Positions 1 through 64,000 of a stretch of DNA of 64,000 nucleotides are shown piece after piece (the first letter of the stretch is position 1; each line of letters starts with the position of its first letter). Where the stretch lies: positions 1 through 64,000 of the forward strand of contig JACCGJ010018394.1 of assembly GCA_013407085.1 (NCBI GenBank), read 5' to 3'. The position numbers and the translations under genes are program-made. The notes beneath the pieces are model-generated. The model searched no databases. It was not told where the DNA came from and saw nothing but the letters and a program-made list of their open reading frames with translations. This stretch comes from Atriophallophorus winterbourni. Taxonomy: Eukaryota; Platyhelminthes; Trematoda; Plagiorchiida; Microphallidae.

Positions 1-58
1 ACTTCTGTTCTTATTACGCCATCCGTCTACACAAATACTAGTTCGAAACGCGAAGAGT

Positions 59-120
59 CCAGCGGATACGCATAGATGATGAGAGGCAAAAACCTCGAAA
101 CCGGTCCTGTGCTTCCGGTG
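59..120 (+). ncRNA. Hammerhead ribozyme, satellite copy 1 (core mutated)
   Basis: Type I hammerhead layout. Helix I is GCATAG (70-75) with CTGTGC (107-112). Helix II is GAGG/CCTC with loop CAAAAA (83-96). Then GAAA (97-100) and a minimal helix III in ACCGGT, with the predicted cut after C106. The first core base, C3, is A here (ATGATGA at 76-82 instead of CTGATGA), which is expected to abolish activity. The fold is by eye. Confidence 0.8.
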
Positions 121-234
121 AGATTTTAGCGTTGCGGAATGGTATTCTACTCTGATCTATCCTGGGGTTGTAATAACCCTCGCGGCAATACGCCGTTGGA
201 TCAGTTGGGGATTAGTTTAGTCCCTTCAGCTACT

Positions 235-306
235 TATAAAGTAGCGAGTAGACGAGAACTTCAGTTCTATTACGCCATCCGTCTACACAAATACTAGTTC
301 GAAACG
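235..306 (+). promoter_or_regulatory. RNA polymerase III-like A and B boxes in the satellite unit
   Basis: TATAAA (235-240) is followed by TAGCGAGTAGACG (242-254), close to an A box but one base short in the spacer. AGTTCGAAACG (296-306) is close to the B box GGTTCGANNCC. The gap between the boxes is tRNA-like, and a TTTT run follows at 380-383, just past the ribozyme. The same set recurs in later units (for example 498-510 and 553-563). This would give a transcript of about 150 nt ending in a hammerhead. Transcription is inferred. Confidence 0.5.
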
Positions 307-314
307 CGAAGAGT

Positions 315-376
315 CCAGCGGATACGCATAGCTGATGAGAGGCAAAAACCTCGAAACCGGTCCTGTGCTTCCGGTG
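315..376 (+). ncRNA. Hammerhead ribozyme, satellite copy 2
   Basis: The core CTGATGA at 332-338 is intact, helix II loop is CAAAAA, then GAAA, helix III ACCGGT and predicted cleavage after C362. Helix I is GCATAG/CTGTGC, then an internal loop, then CGG/CCG. An internal loop in helix I next to a hexaloop on helix II is the arrangement of fast Schistosoma-type hammerheads. All catalytic bases I can check are present. Confidence 0.85.
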
Positions 377-571
377 AGATTTTAGCGTTTCGGAATGGTA
401 TTCTACTCTGATCTATCCTGGGGTTGTAATAACCCTCGCGGCAATACGCCGTTGGATCAGTTGGGGCTTAGTTTAGTCCCTTCAGCTACTTATAAAGTAG
501 CGAGTAGACGAGAACTTCAGTTCTTATTACGCCATCCGTCTACACAAATACTAGTTCGAAACGCGAAGAGT

Positions 572-633
572 CCAGCGGATACGCATAGCTGATGAGAGGC
601 AACAACCTCGAAACCGGTCCTGTGCTTCCGGTG
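572..633 (+). ncRNA. Hammerhead ribozyme, satellite copy 3 (CAACAA loop)
   Basis: The core CTGATGA lies at 589-595, with predicted cleavage after C619. The fold is the same as in copy 2, except that the helix II loop reads CAACAA. The stems and catalytic core are unchanged, so this should be a neutral or mild loop variant. Confidence 0.85.
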
Positions 634-828
634 AGATTTTAGCGTTTCGGAATGGTATTCTACTCTGATCTATCCTGGGGTTGTAATAACCCTCGCGGCA
701 ATACGCCGTTGGATCAGTTGGGGCTTAGTTTAGTCCCTTCAGCTACTTATAAAGTAGCGAGTAGACGAGAACTTCAGTTCTTATTACGCCATCCGTCTAC
801 ACAAATACTAGTTCGAAACGCGAAGAGT

Positions 829-890
829 CCAGCGGATACGCATAGCTGATGAGAGGCAAAAACCTCGAAACCGGTCCTGTGCTTCCGGTG
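829..890 (+). ncRNA. Hammerhead ribozyme, satellite copy 4
   Basis: The core CTGATGA is at 846-852, the helix II loop is CAAAAA, and cleavage is predicted after C876. It is identical to copy 2 across the ribozyme. Confidence 0.85.
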
Positions 891-1086
891 AGATTTTAGC
901 GTTTCGGAATGGTATTCTACTCTGATCTATCCTGGGGTTGTAATAACCCTCGCGGCAATACGCCGTTGGATCAGTTGGGGCTTAGTTTAGTCCCTTCAGC
1001 TACTTATAAAAGTAGCGAGTAGACGAGAACTTCAGTTCTTATTACGCCATCCGTCTACACAAATACTAGTTCGAAACGCGAAGAGT

Positions 1087-1148
1087 CCAGCGGATACGCA
1101 TAGCTGATGAGAGGCAAAAACCTCGAAACCGGTCCTGTGCTTCCGGTG
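1087..1148 (+). ncRNA. Hammerhead ribozyme, satellite copy 5
   Basis: The core CTGATGA is at 1104-1110, the helix II loop is CAAAAA, and cleavage is predicted after C1134. The preceding interval is 258 bp because of one extra A in the TATAAA-like run upstream. Confidence 0.85.
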
Positions 1149-1343
1149 AGATTTTAGCGTTTCGGAATGGTATTCTACTCTGATCTATCCTGGGGTTGTA
1201 ATAACCCTCGCGGCAATACGCCGTTGGATCAGTTGGGGCTTAGTTTAGTCCCTTCAGCTACTTATAAAGTAGCGAGTAGACGAGAACTTCAGTTCTTATT
1301 ACGCCATCCGTCTACACAAATACTAGTTCGAAACGCGAAGAGT

Positions 1344-1405
1344 CCAGCGGATACGCATAGCTGATGAGAGGCAACAACCTCGAAACCGGTCCTGTGCTTC
1401 CGATG
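1344..1405 (+). ncRNA. Hammerhead ribozyme, satellite copy 6 (last copy)
   Basis: The core CTGATGA is at 1361-1367, the helix II loop is CAACAA as in copy 3, and cleavage is predicted after C1391. The outer part of helix I carries a G-to-A change (CCGATG for CCGGTG) at a position that was already mismatched. The satellite breaks off about 35 bases later. Confidence 0.83.
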
Positions 1406-1440
1406 AGATTTTAGCGTTTCGGAATGGTATTCTAGTCTGA

Positions 1441-2928
1441 TCTAGGATCTCTTGTTAAAATCTCCATTCACTGCAATCGTGCTGCAGACGTTTGCTGGAT
1501 TCTACTTCGTTCGAAATGGGTACACCATGAACTATAACAGCTCGGCGATTTGTAGCCTATTTTGCTAGTTCCGGATTATTACGACGAATTTGCCGTTCTT
1601 CCAAAGGAACGTCCGGAAATATTCGCACAGTCGATTTGTTTACAACTAAGAGGGATGAGGCTAGCAACATATTTTCAACATCTTGCACGGACATGAGCAC
1701 TACACGCAGTAACCTGGGTGTGTTCGCACGAGGTGAGTTCGGGGGTCTAAACAATCGCGTCAGCGACGCAGGTGAGGCAGTGATGTATAAGCTTCTGCAA
1801 ATGTCATTCCATTGTTTCCTATCATCTGCTTCGCGTTGCTTTAGCGATGGCGAATTTGATTCAATTAGATTACTACAAATTACCGTTAGATCTTCAATGT
1901 TTGTCTTTTGGGGGTTTTAGTGTTCAAACTCTTCCATCTAAGCTTATGCACATCCTTCGATAATTCAGAACTTTCATTCACTTGACTACAGGTCGGATTC
2001 GCAGACTCATCGGTCGTACCGAGCTGTTGGAAGGGACCTTGGTCGATTTCTGATGAAATCAGCGTTTCCGTAGTAGTTAGCGCTTCCCTGTAAATCTTGC
2101 GGTTAATGTGGTTAGGGAATGTGTTTAGAACTGGTTTCAGCGCTCTCTGACACGCAAATGTTTGGAAAGACTCTAACGGGTTTTCAAGCCGTTTAAGGTT
2201 CGCCTCTACAGCGAACATGCGTCTTTCCATAATTGATTCAGAGTTTTCGGATCTTGATAAATCACTAGTTACTTTCAATCTGCATGGATTACATATATAG
2301 CAGATGCCTGTTAATTTTGCATTATTAATTAGAGTCACAGATTCAGGTGATAAATATATTCACAGTTCGCATGATTAGCAATTGAACGCGACCTGGGACT
2401 TACCAAACGTTGACAAAATTTTCACTTTTTACTAGCCTCGTCGTCAGGTCCGTTTAAGGTCACGTCGGGTCCGTTTAAAGCGATGTTGTCAGTCATCGTT
2501 ACAATTTCGCGAGATCGAGTCGATACACTGAGCGAAGCGGTCGATTATCGATCGTTGGAGTACAAGAACGAGTGGATGTGATGCAGTGCAATCCAACGGA
2601 CCGTAAAATGGCGTACATTTTCACGTAAAGGCTGTTCTGTGAGATTTGATCCGACAGTGTTGAAATAACTGTCAGTAAATACCAAATAGCGAGATCTTCC
2701 TGATGGTATCATAATTGTTGCGTTTTACTGGATTGGAAGCAATGTTGCACGCGTATGCAATGTTGGATAGAACTTGGACTTGAAAATAGTATATTTCGAA
2801 TGATGAAGTTGAGACGAGTTCAATGATATAAGAACCGTCTAGATCCGTCAATAGAGCGAGCAATAAGATCCAAAAGTATGAGAGCACAAATTTGTACGTC
2901 CGTACCGTAGCCTGTATGCTATGATATC
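1441..2928 (-). mobile_element. CR1/L2-like LINE fragment, 5' end and ORF1
   Basis: Minus-strand remnant in the order 5' UTR (about 2915 down to 2345), ORF1 N-terminal part, ORF1 RRM-like part. The 5' UTR resembles that of the element at 47694-48150, sharing blocks such as the GTTGAAATAACTGTCAGT-like run and the ending near AGTATGAGAGCACAAATT. ORF2 is missing: the fragment ends at the satellite junction near 1440. The first 200 bases (1441-1640) reappear, diverged, at 16037-16240, so they belong to the LINE and not to the satellite. Confidence 0.8.
1557..2338 (-). pseudogene. CR1-like ORF1 remnant
   Basis: Two frames cover this span. The upstream piece (2338-1886) has the end of the PHD-like finger (CYICNPCR) followed by a helical stretch starting ESIMERRM. 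The downstream piece (1754-1557) has the RRM-like block PRLLRVVLMSVQDVENMLL, ending in PDVPLEERQ. These match, motif for motif, the better preserved ORF1 proteins at 44092-45386 and 46330-47693. ORF1 proteins of this LINE group bind the element RNA. The frame is broken between the pieces and no complete ORF1 exists here, so it is a dead copy. Confidence 0.8.
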
Positions 2929-3389
2929 CTGCTTTTATTTCAAATGGAAACATTGCCATTATGAGCAACCCAGAATTTCCGCAAACTGTTAATATCATAA
3001 CTTACATTACTTCGTTCATCCATAATCACCTTGAGTGCTTGATCAGGAATCACTATGTGATTCTGCGTTTGAACACCGCGGTTCGTTGTACGAACACTGT
3101 GTAAAGGTGGCATTCAAGTATATCTTTGTTTATTCAAACGGTATTTGGAACATGTTCACACCTGTCATTCCAACGGATCAACAATACATACCCGAGGCCG
3201 GTAGTACAATCTGCTTTGTAGTCATAACTGGAAAATTCAAATTGTGCAGCTAATTATTTTCTCTCGTCTATATCTGCTCGCGACATACAAAACAATTTGT
3301 ATTATGAGAGAAAATTTCAGCTGATTTTTTTCCGACTTTTCCTATCAAAGTATCGGTGGGATCTTTATGGTGCTTTATGGTAAAACAGT

Positions 3390-3480
3390 GGAAGGCGTTT
3401 TTATTCTATCCGTGTCTGTTATACTTGGAACAGTTGACCTGCTACTAGAATCATTCAACTAAATTTTATTAATTTAATCG
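3390..3480 (+). mobile_element. CR1-like ORF2 3'-end scrap
   Basis: Bases here resemble the last codons of ORF2 in the copy ending at 8552: a ...TTTTATTCT...GTGTCTGTT..ACTTGGAA run followed by an AT-rich tail. Only about 90 bases are recognisable. The inverted partner lies near 21690-21790. Confidence 0.5.
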
Positions 3481-4429
3481 AGTGAGTTTATATCCAATCA
3501 TTCGTTTGGTGATTTTTTGTACAATTTGAAGTTTGATTTGTTAGTGTATGTTATTGTTTTACATTCATATTTAATTTTCATCCTCATGTGATTGTTGTGG
3601 AGTTTAATGCTTTTAAGAAAATTAAATACCTTGATTTACCGTGAATTATTCCTAGGCAAACATTTACGGTGAGCGTTCAAATCGCTTCGTGCTTCTATTT
3701 GCGTCGAAAGATTGGCATTTTCTCCAAAACGTACCTCCATACATACGGGATTTTATGTATAGTCATTAAAAGGTACTGTACGAAAATTTTCGATGTTCCG
3801 CCAGTAGATTGGCGACTTCATTGAGACTATAAATCGTCGAGTTGTTATCGCAAATGGTGTATCGAGTTCGAAAGGGCAAGAATTAAGAAAATAACCGCAA
3901 CTGGACTGAGGTGATTGGAGATTATTCCCAGTGATCCTAGGTTTCGATTGCTTAATAACGACGCTTGTTTTGCGAGTTAAACAGAAAGAACAATTGTAAC
4001 ATCCTTCTCCTTTCAAAATATTATTTCGAACAGATAAAATTAAAGGTTTATTATTCACAGCGTGGTACCAATGCGAAAAGTTTGCACCTAAGAAATTCGT
4101 ATTCTCATACGACATAGTGTGTACGAACATGAATGATCCTGAATTTGTTCCACCACATATAGGTCGGCGAATTCAATAATTTAAGTTTTCTGTATGCCAC
4201 AAAATTAAGTAGTTTATCTTGCTGTTAGTATAATGTTCAATGCTTTCCGGCTAAATACTACCCCAAAAAACAGTCTTTGCTGTTCGCACTGGTCACCATA
4301 GTGTATCCCGTAACGCGATGTCTGGATCCGTAATATCACGTCACATAAGATCTTGGTTATAGTCGGTCATGATATTGCTTTCAAGCAAACTGTGACAGAT
4401 CTTGATCATCTAAATCACAGGATCTAACT

Positions 4430-5165
4430 AATAATGACAAATTACCAAGCAGCTATTATATATGTAATCGCGGCCGAGTGAAAGTATCTAGTGATTTATC
4501 AAGAGCTGAAAACTTTGATTAAATTATGGAAAGACGCATGCTTGTTGTAGAGATGAAATTTAAACGGCTTGAAAATACGTTAGTGGCCTACCTATCATTC
4601 GCGTGTTAGGAAGCGCAGAATCCAGTCCCAAACAAAGCCTTAACCACGTGAATTGAAAATCGTAATGGGAAGACGAAACTACTGCGAAAACATTTATTGC
4701 TCCAGAAATCGATCAAAGTCTCTTCCAACAACTCGGTGCCACTAATGACTGTGCACAGCAGACCAGTATTCAACCGAACGGAAGAGTTAAAATATCAATT
4801 GATGTTCATAAGCTAAGGCAGAGTGTTTTGAACAGGAAAATTCCACAAGAGACAAACATCGAAGTGCCAAGGTAATTTGTAGTAATCTCACCGAATCAAC
4901 ATCGCTGTCGCTAAAGCAACAAGAATCAGATAACAGGAAATAATTGGAATGATTTTTGTTGAAGCTTAGGTAGAACTGCCTCACGTGCAACGTTGACCAG
5001 ATTATTTAGACACCCGAACTCACCTAGTACGAACGCATCCAGGTTACTGCGTGTAGTACTAACGTCTGTACAAGATGTAGAAAATATCTTGCTCGCTTCA
5101 TCCGTTTAGGGGTAACCAAATCCTCAGCACTCATGAACGAGTTGATAAGCGGCTATAATAATTTT
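4430..5165 (+). pseudogene. CR1-like ORF1 remnant, heavily broken
   Basis: Reading plus strand, pieces match the ORF1 seen at 1886-2338: the finger end YYICNRGRVKVSSDLSRAEN, then MERRMLVVEMKFKRLENT, then SSNNSVPLM. The RRM-like block follows near 5030-5110. Many stops and frameshifts are present. The mirrored copy is at about 20040-20760 on the minus strand. Non-functional. Confidence 0.7.
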
Positions 5166-5559
5166 GCGCGCTGACTCTTTAATGAATTATTGCTCGATTA
5201 CAAGTCGTACACAAGTGATTTTAATATTTTCGTGATTGTCTCGTCAAGATCTATCGAATAATTCCATCTTTGTTCTACGGAAGGATGACACGTTGATTTT
5301 TCTTATTCGGGATTAATTTACAAATTACATTCACGCGTACATAATTTAGCAGTCTACTACGCATATACGTGAACTTACATCCACTTGAAAGAGCTCAGGA
5401 TTCTACATCCTCTGAGTTCTCTCTCAAGATTGCATTTCGACTGTGGGTATCATCCTTGTTATGGTTTGCAAATCTAAACCTTAATTTTTTCACGCTTCGA
5501 CATCATCTCATCGAAAACCATCGATCTATATTACATTGCCTACATGAAGCATGACTCGC

Positions 5560-8500
5560 CGCGCTAACTTGGACACCGAAACACACACGACAGCACATAA
5601 ACGCGAAACGATGAAACAGAAAGCCGTACGATAAAAGTTCAAAGTATGTACGAAAGGTCTAACTGCCAAGGCAAGTGCTGTGACCTGTAATGTCTGCTTA
5701 GGCAAAATACACGTTAGCTGCGATACGACCTTGACGAAGGAAGTGATACTATCGGGGGAGTTTGCTATACCTGCTCCGAATGCAGACATAGTTCTTGTGG
5801 TCTCTGTGACCCACAGCCCATCCTTGTTGAGAAAAACAACTATGAAATGCATCTACACCAACGCACAATGTCTCGGAAACAAAATCGGTGAACTGCGTGC
5901 AGTTTTTCTGAAATGTTCACCAGACATCATCGCCGTAACGGAAACGTGTCTGCAGACTCAGCAAACAAATAGTGAACTAGAATTACCAGGAATGTCGCTT
6001 ATTCGTCATTACCGTGAAACCAGAGGAGGAGGAGTAACTCAGTATTATAGCCAAAACCTTCTGTGCCGTGAGATTACGGTTCCAGACATCGTGTTACTGG
6101 ATACATTCTGGTGCTCAATCCGACTAGCTAACGGCGAAGACTGTGTTTTGGGAGTAGTATATCGCCCACCGTCTGCACAGGAAACTTACAATCTGGCCCT
6201 ACTGGATAAAATTCGCATGGTTACTTCCAGATACACTTGTGGATTTTTGATTATGGGTGACTTCAATTTACTGAATCAGCAGAGCAAAACCATTTACTCA
6301 GATAACTCCCTCGAGTGCGCATTCAGTGAGTTGTTTGACGATATTCCTCTTTATAACCACATTACATGTAATACCCGATACCGCGGAAACGATTTACCCT
6401 CACTCTTAGATCTCATTCTGACAAGCAATGAACATGACATTGATAACGTTGCTTACGAAAGTCCACTGGGACTAAGTGATCACGTCGTCATTCAGTTTCA
6501 CTATCTGTTTGAAGCTGTAAGAACAAATGATGCCCGTAAAAAAGTTAGGCGGATCAACACTATGGCGTTCAGTGATGCTCTGAAAAACACGTTTAAATGC
6601 CAACCCGAAACCAGCAACGTACATGACTTTTGGATATGGCTAATATCTAATATCAAAAGTTCAATCAAAGTGAGCTCCGAATTTGTCCTCAGGAACTCAA
6701 GAAAAAACTTTGAATTTAAATTAAGAAGCCGAACTCGTAAGTGGTTAACGGTACGAAACATTGCTTGGCGACACCATCGGCAAAACCCATCATCCGAGAC
6801 CTGGGAAACATTCCGTTTACTGCGGAACAAAGTAAACAAATTTGTCATCCAAGACAAGTTGTGCTTCCAAGAAGTGATATCAAGCATGATGGAGCGAAAC
6901 CCCAAAATACTATATCGTATGGTTAACGATCAAGCTAAGGTAAAACCCGGAGTAGCGTCCCTGAACACATAAGCTGGACCAACAACAACTGCAGCAGAAA
7001 CTGCTGATGCTTTAGCCACGTTTTATTCATCGGTATTCAACCCGATACAACATGCAATAAAGAGCCCAAATCCAACACTTTCAAACACGGTTGCCCTAAG
7101 TGAAATAAGTGTCACTGAGAAACGCGTCCTCCAATGTTTATTTAATCCTAAAACGGGAAAGTCTCCTGGGGCCGACGGAATAACCCCGAAAATATTGAAG
7201 CAATTTGCGAGTTTGCTATACAAACCATTCACTTATTTGTTCGAGCAAACACTGGCAAGCGGAGTGATTCCTACAGATTGGAAACGCGGAATAATTTCTC
7301 CAATTTACAAAGGTCGAAATCGCTCCGATGTTTCCAATTACCGACCCGTTACTCTGTTACCAGTGATTTCAAAATTACTTGAGCGACTGATTGTTGACGA
7401 TCTAATGAAACATTTCGAGAATAATTAGGTGCTTTCGAGAAACCAGCATGGATTCAGACGAAATTATTCCTGTTTGTCTAACTTACTGGTAACGCTAGAT
7501 GATTGGACAAAATCGGTAGATAAAGGACAAGCAATACACGCGTGCTACTTAGATATTTCAAAAGCATTCGATCGTGTTGACGATTCCCTACTACTGCAGA
7601 AGCTTGAAAGGCTTTGTATCACTGGAAAGTTGCTGAATTGGCTAAATGACTACCTGACAATCGCACTAACCAGGTACGTGTTGATGGTGCATTATCCAAA
7701 CCAATTGCAGCAACTAGCGGTGTTCCCCAAGGCTCAGTCCTTGGTCCCATCCTCTTTCTGGTTTATGTCAATGAAATACCAGAAATTGTTCGATGTAACA
7801 TTTCGTTATTTGCGGACGACATAAAGATTTGGCGCAGCATTTGTAGTCCAGAAGACTGTCCGCTATTACAAAAGGATCTTGATACGCTTCACAGCTGGTT
7901 GTTGAAGAACAAACTGCCGTTTAACTTCAACAAATGTAAGATCATGAATGTGAGGAATCGAGTAGAGTTCACATATCACATAGGTTTGCATGTCCTTGAA
8001 AATTGCAGTGAAGAAAAAGATTTGGGCGTCTGGATATGCTCCAGTTTAAAAACATCACTTCAAACTAACAGTGCCTTTAAGGAAGCAACACGTGGTCTAA
8101 ATCTACTCAAACGTGTATTTGAGAAATTTTCGACTACGATATTCCCAAGGATCATGAATACATACTTGAGACCAGTCATGGAATACGGTGTGCAGTCATG
8201 GTCTCCGTGGCTCAAGAGGGATGTGGAACGTATGCAGCGAATCAATCACCGCTCAACGAAACTAGTTCTCAGCATCCGAAACAAACCATATAAAGAAAGG
8301 ATAGCTCAACTGAATCTCTTCGATTTTCCCTATCGACGAATCAGAGGAGACCTTATCCTACTTTACCAAACATTCCATAACCCGAACCATCTCTTACAGG
8401 ATTTATTCACGCGAAGGGATACGAGGAATTATCGGACCCATGAATATGTGCTGGTCGTAGCCCATTCCCGCCTGAACTGTAGAAGGTATTTTATTCTGCC

Positions 8501-8640
8501 TGTGTCTGTTTTACTTGGAAAAGTTTACCTTCAACCGTTGCTCATGCCATAAGCTTGCATGACTTTATAACGAAATTAGACGAATTTTTATTACATTATT
8601 CGTTTCCAGAACACTTATATACTGCCTTGACGATTGGACT
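5560..8640 (+). mobile_element. CR1/L2-like LINE copy with internal ORF1 deletion
   Basis: The element runs from a 5' region shared with 19720 (reverse strand) to an AT-rich 3' end near 8640. It keeps the ORF1 finger start and essentially all of ORF2, but the remainder of ORF1 is deleted, so finger codons run straight into the endonuclease. The next CR1 fragment starts right after it at about 8640. Confidence 0.85.
5680..8552 (+). pseudogene. CR1-like ORF2 (endonuclease + reverse transcriptase) with ORF1 finger fused, broken
   Basis: The frame opens with part of the ORF1 finger (CNVCLGKIHVSCD) and passes into an APE-type endonuclease (start YTNAQCLGNK, catalytic VTET, GDFN, SDH near 6475). 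It continues through the CR1 linker (RSRTRKW) into reverse transcriptase (GADGITPKIL, YRPVTLLPVISK, QHGFRR, CYLDISKAFDRVD, then SGVPQGSVLGP and FADDIK). Breaks: in-frame stops at 6970-6972 and 7426-7428, and a frameshift just before 7671. Beyond that the third frame is open to 8552. With only three lesions over 2.9 kb it is a fairly recent loss. ORF2 of this family nicks target DNA and copies the element RNA into it. Confidence 0.88.
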
Positions 8641-8902
8641 CGAGCTGTAGATGTTGGGGAAACCATCCATCTATGTTAACTCGATATGTCGAAAGCATTT
8701 GACCGTGTAAACCACAGTATTCTCTTATAAAAGCTAGAACGTTGTGGTATCACTGACAGACTGTTAGCCTGGTTACAAGATTACCTGACTAACTGGCTTG
8801 TGCAAGTCTCTGTGGACGGTGCTCTATCGAAATCGGTAGTCGTGACAAGTGGAGTGCCTCAGGGTTCCGTCCTCGGAACAATTCTCTTCGCACTTTATAC
8901 CA
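8640..8902 (+). mobile_element. CR1-like RT fragment, 5' half, split by the RTE insertion
   Basis: The palm domain of a second CR1-like copy: DDWTRAVDVG-like start, DMSKAFDRVNHSILL, WLQDYLTN, then SGVPQGSVLG, with two stops. The sentence breaks at 8902 inside ...ILFALYT and resumes at 12640 with ...TNDIPDRTVLFSDDIKVW. A close relative lies inverted at 13876-14591. Confidence 0.88.
8892..8902 (+). repeat. Target site duplication, left (RTE insertion)
   Basis: ACTTTATACCA, an exact 11-bp match to 12640-12650. The reading frame of the interrupted CR1-like RT continues across the two copies once one is discounted. Confidence 0.92.
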
Positions 8903-9062
8903 CCCGTCGCGCTGAGACTGGACCTTAACGTGGTGCGATGGTTTGTGTACCTTCATGACCCATTGAGCTATACTGGGTGGTGCCTTTTGGTGCCAGCAGA
9001 GCTACTCATACCAAGAAGGTCGATAGATAGAGGTCAGACAAACTCAGTCTCAAGCCACTGAC

Positions 9063-12053
9063 TTGTGGTTCAGGCTTTTTAGCCAAAGGCTTCTGGTGGG
9101 GCCCCCAAAGCTAACCCCCTACTTCGGCCTGGGCGACCGGGTAGTATCACGCCCACAAGCAATTAATAAAATAAAGGTAAAAATGACAGATCCCGTGCTC
9201 TCGCGCTCTCTGCTCTCAAGCTCTTTGCTCTCTGCTCAAAATGCTTTACATGATCTCACACTGCATGCAAACTTTTTTAATAACTATTTTCCGTTTTGTG
9301 GTTCTTTGGTTAGCCCTGACAGAAGTGCAGCTTGTTCATCGAGGTTTCCAAATTCAGCTACTTCGAATATTTTGCCTGCTTCGAATGCCTCCAGAGCGTT
9401 CTTCCGCCCACGCGTACCATTCAAATTAGCTGCGTTTAATGTACGGACTTTAGCTAGCATCGGACAGCAGGCAGCCTTGGCTCGCACGCTTGATAGCCTC
9501 GACGTCGATGTGTGCTGTTTGTCGGAAACACGCATGCATAACTCTAGCTCAGTTACACGATTGTCTAACCCTTCGAACTTACGTAAGTCACACTATCTAC
9601 GTTTGTCCACTGATGACGATGCCATGGTATCTGGTCAAGCTGGTGTCGGAATCGTCTTGAGTGAGCGAGCTGAGGTCGCACTGTTAGACTGGATCCCAGT
9701 CGACAGTCGCCTTTGTGCAGTAAGACTACAGGGTTCGTGCAAAAAAGGCCGATTTCGCAACCAATTCCGCGACCTGTTTGTGGTTGCTGCCTATGCACCG
9801 ACTAATTGTTGCTCTGAACGTAACAAGGATGAGTTTTATGGAAGATTACAAGAACTCATTAGACTTGCATCGAGGAGTGACATCGTTGTCCTAGCTGGAG
9901 ACATGAATGCACGTGTTGGCCGTCTATCCTTAAACGAGCATTTCGTGGGTGGACGGTTTGGTCTCGATTGTCATCGTAATGACAACGGCGAAAGATTGCT
10001 TAACTTGTGCTCAGAGCACAGACTGTACCTTGCCAGCACTAACTTCCTCCATTCGAAGCGCCATTGCTCCACTTGGAGATCTCCATCGGCGGCCTTGTTC
10101 ACGCAAATTGACCATATTGCTATCAGCTACTCCTGGCGAGGGAGTGTGCAAGATTGCCGCTCCTACTGGGGCACCTGTCTAGAGTCCGATCATGCGTTAG
10201 TCTGTGCTAAGCTCTCAATGCGTTTTGGTGGGAAACGTAGAAATGTTGCAAGGCAGTTGAATGTTGCTAGGCTTAACGATCTCCCGGTTCTCCGAGGGTT
10301 TCAGGCCAATTTGAGTCTGCATCTGTCTACAGTTCCCCAAAATAGTATCGATGACCAATGGAGTGGGATTCAAACCTCCTTGGAAACAGCCGTGTTGGAT
10401 AGTTGTGGGTTGACTTCCCGTGTAGCTCAGCACTGGGTTTCTGCGAATTCTCTCCAATTAATGGACCAACGTCGGTTGCTTTCTGCTGATAGCATACATG
10501 ATGCGTCACGAAGGCTTATTAAACGTAAACTGGTTGCCAGTTTGAGAACCGACAGGGAAAGTTGGTGGAGTTCTAAGGCTACGGAAATGGAATCTGCGGC
10601 AGCTGTAGGCAATTTCAGAAAATTGTTCCAACTCATCAGAACAACTGGAAGCGGGCGACCAGGCATCAGTGAGTTGATACGTGAAGCAGATGGTTTGCCA
10701 GTTTTTAACATGCACAGACGCATGGAGCGATGGGCAGAACATTTTGAAGCACAGTTTAACTGGCCTTCTGCACCCACTGATTTCGAGAATACGGAACACT
10801 GTACCCCATGGTCGATTTCTCTTGAGGCTCCGACTCAATCAGAGATTTACAGTGTAGTCCGGAGCCTTAAGCGCCATCGGGCATCAGGTGCTGATGCTTT
10901 GCTTCCGTCATTGTTCAAAGATGGCGGTTTCGCTTTAGTTCGCGAACTTCAAGCGCTGTTCGCCAACATATGGGCTGAGGAACGCGTTCCGATCCCTTGG
11001 AGAGAATCAGTAATTGCTCCTATTTTCAAAAAGGGACGGCGCGATTCCTGTGAAAATCATCGGGATATCAGTCTCATTTCAGTAGCTCCTAAAACACTGG
11101 CGTCCATTCTGCTTTACCGATTGAGTACCAAACGGGAAGAGCAAATCAGTGAGAAGAAAACTGGGTTTCGTGCCGGCCGAGGGTGCATAGATCAAATTTT
11201 CACACTCCGTCAGTTACTGGAGCAACGCCACACTTTTCGTAAACCAACTATCGTGGTATTCCTTGACATCCGAGCAACATTCGATTCAATCGATCGTGAA
11301 AGTCTTTGGAACTGTCTACTGAGACATGGAGTGCCCGATAAGTATGTGTGGATCTTGAAAGCATTATATTGCCAAACTTCGGGCAGGGTTCGAGGGTACG
11401 TACAATTGTCGTCCTCGTTCAATATCTCCAGCGGGGTGCGGCAGGGCTGCTCTATCTCGCCGTTTTTTTTTAACTTCGCGATTGACGATGTCCTGAGAAA
11501 AGCTTTAGCTGGCCTGGTGGGCACAGGTGTTGAACTTCTGCCGAGTGAGCGAGCGACCGATCTAGAGTATGCCGATGACATCGCACTTCTGGGAGATGAC
11601 CCTCATATAATGCAACAAGCCCTGGACCGCCTGGCACTTGAAGCTTCAAGGTATGGCATGTGTTTTGCGCCTAACAAGTGTAAAACACTTACCCAGGATT
11701 GGAGCGGCTCTCTTCCAAACCTAACTGTGTGCGATGTCAATCTTGAATTGGTCGACAGCTTTGTTTACCTTGGCAGTTGTATCTCCGCTGGAGGTTGTGT
11801 CGATGACGAGATCTCACATCGTGTTCGCAAAGCGGGTGCAGCGTTTGCTAACCTTCGCCACCTGTGGCGTCGACGCGATGTTTCACTCCATACTAAAGGC
11901 CGAGTGTACAACGCAGTGGTGCGTGCTACACTCCTTTATGGCTGCGAAACCTGGTCTATCCGAGCGGAAGATGTCCGTCGGCTTTCGTTTTTGATACCCC
12001 TTGCCTGCGTAGAATTGCTCGCATTCGGTGGCAGCATCGTGTTACAAACATAG
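9063..12053 (+). CDS. RTE-like endonuclease-reverse transcriptase, 996 codons open
   Basis: Single polyprotein of an RTE-type LINE. Residues from about 121 form an APE-type endonuclease: AAFNVRTL, LSETR (153-157), GDMN (279-282), QIDHI (348-352), SDH (375-377). Reverse transcriptase spans about 595-850: VIAPIFKKG, GFRAGRGC, motif A FLDIRATFDSIDR (733-745), SGVRQGC (790-796), YADD (836-839). Motif A reads ATFDS where AFDS is usual. The protein nicks the target and primes reverse transcription there. The conserved C-terminal region (RRIARI..QHRV..WLGHVLRM) continues in another frame from about 11990, consistent with one missing base in CTTTCGTTTTTGAT. The first part of the ORF before Met41 has no recognised domain, so the true start may be 9183. 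Confidence 0.9.
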   Translation: MWFRLFSQRLLVGPPKLTPYFGLGDRVVSRPQAINKIKVKMTDPVLSRSLLSSSLLSAQNALHDLTLHANFFNNYFPFCGSLVSPDRSAACSSRFPNSATSNILPASNASRAFFRPRVPFKLAAFNVRTLASIGQQAALARTLDSLDVDVCCLSETRMHNSSSVTRLSNPSNLRKSHYLRLSTDDDAMVSGQAGVGIVLSERAEVALLDWIPVDSRLCAVRLQGSCKKGRFRNQFRDLFVVAAYAPTNCCSERNKDEFYGRLQELIRLASRSDIVVLAGDMNARVGRLSLNEHFVGGRFGLDCHRNDNGERLLNLCSEHRLYLASTNFLHSKRHCSTWRSPSAALFTQIDHIAISYSWRGSVQDCRSYWGTCLESDHALVCAKLSMRFGGKRRNVARQLNVARLNDLPVLRGFQANLSLHLSTVPQNSIDDQWSGIQTSLETAVLDSCGLTSRVAQHWVSANSLQLMDQRRLLSADSIHDASRRLIKRKLVASLRTDRESWWSSKATEMESAAAVGNFRKLFQLIRTTGSGRPGISELIREADGLPVFNMHRRMERWAEHFEAQFNWPSAPTDFENTEHCTPWSISLEAPTQSEIYSVVRSLKRHRASGADALLPSLFKDGGFALVRELQALFANIWAEERVPIPWRESVIAPIFKKGRRDSCENHRDISLISVAPKTLASILLYRLSTKREEQISEKKTGFRAGRGCIDQIFTLRQLLEQRHTFRKPTIVVFLDIRATFDSIDRESLWNCLLRHGVPDKYVWILKALYCQTSGRVRGYVQLSSSFNISSGVRQGCSISPFFFNFAIDDVLRKALAGLVGTGVELLPSERATDLEYADDIALLGDDPHIMQQALDRLALEASRYGMCFAPNKCKTLTQDWSGSLPNLTVCDVNLELVDSFVYLGSCISAGGCVDDEISHRVRKAGAAFANLRHLWRRRDVSLHTKGRVYNAVVRATLLYGCETWSIRAEDVRRLSFLIPLACVELLAFGGSIVLQT

Positions 12054-12400
12054 ATGTCTGCAAGCGGGTGTTAGGACCAGGTGCCCACGGACTGAAAGCA
12101 ATGCTTATGCTTGCTTGCTTGCGATGGTTGGGACATGTTTTAAGAATGCCTACTCACCGTTTACCGTACCGCGCCTTATTCGCAGAGCCTGACAGAAGCT
12201 GGGAGAAAAAATCGGGTGGCCAATCCATGACATGGCGCGTTGGGATGAAGAAACTCATCGTAGCGCTAGGCTCAGTTGGGCGTATTCGTTCGCCTGGGTG
12301 TGGTCCAAAAGCTCCATCTAATAGTTGGCTGGAAACCTTACGCGATATGGCTAAAAACCGAAGTCAGTGGCGCCAGTGTATTTTATTATGTGTGTCATAA
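11985..12400 (+). pseudogene. Frameshifted C-terminal tail of the RTE-like ORF
   Basis: From about 11990 the other frame reads FDTPCLRRIARIRWQHRV, then RWLGHVLRMPTHRLPYRALF and ends at the stop 12398-12400. This is the standard C-terminal segment of RTE polyproteins. It is separated from the main ORF by a one-base shift, so the copy is probably inactive although otherwise well preserved. Confidence 0.85.
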
Positions 12401-12639
12401 TTTTTTATTCCGTATTATTTTACATAAAAAAACAAAAAAACAAAAAAACAAAACAAAAAACCCAAAAAATCGCATGCGGTGAAACTACAAAAACAAGCTG
12501 CTTTTTGTGCATTTGCTTTTGCGTATTCCGCTTGCCTGCTTTCCCTTTTCCACGCGCTTGCTGATCTGCGTTTCCTGCTTCATATTGCTTGGCACTTTGT
12601 CTGGCTCCAGACTTGTGCTTCATGATGATGATGATGATG

Positions 12640-12650
12640 ACTTTATACCA
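12640..12650 (+). repeat. Target site duplication, right (RTE insertion)
   Basis: ACTTTATACCA, identical to 8892-8902, immediately after the ATG-repeat tail of the element. Confidence 0.92.
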
Positions 12651-12725
12651 ATGACATACCGGATCGTACTGTTCTCGGACGATATAAAAGTGTGGTCTCG
12701 AGCTACCTCACATAGTGGGATCAGG
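12640..12725 (+). mobile_element. CR1-like RT fragment, 3' continuation
   Basis: Resumes the RT interrupted at 8902: NDIPDRTVLFSDDIKVWSR, where FSDD stands for the catalytic FADD motif. Similarity ends soon after 12720. Bases 12726-12959 show nothing I recognise. Confidence 0.82.
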
Positions 12726-12959
12726 CAAATGCCCGGGCAATCCAAAACGTGTGCAAATATTTTCGAAGATTCAATGTAATTATTGTATCGCAACATTGTC
12801 AAGAATACCCCTTATCTTGCTGCAGGCAAAACCGTTTGTTCGTGAAGCTAATGCTTACGAGAAAATTAACTAACATAAGGTTTACGGCACAAACTATTGA
12901 CGTGCACTTTACTTTTGCGCTGAGGCGATCACACCAGTTCGATAAACGCAGAGGTTAGT

Positions 12960-13405
12960 GTTAGCGGTTTGTGAACCGTTAAAATCATGAAGTCACGACT
13001 TTCCAATAGGTGACGGAAATGGCGTAATGCTAATTATATCGCAAGTAATTCGCGGCCAAATGTGCTGTAGCGGGTATGTGTGGGATAAAGCTTCTGCGAA
13101 AAGAATGCTAATGGACGGACTGTGTTCTTACGGTATTGTTGTAAAACAGCTCCCACAGCAGATTTGGAAGCATCGGTCGTCAATGATAAAGGTGAGGTCT
13201 GGTCTGGATTAATGAAAGACAGTTCGGTGGCACGGCAAAGAGCCTTATTGGATGCGGCAAGAGCTTCAAGTGCCTCTGACGAAAGCTGAAGTGAGTTTGC
13301 TTTGGAGTTGAGTAAATCAGTCAGCGGTGCAATGATTTTTGCACAGATTGGAATGAAACGGCGGTAAACGTTTATCATACCTGTAAGATGCAATTTATGA
13401 TTCAT
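12960..13405 (-). pseudogene. Gypsy-type LTR retrotransposon pol fragment (RT end / RNase H)
   Basis: Minus-strand frame with LHLTGMINVYRRFIPICAKIIAPLTDLL, a classic start of the Gypsy RT-RNase H connection. It continues with LTTDASKSAVGAVLQQ, the RNase H Asp site, and LAFFSQKLYPTHTRYSTFGRELLAI. Just past a stop near 13033 it continues LALRHFRHLLESRDFMIL. LTRs, protease and integrase are absent. Only about 150 codons of a normal pol remain. Confidence 0.9.
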
Positions 13406-13875
13406 GTAGCTCTGAAATTCATTTTCATTCCTTTCTACTTTCGCCCTATATACAATACTGATTTTTGGTGACTTGAATTGGGTTTTGTTTATTGGTTTTA
13501 CAGAATTTAGATATTAAACCTTACTTTTTGCAATTAATTTGTGTTATTGGAAATCTGTTAATAATCTATCCGTCATTGTTAAATTTGGTTGACATTTTGG
13601 GCACTTGTAGTTTGCTTGGATTTTGACACCAAATTTAGGTGTCAAGTATTTTTGATAGAGGCAGTTTGGACGTCAAGTTTGGTATAGGAATTGTTTACAT
13701 TTTTTATCTCAGGTCGTCTTTGATTTGAATTGAATTGTTTCTGGAGTATTTTAGCTGCATTTTATTTTGCTGTTACGATACATTACCGTTGAGGTTTGTA
13801 TTATTGTTATCGTAACTGTCAATTACAGTTCTGCAGTATATCCGAATCGTTGTTCTGAATTTGTCAAACTAAAAA
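13406..13875. other. Unassigned, T-rich stretch
   Basis: No coding or transposon signature is recognised. It is rich in T and GTTT runs, with no clear repeat. Confidence 0.4.
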
Positions 13876-14591
13876 CGGGTGGTCCACATGCCGGTTAGTC
13901 AGGTAATCTTGTAACCAGACTAACAGTCTGTCAGTGATACCACAACGTTTCAGATTTGTTAAGAGAATACTGTGGTTTACACGGTCAAATGCTTTCGAGA
14001 TATCGAAGTCAAATACATGTATGGTTTGTCCAACATCTACAGCTCGAGTCCAATCTTTAAGGCAAAGTAGAAGGTTAGTAAGGCAGGCGTATCCCTTTCT
14101 AGCTTATTAGCTACAAGGTATTTGCTCAGTTTGTTTGCCACGATCCTTTCGAGCACCTTGGATATGGTGAACAACAAGGTAACAGGCCTGTAATTTGCGG
14201 GCTCTGAACGGGGAGATTATACCAGATTTCCATTCCGTCTGTATAACACTTTTGGACAGCGATTCGCAGAATAACTGAGTAAGAGCTCCGCATAGAAATT
14301 GTGCACAATGCTTGAGAATATTGGGGTGGTAATTTTATCATAACCAGGGGATTTTCTGGGATTAAATGATAGTAGAGTTCCCAGCACCACTTCTTTCGTA
14401 ATGGTTATTACGTCAAATGGTACAGAATGCGTTATTCCTAGATCCAGTTGTATATCCACGCTTTCCTTCGGACAAAATACTGTAGCGTCGCATTTCCTAT
14501 GAATAATTAGAAAGTCCAAGGACAAACTTGTTCGCTTTGTGCTGTAGAGTTTTCTGATAGCAGTATGTCTTTTTACGATCAAGGATCCCAT
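13876..14591 (-). pseudogene. CR1-like RT fragment
   Basis: Minus-strand RT: LLSFNPRKSPGYDKITTPIF followed in other frames by the palm region. The segment 13880-14050 is close to the reverse complement of 8650-8820, so it belongs to the same subfamily. Frames are broken at several points. Confidence 0.78.
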
Positions 14592-14689
14592 GCCGGTAAA
14601 TCATATTCGATATAATGGCGGGTGTATGATGAAATCAATTTGCAAATTATATTCACGTCAAACAAACATAGGGTTCTTCTGAGGAGATC

Positions 14690-14945
14690 CACGTTGCTTT
14701 CAGCTTCGCTGGCAACAAGTTGGCATCGCATAGAGTTTCCTAAGGCCAGTTTAATAACACTATGACCTATGTAATATTCTTAGTTCAACTTGTTGTTGAG
14801 CGATAATAAGATGCATTTCAAGGCGTTCAGTTGCATTTTGTTATCTGAGGACCAAGCATATATCATATCGAGTTTGCATTGCAGGTTCGGTATCTCAGCT
14901 GTGAAATTTATCTTGCGCATAGCTTGGCATCATCAAAGAAAATAA
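14690..14945 (-). pseudogene. CR1/jockey-like RT C-terminal scrap
   Basis: Across frames the minus strand reads FFDDAKLCAR, then YAWSSDNKMQLNALKCILLSLNN, a typical post-FADD region of LINE RTs. Its order relative to the flanking RT piece is wrong for one element, so it comes from a separate insertion. Confidence 0.6.
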
Positions 14946-14975
14946 TCACTGGCGACCTTACTATAGTTGGCAAGT

Positions 14976-14983
14976 GTATATAT

Positions 14984-15014
<31 letters not shown>

Positions 15015-15026
15015 AATATATATATT
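14976..15026. repeat. (TA)n microsatellite
   Basis: About 50 bases of alternating TA, with AAATA interruptions spaced regularly at about 20 bases. Confidence 0.95.
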
Positions 15027-15256
15027 CTTTTGACAACCATGTTAATCAGACTAATCAGGACAATTTTCAAAAAAATTTGCCACAAAGCTCTGTGCAAACA
15101 TTTTCTTGAATACGTCAGATGTCAGCAGCGCCGATTCGGAAGACGAATTATGCAAAAGGTTGAGGTGTATATATTATATCCCAGATGATATTTTCCTCAT
15201 TGTCATTAATTTTGTTTCAAAAACGTTGAGATGGAATTCCACGTCATGAAGAATTA

Positions 15257-16250
15257 TCAGGCTGCAGCTGTTAGATTCCAAAGATGTCCATGTGTCGACA
15301 ATAGGGCGATTACTGATGCAAAGTGTGGTCGAAGAACGTTTGCACAATCTTTAATTGATGTAGCTATGCCAGTACGAGAGGCCAGTGGCCTTATTCCCAA
15401 TTTAACACTCCAGAGGTTGTTGACGCGCTTGCGCAATGTTTTGGGATTCAAAATGAATTTTTGACTAGATTGATTTGGTAACGCTTTCTATCAATTAAAG
15501 TAAAGCAGACACCCTTATTTCGCAAATTTAGTCGTGACGGATTTTCTAAGTACTAATTCAAATCCATGTCCAGTTTCAACATCCGTTTATTGCGTACTGC
15601 TCCTAAGAGGCCATTATGGACGCAGCTTGTTGCGTATCATTGATGATACGCAGTTGGTTGGAAAATGTTTCCAATATTTCATAAGTTGATGTGAGTTCGA
15701 AGAAATCCCATAGATTGGCAGAAATATGAGCTCAAGACTATTCATGGTTCACAGTTGTATATGTTTGTTGACTAATTCTTACTGGCTCCTATTGATAGAC
15801 GAATGTCAGGAAAACATGATCACTCAATCAGAGTGAACCTGCATAAGAAACAGATGCCATGATGAGTTCTTTATTTGTGCCTATCACGTCCTGGGTAGAT
15901 GACCTTTCTACTAATCGTTATCGCGTTGGTTGTAAAGTTGGGCTTTTGAAGCATTCGTTACCCGTAATGTCAATGGAAAGTGTTGTTACATTAAAATCAC
16001 CGAGCAATAGCGATTATTATTAAGGGAGTATCAATGCGAAATCTAGGATCTCTTGTAAAAATGTTCATTCACTGCACTTTTGTTGCAGTCTTTTACTGGA
16101 TTCTTCTTCGTTCGAACTGAGTACACTGTGATCGGCAACAGCTCGGTAATTTAAAGCCCCTTTTGCTATATCCGTTAAATATAACAAATTTGTCGTGCTC
16201 CCTATGGAAAGTCGGTATATATTTGTACAAGTTTCAAGATTGAAGTTTTA
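15257..16250 (-). pseudogene. CR1-like LINE remnant: ORF1 end, endonuclease, linker
   Basis: Reading the minus strand from 16250: an ORF1-end scrap (16240-16037, related to 1441-1640), then endonuclease pieces (FNVTTLSIDITGNECF, LSDHVFLTFVYQ, about 16030-15700). The CR1 linker follows (PKTLRKRVNNLWSVKLGIRP, 15451-15257). The order matches ORF2, so this is one degenerate element, and the RT at 13876-14591 may be its continuation. Confidence 0.65.
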
Positions 16251-16599
16251 CCCTTGATAAAGCTCTTGACTTTTCAATAAACATAGATTCGAACCATAGT
16301 TAGAAACGTATATATGTGTGTAATTAAAATCAAAATCAATGGGCGAAGATTGTTTAGTAATATTTGGGGTCGAAATTTGGATTTGCTCTTATATAATCGT
16401 CAAGTTTGGATTTGAGCATAATAAATTGGCAGGTAGGGAATTCTAAACAAATGTCAAACGCACCGAATAAAAATACCTGCTATCTGTTCCCTTTGGAGTG
16501 TAGTATTTCCAACTTGCAACTCTGACCTCGGCTGTTGCTGGAAGTTCAAAGGTGGAAAAATATGTCCAGGGGGTTGGAAACAGTAGTTAGTATTTTCTA

Positions 16600-17624
16600 T
16601 GCGGGGATGAGATCACCTTTTTGTAAGTGTCCTCAGCTCCAGTCGTCTGAGTCGCTCGGCGAATGGCGTATTTTTGAGTCCATTAACAAGCTTAGAGGCT
16701 CTCTGATATATGCGATCCAGAAGTAAAATGTCTTTATGGAGCCATGGTGTCCAGACCTGTGCCACATAGTCTAGAATTGTGTGTATATATGTGGGAAAAT
16801 ACAATCATTAGCATTGCTGATTCGCCTCCATACTTTTATATCGTCAGCGAACAGAACTATCTTAGTATCATTTGGTATTGGCAAATCGTTCATATAGATT
16901 AGGAACTGTACTGGTCCATGCACTGATCCTTGAGAAACACCGCAAGTGACATCGATTTTCTTCGACAATATACCGTCAACACGAATTCTGATGTGTCTGT
17001 TGCTGATGTAATCACGTATCAATTCATATAGTCTTAAAAAATACCGTGTTTTTTTAGCTTTTTCAAGAGTAAACTATGATCTACTATGTCGAAAGCTTTA
17101 CAAATATCCAGGTAGCACGCATAAATACAGCCCCCACATCTACTACCCTCGTTCAATCTTCTAAGCTTGTCAGCAAATTTGTTAGACAAGAGCGAGTTCT
17201 GCTAAATCCAAGTTGGGCAACTGTCAAAAGTTCGTTCGTTTGTTGATGCAGCACTATCTGCGGTTAGTATTCGCTCAAATCTTTTTTATACAGAAGACAG
17301 CAATGTCACCGGCCGGTGATTTTCAGATTCAGAAAGTCGACCACCTTTATGAATGTGTGCTATTCGTCCCAGTTTCCAGTCTTTCGTCACTATATCAGCT
17401 TGAAACACATTATTGAACATGCAGCATAGAGGTTTCTGATTAGTCTCCGTGGATGTCGGCGCAAAGACTCCGGCATCGAAGTCTGCTAGCAAGTTAGCGG
17501 TCTTTTTAATGGATACAGTGAAGCGGGATGAATTATTTGGGGCAAAGAATTCTAGTTTAACATTCGTTTTATCGTTTACGAGTCTACACAAAAGCTTTGA
17601 ATTCTTGTGCATCTGAGAAATCAA
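16600..17624 (-). pseudogene. CR1-like RT remnant
   Basis: Frames in order: 17624-17286 linker and RT start (LLCRLVNDKTNVK, TKDWKLGRIAHIHKGG, NHRPVTLLSSV). Then 17022-16771 palm (VTCGVSQGSVHGPVQFLIYMNDL, FADDIKVWRR). Then 16804-16613 thumb (DYVAQVWTPWLHKDILLLDRIYQRASKLV). QGSVHGP replaces the usual QGSVLGP. Several stops and shifts are present. Confidence 0.85.
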
Positions 17625-17939
17625 TTTCGATCGAAAAGCTTATTTATCATCTCGAATTAAGCTGATAACTTTGTTTCGCAATCGTGTAAATTGTGCTCAA
17701 GCATCAGCTGTGTTGATAGCCTTGTGAAACTCCCATGCTGTTGCATTTTGTTTCATCCACCTTTCAGTCCAGCTTCGTAGTATAAATTTATTCCGTTGAA
17801 AAGTATTATTCAAAACGAACATAGAAATTTTCTACAATATTGATTTTAGGTGCTGTGAGATAGAGCACCAAAGACTATCCGGATCGGAGTAATCCAGTTG
17901 TCTGAAACTAGTGCTTTGTAACTCAGTATATGGAGCACT

Positions 17940-18330
17940 GTAGTTCTTCCTTCTGTCCAATTTGCGGTTTATAAACTATATTCTTTACAGATATGGGATC
18001 TGATGTTATTATTAGGTCCAAGGTATACTGCCGGTCTGATTAACTTATACGAGTAAATCCAAAAATGTGTTTATTAATAGGTGCGTAATACAAGACGGCT
18101 CGAGGTTTATATTCAAATGTCTCTGATGGATGATCATCCCGGATATTGAGCCAGGGAATGTTTATATCCCCATTATCAATATTTGAAATTTGCACCGCGT
18201 TGTTACAAAGCGCAAAGCTTTAATCAGTTTTTTGTTTAGGTCGATGGTTGCTGCTGCAGAACGATAGATCTCTCTAATGATGCAATGGCCTCCTGAATTT
18301 AGAGTCAGAGAGCACCAAAGTGTGTCTTAA
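17940..18330 (-). pseudogene. CR1-like endonuclease remnant
   Basis: Short conserved pieces in order: LNSGGHCIIREIYRSAAATIDL, NIPWLNIRDDHPSETFEY, then LIITSDPISVKN. They correspond to the middle and end of the APE-type endonuclease. The SDH motif and the N-terminal part are not clear. Confidence 0.6.
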
Positions 18331-18407
18331 TCGATTTCGGAACTAATGGCATTTGCGTTGTCTTGAAATTTGACGCTGGGATTAGATAAGTTAACCCCTT
18401 TCGGTAA

Positions 18408-19383
18408 CTAATGTTTCAAGGCTTCCCATGTGCATCTTAGTCTATCGGACATAACGTTTTTTAAAAGTATCACCTTCAGTGGATATGGACCAGATACTTT
18501 GTACTTCGGAGATCGAGGTAGCCGGAAAATATCAACCGTAACATTCTCGGAAATGTTATTAATTTCTGTCAGAAACCTCCACTGCTTACGATCGTTGCTA
18601 ACGCCTTCGTGAATGGAAGAATCACCTATGATTTCCGGAACCCCAAGTAAAATGAGAGTACGGGAGGAAAGGTTTTCACGTCCGGTGATTCTGCCTTGTC
18701 TCTCGCACCATGGAATATCGGGGTAGACGCGGCATGGTGTTTCAGAGTTACTTCGAAGCATGTATCCGTTTAGCAATATATGTTTCAAGTCCCTTTCATT
18801 GTTTACTGTTACTTTAAGCAATCGTGGTTTGTCGTTGTTAGGCGAATCACGATTTCCAGTAAATCGATTCCATGAAGTGGGTGTAACCTGATTTTTTTCA
18901 ACATTTTGCACAGGTCAAACCACGTCTTAATATTGTTTTGCTTCCGAGCCTCAAATAGTGAAGTATCGGATTCTGGTATATTCGTACATATTACACTTAA
19001 GTTGTGGTACTGGGTAGCTGATCCATTGTTTGAGGTTTTCGTAGTTTGTCCAATTATATTCTTTACAATAGCTATATGCGCTTCGCTATCAGCGGCGGAA
19101 ACTGAATGGCCTTGAGCTGCGTGGACCATGATTTCAGTGTTTGTGCAGGGTTTTCATGCTCGTTATTTCGATATACGCGCTGGCGTCGGAAACTGACGTT
19201 GCTGGGTTTACTATCGTCAACTTTCCTCCATCGCATTTTGTCAGAAATAGCTGTGTTATTCTTTAAATTACAACTGTCCTTTGTTGTTTGTTTGAGTACA
19301 GAGAACGCTGGTTTCATGCGCGTTTTTAGCAAGGAACCGAGTTTCAGTTCGACTTTTTTAAACCACGATTCAAGTGTGACCAT
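18408..19383 (-). pseudogene. CR1-like ORF1, frameshifted
   Basis: Three overlapping frames cover it. 19383-19072 is a basic linker region, 19129-18809 contains LSVICTNIPESDTSLFEARKQNNIKTWFDLC, and 18911-18408 holds the RRM-like block. Key RRM-like stretches are KPRLLKVTVNNERDLKHILL and CRVYPDIPWCERQGR, then LILLGVPE and DIFRLPRSPKY. These are also seen in the ORF1 proteins at 44092 and 46330. The frames are shifted twice, so no complete protein can be made. Confidence 0.82.
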
Positions 19384-19439
19384 TGGCGTCTCTAAGATCA
19401 GACCTTGATTGGATGTTTCTACAGTTGCTGGGTCGCAGA

Positions 19440-22243
19440 GTCCACATGACCTATGTCTGCATTCGGAGCAGGTATAGCAAACTCCCCCGATCGTATCGCT
19501 TCCTTCGTCAAGATCGTATCGCAGCTAACGTCTATTTTGCATGAGCAGACATTACAGGTCACAGCACTTGCCTTGGCAGTTAGACCTTTCGTACATACTT
19601 TGAACTTTTATCATACGGCTCTCTGTATCATCGTTTCGCGTTTATGTGTGGTCGTGTCTGTTTCGGTTTCCAATTTAGCGCGGCGAGACATGCTTCATGT
19701 AGGCAATGTAATATAGATCGATTGGATGATACCCACATCGAAATGCAATCTTGAGAGAGATCTCAAAGGATGTAGAATCCTGAGCTCTTTCAAGTGGATG
19801 TAAGTTCATGTATATGCGTAGTAGACTGCTAAATTATGTACGCGTGAATGTAACTTGTAAATTAATCCCGAATAGGAAAAATCAACGTGTTATCCTTCCG
19901 TAGAGCAAAGATGGAATTATTCGATAGATCTTGACGAGACGATCACGAAAATATTAAAATCACTAGTGTACGACTTGTAATCGAGCAATAATTCAATAAA
20001 GAGTCAGCGCGCAAAATTATTCCAGCCGCTTATCAACTCGTTCATGAGTGCTGAGGATTTGGTTTCCCCTAAGAGGGATGAAGCGAGCAAGATATTTTCT
20101 ACATCTTGTACAGACGTTAGTACTACACCCAGTAACCTGGATGCGTTCGCACAAGGTGAGTTCGGGTGTCTAAATAAGCTGGTCAACGTCGCACGTGAGG
20201 CAGTTTTACTAAGCTCAGGCAAAAAATCATTCCAATTTTTTCCTGTCATCTGATTCGCGTTGCTTTAGCGACAGCAATGTTGATTCGGTGAGATTATTAC
20301 AAATTATTGGCACTTCGATTTTTGTCTCTTGTGGATTTTTAGTGTTCAAAACATTCGGCCTTAGCATATGAACATCAATTGATATTTTAGCACTTCCATT
20401 CAGTTGACTACTGGTCTGTTGTGCATAGTCATTGGTGGCACCGAGTTGTTGGAAGAGACTTTGATCGATTTCTGGAGAAATAAATGTTTTCGCAGTAGTT
20501 TCGTCTTCCCATTACGATTTTCAATTCACGTGGTTAAGGCTTTGTTTGGGACTGGCTTCTGCGCTTCCTAACACGCAAATGATAGGAAGGCCACTAACGT
20601 ATTTTCAAGCCGTTTAAATTTCATCTCTACAACAAGCATGCGTCTTTCCATAATTTAATCAAAGTTTTCAGCTCTTGATAAATCACTAGATACTTTCACT
20701 CGGCCGCGATTACATATATAATAGCTTCTTGGTAATTTGTCATTATTAGTTAGATCCTGTGATTTAGATGATCAAGATCTGTCACAGTTTGCATGAAAGC
20801 AATATCATGACCGACTATAACCAAGATCATCTGTGACGTGATATTACGGATCCAGACATCGCGTTACGGGATACACTATGGTGACCAGTGCTAACAGCGA
20901 AGACTGTTTTTTGGGGTAGTATATAAGCGGAAAGAATTGAACATTATTCTAACAGCAAGATAAACAACTTAATTTTGTGGCATACAGAAAACTTAAATTA
21001 TTGAATTCGCCGACCTAGATGTGATGAAACAAATTCAGGATCATTCATGTTCGTACACACTATGTCGTATGAGAATACGAATTTCATAAGGTGCAAACTT
21101 TTCGCATTGGTACCACGCTGTGACTAATAAACCTTTTATTTTATCTGTTCGAAATAATATTTTGAAAGGAGAAGAATGTTAAAATTGTTCTTTCTGTTTA
21201 ACTTGCAAAAAAGCGTCGTTATTACGCAATCGAAACCTAGGATCACAGGGAATAATCTCCAATCACCTCAGTCAAGTTGCGGTTATTTTCTTAATTCTTG
21301 CCCTTTCGAACTAGGTACACCATTAGCGATGACAACTCGACGATTTATAGTCTCAACGAAGTCGCCATCCTACTGACGGAACATCGAAAATTTTCGTACA
21401 GTACCTTTCAATGACTATACATAAAATTCCGTATGTATGGATGTACGTTTTGGATAAAATGCCAATCTTTCGACGCAAATAGAAGCACGAAGTGATTTGA
21501 ACGCTCACCGTAAATGTTTGACTAGGAATAATTCACGGTAAATCAAGGTATTTAATTTTCCTTAAAAGCATTAAACTCAACAACAATCACATGAGGATGA
21601 AAATTAAATATGAATGTAAAACAATAACATACACTGAGAAATCAAACTTCTAATTGTACAAAAAAATCACTAAACAAATGTTTGGATATAAACTCACTCG
21701 AGTAAATTAATAAAACTTAGTTGAATGATTCTAGTAGCAGGTCAACTGTTCCAAGTATAACAGACACAGATAGAATAAAAACACCTTCCACTGTTTTACC
21801 ATAAAGCACCATAAAGATCCCAACACTACTTTAATAGGAGAAGTCGGAAAAAATTCAGCCGAAATTTTCTCTCATAATGCAAATTGTTTTGTATGTCGCG
21901 AGCAGATATAGACACGAGAAAATAATTAGCTGCACCATTTGAATTTTCCAGTTTAGACAGATTGTACTACCGGCCTCGGGTATGTATTGCTGATCCGTTG
22001 GAATGACAGGTGTGAACATGTTCCAAATACCGTTTGATTAAACGAAGTTATACTTGAATGCCACCTTTACACAGGGTTCGTACAACGAACCGCCGTGTTC
22101 AAACGCAGAATCACATAGTGATTCCTGATCAAGCACTCAAGGTGATTATGGATGAACAAAGTAATGTAAGTTATGATATTAACAGTTTGCGGAAATTCTG
22201 GGTTGCTCATAATGGCAATGTTTCTATTTGAATTAAAAGCCCA
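19440..22243 (-). repeat. Right arm of large inverted repeat
   Basis: Reverse-complement partner of 2928-5852. It contains the mirrored ORF1 scrap (20040-20760), the endonuclease scrap (20877-20925) and the same non-LINE flank, including the block ending at GGCAATGTTTCTATTTG near 22215-22231. The divergence is far more than sequencing error, so the two arms are separate loci. Confidence 0.85.
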
Positions 22244-23600
22244 GTATAACATTTCAGAAGAGTTTAATGATTGTAAAATTAACCAGTGTGAACATAGTTC
22301 TATCCGAACCTACCTATGTCGGTTTTCGTTCAAGAGATTGTGCTGTGTTGTGATCTTCAGTATAACCATATTATTTCACAATAATTTATCAAGTATTAAA
22401 TGAGATGCTGTCATATATTCTTTCACAGACACTTAGTAAGGAGCCATGGATCACATGTGGATTATGTTACATGAGTTTGCCAAAACTTGCAAGCTATCTG
22501 GTTTTAATCACATTGCTACAATATCAACCTCTGCGTTCTGACCAAGTGCAGTGTGCCTGAAAAGTGTTATGACGTCAAACAAGCGCTTGTGGATCCTGAT
22601 CTTACAGTCTATACCCGATGAATACAAGGACCCGTCAGGCTGTGTGCAATCGAAATGCATGCAAATGAGCATTTTGTTCTGTCGGTAAGCTCAATCTTTT
22701 TACTCACAGTTCATGCATCCGCCCAACGGTTCAAGATGCAAATTTGACTATTCATTAAATTGAACACGATGTGTCTACTATTCTTGTTTCAACATTATAT
22801 TGAATTTTAATCACTTTTGCACTGTTTCTATTCTGACCAAGCCTAATCTTACTGTATCGACCTGGTGAGAGCAGACAGTCAGAAAACGGTTGTCGTGTGT
22901 AAATGCAGGGGATGTGAGCAGCACAATACATTTGTCGTTTCTAAGCATCTTGAGTCTCCGACCAAGAACGACTAAGTGATTTTTCGTTTGAACACTCTGG
23001 ATCGTTGTAAGAACCATATTTAACAGTAGCAATAAAGTATCACTTTGTTTACACTTAGCAGTTGTTTTAAAACTTACGAAACCTATGTGTACTGTCTCAC
23101 CCTGATGACTGTAAACAGTCAGAAAACGGTTGTGGTATGTAATTACGGGGAATGTGAACAACATCATGATTTAATCCATTTAATTTTATTCATGGATATA
23201 GCATTTTATGAAAATAGTAATTCAAAATTAATGCCGAGGGACTTGTTATTAATCAGCAGAAAATCCGGCATATACCAATGTACTTTGTGTATAATAAACT
23301 TTTTCTTATCCTGTCCATTTTGAAAATTCCTTACCATTGTTAACACATTAGCATTGATCCTTTTGCTCACTCACCGGCATTCACGCAACACATTCCTCAA
23401 CATAAAAAACTAGTTAAACTGGTGATGGAATGCTGTTCCGTGCACTTATTTTCATAGTTTTTCATTCAACACCCTCCATTGTATTATTCTAATTTATTGT
23501 TAGCAATTTTTTGTATGCAAAACTGAAATGACTTCTTCTTCATATTGACCTGATAGTTGTTGTAAGCAACGGTTCAATCAATGGAATTTGAATGTGTGCA
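22244..23600. other. Intergenic DNA with dispersed repeats upstream of the MMP gene
   Basis: Holds two copies of a dispersed repeat family around 22850-22935 and 22980-23165. Each includes a hairpin-like CTGATGACTGTAAACAG or related core, then AGAAAACGGTTGT. A related piece lies at 22590-22690 (GGATCCTGATCTTACAGTC ... GCAAATGAGCA). No gene was recognised. Confidence 0.55.
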
Positions 23601-23608
23601 TATAAATA
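23601..23608 (+). promoter_or_regulatory. Candidate TATA box of the MMP gene
   Basis: TATAAATA lies 36 bases before the ATG at 23644, a suitable distance if transcription starts near 23630 with a very short 5' leader. It could also be chance in AT-rich DNA. Confidence 0.4.
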
Positions 23609-23643
23609 TTAAGGAAGGATGAATACACAACCAACACGTACAG

Positions 23644-23751
23644 ATGCAGTTTGAAAGCTTTTACCTTCTAATCATTTTTGGTATGTTTTTGAAACAATGC
23701 GAGCTAAAACCTGTTCCGGAAGATGTGAAACCCAGTATGGACGATGATATG
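23644..23751 (+). CDS. MMP exon 1: signal peptide
   Basis: 36 codons from ATG, ending in MDDDM before donor GTAAGT. Phase 0 join to exon 2. Confidence 0.85.
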
Positions 23752-26700
23752 GTAAGTAAAATCGAAATATTTATAAAATGCGGAGATGTGAGCAACACAT
23801 TACAAAAGTAAGAATATGTTTGCTAGAATTAATTCAGTTTATAGCCCTGCTTTCTGCTTCTCATCATGACGTATGTCAATTGATAAATCGTTGATAAAAC
23901 AATCTACGGAAGAGGTGATTTTCTGTGAATGTATAAGTTCAGGCCATCCACTGCTATCGTTTGTGTGTTGCATTATTCACAATAAAAACGCATCAAAAAC
24001 ACTTATTGAAAATTATTCCAAGTCTATTGTATAGCAACCTTGATGGTTAGCTTAGTATGATATACCATGTTAGGCCAGATGCTGAATACGAAATCTAACG
24101 AATCCTTTTGTCTAATTTTGACTATTTTTAATTATACCATCACATCTTGATGCTAAACAGATCTATAGATAGACTAGACATTATATTTTTGGTGTTGTGA
24201 AGTCTCATTTTTTCTTATGTATGTAGGTAAACTTTCTAATAAGATGCCAATCATACATACAAATATACATACATATATGCATATAGGATATTTTATTATA
24301 CATTTATGGTGGAACGCAAGAGCATGAACAAAATAAAATTACAAGCGCAAATCGTTCAATTCGATTCAAGTTAATGGTCTAAAATACACAAAGCCTTACA
24401 AAAACCAGAGAATAATATGGTAATTACGAATAACATAGGTTTTAAACACGGGATTTGTTTGATTACTGAACAGTTCAGAAATCAGTTAAAAATCCATTGG
24501 CAGATACTGTTTTCAGTCGGTTGGATGATACATGTAAATCTACGGGGTCAAGATGTATAGATTATTCCGATGCATAGGTGCAAATTTCAGCGCTTTATAG
24601 GTGTAGAATATATAGATTAAATGCTTGGATTGGTAGAAATGATGTTGTCCAAGTTCGATTTGTATATACCAAAGGTGCGTGAATGTGAAACATTACAGGG
24701 TTAGCGATTGTCGTCGTCGGTCATTTCGGCCCTTCCAGAACTTGTGTCGAGCCGAAGGTGGTGTTCTGTATATCATCCGGAAGCTCGTAATTAGTAACCG
24801 TCGCTAATAAACATCTCAACCATCAAAACATCAGCGGGCAAACGGCGTTTCAAATTTCGGAAAAATGATGTATGACTATAACACGTTTAGAACAAAAAAT
24901 ACACGTACAGAATAAAAATACCGTCGACAGTCTCATTCGGGAATAAGTACTGTGTAGTCATGACCCAGCTGGTTCGGAGTGGTAGTCGTGTGAATAGTTT
25001 ATTCATGGGATGGTTTGGGGTATGCAATATATTAGACATGAGAATCAAATCACTTCTACGATGGCGGTAGCGAGATTCGAAGAGATTGAAAATTGAAATA
25101 CGATCTTCATAGTATTAAAAGTTCCTCGGTTGAAAGTTGTAGTTAATTATGTTAATTACACATTTTAGGAAAACGAAACATTTTTAGCAAGATGAATCTT
25201 CAGTATTTTGTTGACAACCGATAACGGAGAAACGTAAGAATCTGTCACACCATGAGGATTAATCGCATTTTATTACTAAGAAATATATAGAATAATTTTC
25301 CTAGTATGATTTTAAACTAATTCTTTCATTGTCATTAGAAATTACAAGAAAAAGTCGGCTTCTACAAAACAGGAGACAATGAATATTTGCTGCGAAAGAA
25401 TCGGATGCTTAAAGAACACACGACATCCGATGTAAAGCATGCAGCGATACAAAGTTTCCAAATCGAATACGGATTGCCATTCACCGGTGAGATCGACCGC
25501 TTGAGAGCCAAGGTTTCGACTGCAAGCAGGTGTGGAAATCCCGATGCTCCAAAACACACCAGTGATGATAATGTTTTTCCGAAAAAATCTTTTTTGCGAA
25601 GACAACCACGTTACTACTGGAAAAAATCGCCATTATTATGGAGGTAGCGTAGTTTGATTTATCTCGATTCATTAAATCTGAAACTTATTTAATTCGATCG
25701 AATCATCATCAAAAACTCGTACGTTTGTATGATGTTATTTTATTCCTCGAAAGGACTAATGTTTTATGTGTTGATGATTTTCAATTGGGCCGATCCTAAT
25801 GTCTAGTAACTTTTTACGATACACCCTTATTCTAAAATACTGAAATATTTAACGACACATGTTTAACCTCGTGAGATTTTAACACAATTGACGCCAGCCA
25901 GGACTTGGGCTTTATTGAACCAGAACCGAGAAGATAGATTAGACTACATTTGGTAATCAGCCAGGGAATATTACAAAAGAGTATTTTTACTTTATCATAG
26001 ACTTCAGATATGGGCTACGAGGAAAATGTAAACTTTATTTTAAAATTGAATCATAAATAACCACATCTGCAATCAAACACATCTAGACTGATATTAATGT
26101 CGAAATCAGGACACTAATTGTCGAATTTTGTTACACTCCAATTCACTCGCTTGCGTTAATACGAATTGCAAGTTTGTTCTGAGTATGGTTTTTTTTTAAA
26201 GAAGACGTACGTTACATTAGTAATGTTGTTGTTGACCTCCTTCGTTCAATGTGGACAATGGATGTACATAAGTATAGTAGATACGAAATACAGTACCAGC
26301 TTTTCACGTTGATCATGCCCAATATCTTTTGTGTATCCCTTCCAGGTTAGCAAATTCCTCTAGAACTATTTCGTGGGACGATACCAAAAAAACGATTGAG
26401 AAAGCCTTCGACAAATGGTCTGATGTTGCAGAGCTGAATTTCATCGAGGAACCGAACCATTCCAAACCGGCGGATATCATATTTAGTTTTGAAGTAGGAG
26501 ATCACAATGACGGCTATCCTTTAGATGGTAAAGGTATGATAGTTTACTGTTAAAATTGTTATATCGGCTATAGATCTGAACGGAATCCATGAAAATATGA
26601 TTTTTCTTAAAAGCCATTTGAAGTGCTCCATACTTATACAGTCTACAACAAAAATGATATTATGGGTTTAGCGAATTTCATGTGTTTCGAATTCATACGC

Positions 26701-29700
26701 GAAAATGCCGAATAGTTAGTTTATTGCTTAATTAATGAAATATAGTTATTGTTATTTAAAAAATTATTCACGCATAGTCTTCCACCAATACCACGGATGA
26801 AAAATAAAAGGACATGTTGCGGATATTCGCATTCACACAATCAAAAAATAATTTGTCGGTAGCTTTTACAGATTAAGATGAATTTCGCGAATCTTTCCGG
26901 ACATCAACCTTTAATATTAATTAAGCAGGTCACACTTATTGACATAAAAATATTTTAATAGTAAAACAATAAAATAGGGTACTAAATTGAAATCAAACCA
27001 TTAAAAATTTAGCATATCATTGCTGTCTATTCAAACTGTTCTTCGGTATATGTTGAGAGGAAGTATCTCCTAAATCTGAAGGTGAATATTAAATTTCTAC
27101 CTTTATGCGATTTGTGCAAATAACGGCTTTAAGGACCAGTACTAATCAGTGTGAAAATAATGCCTAATAGATTTGAATTGACGAAATCGCAAACACGGGC
27201 TTAACCAAAGACTCAGCAGTTATGAGGTGTCTACTTCCTGATCTATTACAAATCAACGACAATGTGCGGCGGGTTGTTTGCCCATGAAACAGCGCAAACG
27301 TTCTAAAGAATTGCCTCGGGAAACGTGTAAATAACGTACACAACAGTCAACTAGCTGTTAGCTTAAGGACTAGTTCGTACAATATGTTAATCACTATTAC
27401 TGACGGTTTCTGTGGAGAAATTTACCTGACACTAAAATAACAATTAAGGTATTGAAAAGCCTCTAACGGTTTAAACAAAAGCATTTCGCAAAACTGACAT
27501 AACCGGTTCGCGTCAATCTGGTTGCCCAATGTAACTTGTGAAGGGATCTGTACGTTTAAGTGATTTACACTGTCAATCTCGGTGAAACGAATCGTTGATT
27601 CCACAGATGGTGCTTCTAATCGCTCTAATTCTACAAGCCATATTTAAAGAAACTATAGAAACTTATTTAGGAAACTGACAATCGTTTTATTTTATACAAA
27701 ACGAGAAAAGCTAATGATAAAAAGGTCCCTGCATCATATGGTTTTCAAACAATCCACAGGTCGTCTTTATTGTACCATGAACGTTTCCTAAAGACTTATG
27801 GCATAAATATGCAGCCAGATATCACGAACTCGGGACGTTCATAGATGAAAAAGATTCAAGAGCAGACAACGAGTAGACTTTAATAATAAGAGAGTCCGTT
27901 GTATGGACAGGATCATCAGAATGAAACATGTAGTGCTGCAGTAGTTTTGTAGGTGTTATGAACAGAACTTTAAATCTGCCTGTTTATTGGCGAGATAGTG
28001 TAGCTTTTCTTCATGTATCCTCTATTTCGTATGATTTCGACATCAATAGCAAATATACAAGTCAGGCTAAACGGCTTCGAAACAAGTTAAACGGCGGCAT
28101 TTGGGATGAAACCTCCTTGGATAGCAAATACAGACTACCACTCTCGGCAGGTTTAAATTTAGTGGGAGACAACCTGGAAAATCAAAATAATGGGATGACG
28201 GTTAAACAACTTTCAATTTGATTAGAGTTGTACGAATATTTAAATGTATTGTCTGGGGTGTTCGGTGGTATAAATGTGACGCATTTCGCAAACGGTTGAT
28301 CGCTAATTATTTATAGTTGACCCTGCGAGGTGTTTTCAAAATCTTACTGCTTTTTGCTCACAGCTTTTTAACTGTTCTAGGATATCACGTAATTGCTAAT
28401 GTGTGGTGTTTCTCTTATTTAGGTGCCGTGTTAGCTCACGCAGTTTACTCGCAATTGAGGTCTAATCAATTGCCAAAATACGTGGATGTCCACTTTGACG
28501 ATGATGAGGATTGGTCGATAAACGGTTCACCTGGTATGTTCAGTATTCAATATTTTTTATAATAATCCCTTGGTAATTCGGGAAAACCTAATTAATATAC
28601 AGTCAAATCTCGCTGCTATGCCATCTGCCTGGAGCGAGCAAAAGTGGCCTAGTAGCGAGGTGGGATTGTAACGCGATTTTACTTTGTTTGCTTAATATAT
28701 TTGCCCATTTGGGTACACGGCTTGTGCGCCTGAGCCATGGTGCCCAAGCATGGATTCAGCAATACATAACATGACGCATACATAGGTATTTATTATTACG
28801 GATGCATTATTTCCGAATATACTTTTTGACAAATTCAAGATATAGCCTACGATATTATATGCTGTGTCAACGGTGTCCCGGATTGAGGGTACAATAAACC
28901 CAGAAACAGGTATTCTTCCATGATAGTCCAGATGAGATCTTGCATGCCAGACTTATTCGTATGGTGCGAAGAATTGTCAAACCACAGCATTATACATTTT
29001 GCAGGCTTAAAGGGCAACACACATGTATTTCCATTCATTTCATTTAGGTTTTTAATTAATAATGCTAAATGATTAACCACATAATGTAAAGTATCTGTTA
29101 AAACATCACATAATCAACATAGATGTCTGTAGATGGCTGAGGACTGAATGAAATACTGATGCTTTCAGGTTAGGAATATTTGACTACAAGCGAACACAGA
29201 GAAAAACAAATGATTCAAATTAATCTTGACGAATTGTTTCCTGTTGATTGAGTATAATAGGGAGACACTTAATGAATAAATACAACTATTATGTTCAAAT
29301 TCGCGTAATGTGCCTTGATTTGAAACAATTGATTCCGAACTGTATGGTTACTTGTAAATTTTGAGAGCTTCTGTTCAAAAGAATGTTTTGTTTTAATAAA
29401 ATCGAACCAGAATAAAACAACCAATATCATCCATGTCAAACTGGCGAAAATTTCAGCTCGATTTATTTAAACGTTGGAAAACAATTTCGATTTTTCAAAC
29501 GATAGGGTAAATATTATGAGAGCGTTTTCTAATGGGAACGAGAGGTATTATGATGGTACAAATATTTTTGATTAAGGTTTACTTGTCGCACTTTCGCTTC
29601 TCTTGCACGTAATCTGCACTGCCAGTTTCTGGTTGGGAACATCTGAAAGGGTCTCTTTAGGACTTGTAAGAGTTAGAAGATTGTAACCTGATTGAAGATT

Positions 29701-32700
29701 TGGGAAAACTGCAAGGTGATTTCGGAAACCGATTTAGTAAATGATTTGTGGTCAAGTGGCGAATGGTCACAATTCCTTTAATTATCTGGCCTATGTTTTA
29801 TGTTGAATTCATCGCGTATTTTTAGGTTACACGAATTTACAAATGACTCATTTAAGTTGGAAACATCTTATTCAGTGCTGTTATGCGTAATTTAAATCGT
29901 TACATGCAAATTCGTTCCATTTCAGATTCTAAGGATCTATTTTCCGTCGTGCTGCATGAAATTGGCCACACTGTAGGACTATATCATTCAGATTATATCG
30001 ACGCAATCATGTACGAATATTACGAACCACAATCTGGCGAACCAAAGTTAGGCGGCGATGACATCGATAGAATTCAATGGCTTTACGGTAAGATTAATGT
30101 GACGATGTTCCCAAGGTTGATAGTCCAGAATATAATTCGAGTCCCAGATACAGCTATTAAGTCGCTGTGAGCGTTCGAAAAGTCTCTAGTTTATGCTCCA
30201 GAAATCGCATCGCTTCATGTCAATTACAGTTGTTGCAATCCAACTTTGTAGTAGAATGGGAAATCATTACGTATTTGCAAAATTTGCCCTGTCTGAGGTT
30301 AAGTGGAATCTAGTTTCGCTCAATATACCCAGACCGCTTTGTAAGCGCAAACTGTCCACGCTTGATGTGATTCACATCTTAGTTTAGTATCATCTGCAAA
30401 GAAAACCATTTCGGCTGTGAGAAGTTTCTAAAGGCGTTAATGTATACCAAAATGGAACCGGACGAAGTACCGAACATTGAGGGACAACCCAAGTTGCTTC
30501 GATTTACCTAGACATCACACCATCGTTGAGAACATTTGCCTTGCTATCAAGAAGTTTATTTCTCAGCCAAGTAAAAAAGGCACTCATTTATATTAACATC
30601 CCACAGCTTGCTCAGTTGTATAGAATTGCGACGCGCTCAAACGCCTTTGGTATGTGCAATAGCACATATGCACGCAAACACCCTCATACACTTCCTGCGT
30701 ACAGTCGTCCATTGTCTCCAGTAGGTTGGTCAAGCAAGAACGAGACTATCGAAATCCATGTTGATCTCTGGAAAACTAGTTATGGTTTTCGAGATGACTC
30801 AATAAATTTTCGTACAAAATTCGCGCTCCATAACTTTTCAGTCAATTGGAAGGAGTGTAACAGCGGAAATTTGCTGGGTCAAAACGAATTCCCCCTTTGT
30901 AGATGGGTGTTATGATTCCTCTCTTCTAGTCAGTCGTACGTTATTGCTTTATAATCGTGTGTCATTTTGCTGAATTATTCAAACAGCGCTTTTCTTATGA
31001 CAAGAGCTTTTGAATTTTAGGTCCTCGTACTACACTTAAACGGGCTACTACTACGATGGAATATCCAGTCACGTACCCAACAGAACCGACCACATTTCCC
31101 CCAAGACGTAAGTGATGCAGTTGTAAATAAAAATTAATTATAATGCGGAAGATCGTTCTCGCGAGGGAGCACACACATTCACCTGTATATCACGAAATAT
31201 CTCATTGGTGACTAATTGATTAGTCAGCGAAATCATCAATAAGAATAAAACGCGTTAACTTAACTGCAGAATATTCATTGTTGGAGCCTAAACAGCGTTT
31301 CTAAATCAATCAATAATCAAAGCAACATGTGGTGCTGTTGCGATTTTGAATGAAAAAATATCCGCAATCTTTCTGGTGATGATCACACAGGGCCTGGGTG
31401 TATATACAGCACGAAACGATACAGGTAATATCATAATGGGGGTCATTATATCAGGTCACCGGAGGCCGAATCACGTTCCAGTCTGGACGTTGTTCGCCCA
31501 AGCCTAAAGAACAAGCGATCAGACATTAATCACTTCCACCCCATTTCCTGTCCTGCCATCTAGTGCCTTAGAATTCACACCTCGAGAACAATACGTTGAC
31601 CATAATCCCACACAATTCACAAAATGCACGATCACTTCATTTGGTCTTGTTTTTATTACCTACCTGACAGAGTCACACACAAACAGCTTAATTACTTAAA
31701 GATTATCTAATCACAACTGGCAAACCAAACTTGCGCGCAACGGATGACATTTCGATTTAATTTCTCACGCGATTTCGTGTCACCGGTTTCCTTCGAGTCC
31801 CCACACCATGTTTAGCTCATTTGGCCGATCATAACAAATTGCACGCAAAGGTTCAGACTACCTGATATGAATTTTTTTAAAATTCCATGTGCATATATTT
31901 AGATTATACCGCATGTGCGGGTATATGCGAATGAACAGGTTTGACATGCCAGCCTTATACACTCGTGACCTACAAATGCTTACCTTATTCCGTGTGATAT
32001 GCTTCGCTTGTTTGCCATAAATTTTTAAAATCTAGAGAAAACGTTCTGAATTTGGATCATAATTAGGTTCATAAAATTCGAATCGGAAATGGCTATAATC
32101 GATAGCCGAACATCCAGGTATATAAAACCTTTGCTGCTGACAGATGCACTCTGGTTTTCCTAGAAAACTATAGCTACTTTCAACTCATATGACGGTGAAC
32201 AACCAAGAACCTGTCGCGGTTTGTAGATTCCAAAATATACGAACTCTGAGTTCTAGTCTATTCCGTTGACTTGCTCACTTGCCTTAGATCCATTAAGTGA
32301 AATATTTACTCAAATGTTGACTCTGCTTATCTGTTTTAACAATTACTTCAACATTTATGGTTCTTTAAAAGTTAGTTCATTTAAAACTTTCATTTCAGCG
32401 AATCCTACCACAACGACCACTGCTACTACTCGTCCTAAAATAACAGGTTGGATTTATGTATTGAAATGTCTCCTTTTATTGATTTTAAGTATATTTTTAA
32501 CAGGAAACCTGAAAGGTGGATTAATTATTGCTGTTACAATTAAGACCAATACCTGTAAATTGTTGTGCAAACCTCAAATTTCGTGTGACTAGCATCGGTT
32601 GATTTGAATCAAATTGTGGACCACAGTAAACGACATATCGAGAGTAAAAACATCTGGAATTAATAGAAAACGAAGTAATTATTTAAATAAAACACACGAC

Positions 32701-35700
32701 GAAACAGACAAAAATTTTATAGATAGTTTCGTTGAATATTTGTTATGTTTTGAGCCATGTGGATTGGTAAAATAGTGAATTGGTAACAAGTTTTAAGAAT
32801 CAATCCTTGAAATCGTCTGAAATGATGTAATGTGGTGCTCACATCCCCGCATATACAACCCGCAGATTGTTTTTAACTGTTTGTCTTCATCAAATGGAAA
32901 TACTAAGATTTGATTTAGTTGGCCTTGAAACAGCGGTAATGTGGTAAACAAAGTTGCTGAGATATATTGATCAGTGAGCTGTAAGGAAATCACGTTGTGA
33001 TTCTGTATTTGAACACCGTGGTTTTTGTAAAATCCGTATTCAAGAGTAAAATTTACAAATAACCTTGTTTACCCCTTCACCACTGTGTAAAGGTTCACTA
33101 AACCTAATCATAATATCTCCACAGAATGATCGCATTCAATGAGAAACCGTTTGTGGTGAGCAAATGTGGGTGCATGAGCACAATAATATATTGCTCAGTT
33201 ATAAGGGTATCGAGCGGTATGTGAAATAATCTCTCCACCGATTGATCGTGTTTCTTCTGAGATTACTAACAAAAATTGATCTCATCTGCTGGATTACAGT
33301 GAACGTGGAGACAGAGGATCATCCACTCGTCTACTTATTTGTAAAGCAACCACCGCAGAGTGCAAATGGCTGCATCATTTTGCCTGTATTTTTGGATGAG
33401 TTGTCACATTAGTTTACAATCCATGTGCACTGGATGCGTCAGTATGCCAAGTCGTCAGTGACATTCAAGAAAGAAAGTAAAATGATTCGTTTAATTGTTT
33501 TTGAATCTGTAACTCAATGTTTTCATGCGAGTAAATTTCACGATTGACACAAGAGTTATAAAGAATTTGATCCAAACAGTATGCATGATAGTGTGGAGTA
33601 TGTGTGCAGCACGCTGTTTACACATATGTTAGATTGACACTCAGACGATTTCGTTAATGTTTACTGGGAAATTAGCTCATCACAATTCGAGGCGATCACA
33701 TTTCTCGTATTGGAGAACAATTTAGATGAACCAATATTGAATAAAATGGGAAAACATTCAATTTCAAGACACATGGCGTCATTGAGCTTACTGAAGTCAA
33801 GACTCAATTTAAAATGATCTTCGTATTTAGCATCATTTGATAACAAGTATTAATTACGGGTGGAAATTTTGTTGTCCATTACAGAACCAAGCGTAACCTC
33901 ACCAACAAGTCCAAGAGACAAAGAGCCAAAAGACAGCTGTGACGTACCAATCGACGCAATAGTCAAATTACGTAACCGCGAGTACTTTGTTTTCCACAAA
34001 CAGGTATGCCTGTTTTACATAAATATTGTTTTTAAATTAGAAATCTAATTAAACACAAAGTATATGATACATAACCAAGATGCGGAGGTCAAACTTTTTC
34101 AATCTGGGCCAAACGCGTTTGCGGTCCAAATGTCTATTTAGTTTTTCACCTTCACTTCCTGGAGATTTGTTCGAACTTTAATCACGTCAATCATGGTCTC
34201 TTGTGACGTTGTTTATTTTGTTTTGATTCAAAATCCGAGGACAATAAGTGAACAGTCAATCATCTCGGTTTACTTAGCGATTATAGAAAAACAATTAGTC
34301 AAATAATTAGTGAGCAAACGACAACTTTTCACACAGAGTGTGTTTACTTATAAGCGAATCAAATTATTCATATTACATCTCAAATGTGTCTGCATCCTTT
34401 ACCAATTTGATTAGAATTATTCACGAGCTGATGCAACTGGTTCCCTTCGCGCCTTTAATAACTTGTTGTCGTTTAACCGGTTTCGATGAATTGCATATCA
34501 TTTAATCTTTGATTATGATGATTCTATTTAGTCCTCTTTCCAAGCGAACCATTTTCAGGCATAAAATTGGTCCTGCACTCCTCTATCAATCTCCAATTTA
34601 TGTGTTGAATGTGGATGTTTCCTTGACAGTGATCAGCAGTATTCAGAAGTAAACCTACCTTTGTACTAAAATGCTCATTTGCATGCATTTCCATCACACA
34701 CACACACTCCACGACCGGTTTCGTGCTCTTTGCATTCATTAGGTAGGGACTGTAATATCGGAATCCGCATGTGATTGAAACAGTGCAGGAATGTTTCAAG
34801 CGCATGCGGACCCTGATATTACTGTCGCTACCTGAAGAGTGCACGAATTCCGTCGTGTGGTGTGTGTGATGGAAATTCATGCAAATGAGCATATTGGTTC
34901 ATGGTTATGGGTTTAATCCTATTATACATGTGTTTGGGCACGTGATTCAACAGATTGGTCGTACTAGCCTTATCCAACATTTGCATACAACCGTCCTTAT
35001 ACCACGGATCTAACCGGTCAAGGATCGATTTGACATTTCAATTCTGAACGGAGAATTTGCGTCGGAATACACACATTTCCATCACGTAGAAGTATCAAAA
35101 GCTGCGTTGCTGCAAACATATGAGGTTACTTTGAAAATTTCCGATTTTTGTTTTATGATATAAACACCGAAATGTTTTCCGGATTTCTCAGTATATGTGG
35201 CACGTACGTTGGACAAATTCTGTCGCCGACGGAATAATTTATAAGAACGTTGGTGGGACCACAAATTTTTCCCTTTTATGGACGGCATTGCCCTCGACAG
35301 TGAAAAAAATCGACGCCGGGATCGAATTGATGAATAAAATTTATCTTTTCAGCGGTAAGCATTGGAATATCGAATAAATGTCACATAGATTGCATCTGTG
35401 ATCAGGATCCGGTGCTATTGTACTCCGGATCTCAAATTATAATGATGTCATTTTATCTCGGAAATGGGTGGTATTTACGATTTGCTGTCATATTACCCTA
35501 ACTCGAATTATTATCAACAATAGACAATCAACAACGTGGAATCCAACTCCCACATGCAAATGGAAATCCATACGTTTGTTTGTTTGCGTAATGTTTGTTT
35601 AACGGCAAGACAGTATCAGGAGTGCTCAAAGTTGCAATAATCTTCGACAAAAATACTTGTTCATCAAAGCTGTTTGTCTTTTTCCTTTTACGCAAAACCT

Positions 35701-36799
35701 TATTTTACTATCGCTATTTACCTTTACATATTTGTCGACACAGAAAAATTGAAAAGTTTGGTTTACAGGTTCATAAGTTGTTTGCAATTTATCCACGTTT
35801 TAAGTTATGTGGATCCTGATGACTGCAAACAGATCGAAACCGGTCGTGGTGTGTGTGATCGAGATACATCCAAATGTGTAGTATTTGTCTCAAGTTTGTT
35901 ATTTAAACGGTGGTACTTATAATATAACCAAAATTTCGTCCGGAAGATACACAAATTACTCAAAGAGTGATGTTTTCTCACATTGACAGGTGATCACTTT
36001 TGGATCTTACGTGATGAATCGCACCTGGCCCGGCATTGTCCGCATCGAGGGCTGCCTCTGACCCGAATCGGGTTGCCGGCAGGAGTAACCAAAGTTGATA
36101 CTATATTCCAGTGGTCGAAAAACAATGAAGTCTATTTGATGTCCGGTCCTCGGTATTGGAGATTTGACGCGAAAGTAGGAAGAGTTGCCGCTAAACCAGG
36201 TTATCCACGTTTAATCAAGGACGGCTGGAAAGGAGCTCCGACGCCTGTTAAAGAAATATTCACTGGGCTCAATGGTAAGCTGGTTCCCAAAGCGATCGAA
36301 ATGTAATAGCAAACTGAGATCAAGTAATTATGCACCACATGTGTTCTGTAAATATTCCAAGCCATTTATTATACGATGGTCTTCACTGAACTTTAGGATG
36401 CTTAAAATGCCTTCATTTTTACATATACCGAACTCCCGTGTATATAATTGAGAGAAGTTGTACAATAAAATGTCTAAGCATATGACGAGGTAAATATTCA
36501 CACTTTTAAAATCACCACGCTAGAGCGAGAAACATTTTGATTCTTGGTATTTTGGGAAATTATGGCTGGGTAAATATTCCCAAATGATAAATCGTCGGGG
36601 GATTGTAAGTAAAAACTATTGATAAAACATCACGAAAAAATTTATTAAAAAAACAATAACTCAGTTATTTCCATTTACAGGTGAAACGCTATTCATAAAA
36701 GGAAAAAAGTACTTTGAATTCAGCAACATTGAGATGCGTATCACCTCTCGCTCTCCCAAACCGACTCAAATACGTGCCTGGGGTTGTCTCCTAAATTGA
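23644..36799 (+). CDS. Matrix metalloproteinase (M10A), 11 exons, 564 residues
   Basis: Secreted zinc endopeptidase. Eleven exons with GT-AG borders join in one frame without a stop until 36797-36799. Residues 1-20 are a signal peptide (hydrophobic YLLIIFGMFL). The propeptide follows with the cysteine switch RCGNPD (Cys101) and a minimal furin-type RQPR (124-127). The catalytic domain (about 128-292) has the structural zinc/calcium region GDHNDGYPLDG, the zinc site HEIGHTVGLYH (248-258) and Met-turn IM266. A Thr/Pro hinge covers 293-353. The hemopexin domain runs from Cys355 to Cys561, the expected disulphide pair, with repeats such as LRNREYFVFH and VYLMSGPRYWRF. Family enzymes cut matrix proteins and are kept latent by the switch Cys. 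The usual PRCG is SRCG here. A diverged inverted paralogue lies at 55136-62593. Exon joins are by hand, and an extra upstream non-coding exon is possible. Confidence 0.93.
24880..25110 (-). mobile_element. CR1-like ORF2 3'-end fragment in MMP intron 1
   Basis: The minus strand reads CDCRRYFYSVRVFFVLN, matching the CRRFFYSVRVCFLWNSLP end of ORF2 at 41261-44119, with preceding degenerate thumb sequence. The rest of intron 1 (23752-25338) holds no other recognised feature besides an imperfect CATA run at 24250-24285. Confidence 0.68.
25339..25643 (+). CDS. MMP exon 2: propeptide with cysteine switch
   Basis: Begins after CATTAG and ends ...TGG AG before GTAGCG (phase 2). It encodes the helical propeptide (HAAIQSFQIEYGLPFTGEID), the switch SRCGNPDAP, RRQPR and the start of the catalytic domain (YYWKKSPLLW). 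Confidence 0.93.
26346..26533 (+). CDS. MMP exon 3: catalytic domain, first part
   Basis: Acceptor TTCCAG, donor GTATGA. Encodes ISWDDTKKTIEKAFDKWSDVAELNF and the metal-binding GDHNDGYPLDGK. Phases fit exons 2 and 4. Confidence 0.93.
26534..28422. other. MMP intron 3, no further feature recognised
   Basis: 1.9 kb of AT-rich intron. A 60-codon minus frame at 27422-27604 and an 87-codon plus frame at 27958-28221 have no family I recognise and are treated as chance. Confidence 0.5.
28423..28533 (+). CDS. MMP exon 4: catalytic domain, middle
   Basis: Acceptor TTATTTAG, donor GTATGT. Encodes AVLAHAVY and VDVHFDDDEDW, carrying the His and Asp ligands of the structural zinc and calcium. Confidence 0.93.
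28598..28670. mobile_element. Short palindromic MITE-like element in MMP intron 4
   Basis: 73 bases bounded by TA. The first 21 bases (TACAGTCAAATCTCGCTGC...) and the last 21 are inverted repeats matching at 16 of 21 positions. The terminal sequence resembles pogo/Tigger-type inverted repeats. No coding capacity. Confidence 0.5.
28847..29080 (-). pseudogene. Possible DDE transposase fragment in MMP intron 4
   Basis: The minus frame contains CIMLWFDNSSHHTNKSGMQ, then DLIWTIMEE. This resembles the FDNSSNH...MRDTIW segment of one DDE superfamily transposase group. Only about 75 codons remain, with no start or end. It may equally be chance similarity. Confidence 0.35.
29926..30087 (+). CDS. MMP exon 5: active site
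   Basis: Acceptor CATTTCAG, donor GTAAGA. Encodes the catalytic zinc helix HEIGHTVGLYH, the Met-turn and the closing DDIDRIQWLYG. Confidence 0.95.
30230..30935 (-). pseudogene. CR1-like RT fragment in MMP intron 5
   Basis: Reads on the minus strand as a diverged copy of 41990-42615 within the intact ORF2, from the YRPVTLL region to the FADD region, with many stops and indels. The plus-strand open frames here are antisense shadows. Confidence 0.85.
31021..31107 (+). CDS. MMP exon 6: hinge, first part
   Basis: Acceptor ATTTTAG, donor GTAAGT. 29 residues rich in Thr and Pro (ATTTMEYPVTYPTEPTTFPP). The phases match on both sides. Confidence 0.85.
31108..32398. other. MMP intron 6, nothing coding recognised
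   Basis: Contains a TATATAAAA sequence near 32118-32126 and palindromic ATACCGCATGTGCGGGTAT near 31906-31924, but no coding or transposon signature that I can name. Confidence 0.4.
32399..32446 (+). CDS. MMP exon 7: hinge mini-exon
   Basis: 48 bases, acceptor CATTTCAG, donor GTTGGA (weaker than the others). Encodes NPTTTTTATTRPKIT. The paralogue has a 63-base version at 62531-62593, which supports this exon. Confidence 0.82.
32790..33190. repeat. Dispersed repeat family, copies in MMP intron 7
   Basis: Two facing copies of an unclassified repeat. The minus-strand one ends near 32830 (GATGTGAGCACCAC) and the plus-strand one runs from about 33000 (GTATTTGAACACCG) to 33185 (GAGAAACCGTTTGTGGTG). 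The mirrored versions lie at 61790-62200 in the paralogue. Confidence 0.6.
33885..34003 (+). CDS. MMP exon 8: hinge end and start of hemopexin
   Basis: Acceptor CATTACAG, donor GTATGC. Encodes the first hemopexin Cys (SCDVPIDAIVKL) and blade 1 strand REYFVFHKQ. Confidence 0.92.
34676..34896. repeat. Fold-back element in MMP intron 8
   Basis: Two arms of about 105 bases are near-perfect inverted repeats around a short centre near 34795. The outer ends read ATGCTCATTTGCATG and its complement. The equivalent fold-back is at 60120-60350 in the paralogue intron 8. Confidence 0.85.
35192..35354 (+). CDS. MMP exon 9: hemopexin blade 1-2
   Basis: Acceptor TTCTCAG, donor GTAAGC. Encodes WTALPSTVKKIDAGIELMNKIYLFSG. 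Confidence 0.92.
35805..35885 (+). repeat. Single arm of the fold-back family in MMP intron 9
   Basis: GATCCTGATGACTGCAAACAG, then GAAACCGGTCGTGGTGTGTG, matching the inner part of the fold-back arms. Mirrored at 57895-57975 in the paralogue. Confidence 0.6.
35990..36274 (+). CDS. MMP exon 10: hemopexin blades 2-4
   Basis: Acceptor TTGACAG, donor GTAAGC. Encodes DTIFQWSKNNEVYLMSGPRYWRFD and GYPRLIKDGWKGAPTPVKEIF. Confidence 0.94.
36681..36799 (+). CDS. MMP exon 11: hemopexin end and stop
   Basis: Acceptor TTTACAG. Encodes KYFEFSNIEMRI, then WGCLLN and TGA. The Cys four residues from the end pairs with Cys355 in this family. Confidence 0.92.
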
Positions 36800-37225
36800 T
36801 GCCACGACACTGCAACCGTGAATGTTTGCTGCCATAAATGCACTGCGCTTATTATTTTGGAAACGTTTTGAACCAAATAACATCCTTGCTAAATGCCACA
36901 CATTAGCTTCTCCTTTCTAAACGGGTAGCACCTTTGAGAAAATTTGATACTTAGCGTATTTTGTTTTTAATGTCCAACCTTTGAGGATTCCCCGTGTTCT
37001 CAAATGCACTGCAACCAAACGTGATGGCTAAAGTTTACTTGCTTATCAGCTAGAAGTTAAAAGATTTTTCCTGCATTTCCCATTTACTTTTTCGGATTCG
37101 CATACGACCGATCAAGTTTCGGCTCGGAGAGATCGTAGAAACACAAATAGCGGGCTGTGTGCTTAACACGACATGTTCAGTTTAGGATTGGCGATTTAAT
37201 TTGGAACAAAATATTGTTCGTGCTG
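36800..37225. other. MMP 3' flank, duplicated at 54850-55135
   Basis: Bases up to about 37100 match the reverse complement of the region downstream of the paralogue. A CATAAA at about 36833 could serve as a weak polyadenylation signal. No AATAAA was seen close by. Confidence 0.4.
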
Positions 37226-37300
37226 ACACCCTTGGTCTGATGATGGTCAGTAGCGAATCGTTACCAAAAGCTACTTTAACCGATTCAATACAGATAACTG
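37226..37300 (+). mobile_element. Degenerate Penelope-type hammerhead motif
   Basis: CTTGGT, then CTGATGA (37237-37243), a degenerate stem, GAATCGTT and ACCAAAAG. Helix I (TTGGT/ACCAA) is intact, but helix II and the GAAA core are not. Related to the better copies at 53934-53975 and 54636-54690. Confidence 0.5.
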
Positions 37301-39880
37301 TAATTTTATTGCACTGGCCAGCCGTGGGTTCGACAAAACGCAATCGAACTCGAACTCGTGTATTAACCGAATGAATGAATATCACAAAATCAGGGAGCGA
37401 GTGAATATCACACAATGAGCGAAAATCACAATTTGAACTCACAATCGATCTTCATTGGTGACTAATCAATAGTTCTTTCGCTAGCTATACAACAGTCAGT
37501 GAAACCGGAGTGATTGTTTTTACACCCATGAAAATGTGGCTTAGCTCACAATTTGGTTCAATCGCCGGTGTTCATCCAAAATTGTCTAATGCTTCAATGC
37601 ATATGTATCGCGAACATAAACCTTCTTATTCACAGCACTTCAAAACTCTATGAAGCCTCTATACTGATCATTTACACCCTACTAGGACTGCACTACCTAC
37701 GATAGTAGATTCAAACTATAGAATGTGAAACGGTCGTATTCCCAAAGATATATTATATTCTAGAATTGACTTTTGAGCATTCAGCACTCGCGTTAGAAAG
37801 ACGTTGTCGTTGTTACATTGAACATTCGATTTGCGATGAACCTTTCTTAGTCGCTCTTTCTGGTGACGGTGTGCGAAATGTCATCTTCAAACTATAGAAG
37901 AGCAGGCACTGGTCACGGGTGCTGAACGCAATTCACCTCAACAACGTGCAAATGCTGTCGATTGGCCGAGTATTGCCAATCGCTATGAACGCTTTGGGAG
38001 ATATTGTTTCGTCTGATTGGATTCGTTAGTCATGTGAAACTCTATATATCCTCAAATATCCATGCGTTAGTGGGGTACATCTATGGTCGACATACACTTA
38101 ATAAGGATTGAACTTTCCAAAGCTACAAAGTAGTATGGCGTTTAATCCGTATTTATGGGTAAAATTAAATTTAACCTACCGTTAATCTGTTTCTTTTTGA
38201 ATTTATTGTTTGCTATGTCCTGTGCAACGACCCAGTGTGTTCAGTTACAGAATCACAGAATGTTTTGGGATTTTGCGCCAATGACCTCCTAAAATGAATA
38301 GTTTGCTGTTTTGTTAAAATCCCCCACATTTTCACTTAAATACTGGTTACGCGTTGCTTGCCTTTATCGACTGGAGACCGCAAACTTGGCTCGAACTTTA
38401 CCAGCGCATCAATGCGCACTAAACTTCATTTTATCGTCTACACATTATCACGGCAATCACCGAGAAACCGTTTGTGGTGTGTAAGTGAGTGGGATGTGAG
38501 CTACTCACTACATTTGTCATTTGTCTTTAGCGGCCTGCACGAAATCACTATGTGTGAACTATACAGTACGTTCCACAGACCCTAAATTAGCGCTAGTTTA
38601 AATTCAAACAATGACATTTCCCTAGTGTTTCAAGGCTCACTGATCCAAAACATGTTGTATGTGTCAGAGAAATAGAAAAGTATTCTTCAGGTCGATCGAG
38701 GTCGAACCGGATATAAAGTCCTACAGTTAACATTACGTTGCTTTCATCTGTTTCGAGAGCATTCGATCCAACATTAACCACGTCACACAGGCGTTTCACA
38801 CTCAGTCACCGATTGCGTCCCCAAACAGTTCAATCCAAGCCCTTTAAATGTTGTACTTCTTAGACTTACCATGACGAATGGCATTTTGTTCCATTGCGGC
38901 TCAATTTGTTCATTTCCATACGTTTCCCTAAATGTTGTCGCTCGAAGCGTTATCTTGAAAACCATCCGAAACCCACATTATAACTTGTTGGCGATTGTCC
39001 TCGTCGGTCATTTCAGGACTTGCTGCTCTTATGCTGTGCCGGAAGGTTGTGTTCGAAAACTCATGATAAGCACTCGATGCTAATACACTTCACGCCTTCA
39101 AACGAATGGTTGCACCTGTTGAGGGCAAACAACTTAATACCAGTAAATGATTGTGAATGTAGGTACTGCGAGCAAGATCAAATTGTCTCGATCGATTTTA
39201 TTTCTTTAAGAACATTGATGTGATGCTATTTCAATTTTACGCCAGCTACACTCATTTGAAATTAAGTGCAGTGGCATATCGTTGCGATACGTTTCACTTT
39301 TATGTGTGTGACAAAATCATTTCCCTGTTGGTTTCATACTCTATTGAGAAACCGCATAAATCATGCAAATGAATTAAGGAGAATACTGAAGCCAATTTTA
39401 TGCTAGAATTTTCTTTTATATAATTCACTATTGACCTGTAATGTTTAGGTCATATATAGTTATTCATGTGTTTTGCTAGTTTATACCACTGAAACATGTT
39501 ATGGCTTATGACTAATTATCATCAAGACTCAACAGGGTTTGATAACAAAAATGCATGCTACTTTGACAACGAGAAAAAATTGGTATTTAGCAAGGAAATT
39601 TTACTTGATGGCAAAACAATACGAAAAAGTGAGTTACGCTGATTGACATTGTGTTTCGTTTGCAATTTAATTTATTCAATGAAAGGTTCCCAAATTCCAA
39701 ATGCATTTCAGTGTGCGAATGCATCACTTTTTATAGGGTATTTAGCCTGGACAAAACACAAGAAACTCAGAAACTCAGAAAGTTGTATGGTAGAAAAAGC
39801 ATTAAGCTTAACAATAACCATAGGATGACAAGATATACGGAACATATAAAAATATATAAAAAATATAAAATATCTCAAAA
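37300..39880. other. Intergenic repeats, no gene recognised
   Basis: A further copy of the dispersed repeat is at 38440-38520 (GAGAAACCGTTTGTGGTGTG). A stretch at 38985-39085 resembles 24706-24800 in MMP intron 1 (GCGATTGTC..CGTCGGTCATTTC). No coding signature was found. Confidence 0.5.
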
Positions 39881-41150
39881 ATCAATAGGGACATTCGCAT
39901 CCCACATGGTTCGTCATAAACTCATCGAGTTTGGAAGCGAAAACCTCAACAGATTCTGATCGTGTGATTTCTTCGGGCAAATAGTTCCAAGTGAAACAAA
40001 TTTTTACGGAGAAAAAATTACGACGCATATCCAATCGAGAATGCGGAATGCTTGAAGCCTTTGAGTGTGTTTGTGTTCTAGTAAGGTCATTGGGCTTTAG
40101 CAAGTGTTTAAGGGGATGGTTTACAGAATGCATACATATCCGCCGTTGGGTAAAATCTTGTAGGTTCAGTTTTAACATTCGCTCTGTGAAAGTCAAATTT
40201 CTGTACCGGGAGACCAACTATGTAGCACGATAATAAATCCTGCAGAGTAGCTCGATATCCTACCTCAGACATGGTGCCCAGGCTTGCATGAAATATTCCA
40301 TAACAGGACGTATATACGTGTTAATTACCCGGGGTAGGGTATCAACGAAATAAGATGCTTAGATCCCGTTGTAATGCCATACAGTCATTAACAGACCTGA
40401 CACGTTTCCAAATTTCAATATCATCGGCAAATATGATCAAGTTGCATCCAATATCCTCTACTATATCGTTCATATACACCAAGAATAGAAGAGGTCCAAG
40501 CACCGAGCCTCGCGGAACTCCACTCGTGACGTCTATTTTTCTAGATAAGTGCTGCCAACGCGAACTTGGACGTGTCTATCAGTAAGATAGTCCCTTATCC
40601 AATTCAGCAATATTCCCGTTATTCCATAGGATTCGAGCTTTTTAATTAAGATGTCATGGTTGACTCTATCGAAAGCTTTGGAAATATCGATGTAGCAAGC
40701 AAGTACAGCCTAACCTTCGTCTAGTGCCTTGTCCAATCCTCGAACGTTGTAAGAAGGTTAGATAAACAGCAACGACCTCTTTGAAAATTTAATAATTTGA
40801 TAATTTAGAAACGAATTGTAATATGAGCCAGGATCCATTGAATCAAACTCATGAATGTATGCATCCCGGAGACTGATATTTAAGGATTCAAATTGTATTT
40901 TCCTTATGACTTTCGTCTGTTCACACAATCGTTCCGCACTACATACATAATCAAACAAAAGCACAAAATGATCACTCTTCCCCAGTGGTTGGCCAGGCGG
41001 CCCTCAGGCGTTAAGACAATGTCAAGGGTGGGAAGGTTGGTCAAGACCCAGCCAGCGAGTTCAAGATTCAATGTGCAAGAATTTATGGTATAAAAAAGCT
41101 CGTAGCTGTACAACACCACAGGATATTCGTATAAGGACAATAAATATATA
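39880..41150 (-). pseudogene. CR1-like LINE remnant: endonuclease end plus RT
   Basis: Minus strand: endonuclease C-terminus at about 41120-40758 (VLLFDYVCSAERLCEQTKVIRKI), then directly RT from about 40740 (DISKAFDRVNHDILIKKL, VTSGVPRGSVLGPLLFLVYMNDI, FADDIEIWKR) to 39882 (MRRNFFSVKICFTWNYLPEEI). About 300 codons of linker and early RT are missing. It probably is the continuation of the element at 45905-48150, cut by the insertion of the LINE at 41160-45880. Confidence 0.75.
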
Positions 41151-41260
41151 TACAAAAAAAGATTGATTCTTCAGGAAGATCGACAGTTTTGTAGTTGCAA
41201 AAAATGCCATGTATTGTGTCGGTATGATGGGTAAAAAAAATATTCGTTTGGAAAAAAAAA

Positions 41261-44119
41261 TCATGTTATATATACGGGATGTAGGGTGGAATTACTACGC
41301 ATAAATATATCCAGTTTGTTCCTGAAAATCCTTTCACTAGATGATTGGACAACATGTGACGGTAGGGAGTTCCATAAGAAACAAACGCGCACCGAATAAA
41401 AGAACCGACGGCAGTTCCGGTGGGAATGTGGAATATCAAATGCAAATGGGTGAGTACGTGTGGCATGGCTTGACCGGAGGCGAAATAGGTGCCTCAGAGG
41501 GTGCGCCTTGGAGTTCATTATTTTGTAGGTTAGTATTAGATCGAATCGAACCCTTCTGCGAAGCAGTGTATCCAAATTAAGCTGCTCAAGTCGATTCTCA
41601 TATGGTAGGTTGCGGAGGCAGCCAACCATTTTAGTTGCTCTGTGATAGATCCTCTCGAGCAGCTTGATGTCCTTTTGTAGCCACGGTGACCAAGCTTGCA
41701 CTGAGTAATCCATCACCGGGTTAATATACGTATTTATCAGCATGGGGAATGATTCCCGGAAAAAATGTCCGAAAATCCGCCGAAGCATACCTAGCATGCG
41801 GCTAGCTCGATTGTACACTGCTTCGCATTGCATGCTAAACTTCAGACTTCCACTAATCCATATGCCGAGGTCTTTTTCTTTGGTTGTCCATTCCAGTTGA
41901 TTTGGTCCAAGGTTGTATGAGAATGGAAAATCTTTGCCTATTTGCAACATTTTACACTTTCGGAAGTTGAATGGAAGTTTATTTCTCTCCGACCAGCTGT
42001 TCAATAGATCCAAATCGCTTTGTAAGCGCAAACAGTCCACGCTTGACTTGATTCGCATCCAAATTTTAACATCATCCGCAAAGAGAACCATTTTGGCTGT
42101 GACAAGTTTCGGAAGGTCGTTGATGTAGACCAAAAAGAGAACCGGACCAAGTACCGAACCTTGTGGGACACCGCTAGTGGCCTCGATTTCCCCAGACATC
42201 ACACCATCGATACGTACAGTTGCTTTGCGATCAAGAAGGTAACTTCTCAGCCAGACAAGAAGGCACCCATTAATACCAACATCGTGCAACTTGCGCAGCA
42301 GTATAGAATGGTCCACGCGATCAAACGCCTTTGATATGTCCAAGTAACACGCATGCACGCAACCACCATTATCCACTGCCTGCGTCCAGTCATCCAGTGT
42401 CTCCAGTAGGTTAGTCAAGCAAGAACGAGACTTTCTAAATCCATGTTGTTCTCTGGACAACAAGTTTTGGGCTTCGAGATGACACACAATTCGTTCGCAC
42501 ACAATTCGCTCCATAATTTTTGAGATCACTGGAAGGAGTGTAACAGGGCGGTAATTTGCTGGGTCAGAACGAGTTCCACCTTTGTAGATGGGTGTTATGA
42601 TTCCTCTCTTCCAGTCATTAGGCACAACACCCTCCCTCAAGGAGTGATTAAATAAATCACAAAGTGGTTCGCACAGTTGACTGCCGCATAACTTTAGTAT
42701 TGCAGGTGTGATTCCGTCAGCTCCCGGGGACTTGTTGATATTCAACTTGCGTAGGTGGTGCTGCACTATTTCCGAACTGATGCATATATCACATATCGTC
42801 TCCGGCACAATTGTTGCTGACAAATCTGATGGTTGTAATTTATCTTTGGGGGTGAAAACTCGTGAATAAAATCTGGCTAGAGCGTTAGCGGTTTCCAAAA
42901 CAGAATCAGTTAGTCCGTTATCTGTCATGATCGGAAAAACACCGGGTTTCAGCTTCGTAGTGTTGTTAACAGTTCGATAAAGCAGTTTGGGATTTCGCTG
43001 CATTCTTACCGCCAGCTGAAGCTGGTGATATTGTTTGTCCTCTCGGATGAGATTTGTGACCTGATTCCGCAATTCGCGAAAGTTTGCCCACGTCGAATCA
43101 GTTCTGGAGACCCTGTGAATAGCCCATGCCAAATTTCGCTTTGTCAACCATTTTCTAGTCCTACTGCGAATTCTGAATTGTGGTTCTTTGCTACTATGTT
43201 TCGGGACATTTTTAGAATTGAAATGTATCATGTTGATTATGTAATCTGTCAGGGTTGTGCAATGCGAGTCCGGATCACTGAAATTTATATTATGTTCATC
43301 AAAAGCTACCATTGTTTTCATCAAACCAATGTAATCCACTTTTCTATTTTGTTTTGTTTGCTTTACAATTCTACTGGCGTTGCACACGTATTGAAATAGC
43401 AGAACGAGGTGGTCGCTTCGACCCAGCGGAGGGTGATACTGAACATCTTCAACGGCTGTGGCTTCGGACGTTAAGACTAGGTCTAGAACAGAAGTCTGTT
43501 GCAAATTTCGTTGTCGTGTATAATCGAAAACATGATTATACAAGGGGATGTAATCAAACAGTTCTCGAAATTTGTAGTCTAGGGATAGGGGTGGGTGATC
43601 TACTCGGTTATATAGTTGAGGCAGATTGAAGTCTCCCATAATCAGCAATTGCGAATTGCGCTGTTTTCCGGCGTACTGCATTGCTTTCAAGAGGTTTTCG
43701 TTATACGCATCCAATGATGATGGCGAACGGTAAACTACACCAACGATGCAACTGTCGCCTGATTCGAGCTTCAAGTTGCACCATAAACTGTCTTCCAGAT
43801 CGAGTTCAGTATCTGTAACTACCGTACAATATAAACGGTCATGGTGGTAAACAGCTACTCCACCACCTGTTCTTAAGCGGTCTCTCCGAAACAAGGTCAT
43901 GTTTGGAATAGAGAGCTCGCGATCGCTCACATGAGGTTGAAACCATGTCTCAGTTATTGCTATGACGTCGAGTGAGTGCTGATTGCAGAGATCCTTCAGT
44001 TCAGTTAGTTTGTTTAACAGGCATTGTGCGTTTGTATATAGGCAATTGATTGTAGTTTTCGTATACAGTGATGGGGCTGAAAGCTCGTCTATTAGTCCGA
44101 CCCTTCGAGAGTCGGACAT
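41261..44119 (-). CDS. CR1-like ORF2, endonuclease-reverse transcriptase, intact 952 aa
   Basis: Copies the LINE by target-primed reverse transcription. An APE-type endonuclease occupies about residues 24-245: YTNAQCLLNK (28-37), ITETW (55-59), GDFN (162-165), RSDH (234-237). A linker with RIRSRTRKWLTKRNLAW follows. RT spans about 450-800: SPGADGITPAIL, PIYKGG, YRPVTLLPVISK, QHGFRKSRSCLTNLL, motif A YLDISKAFDRVDH (592-604), SGVPQGSVLGP (649-659) and FADD (680-683). It ends with CRRFFYSVRVCFLWNSLP, the family's usual C-terminus. Every catalytic residue I can check is present. The start ATG lies 28 bases inside the end of ORF1, so translation may rely on reinitiation. A possibly active source element, provided that ORF1 is not needed or is supplied in trans. 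Confidence 0.95.
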   Translation of the reverse strand: MSDSRRVGLIDELSAPSLYTKTTINCLYTNAQCLLNKLTELKDLCNQHSLDVIAITETWFQPHVSDRELSIPNMTLFRRDRLRTGGGVAVYHHDRLYCTVVTDTELDLEDSLWCNLKLESGDSCIVGVVYRSPSSLDAYNENLLKAMQYAGKQRNSQLLIMGDFNLPQLYNRVDHPPLSLDYKFRELFDYIPLYNHVFDYTRQRNLQQTSVLDLVLTSEATAVEDVQYHPPLGRSDHLVLLFQYVCNASRIVKQTKQNRKVDYIGLMKTMVAFDEHNINFSDPDSHCTTLTDYIINMIHFNSKNVPKHSSKEPQFRIRSRTRKWLTKRNLAWAIHRVSRTDSTWANFRELRNQVTNLIREDKQYHQLQLAVRMQRNPKLLYRTVNNTTKLKPGVFPIMTDNGLTDSVLETANALARFYSRVFTPKDKLQPSDLSATIVPETICDICISSEIVQHHLRKLNINKSPGADGITPAILKLCGSQLCEPLCDLFNHSLREGVVPNDWKRGIITPIYKGGTRSDPANYRPVTLLPVISKIMERIVCERIVCHLEAQNLLSREQHGFRKSRSCLTNLLETLDDWTQAVDNGGCVHACYLDISKAFDRVDHSILLRKLHDVGINGCLLVWLRSYLLDRKATVRIDGVMSGEIEATSGVPQGSVLGPVLFLVYINDLPKLVTAKMVLFADDVKIWMRIKSSVDCLRLQSDLDLLNSWSERNKLPFNFRKCKMLQIGKDFPFSYNLGPNQLEWTTKEKDLGIWISGSLKFSMQCEAVYNRASRMLGMLRRIFGHFFRESFPMLINTYINPVMDYSVQAWSPWLQKDIKLLERIYHRATKMVGCLRNLPYENRLEQLNLDTLLRRRVRFDLILTYKIMNSKAHPLRHLFRLRSSHATRTHPFAFDIPHSHRNCRRFFYSVRVCFLWNSLPSHVVQSSSERIFRNKLDIFMRSNSTLHPVYIT

Positions 44120-44853
44120 CGGCCGTTTTTTGGGATTGCCACAGTGTTTCTAATCGGAGTCTCGTCTGATTGTGGAAGGCGTGGTTCATTAGAAGGCGTA
44201 GAAAGTCTGTGATCACTCATTCTGACATCCTTCGGGAGATTCCTATAGTTTGCTTTCCAGTTAGCCCTAACTGATTCCATCATACCTTTCGTTAAAAGTG
44301 TTACTTTCAGAGGTTTTGGCCCGTCACCTTTATAGTTTGGTGAACGAGGTATTCTAAAAGTGTCCACCACAACTGACTCGTGAGCCCCGATGCTGTTGGC
44401 AACATAGAGCCACTGTTTGTAATCGTGGTGCTGTATTTCACTTCCTGAAGCAGTGTCAGTGTGTTCGGGAACACCAAGAAGAACAATACTGCGTTGGTCA
44501 CATTTTTTCCCATTGTTCAAATTACCTTTCCTCTCCCACCACGGAATATCTGCATGTATGCGACATTTAGTCTGTGAGAATGTACGTAGCAAATAAGAGT
44601 TTAACAGAACGTCTTCCATCTCTTTTTGGCTTTTGAAAGTTATTCTCAGTAAACGTGGTTCATCGAGATGAGGAGAATTGGGGTGCCGACTTAGGCGGGT
44701 TATTGAATCGGGCAGTATCGAGCTCATATTCATCATTGAACACAGCTGGTACCATTGTTCAATGTCGTGAGTTCTTCTACTCGAGAAAAGTGTCCCTGAT
44801 GTCTCCGGCACATTGGTGCAAATTACACTGAGATTCATCAAAGTTCTTTTCAT
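44092..44853 (-). CDS. CR1-like ORF1, C-terminal part (RRM-like)
   Basis: 253 codons are open from MKRTLMN, but the real frame enters upstream (VNQIRKSKGRVLTVHQQN). Contains LSVICTNVPETSGTLFSSRRTHDIEQWYQLC and the RRM-like block EPRLLRITFKSQKEMEDVLL. Then come CRIHADIPWWERKG, IVLLGVPE and VVDTFRIPRSPNYKGDGPKPLKVTLL. ORF1 of this group is an RNA-binding partner of ORF2. It is separated from the finger part by a one-base frameshift near 44930, so this copy cannot make the whole protein. Confidence 0.88.
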   Translation of the reverse strand: MKRTLMNLSVICTNVPETSGTLFSSRRTHDIEQWYQLCSMMNMSSILPDSITRLSRHPNSPHLDEPRLLRITFKSQKEMEDVLLNSYLLRTFSQTKCRIHADIPWWERKGNLNNGKKCDQRSIVLLGVPEHTDTASGSEIQHHDYKQWLYVANSIGAHESVVVDTFRIPRSPNYKGDGPKPLKVTLLTKGMMESVRANWKANYRNLPKDVRMSDHRLSTPSNEPRLPQSDETPIRNTVAIPKNGRCPTLEGSD

Positions 44854-44897
44854 TTCATCATTAGTTTTTGAAGTAGAGGAATTCTGCTGGTGGACAG

Positions 44898-45386
44898 TCA
44901 GTACACGCCCCTTCGACTTTCTAATCTGATTAACATCTGAGTCGCAGCTTGCGTTAGATTACTCAGCTGTTTAGCTTCCCGCGAATTCTCCTTAAGTAAC
45001 GGAGTAACTTGTGGAGTTACGGGATGTAGCGTTGGGTTCGGGTTGATTTCACTTTTTAATGAGTTATTGTGGGCATTTACTATCGACATCAATGATTCCT
45101 CAAATTTTTGGGAAATGTTCTCTAAGTATTTGACGCGATTTTCCAGGTCTCCTGATTGTGATGCATTGGTCCCGGTGCCGTTTAACGACTTTGTTCTACA
45201 GACACTGCATACATAACAGACACTAGGAATTTCCGGATTATTAATAACGACTACTGCCTCGTTAGTCAAAAGTTTATCGCAATTAGTGTGTATCTTAGTA
45301 GAGCACATAAAACACATGACTACTTTCGATTTCACACTTACCCCCTTTCTGCAAATTTGACACGTAGTTTTCGTAGGTCTAGACAT
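44898..45386 (-). CDS. CR1-like ORF1, N-terminal part (PHD-like finger)
   Basis: 162 codons. The finger has eight ligands, C-x2-C, C-x2-C, H-x2-C, C-x2-C: CQICRKG, CFMCSTKIHTNCD, CYVCSVC. A predicted coiled coil around DLENRVKYLENISQKFEESL follows. The frame runs into a stop after RLESRRGVY because of a shift just upstream of the RRM-like part. PHD-like fingers at the ORF1 N-terminus are known in CR1-group LINEs, and their chromatin target is not established here. Confidence 0.88.
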   Translation of the reverse strand: MSRPTKTTCQICRKGVSVKSKVVMCFMCSTKIHTNCDKLLTNEAVVVINNPEIPSVCYVCSVCRTKSLNGTGTNASQSGDLENRVKYLENISQKFEESLMSIVNAHNNSLKSEINPNPTLHPVTPQVTPLLKENSREAKQLSNLTQAATQMLIRLESRRGVY

Positions 45387-45880
45387 CCGATAGCTGTTGA
45401 GGTTGTCTGGCCAAGGTCGTCTGATCGTTGAATGGGGGTGTTGATAGCTTCCACTAAAACACCTAGGCGCGTATCGATCGGTTCACGGTTGAGGGATGAA
45501 ATTTGCGAGGTTCGCGTGGGAACGTATCGCAATGTATTGGATGCAAATTACCAATTAAAACAGTCGTGGTGATCGTAGATTTGATCTTGCACGAACGATG
45601 CACGGCTTGTTGAATTCAGTTGAAGAAGATCTTCCGAACGATATTGGTCCCGACCAAGTCAAAACAGCGACAACAAATTTTGCTCGCGCACACAATTTCC
45701 ACGGTGATGTGGAAAATAGTAACTTCCGAAATATTGATCACTGGACACTGAAGCTGATTAAGTCCAATAGATCTCTTCAAGCGAAATCCAATGGTGTAAG
45801 AATAATCCGAATAGGATCAACGAGTGACGAGTAATGTTCAAAAGTATCAGAGCACAAAATTATGCGTCCGTCTGTTAACG
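45387..45880 (-). other. 5' UTR of the full-length CR1-like LINE
   Basis: Resembles the leader of the copy at 47694-48150 and ends near AAAGTATCAGAGCACAAAATTA (45841-45862). A 78-codon plus-strand frame here is antisense and is not a gene. Confidence 0.6.
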
Positions 45881-45920
45881 TCTGTTAACAAGCTTTGTTG
45901 TCTGTTAACAAGCTTTGTTG
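45881..45920 (+). repeat. 20-bp exact tandem duplication at the LINE junction
   Basis: TCTGTTAACAAGCTTTGTTG occurs twice in a row (45881-45900 and 45901-45920), with a further partial TCTGTTAAC at 45871. It sits between the 5' end of one LINE and the broken endonuclease of the next. Confidence 0.9.
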
Positions 45921-46309
45921 TTAACGAGCTTATCATTGTATGAGCTTTCAGATGATGGCGAGCGGTAAATGATGCCGATCGTACATTCATCTCCATTGAC
46001 TAGCTTTACTGAACACCACATCGTATCAGGAAGGCTGAGGTCAGGATGATCGATGACGTTACACTGCGCTAAACGTTCGTGATAGTAGACTGCAACTCCA
46101 CCACCGGATCTTCGATCACGATCGCGACGAAGTAGTGACATTTTCGGAATCAAAAGCTCAGCATCAGTCATGCAGGGCTGGAACCAAGTCTCTGTAACTG
46201 CAACCAAATCGGGTGAAAGTCTATCACAAAGCTCACATAGTTCAGCTAATTTGTTAGTTAAACACTGAGCATTTGTATATATGCACCTGATCGTATTTGT
46301 CTTACACAA
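45905..46309 (-). pseudogene. CR1-like endonuclease, N-terminal part, truncated
   Basis: IRCIYTNAQCLTNKLAELCELCD, VTETWFQP, RRSGGGVAVYYHERL and IGIIYRSPSSESSYNDKL match residues 24-145 of the intact ORF2. The frame stops at the LINE junction before the GDFN motif. Confidence 0.9.
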
Positions 46310-46329
46310 TGTCGAATCGTGTACTGTAG

Positions 46330-46983
46330 CTATTGGTCCGACTCGCGATGAGCCGGACCCTTTTCGTTTTTTGGGGTAACATTTGAACTGTCAATAACAA
46401 GATTGCAATCAGGCTGTGGTTGCGATGGTTCTCTGGGTTTCAGTGAGGGAACACGCTTGGGCACACTTAGTCTCACGTCTGGTGGAAGTTTTGAGCGGTT
46501 AGATTTCCAGTCGGTGTTCATAGCGATAGCCATTTCAGTCGTTAGAAAAGTGATTTTCAGAGGACTGGGCCCATTGCCTTTGTAGTTGGAGGATCTGGGT
46601 ATTCTAAAAGTATCTACGACAATGGAATCACGAGATCCAATAGCATCGGCAATGTATAACCATTGCTTCAAATCATGTTGCTTTGATTCCGATGCTGATA
46701 CTACATCAACATTTTCGGGGACACCGAGGAATATTAAACTACGTGAAGTAGAGTGGTCTCGACGAGTGGATTGACCTTTCCTTTCCCACCAAGGTATGTC
46801 GGCTTGTACTCGGCAGGTCAAACCGGGACAAGCACCGAGTAGATACGCATTGAGGATGACTTCTTCCATTTCAGATTTATTTCGCAATGTCACCCTTAAT
46901 AGGCGCGGCCGGTCTACGTGAGGGGAGTCTTTATGCCGGGTTAAGCGCGTCATTGATGTAGGTACCAAAGCTTTCAAGCCCAT
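46330..46983 (-). CDS. CR1-like ORF1, RRM-like part
   Basis: 217 codons with RPRLLRVTLRNKSEMEEVIL, CRVQADIPWWERKGQ, LIFLGVPENVD and VVDTFRIPRSSNYKGNGPSPLKITFL. The frame before the first Met also holds the LSVICTNIPEST..FSARKA stretch (to about 47090), but a shift separates it from the finger part. The C-terminal end overlaps the beginning of ORF2 in the same manner as in the full-length copy. Confidence 0.85.
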   Translation of the reverse strand: MGLKALVPTSMTRLTRHKDSPHVDRPRLLRVTLRNKSEMEEVILNAYLLGACPGLTCRVQADIPWWERKGQSTRRDHSTSRSLIFLGVPENVDVVSASESKQHDLKQWLYIADAIGSRDSIVVDTFRIPRSSNYKGNGPSPLKITFLTTEMAIAMNTDWKSNRSKLPPDVRLSVPKRVPSLKPREPSQPQPDCNLVIDSSNVTPKNEKGPAHRESDQ

Positions 46984-47072
46984 GTGTGTACAGAGCTTAG
47001 TCCATTCATTGAGCTCATGTGCTTTTCTTGCTGAGAAAAGTGAATCTGTCGATTCCGGGATATTTGTGCAGA

Positions 47073-47693
47073 TTACACTGAGAGCGATATCTGTCTTAGT
47101 AGAATGAGCGGTAACATTGCTTTTTTGGGAGTCTCGGATCTAGCAACTAGACGATGGGGAGTCCTGGACAAAGTGTTCACAATTTTACCAGATGAGGGCC
47201 TAGGTAAACAGGGTTCAGTAGGTCCATCTTTATTACTTTCGGATGAGCTATCAACACATTCAGTTAAGGGAGCAGTTATTGGTGTAATTTCCTTTTCCTT
47301 TTTGTCTTGAGCAACATTTATTTCGTGTCGAATTGCGTTGGCAAGTGTATCTACCAAAAGCGGTTTAAATGTTTCCTCAAGTTTTCGATAGCAATTTTCC
47401 AAAATCTCTATTCGAGATTCCAGCTTTGCCTCGTGGGGAGGATTTGTAGTCGTATCGATAGGCTGTTTACTTCGACATGCACAGCATACGTAGCAAACAC
47501 CGGGTAAATCAACGTTGTTAATAAAACATATCACTTCTTTCGTTAGGGCTTTATCACATTTAGTATGTATTTTACTCAAACAGCCAAAACATTTAACAAC
47601 GTTGGATTTGGCGCTTACCCCTTTGTTACAAATTTGACACACATCACGTGCTGCCTTCTTTATCTGGGTCATCGAGGTCATCCTTCGCGACAT
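47073..47693 (-). CDS. CR1-like ORF1, PHD-like finger part
   Basis: 206 codons: CQICNKG, CFGCLSKIHTKCD, CYVCCACRSK give the eight finger ligands. Then a coiled coil (KLESRIEILENCYRKLEETF) and a polar Ser/Thr/Pro-rich tail. It starts at MSRRMTSMTQIKK. The following RRM-like part is in another frame. Confidence 0.87.
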   Translation of the reverse strand: MSRRMTSMTQIKKAARDVCQICNKGVSAKSNVVKCFGCLSKIHTKCDKALTKEVICFINNVDLPGVCYVCCACRSKQPIDTTTNPPHEAKLESRIEILENCYRKLEETFKPLLVDTLANAIRHEINVAQDKKEKEITPITAPLTECVDSSSESNKDGPTEPCLPRPSSGKIVNTLSRTPHRLVARSETPKKAMLPLILLRQISLSV

Positions 47694-48150
47694 TGTTACA
47701 ATCCAACGAGTGATGTGTCAGTGCACTTAGCGGTGCAGTTGTTTATCGATCGGTAGGTACTGGTGGAGTGAATGCGTTGGATCGGAGTGATGCGATCCAA
47801 GCGGTAAAATACGAACGAGTTGGATAAAAGTGGTGCGGTTGAACGAGTTTCGATCTGATAGTGTTGAAAAAACTATCAGTCAATTCGAAATGATGTGATC
47901 CTCTCAATAGTATTCGAACAGGAACAATATTCTGAATCGCCAAGGATATTGCACACGTCGGTAAAATTGGATTAAAACTTGAAAATTTGAATTTTCAAGA
48001 ATTTACCTTGCTCGAAGTTGAAATTGGAATATTCCGAAAGAGCAAATTGAGACGAGTTCAATGATATATGAACCGTCCAGTTCAGGCAAAAGTGTGAGGA
48101 AATAAATCTAAAAGTATGAGAGCACAAATTAATGCGTCCGCACAGCAGGT

Positions 48151-49280
48151 CTGTAATCTTTAAGGATTTCCATGCATATGAAATTTTCTCGATTGTGAGT
48201 TTATGTACCTTTCCATCCACTACATTACATGGATACCAGTATTTTATCTGTCAATGTCATTTTCGGATATACGATATGCAATACTCCGTTACATTTCGCT
48301 AACATACACTCATTTATATTACGATTATGTTTGCTTTAATAATGTCATCTGATAAACTTGTCGAGCTGCTTTGATGCAGTAAATTTTGAGCAGCCATTTA
48401 CCATGGATATTAAATTAATATCATCTGGTTGCGCACAAACCTTAAATCACACAACTTAAATCATTCAGATTTAGTTGGTTTTCACGTTTTAACAGAAACG
48501 CATACCTGCAAATAGAGATAGTTCTGTTTCAGCAGTCAAGATTATGATATATTTATGCAAATGAAACCTTATATCATAAAATCCTAACTTAGCTTGTCTC
48601 GAATTTATCAACATATTGCGATGGCTGTAAAGCAATATACCCAATTATGTTGCTTATTTAATTATGGAATTCTAAGCATAATTCGTTAGTCCGATGTACT
48701 GCGAAGCAATGTACATTTGTATAAAATGTTATTTCGTAAATTCGTCTTTCCCCTTTTTGTGAGTGATGACATACAACTTAAGCGTAATTACAATCGCAAA
48801 TAAGGCCGACAATGTGTACAAATTGCTAAGTGATTAATGTTCTGTTTTGTTTATTCAATTTTTACCATGCGAGAGTTGTTAAGTGTATCTGTGTCGTCTA
48901 CATGTCTATCGCTGTCTCCGCACCATCCCTGACTTCCTTGGCACCATCGAATACGTAACGCAACAATCCGTAATAGAATCTTTAGAATACAGATATTCAT
49001 TTCTAACTCCAGAGAAGACAAGGGTTGCGGAAAGCTACAGTCGTCTTAGAAATGCTTGCAGCATCCTCGTCAAATAATCATACCGAATTATTAATTCGAC
49101 CACCGAGATACATGAAACGATCTACAGTTTTAGGCGCTTGATTGTCAAGTAATGTGTTGTTTGATAATTTGATGTCCTTCAGCACTTGGAGGGTGCGAAA
49201 CACATTATAAATGCTGGCAAAATAGGATTTATCTCATTTGGCGGTCGCGTCGCGTTACAAGATATGTCCGTTAGCGGTTG
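48151..49280. other. Unassigned AT-rich DNA
   Basis: No coding or repeat signature recognised. A 64-codon plus frame at 48883-49077 has no recognisable family. Confidence 0.4.
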
Positions 49281-49289
49281 TTGGGACAA

Positions 49290-49490
49290 AGAGGCTATTA
49301 ACTGGGAGAAATATTGAGGCTAGCTCGTTTGACATTGTTTGGTACACGTTTTAGGGATTCATCATCACCAATTACAGTGCCATGCTTTATTCGCAGAGCC
49401 TAGTATAGACTTGTAGAAACAACCGGGTAATTAGTCCATCGCGTAGCGATAGGCTAAGTTGGGCAATTGTTTGCCCGTTGATTAAAACCT
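49290..49490 (+). pseudogene. Possible RTE-like C-terminal scrap
   Basis: Stretches such as GTACACGTTTTAGG..T, CATGCTTTATTCGCAGAGCC and CGCGTAGCGATAGGCTAAGTTGGGC resemble 12130-12290 of the RTE-like LINE, strongly decayed. Confidence 0.45.
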
Positions 49491-50049
49491 TATGCCATAT
49501 GCCTTACCTTATGACGAATTCAGAAGCATCAATATCAATGATATCTTGATAAATTTCACAAGCTTTGGTGTAAGAAACCTATGTTGGCTAATTTCTCTCA
49601 GTTTTAACTTTTGTATTTGATGTCTTTAGAATCATTCATTTGATGCACTCCAGGTTTTATTCATTTCCCGTGCCAGTTCATCTGTGCGGGCGACATCTCT
49701 GATTATCTTACAGACTATACTAATCAAACCAGCTTCCAATGCACCAATAGTTTGAATACCCTTAGGAAAAGGATTTCTTCTCGATCACATGCATCCAATT
49801 GCAGTCCTATCACTTTCTGCCATTCGTGTCTAAAGTATCGGAATCGATCATTGATGACCCGTTATTGATTTTTGCAGATAGACCTTATTTCTTAACTAAA
49901 GCTTAATATGAGTTCCAACGTCACCTCATTTGACCAATTTCATTTTTGCTCGTGATCAATGGACTGACGCTGCTGATCGTTGCAGAGAGGTTAAGTGATA
50001 TGCTTGGACGTCACAAAACCGTATGACTGTGTCGACCACGTTAGTTTAT

Positions 50050-50285
50050 CGAAGAACATTTGCTGCAGCTGACAACACATGAACGCGGCGATGATGTTAT
50101 CACTCAGGTCAATCTCTGCTTCGGGCCCGTGTGTGAAAGAGGCCAACTTTGCTAGCACTATGCTAGGTCTGTTACGCCGAGATTTCAACAAGTTTGTGAC
50201 GGCTGTGTTCAGTGTGCTTCCTGTGTTATTCATTCGGCCACACATGAAGAATGCTGTGCAGCTTTGGAGACGTTACTTAAATTGA
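50050..50285 (+). pseudogene. LINE RT thumb-end scrap
   Basis: Plus frame with FASTMLGLLRRDFNKFV, then FIRPHMKNAVQLWRRYL, the pattern FVRPHLEYAIQVW..YL seen after the palm domain in many non-LTR RTs. No other part of the element is preserved nearby. Confidence 0.55.
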
Positions 50286-50779
50286 TTTTCTGGCTTACTG
50301 ATCATGTGTACGTGACATTTTTAATGGCAACTCTTGACTGATGGTGAATAGCTTTAGGCTTCAAATCAAATATACTTTAGGCTTTCAAAAACTGCAATTT
50401 TCAACTTATCTTGATACTGTATTAGAACAGAAAATAAAGACCAATAAATAGCAGGTTTGGTTACATATAGTTAATTCAAATTCACGTAAAAGTGACGTAA
50501 ATCGTAAATGGATTAGATAGTTGATTTGCTTGGTCCAAAGGTGTAATTTGAGGCAAATTTATTTATATTTTAAACGAGTATTCCTTTGATTAAAAATCCA
50601 TATGTGCATGTATTTCGATAACATACAATCCGCAATGCACCGCACTGCATGTTGTATTTCTTCCTCTTATCGCAATGCACTGTTTTTTTACAAGAATATA
50701 TTTCTTCACTTTCAGCTACTTATCGGCACATGCCACGTGACAGATGTCAGATGACAATCTGACTGCCCTTTTGTTAATT

Positions 50780-50990
50780 GACGTTTCCCACGCTTTTAGG
50801 ACGAGGACAAAAGGCATTTATCTACGCACGCGAAGTGATGGCAAGCTTTTCAACCTGAACCGGTTGAGAGCACAAACCAGAGCACGAATTGTGCTAATCC
50901 ATGACCTGCTGTTTGTCTAAGATGCAGCAATTATTGCTCACTCCCAAGAGAACCTACAGTCGCAGTCTTTACTGTGCAGCATTTTGCCTG
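50780..50990 (+). pseudogene. Non-LTR RT fragment, family A
   Basis: Reads RTRTKGIYLRTRSDGKLFNLNRLRAQTR, then VLIHDLLF and DAAIIAHSQENLQS. It is the region just before and at the catalytic YADD-like motif of a different LINE group from the CR1 copies. A second member is at 56690-57065. Confidence 0.72.
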
Positions 50991-51010
50991 CATCGGGTTT
51001 TGTGCTTTTA

Positions 51011-51287
51011 CACATACATACCTACATACATACATACGTATATACATACATACATACATACATGCATACATACATACATACATACATACATACATACATA
51101 CATACATACATACATACATACATACATACATACATACATACATACATACATACATACATACATACATACATACATACATACATACATACATACATACATA
51201 CATACATACATACATACATACATACATACATAGATACATACATACATACATATATACACACAAAACATACACATACATGCATACATG
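51011..51287. repeat. (ACAT)n microsatellite
   Basis: About 275 bases, with an uninterrupted run of about 41 units at 51065-51231 and imperfect ends. All long open frames of the IHTYIHTY type in it are artefacts of the repeat. Confidence 0.98.
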
Positions 51288-51720
51288 ATTTTTTCCTGAG
51301 TGCCCGGTATTAATTATCAGGCATTACAAATGTATTTGAGTATTTGGTACAGATTGACTCTGGTACAACCTTATACCCTTGTTCCAAAATCTTCAGAAAA
51401 CTCTCTCTTGAATTCTGTTTTTATTGGGTTCTTCATTTTTCTCGTTTTCTAGCGCATTTGCGCTCATTGGAACAGCACCCGCAGTGTTTGGAATCCGACT
51501 CGATTTGCTCATGAGCTCACGTTCTTTCAATCAGCCGTCTGTGGAAGCGTTTCCGAAGCCATAGCCGGCGATCTAACAACACCACTTCATTTTGCGAAAA
51601 CTCGAACGATGCTTGCAGAGGTACGAGTTTCGTTGTGCTTTGTCTTTTCCTATATTTGTGACTGCCCATCCATGCCAAGCCCATCGAACTATTCACAAAC
51701 TTGATGACACCGGTCCATAA

Positions 51721-51770
51721 CTGAAGCACTGGACTTGAGTTTTGCTCTTATTTGAGCTCATCAGCAGTGC
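51721..51770 (-). ncRNA. Hammerhead ribozyme in SINE-like element, G12 mutated
   Basis: Minus strand: helix I GCACTG with CAGTGC, core CTGATGA (51764-51758), helix II GCTC/GAGC with loop AAATAA, helix III ACT/AGT with a two-base loop, predicted cut between 51732 and 51731. The core GAAA reads AAAA, that is G12 is A, which should greatly reduce cleavage. All three helices pair fully. Confidence 0.78.
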
Positions 51771-51865
51771 ATATCCTCAGCTTCGGGTGGGGCTCGAACC
51801 CCGACCATCACCATTGTAGTCCCACGCCTTACGGACATGGGCTACCGTCCACCGTTTGACCGATC
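51721..51865 (-). mobile_element. SINE-like element with tRNA-like boxes and hammerhead
   Basis: The minus strand begins with an A-box-like TAGCCCATG (about 51844), then the B box GGGGTTCGAGCCCC (51802-51789), then a hammerhead fold (51770-51721). This order, Pol III head then hammerhead, is the Sm-alpha plan from Schistosoma. The 3' extent beyond 51721 was not determined. Confidence 0.72.
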
Positions 51866-51869
51866 GCAA

Positions 51870-53890
51870 TTAAGCGTTTATGAACTGTTCTCCAGACTGG
51901 AACATTTGAGTAGCTTTGTTTGCCTAACCAGTCCAGAAGGAGAAAGCAACATCTGTTGTGGTCGCCCAACCGAACAGATATCCGTGTCAGGTCTTCCCAT
52001 CGGATGCAGTATCTAAGTTCACGTGCAATCTATGACTGTGGCACTTTTCCTGGATCCAGCTTGTGCCTATATAGATACATCTTTCAAAAACAGCGAAGTC
52101 AGTTTAAAAGTGAGATTCCAATTAAATACCCTCTTAATCAATGCATCTGATTTCCATGGTCGAACGTATTAAAAAGGGCTAAAAATCGAACCAACCAATG
52201 ACTTATTGTCTCTAGCTTCTTTCCAAGCCTCTCTTGCGGATATGAGGTTGGTTATACACTACCGAACGTTGACAAACCAATATTGAGCAGACGTAAGTAT
52301 GCCACGATAATAAACATGAATGTCAATACTACGTTTTACTAATTTTTCCGCATGCTTCGGCATGCGTGTATTTCGGGCTCACCAATTTGTAGTAGAGTGA
52401 CCACTACACATTCTAGTGTTAGGAGATTACGTTTTTGTAAAATATAACTTGATTTTGTTTCACACACAACAACCAGGGTGGGCCTCTGCAGTTTTCATGA
52501 TTGTGCAATTGTGCGGTGCTTCTGTGCTGTGCAACTGTACCCATGTTTTACCGTCGGTAGTAACCTGCCTAAAGAAACACTCCTGAGTCTCATTACCATT
52601 TCTATTTTAATTTTCATGTGTCTAGGCCTAGACAACCTGACAGTATCATAGCTCACAAGCAGCCTATGAGTGTTCGGAACTTTTCCTGGATCCGGCTTGT
52701 GATTTCACACATAACCTGACGCAATCATTACCGAGCTCTCCACCCCTACGCGCTACACGGTGACCTCGCTGTTCGGTGGATATAAGGTAATTTGACGCCT
52801 ATCACCACATGGGTGTGTCGTATCAATAATTCTTCGTAAATGTTTTGATTGAAAACTAACGACTATCTCGTAGTTTGTAATCAAGTGTTGCTCTTATCCC
52901 AAAGCGTATAATGGCACTAGGATAGCGAACGTTAAGCATCCAATGTTCACCTACCGAAATGGCAAATAATTGCAGTAACGTATGACGATTTTGAAACACT
53001 AATCATGGATTGTCAAATGAAGACAATCAGTGGCTTCAGCTTAGTAGCGTTACCAGATACATTGGTCATTACTACATCTGTTTTCATAAAACAGTTATGC
53101 ACCGCTCTTACCTCAGACAAGCCTGACTCGCAATAGCAACGACAAGAGTGACCTATCTGAATGAACTACTTAACTCCCGCTATCAAAGTTGGGCGTCTAT
53201 GATGCGATTCTCAGCCCCGTTTATCATCATCAATCTTATCTTATAAAAAAGTCCTGGTTATTGTATTTAATCATTAACCGGAGACGAATAAGACTGTCTC
53301 ATGGTTATTGACTCTCATTTCACAATCCATTTATAGATTTCCAAAATCTGGAACAAAAGCTTTGATTCCTACGATTATGGTCAATTTTGCTTGCGTATAA
53401 TCGGTCAACTCCCGAACGCTCTCCAATCACAGCTTTTACGTACTACTGGTCTTACCATTTTGAGCGCTTTTTGTCTCACTCGAACTAGACAAAGCCGACT
53501 CCTAATCTATCCATTCGATTCTGAAGCTGATTGCTATAGACCACTCTTTCAATTTCATTGGATATTTAGGGCTTTGTTGGCATGACGCGAGAATGGATTC
53601 CCTTTAAATATTTCAATTATTTTGAGTGCATAGCCAGGAACAGTTGAAGGCATAATCAGTCTAATCTGATGGCTCGGTTCTTTTCCAATTCGATATACAA
53701 AACGAAAGAAAATATTTATCCTGTTGATCTGTGACATGAATTCCTTGTATCAAATGTCGCCACTCGGCCCAGTCTCGTACAATATTCAAATACTCGGTAG
53801 GTGGCATACCTCACTTTCTAGCGTGTTTATTTAAATTCTCCAGATTGTGTAATCGATTGGAATATGTTTGGGACCGATCGTGTATTCATA
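51870..53890. other. Unassigned DNA with a short direct repeat
   Basis: A block containing ACTTTTCCTGGATCC and GCTTGTG occurs at 52020-52066 and again at 52660-52706. No coding signature was recognised in the 2 kb. Confidence 0.45.
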
Positions 53891-53933
53891 ATGCAAAGAA
53901 ATTTGAGTGGAATCGGTTAGAATAGTTTTTGGG

Positions 53934-53975
53934 TAACGTTTCACTCCTGACACAGAAGCTTCGTCAGACCAGCCT
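53934..53975 (-). ncRNA. Penelope-type minimal hammerhead motif (minus copy)
   Basis: CTGACGA (53967-53961), helix II of seven pairs including wobbles (GCTTCTG with CAGGAGT, loop TGT), GAAA (53942-53939), two-base helix III CG, predicted cut between 53935 and 53934. Helix I is GGT/ACC. Differences from the plus copy fall in helix II and keep or improve its pairing. Confidence 0.65.
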
Positions 53976-53984
53976 CACGAACAG

Positions 53985-54325
53985 CATCTACATAATCAAC
54001 TGCAAGGACTGTTTACATAGACCAGACTTCCAGGGAAATTGACACTAGAATCGAAGAACACCGAAAGCGTGTACGGAGACAGCCCCGGAATGCGAGGGAA
54101 TATCAATCCCTTATTCGTGATTCCGCCTTGGCGGAGCACGTTTTAAATACGGGCCACAGCGTCGATCTAGACAATGTGGAAGTATTAAGACGCGGTATTA
54201 AACCGTATAGCGAACGCCTACATGCAGAGGCGGTCGAAATTGCGAAGGCAGGTCCACTGGCAGTCAATAAGGTGGATGGGGTAGAAATCTCCATAATCTG
54301 GCGCTCGGCACTACTGCGACGGTAA
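53985..54325 (+). pseudogene. GIY-YIG endonuclease of a Penelope-like element, truncated
   Basis: IYIINCKDC (frame 1), then after a shift VYIDQTSREIDTRIEEHRKRVRR, SALAEHVLNTGHSVDLDNVEVL and YSERLHAEAVEIAK. These are the GIY...YIG core (YIG reads YID), the TR..EH helix and the AEH..TGH segment typical of the Penelope-like C-terminal nuclease. The domain cuts target DNA for the element. The frameshift, the changed YIG and the missing RT make it dead. Confidence 0.8.
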
Positions 54326-54635
54326 ATAGTTATTATTCAACTTATACCTACTAGTTAATTAGATTATTGTTTTTCTTCAAAAATAGGTTAACCTTAACCC
54401 CGTTAGTTATGTACTTTTACGTATGTGGGGAGCTGTGTCAACTGAACTTGACAGTGTGTTCACTTGTATCGGATTGATTTGGATGCACACGATGAGGAAA
54501 ATGGACCACTGATCCTGGTCATTCCCACGAGACGTGACACATGGTAAGCGTACTATAGGCTGTTTAGCGGTAAGGTCAAATATGTGGTGGTGGGTTGACC
54601 GCTACTTAATCATGTTCCCTGTCTTGACTATCACC

Positions 54636-54690
54636 CTTGGTCTGACGAAGCTTCTGTGTCAGAATTGAAACGTTACCCAAAAACTATTCT
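54636..54690 (+). ncRNA. Penelope-type minimal hammerhead motif (plus copy)
   Basis: CTTGGT, CTGACGA (54642-54648), helix II TTCTG/CAGAA with a mismatch near the core, GAAACGTT (54667-54674), predicted cut after T54674 before ACC. A very short helix III is typical of Penelope-like hammerheads, which are thought to work as dimers. Confidence 0.65.
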
Positions 54691-54730
54691 AACCGATTCC
54701 ACTCAAATTTCTTTGCATTACTCCAGATTG

Positions 54731-55135
54731 TGATTTGATCATTTTTAGGCTAGTGGAAACATCAATGTCACGCTGATTGTGGCCTAGAATTGAAAAATAA
54801 CGTGTGAATTGAATCGGTTAGTGTAGCTTTTGTTAACGATTCGCTATGGGACATGAAGGAAAAATCAATTACCTACTAGCTGATTAAGCAAGTAAACTTT
54901 CACCATCACGTTTGGTTGCAGTGCTTTTGAGAACACGGGGAATCCTCAAAGGTTGGACATAAAAACAAAATACGCTAAGTATCAAATTTTCTCAAAGGTG
55001 CTACCCGTTTAGAATGGAGAAGCTTATGTGTGTCATTTAGCGAGGATATTATTTGGTTCAAAACGTTTCCAAAAACATAAGCGCAGTGCATTTTTGGCAG
55101 CAAACATTTATGGTTGCAGTGTCGTGTCAGCGATT
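54731..55135. other. Downstream flank of the second MMP gene
   Basis: From about 54866 on, this is the reverse complement of 36800-37100. A further scrap of the Penelope-type terminal sequence (AATCGTTAAC AAAAGC on the minus strand) is at 54810-54850. Confidence 0.55.
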
Positions 55136-55248
55136 TCAGAAACAACCCCAGGCACACATTTGAGTCGGTTTGGGAGAGCGGGAGGTGATACGCATCTCAA
55201 TGTTGCTGAATTCATAGTACGTTTTTCCAGTTATGAATAGTGTTTCGC
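55136..55248 (-). CDS. Second MMP, last exon
   Basis: Acceptor TTTACAG. Encodes ETLFITGKTYYEFSNIEMRI, then CAWGCF and TGA at 55138-55136. The terminal hemopexin Cys is kept. Confidence 0.9.
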
Positions 55249-58200
55249 CTGTAAATGGAAATAACTGAGTTATTCATTTTTAATAAGTTTATTCGTGATA
55301 TTTTATCAAGAGTTTTCACTTAGAATCCCACGACGTTTTCCCATTTGGGAAAATTTACCCAGCACTAATTCCCCAGTAGCAAAATGGTAAGATACTCGAA
55401 CAGGCTAGCAGCCTGTTATTTGGGTGAAATTACATCACTTATACAGCTTCGTTTACGAAACCGTTGGTAATCATGTGTTCCATTTGCTCTAGCGTGGTGA
55501 TTTGGAAAGTGTGAGTATTTACCATGTCAGGTGAACAAACATTTTATTGTAGAAACTCGCTCAATTAAATCCACGGAATGTCGGTATATGTACAATGAAG
55601 GCCTTTTAAACATCCTAAAGTTGAGTGAAGACCATCGTATAATAAACTGCTTGGTATAAACGTAGATCTATTGTTAGAATCCGACGCGTGATGTCTCCCG
55701 GCAAAGAACCCATTCTCATAGAATAAAGCATTATGAAGACTATCCAGACAAGAATAGAGAATATTCAAAGCCTATAAATGCTTGCTTGTTCGGATTAGCC
55801 CTTGGGGATTAATTAGTGCAGGTGATTTTTAGTGTGCAGGATTTTAAAAGCCAATATGAGGATACACCATTTGCGTTGCTACGTAAAGCCTTGCAGATAG
55901 AGAATTCGCACATGTAGAGGTTAATTCATGTAACGCGATTATCTTAGATACACTATTTTGTATCTTTTTTGCAGTCTGACACTTTCTAGACCATGTGCGA
56001 AAGCACGGGTTGAATCTTCCATAACAAGAGACACGTATGAACTAAGTACTTAGTCTAATGTTTTGGGTGCAAATCCACTGAATATCCTTTTTGAATTATC
56101 AAGGATGGGGTAAGCTTTATTACAATCCATTAGGCAGTGAATTTGTTTAGAGAAAACTGTTCCTATGATTGCCGAAACGATATTTTTAATACCAAGGTGC
56201 CGAATGTCACGAAGAGTTTTCCTAGCTGAAATATTTTACGTTTTCGCGGATCAGCATGTATCTCATGGCTGTGTCTAATAATGTATGGTGCATATATCCC
56301 AGTGTAAGTTTCATAGTAGTGTTATATCTGTGACGTGCTACTACTGGCCCAGCTTTGGTTTCGAGAAAACACAACCGTAACTGATTTCCTATTGAATGAA
56401 TGAATGAACGATAATCACATTATGCACTTACGATGGATAGTGATTGCTGTTTGATCGGCAGTTCGTTCACTGTATATACTATAGCACTATCCAAATAGCT
56501 CATCACCGATATAACAAGTATCTCTTACGTAGAATTGAAATCCTGAGAATACTAGTAAATCACAGAAGTGACACAATTGTTTAATCGTCGAGACGGTAGA
56601 AGAGTCTAAGTTGTTCATCCCGAATATTTCGATTATTATCAAGACTGTTCTCCAAGACTGATAAAACACGTTATTTCTTTCTACTCAGAGATGAAAGGCT
56701 CAGTCTATTTAACGGTTGCAGTTCAGAAACCATTGAAATTCACAGAGGCATCAAGCATGGAACTCTTCTAGTTCCTATGCGTTTCGGTATTTTCTTTGCT
56801 CTTCAGCTGAAGTATACTTTCAGGACGAAAACAGGAAGTTTTTTCCTACGCACACGGTGTCATTGCAAGTTTTTCAAGTGGAACCACTTGGAATCGCAAA
56901 TCAAGATAAGGGACGTGCTAATCCGTGGCCCTCATTGCTCACTCGCAACAACACCTCCAGTCGCTATTTGACTGTTTTTCGTCGGCTTGCAAAGTCTGAA
57001 CTGACAATCAACATGAGGAAGACCAAAGTCCTTGGTCAAGGGACTGCATCGCCTTCAAAACTATAAGCTTGAACTATCATACGCTTAAAATGTACGTCCA
57101 TGGTCGACACCGACCGAAGGATTACAATAACAACAGCTTGTTAATTTGCATTATACCAGCGTAGCAGTACCTTTAATGTCATTAGTGGTTTTGTGGAGCA
57201 ATTAGTCACGTCATTACTACTTATCGTATCGGGAATATATTCCAAATGGTGAATGCATTGTTTTCTTACAAAGTGATTTATTGTCCTGTCTACATTTGTT
57301 ATTCACTTTTCATGAATTACACGAACGGGACCTTTAGGCGTTATACTGTCATCCTATCTGTCTTCCAACAATTGTAGTCTCAAAGTTTAATAGTATTTTA
57401 CGATCAGGGTAAATTATTCTAGAATATCTACCGAGTACTGGATCGAAGTTTGCTTTAACATTCCGGTTGCCTTTGGGACCAGCATACCATCGAGCCCAGA
57501 GAATACTTCTTGAACGTGCGTCGGAGCTCCTTTCCAGCCCTCCATGATTAATCGTGGATAATCTGGTTCAGCGGCAACTTTTCCACAGCGGCCTGCTTCC
57601 GCGTCAAATCTCCAATACCGAGAACCGGACATCAAATAGACTTCTTCGTTTTCCGACCACTGGAATATGGTGTCGACGTTTATTACTTCTACCGGCAACC
57701 CGATTACGGTCAGACGCAGCCCTTGATGCGGACATGGCCAGGCCAGTTGCGATACATCACGTAATATCCAAAAGCGATCACCTGTCAATGTGAGAAAACT
57801 TCACTAGTTGAGTAATTCGTGTATGATCCTGGCAAAACTTTGGTTACATTTTATGTACCGCCGTTTACATTACAAACTTGAGACAAATACTCCACATTTG
57901 GGTGCATTTCGATCACACACCCCACGATCTGATTTAGCTTTGTTTGCAGTCATCAGGTAGCAACAGTACGATCAGGATCCGCATAAATTAAAATGTGAAG
58001 AAATCGCAAACGATGTGTGAACATGTATAACAACCTTTTCAATTTTGTTGCCGACACACATGTAAAGGTAATTAGCGATAGTAAAATGAAGGTTTTGTGT
58101 AAAAGGAAAAAGACAAACAGCTTTGATGAACAAGTATTTTTGTGGCAGATTATTGCAAATCTGAGCAGTCCTGGTTCTGCCTTGCCATTAAGAAAACGCA

Positions 58201-61200
58201 TGGATTTCCATTCGTGTGTTGGAGCCGGATTGCACGTTGTTGGTCGTCTTAGATTTATAATAATTCGAGTTCGCGTAAGATTTTGATGACAGCAAATTAT
58301 CAATACCAGCCATTTCCGCGATAAAATAACATTATAATTTAAGATCTGGAGGCCAATAGCACATTATCCGGATTACAGTTGCAATCCATGTGACATTTGT
58401 TCGATATTACAATGCTTACCGCTGAAAAAATAAATTTTATTCATCAGTTCGATCCCATCGTCGATTTGTTTCAATGTCGAGGGCAATGCCGTCCAAAATC
58501 TGGAAAATTCCGTGGTCCCACCAACGTTCTCATAAACAATCCAGTTGGCAACAGAATTTTCCCATAGTACTCGCCACATATACTGAGAAATCCGGAAATC
58601 AGTGTGTAAAAAGCAATGCACAGTATAAACAATGGGTTTCAATTTTGGTACTAACTGATTCTATCTAATACAGAACAAACTATATCCGATCTTCAAAAAG
58701 AAGTCTTCAAATTGCTTTCGATAATTACAGATATGTGAACATATAATCCACACAACAGATCTACAAACAAATATAGTATTGTGGTAAATTTTTTCCTCTA
58801 TTTCTGGCTTCTTACAGTCATCCGCTGTAGTCAATAAGATTACATTCAGTCAGCCTTAAAAACTTAAATAAGTTGTTAAAAAGTTAAATTTGAATGACAA
58901 TTTATATATGTGGTTTTTATAAAAGAAGTGTTGTTGTTGGCCTGCTTCAGTCGATCACCAGCGCGTGATAGTTTCATGCCCCACGATGTTTCGAATGATT
59001 AAACAGTCTGATTCAGGAGGAAATTTCTCTCGCGAGGCGATCAAAAAGATAGCGGGTACTCGGTCAAACGATCTGAGTTGCACGCATGCAGACGTGAACA
59101 GTATACACTCCCAGATCAAGCGCTCAAGATGCTTGACATTGAATAATTCAGTGTTATTTCTCTCATATACCCTCATTTATAAAACTGACTTCTGGCTGTT
59201 CCTGTTATCACGAGGAGACAGTAGCATTATTTTCAGTGAGCCTTCAAAAGCGGCAGAGTTAAACAAAGTTCTAATCTAATGCCACCGTCTAATAGGGATA
59301 TCACATAAAAAAATGATGTTAAATTACATAAACACAAAGTGATTACTTCATAGCTCATTATGCCTAATCGCACATCAATACCTGCTTTGCCACAACTATG
59401 AACATTTTATATAAATACTTACATACAAATATACATATATAGATATATACATACAAACATAAATACACACACATACATACATACATACATATACATAAAT
59501 ACATACACGCATACAAACATGCATACATATGTACATGGATACATACATACTTACATACATACATACACACATACATACATACATACATACATACATACAT
59601 ACATACATACATACATACATACATACATACATACATACATACATACATACATACATACATACATACATACATACATACATACATACATACATACATACAT
59701 ACATACTCGTTACTCGTTTTTCAGCCATCTACAACCTTTTACCAGAACTTTTTTTCTATTATAAAACAAAAATCTGAAATTTTCAATGCAACGTCATATG
59801 TTTGCATTAACGCAGCCGTTGATTCTTCTACTTAATGGAAATGTATGTAAACCGACGCAAATTCGCCTTTCAAAATTGAAATATCAAATCAATCCTAGAC
59901 CAATCAAAAAACGTGTTAAAAAGTCGGTTGTATTAACAACGTGATCACATTCATCATTTTCCTTGTTTACTGGTATACATTATTCAAACGTGCACAGCAC
60001 AAGAGTAGACAAGTAGCGCTTGTATGCCAAAGTTGGATATGGCTGGTACGACCAACCTGTTGAATCACATGTGCCCAAACACATGTATAATAGTATTAAA
60101 AACATAACCATGAAGCAACATGTTCATTTGCATGAATTTTCATCACACACCGAACGACCGGTTTCGTGCTGTTTGCACTCATCTGGTAGCGACATTTAGA
60201 TGAAGATCCGCATGCGCTTGAAACATTACTCCACTGTTTCAATCACATGCGGATCCCGATCTTACTGTCGCTACCTGATGAATGCAAACAGCACGAAACC
60301 TGTCGTGTGGTGTGTGATGTAAATGTATGCAAATGAGCATTTTTGTAGGTTTTCTTTTGAATGCTGCCGATCACTGTCAATGAAACATCCACATTCAACA
60401 AATAAATTGGAGATTGATAGAGGAGTGCAGGACCAATTTTTATGAATGGAAATAGTTCGCATGGAAACAGGACCAGATAGAATTATCATCATCATACATT
60501 AAATAATATGCAATTCATTGAAGCCGGTTAAACGACCTTAAGTTGTTAAGGCGCAAGAGGAACCAGTTGGCATCAGCTCGTGAATAATTCTAATCAGATT
60601 GCTTAAGGAGGCAGACACATTTGAGATGTAATTTGTTATAATTTGATTCGCTAATAAGTAGTCCCACTCTGTGTGAATCTGTGTCGTTCGCTTACTAATT
60701 ATTTGACTAATTGGCGCTTCCTTGTCTCGAATGAAACGGAGCGGATTAACTGTTCACTTATTGTCCTCGGGTTTTGAATCAAAACAAAAGAAACAGCGTC
60801 ACAAGAGACCATGATTGACGTGATCAACGTTCGATCAAATCTTCTGGAAGTGAAGGTGAGAAAATAAATAGACATTTGGAGTGCAAACCTCTTTTGGCCT
60901 AGGTTGAACAGGTTTAACCTCCGTATTTTGTTTACTTTGCGTTTAATAAGTTTTCAAATTTAAAAACAATATTTAGTGTAAAACAGCCATACCTGTTTGT
61001 GGAACACAAAGTATTCGCGGTTACGTATTTTGACTATTGCATCGATTGGTACGTCACAGCTGTCTTTTGGCTCTTTGTCTCTTGGACTTGTTGGTGTGGT
61101 TACGCTTGGTTCTGTAATGGACAACAAAATTTCCACCCGTAATTAATACTTGTTATCGAAGATTATTTTAAATAGAGGCTTGACCGCAGTTAGCCCAATA

Positions 61201-62593
61201 ATGTAATGCTTCTAGAAATTGAATGTTTTCCCATTTTATTCAATAGTGGTTCATCTAAATTGTTCTTTAATACGAGAAATGTAATCGCCTCGAAATGTGA
61301 TCTGCTAATTTCCCACTAAACATTAATGAAATCGTCTGAGTGTCAATCGAACATATGTGTTAACTGTGTGCTACACTGGATAAAATTCTTTACAGCTCGT
61401 ATGAGTTCAGTGAATTGTGAAATTTACACTAATTGAAATGTGCGTTTCAGGTTCAAAAACAATTAAACGAATCAAAGTAAAGTGTTGCTCACATTCCCAT
61501 CCCTTACGCTCCACAAACGAATCCCTTAACTTTGTTTCTTGAATGCCACTGTGACCACTTGGCATACTGACGCACTCAGTGCACATGGATAGGGAACTAA
61601 TGTGACAACTCATCCAAAAATACAGGCAAAATGATGCAGCCATTTGCACTCTGCGGTGGTTGCTTTACAAATAAGTAGACGAGTGGATGATCCTCTGTCT
61701 CCACGTTCACTGTAATCCAGCAGATGAGATCACTTTTTGTAAGTAATCTCAGAGGAAACACGATCAATCGGTGGAGAGATTGTTTCACATACCGCTCGAT
61801 GCGCTTATAACTGACCGATATATTATTGTGCTCATGAACAAACATTTTCTCACCACAAACGGTTTCTCGTTGATTGCGTTCATCCGGTGAAGATATTATG
61901 ATTAGGTTTAGTGAACCTTTAAAAAGCGGTGAAGTGGTAAACATAGTTATATTCTAATTTTACTCTGGAATACGGAGTTTACAAAAACCACGGTTTTCAA
62001 ATACAGAAACACAACGTGATTTATTTAATGCTCACTGATCCAAATATCGCAGCAACTTTGTTTACCGCTTTACCGCTGTTTCAAGGCTCACTAAATCAAA
62101 TCTAAATGTTTCCATTTAAAAAACAATCCATTTTAAAAACAATCTGCGGATTGTATATGCGGGGACGTAAGCACCACATTACATCATTTCACTAATTTAC
62201 CAATCCCATGGCACAGAATTTAACAAATATTTAACAAAACTATATATAAAATTTTGTTTGTTTAGTCGTGTGCTTTTATCTAAATAACTACTCTGTTTTC
62301 TATTAATGACAGATGTTTTTACTCTCAATATTCTGGTTACAGTGGTCTAACAATTTGATTGAAATCAACCGATGCTAGTCACACGAAATCAAAGGTTTGC
62401 ACAACAATTTCCCGTTGTTGTTGTTAATTGTAACAGTGATAATTAATTCACCCATTCAGCGTTCTTCTTAAAAATATACTTAAAGTCAATGAAAGAAAGA
62501 AAATGAGAAATTTCAATAAATAAATCCCACCTCTTCTCCGAGGGTAAGTGATTCTAGGACGAATTGTAGTCGTGGTTATTGTGGTAGGATTCT
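55136..62593 (-). CDS. Second matrix metalloproteinase gene, last five exons (hinge and hemopexin)
   Basis: Inverted paralogue of the gene at 23644-36799. Five exons are seen on the minus strand, all with GT-AG borders and matching phases: 62593-62531 (hinge), 61111-60993 (SCDVPIDAIVKI), 58582-58420, 57781-57488 and 55248-55136 (WGCF, stop). No stop or shift occurs in 752 coding bases. Differences from the first gene: the hinge exon is 15 bases longer, exon 10 is 9 bases longer (adds CGK), and the protein ends two residues earlier with an extra Cys (CAWGCF). Introns 8 and 10 gained about 1.2 and 1.8 kb. Signal, propeptide and catalytic exons are not in the window: homology stops at 62745 where a CR1-like LINE starts. 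It may continue to the right beyond the LINE, or be a 5'-truncated gene. Confidence 0.88.
56690..57065 (+). pseudogene. Non-LTR RT fragment, family A, inside second MMP intron 10
   Basis: Plus-strand pieces HRGIKHGTLLVPMRFGIFFA, SFFLRTRCHCKFFK, IKIRDVLIRG, then RKTKVLGQG. It is the same LINE group as the scrap at 50780-50990, decayed by shifts. It lies in the 1.8-kb segment absent from the first gene's intron 10. Confidence 0.7.
57488..57781 (-). CDS. Second MMP, exon 10 equivalent
   Basis: 294 bases against 285, owing to an extra CGK in the loop AEAGRCGKVAAEPDYPRL. VYLMSGSRYWRFD is conserved. Acceptor TTGACAG, donor GTATGC. Confidence 0.92.
58420..58582 (-). CDS. Second MMP, exon 9 equivalent
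   Basis: 163 bases, same size as in the first gene. ENSVANWIVYENVGGTTEFS, then FWTALPSTLKQIDDGIELMN. Donor GTAAGC. Confidence 0.9.
59405..59706. repeat. (ACAT)n microsatellite in second MMP intron 8
   Basis: About 300 bases with an unbroken run of about 34 units at 59570-59705 and imperfect units before. Absent from the corresponding intron of the first gene. Confidence 0.98.
60120..60350. repeat. Fold-back element in second MMP intron 8
   Basis: Two inverted arms of about 110 bases around a centre near 60233, the orthologous copy of 34676-34896. The arms carry CTGATGAATGCAAACAG, then GAAACCTGTCGTGTGG. Confidence 0.85.
60993..61111 (-). CDS. Second MMP, exon 8 equivalent
   Basis: 119 bases, same size as in the first gene. 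EPSVTTPTSPRDKEPKDSCD, then VPIDAIVKIRNREYFVFHKQ. Acceptor CATTACAG, donor GTATGG. Confidence 0.9.
61790..62200. repeat. Dispersed repeat copies in second MMP intron 7
   Basis: Mirror of 32790-33190: one minus copy around 61800-61990 (CACCACAAACGGTTTCTC on plus) and one plus copy around 62030-62200 (GCTCACTAAATCAAATC). Confidence 0.6.
62531..62593 (-). CDS. Second MMP, hinge mini-exon (equivalent of exon 7)
   Basis: 63 bases, NPTTITTTTIRPRITYPRRR. Acceptor ATTTCAG, donor GTGGGA. Five codons longer than its counterpart because the donor lies further downstream. Confidence 0.8.
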
Positions 62594-62744
62594 CTGAAAT
62601 AAACCTTTTAAACGAACTAACTTTTAAAGAACAATAAATCTTGAAGTAATTGTTAAAACATAAGCAGAACCAAAATTTGAGTAAATAATCCACTTAATGA
62701 ATCTAAGGAAACTGAGTAAGTCAACGGAATAGACTACATCTCAT

Positions 62745-64000
62745 TCAAACAGTCAGCTGCTGTGCGGTCGCATTTTTTGCTTTGACACTTCTGGTTATAT
62801 CTTCGTCGAATCTGCTCGCATTTATCCCATTCCGAGAACACTGTGTAACATTCGATCATATCTATCGGAATTTATTCGTTTTGCTCTTGTTAACAGATTC
62901 ACAGCAAAGTTGCCATATCGGCGTAAATATATCAGTTAGATTTCGCGAAAACGTTTTCTACTCGCTTACTAGTCTATGGTTTTTGCTATCATTGCAAAGA
63001 TCGCGTTGAGTTACGCATTTTGATACCTGTTTCTGTATTCTACCTTGTGTGGTTAACGAGTTATAGTGGATTATTTGCAAAATGACGAAATCACGAGCTC
63101 CGAAGCATCCACACCGACCTGTCGACCGAATTTCCCACCACTCAGCTTAACAACCCACTTCAGGCTGCTAACATGTTTGACCGCATCACGACATCCAACA
63201 TACCGACAAAAATCGATCGATAAAGCTGCGACAGCGACGTGGAACCAAATTGACCTCACTGCGAATCCAACAATGGTCACGGCCGGCCCAGATGATAAGA
63301 CGAATCTCGACACGCAAAATTGTCCCGATGTCACGTGCAAATCATGTGAACAACACGTGAATCCCATGGCCAGTAAAGTCATGACGTGTTTTCTGTGTAT
63401 GGGTAAAATCCATAGTAAATGTGACCGCACTCTAGCCCCTGATTCGATAGCTTTAGTAAATAATGAAAAGGTTCCAGGCGCTTCCTATGTCTGTGTTCGT
63501 TGCAGAGCTAAATGCTTGCACGATGCAGATACTTTTGAAGCCAAATTAGAAAATAGAATGGCCAGTTTCGAGTTGAGCCTTCGACGTGTGGAGGAAATAT
63601 TGGTAAATCATTTGAGTACGCAAGTGATCACTGATGTAAACCATCATATCGATACACCGATTCCAAAACCACGACTGAAGGAATCTGAGACTAATGCTAC
63701 TGGTGTGCCAAAAAAGATAAAAAGCAAGGTTAATCCCGTTTTGGTATCAGCTAAAACGACCACGGAAGATGGAAATTCGTACAGAGATATATTGTTAAGG
63801 TCGACCTCAGCCTTACACTCTAAACTGCTGTACCTGACACACAAATGTTTTAAATTCGAAAAAATCTGACATTCTGGTTCGCAAGAAGAACTCTCCATAC
63901 GCGGTGAGTGTGATATCTACGAACGTTAGCGAGTCCAAATAAAGCCTGTTTGATAGCAAACAAAAACACGACGTCGAGAAATGTTCTCCACTTTGCCACC
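62745..64000 (+). mobile_element. CR1/L2-like LINE, 5' end, runs off the window
   Basis: Starts where homology between the two MMP regions stops (about 32250 in the first copy). A leader of about 320 bases, then ORF1. ORF2 is expected beyond the right edge. The leader is unlike that of the minus-strand LINEs, so it is a different subfamily. Confidence 0.75.
63066..63869 (+). CDS. CR1-like ORF1, N-terminal part with PHD-like finger
   Basis: 267 codons open. The finger is at about residues 91-146: CKSCEQHV, CFLCMGKIHSKCD, CVRCRAKC. A helical region (FEAKLENRMASFELSLRRVEEI) and a basic tail follow. After 63869 the expected continuation is in another frame (AVSVISTNVSESK, near 63900-63940), so there is at least one frameshift, plus an in-frame stop at the SESK position. 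The N-terminal 85 residues are Ser/Thr-rich without a known domain, and the true start may be Met90-like (MVTAGPDD). Confidence 0.82.
   Translation: MDYLQNDEITSSEASTPTCRPNFPPLSLTTHFRLLTCLTASRHPTYRQKSIDKAATATWNQIDLTANPTMVTAGPDDKTNLDTQNCPDVTCKSCEQHVNPMASKVMTCFLCMGKIHSKCDRTLAPDSIALVNNEKVPGASYVCVRCRAKCLHDADTFEAKLENRMASFELSLRRVEEILVNHLSTQVITDVNHHIDTPIPKPRLKESETNATGVPKKIKSKVNPVLVSAKTTTEDGNSYRDILLRSTSALHSKLLYLTHKCFKFEKI

Follow-up and report, generated by a model that had tools for sequence, protein, structure and literature searches.

Type I hammerheads in a 257-bp tandem array of the trematode Atriophallophorus winterbourni

The 64,000-nt stretch of Atriophallophorus winterbourni DNA analysed here (contig JACCGJ010018394.1, positions 1 to 64,000 of the forward strand; hereafter the window) opens with tandem units, each of which was proposed in an earlier note to carry a Schistosoma-type hammerhead ribozyme. 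The locus raises the question of whether these hammerheads are genuine, how they would act, and what kind of element the array represents.

The array and its hammerhead motif

Tandem Repeats Finder placed the array at 1-1444 on the plus strand (5.6 copies, 98% matches), truncated on the left at the window edge. The array itself was thus as described in the earlier note, with its end moved from 1440 to 1444, and the period of 257 bp given there was right to one base, the units between predicted cuts measuring 256, 257, 257, 258 and 257 bp. Counting mismatches and gaps together, these five units differ from one another at 0 to 4 places. The third and sixth, which lie three units apart and both carry the loop variant CAACAA, are identical, which hints at exchange or a higher-order repeat. 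A BLAST search of the unit against the remaining window gave no second locus better than E 1.1. No ORF of at least 120 aa begins within the array, and the GC content of window positions 1-2000, array included, is 0.459.

In copies 2 to 6 the motif runs in the order GCATAG, CTGATGA, GAGG, hexaloop, CCTC, GAAA, CCGG, TC, cut and CTGTGC. The 6-bp helix I and hexaloop layout proposed earlier was found in all five: GCATAG pairs with CTGTGC, one of the pairs being G-U, and the hexaloop is CAACAA in copies 3 and 6 and CAAAAA in the remaining copies. CTGATGA starts at 332, 589, 846, 1104 and 1361, and the cuts predicted after 362, 619, 876, 1134 and 1391 were reproduced exactly. In copy 2 (314-385, plus strand), helix I is formed by 326-331 with 363-368, CTGATGA occupies 332-338, helix II 339-352, GAAA 353-356 and the palindrome ACCGGT 356-361. 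The earlier note gave the layout for every unit and an intact core for copies 2 to 6; a strict motif scan bore out copies 2 to 6, and in copy 1 (58-129) ATGATGA at 76 represents a core change, C3 to A, by which it is presumably inactive.

With both strands of the window scanned in this way, 5 matches were returned; 7.68 Mb of control sequence, generated by a first-order Markov model of the window outside the array (60 × 128 kb), gave none, ruling out a chance origin of the motif. In Rfam, at open thresholds, all six copies matched Hammerhead_HH9 (RF02275) on the plus strand with 38.4-42.5 bits: 39.6 for copy 1, 42.5 for copies 2, 4 (828-899) and 5 (1086-1157), 40.6 for copy 3 (571-642) and 38.4 for copy 6 (1343-1413). 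E-values ranged from 4.6e-9 to 9.7e-8 for the 1.8 kb searched and from 1.7e-7 to 3.5e-6 for the whole window. The check set by the earlier note, a covariance match above threshold, had a negative outcome though these E-values are strong: no Rfam matches were obtained at the curated gathering score, the copies falling 9.5 to 13.6 bits short of the HH9 cut-off of 52. Part of this shortfall arises because five helix III positions of the HH9 model are missing in the array hammerhead. For the minus strand of the array, neither Rfam at open thresholds nor the strict motif scan gave a ribozyme. The type I core, comprising CUGANGA and GAAA, helices I and II, an open end at helix I and a cut after UH, is intact in five of the six copies. 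The array carries a genuine type I hammerhead, one per unit and in phase; its loop sequences, judged by eye, are compatible with loop-loop contact.

Helix III and cutting in pairs

The sequence ACCGGU, made up of the last A of GAAA, CCGG and U, is its own reverse complement and has no loop bases. Helix III of the Rfam type I consensus is closed around four inner positions; with ACCGGU, a closed helix III is impossible inside a single hammerhead and can form only between two copies, through six pairs. Cutting should therefore need two units, and the array ribozyme probably works only in pairs, as a double hammerhead. Folded as one chain, the double hammerhead was the more stable at -31.7 kcal/mol, against -27.0 kcal/mol for two single hammerheads; with two separate strands it reached -35.5 kcal/mol. 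The unconstrained minimum-energy fold of the monomer was a non-hammerhead structure (-23.7 vs -20.2 kcal/mol with the hammerhead forced), as was that of the dimer (-49.2 kcal/mol), a result to be taken as a caution and not as decisive, the energy model being blind to core and loop contacts. Folded as a circle, the unit reached -95.6 kcal/mol against -64.0 kcal/mol for shuffles (sd 5.3, n = 200, lowest -80.4), with 68% of its bases paired and the ribozyme core covered; for plant retrozymes, too, a circular fold covering the core is described (PMC4918200). That a long transcript would chop itself into units, as the earlier note had it, is a fair expectation, qualified by the preference of unconstrained folds for an alternative that covers the core.

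The Schistosoma-type label likewise stands in part. The hammerhead is of type I, with SM-alpha as a close parallel; its best match is HH9, and its helix III lacks a loop. A plain copy of the Schistosoma ribozyme was rejected since the best Rfam family and helix III both differ.

Newt and viroid hammerheads are known to act as dimers, and the same is reported for those of Penelope type (PMC6155905, PMC6466107, PMC7761336). Axolotl units are reported to reach 6% and 22% cutting within one hour as monomers and to cut much better as dimers (PMC7229834), and mosquito and sea anemone hammerheads that failed alone were suspected to need dimers (PMC3088659). Because most of the invertebrate retrozymes tested cut as monomers, according to PMC7761336, the loopless helix III is untypical. 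Five hammerhead candidates with an extremely short stem III are described for the W-elements of S. mansoni; three cut in vitro, and the two that did not are core or site mutants (PMC8490949). A satellite hammerhead with a near-absent helix III is already known in kind, flukes included. The loopless palindrome predicts that a single unit would be slow or silent and two units active, and a test on single-unit RNA could stay silent although the array works. If the array functions in this way, its natural core mutant and its five intact, nearly identical units form a clean test set.

Promoter-like boxes, other hammerheads and retrotransposons in the window

Each copy also carries a motif resembling a Pol III B-box, GTTCGAAAC, at 554-562 on the plus strand and at 41, 297, 811, 1069 and 1326. 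About 100 nt before it lies an A-box-like motif, TGGATCAGTTGG, at 453-464 on the plus strand and at 197, 710, 967 and 1225; its agreement at 11 of 12 positions with what we take to be the A-box consensus is suggestive only. The pattern GTTCGANNC occurs 11 times in the window, six of them inside the array, compared with 6.6 (sd 2.5) in shuffles, and outside the array the window showed no enrichment of the B-box pattern over shuffles. An internal Pol III promoter in the unit is possible from its sequence; the box alone carries little weight, and a spacing of 26 nt common to two loci, described below, weighs more. ARAGORN in its bacterial setting found no tRNA in the array, nor did Rfam report one across positions 1-1800 with E allowed up to 10. 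Copies of SM-alpha type are described as carrying A and B boxes (PMC2576457), and schistosome repeats as carrying a tRNA (PMC4918200).

A related hammerhead lies on the minus strand at 51723-51773 (HH9 36.6 bits, E 1.5e-7, below the cut-off), with a B-box at 51791-51799. From the end of the B-box to CTGATGA there are 26 nt at both loci, the box being GTTCGAGCC at 51.7 kb and GTTCGAAAC in the array, and the core flanks of the two loci agree at 9 of 12 positions before the core and 10 of 13 after it. This match of 19/25 was the best of 124,998 placements in the remaining window, the next best being 17, in a test whose spacing was taken from the 51.7-kb locus itself and whose two arms pair mutually. 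Binomial odds overstate the kinship because the helix arms are not independent; we propose with moderate confidence, from the sequence, that the array unit and the 51.7-kb hammerhead share descent. The stems that the earlier note could not place in a named family are partly common to a B-box-bearing hammerhead 50 kb off in the same window.

The 51.7-kb hammerhead is probably inactive, its GAAA being replaced by AAAA; G12 is likewise reported as lost in most hammerhead copies of the SmPoMuc introns of S. mansoni (PMC2576457). By analogy, the locus may be SINE-like. Its best A-box, in the piece examined, agrees at 9 of 12 positions, ARAGORN in its bacterial setting and Rfam gave no tRNA match, and no second copy was found in the window beyond a 61-bp partial match. 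Long microsatellites of ACAT and ATAC type lie at 51012-51286 and 59411-59706.

A third setting is provided by decayed minimal hammerheads, of which there are seven arms at five loci. An inverted repeat at 60117-60343 has 109-nt arms, 84% complementary, with one decayed motif per arm (26.0 and 25.3 bits against Hammerhead_1, cut-off 34). A second copy, at 34662-34901 (34.7 kb), also has two arms, with the decayed motifs facing outward as at 60117-60343, and single decayed arms lie at about 57.9, 35.8 and 22.6 kb. GAAACCGGTC is present in three of the seven, and by analogy the arms look like the minimal dispersed motifs of Penelope-type elements. Rfam also gave microRNA families (MIR1444 among them) at 60.2 and 34.7 kb, all below cut-off, and these were read as inverted-repeat hairpins and not as microRNAs. 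Three hammerhead settings are found within one 64-kb stretch, making flukes suited to the study of ribozyme passage among SINE-like elements, satellites and Penelope-like elements.

Larger similarities were also observed. Positions 32247-36326 and 57436-62743 are similar in inverted orientation over a large, broken stretch (80-82% identity across segments of 2.8 and 1.2 kb); the similarity reaches a hemopexin-domain ORF (57414-57800, minus strand) and is tentatively read as a local duplication near that ORF rather than one transposon. Positions 2921-5813 and 22252-19429 form an inverted duplicate, about 94% alike over 2.5 kb and 0.3 kb.

Pieces of non-LTR retrotransposons with endonuclease and reverse transcriptase domains occur at 41261-47717 (minus strand), 5635-8552 and 63057-63869 (both plus strand), some with cysteine-rich upstream ORFs that matched no Pfam family. 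For an ORF here labelled CR1-like, the best named relatives among the best 120 of 337 matches were from the flukes Paragonimus westermani (54%) and Dicrocoelium dendriticum (41%), in a list that also includes names of tapeworm, stork and bacterial-bin origin. An ORF here labelled RTE-like gave 77 matches, in which the best named relatives were again from flukes, namely Dicrocoelium (57%), Schistosoma rodhaini (52%) and Fasciola hepatica (51%); tapeworm, bat, frog and bacterial-bin names occurred as well. The retrotransposons thus indicate a digenean source.

Origin of the array and comparison with known systems

At the right junction (1440-1629, plus strand) a dispersed repeat is broken by the array, and ATCTA at 1440-1444 fits both sides. 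The flank matches 16041-16229 at 76% from 1440 onward and, from 1442, both 3940-3824 (minus strand) and 21237-21353 at 70%; the latter two are one duplicated stretch, 94% alike, and hence not independent. In the matched copies the repeat extends leftward with its own sequence and without an array unit. These empty copies indicate that the array interrupts a dispersed repeat. The array ends 53 nt past a predicted cut site. The junction fits reverse transcription of a circular template, primed at a short stretch common to both sequences, and recombination fits equally.

The array is likely to be a multi-unit copy of a non-autonomous non-LTR retrozyme or SM-alpha-like retroelement that forms unit-length, probably circular RNA by means of paired hammerheads. 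Read-through or internal Pol III transcription would yield a multi-unit RNA, which double hammerheads would cut into pieces of about 257 nt. A host RNA ligase would then close the unit RNAs into circles, and the reverse transcriptase of a retrotransposon would copy round the circle to give multi-unit cDNA inserted elsewhere. The ligase and the retrotransposon reverse transcriptase are those of the model described for retrozymes (PMC7761336), and it is from relatives that we infer transcription, cutting, circles and mobility for the array.

We are doubtful that the array represents an obligate double-hammerhead retrozyme driven by a Pol III promoter of its own, in which long, looped helices I and II of SM-alpha type are joined to a loopless palindromic helix III of Penelope type and only multi-unit RNA cuts. 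If this were true, cutting would depend on tandem arrangement, neither single units nor circles would be recut, the array would act as its own dimer switch, and the element might connect the SINE-like and Penelope-type ribozyme lineages of flukes.

It is similarly unlikely that the array is ordinary satellite DNA, expanded by unequal crossing-over after capturing its hammerhead from an element of SINE-like or Penelope-like type, in which case the ribozyme may cut and would have no role in spread. The identity of the non-neighbouring units 3 and 6 is what exchange between copies predicts, recombination would also give an array end 53 nt past a cut site with 5 bases common with the interrupted repeat, and the unit has no second locus in the window. 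Against this, the unit size, the strong self-pairing and the intact cores in five of six copies fit a maintained retrozyme, and PMC7229834 reports circular transcripts of like repeats from coral, mussel and axolotl. That the array stems from a Penelope-like element, as its tandemly amplified pseudo-LTR or tail piece, with a hammerhead serving that element and not a SINE-like one, is very improbable: a helix III without a loop is the minimal type described for Penelope-like elements (PMC7761336), and GAAACCGGTC recurs among the decayed motifs elsewhere in the window, but the long helix I of the array, with an internal loop opposite a hexaloop, is unlike the minimal type, and Pfam found no GIY-YIG domain in the 10 ORFs scanned of the 35 of at least 120 aa. 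A DNA copy of a viroid-like RNA replicating from RNA to RNA is hardly credible, for although the unit RNA is compact, highly self-paired and equipped with a self-cutting motif, its minus strand yielded no ribozyme by Rfam or strict scan, a loose pattern gave one match among viral contigs (long, phage-like, helix II poorly paired) and an array-specific pattern none in prokaryote genome contigs, both collections being ill-suited to the question.

The preferred reading, a retrozyme or SM-alpha-like element, agrees with what is described for animals. Animal retrozymes, flatworms included, are reported with such a unit size, one type I hammerhead per unit, multimers and species-specific sequence (PMC7229834). 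Like these metazoan non-LTR retrozymes, the array repeats a unit of a few hundred bp that contains a single type I hammerhead, and it shares with them a strongly self-paired unit RNA, the lack of a coding region and a GC content under 50%. With a unit inside the range of about 150-450 bp, it shows those metazoan retrozyme sequence features that could be tested. It differs in a helix III without a loop or an unpaired base, whereas most tested invertebrate retrozymes cut as monomers. Among the matches listed in the open-licence PMC literature, no hammerhead satellite was found in a non-schistosome fluke, a weak negative. If the array works as proposed, it would add a probable dimer-acting satellite ribozyme to the flukes.

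The SM-alpha SINE-like elements of Schistosoma (Ferbeyre 1998, as described in PMC8490949, PMC2576457 and PMC4918200) share with the array a fluke host, a type I hammerhead and satellite-like arrays, and their B-box has a B-box-like motif upstream of the array hammerhead as its counterpart; the array, likened to them by description only, differs in having no detected tRNA and in a helix III that falls short of the Rfam type I consensus in length. The S. mansoni elements W25.2, W26.2, W27.2 and W36.2, which occupy the W chromosome and autosomes, are also satellite-like fluke repeats with an extremely short stem III, and three W-element hammerheads cut, as reported in PMC8490949, the likeness to the array again being by description only. 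The satellite hammerhead of newt and axolotl, which works as a dimer, has a palindromic helix III as well; in the newt type this is a base pair with a palindromic tetraloop (PMC7229834), whereas in the array the palindrome is the helix itself. Minimal hammerheads from Penelope-like elements, for which dimer action is reported (PMC7761336), resemble the array in a helix III without non-conserved bases, and the array differs from them in its long helix I with an internal loop, its helix II hexaloop and the absence of Penelope coding from the ORFs scanned (10 of 35). Hammerhead_HH9 has, like the array, UAC ahead of helix I and an A-rich hexaloop, although five of its helix III positions are absent from the array and the scores remain below its cut-off by the margin given above. 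Among these systems, the array is a new member of a type of repeat already known, and its notable trait is the loopless palindromic helix III.
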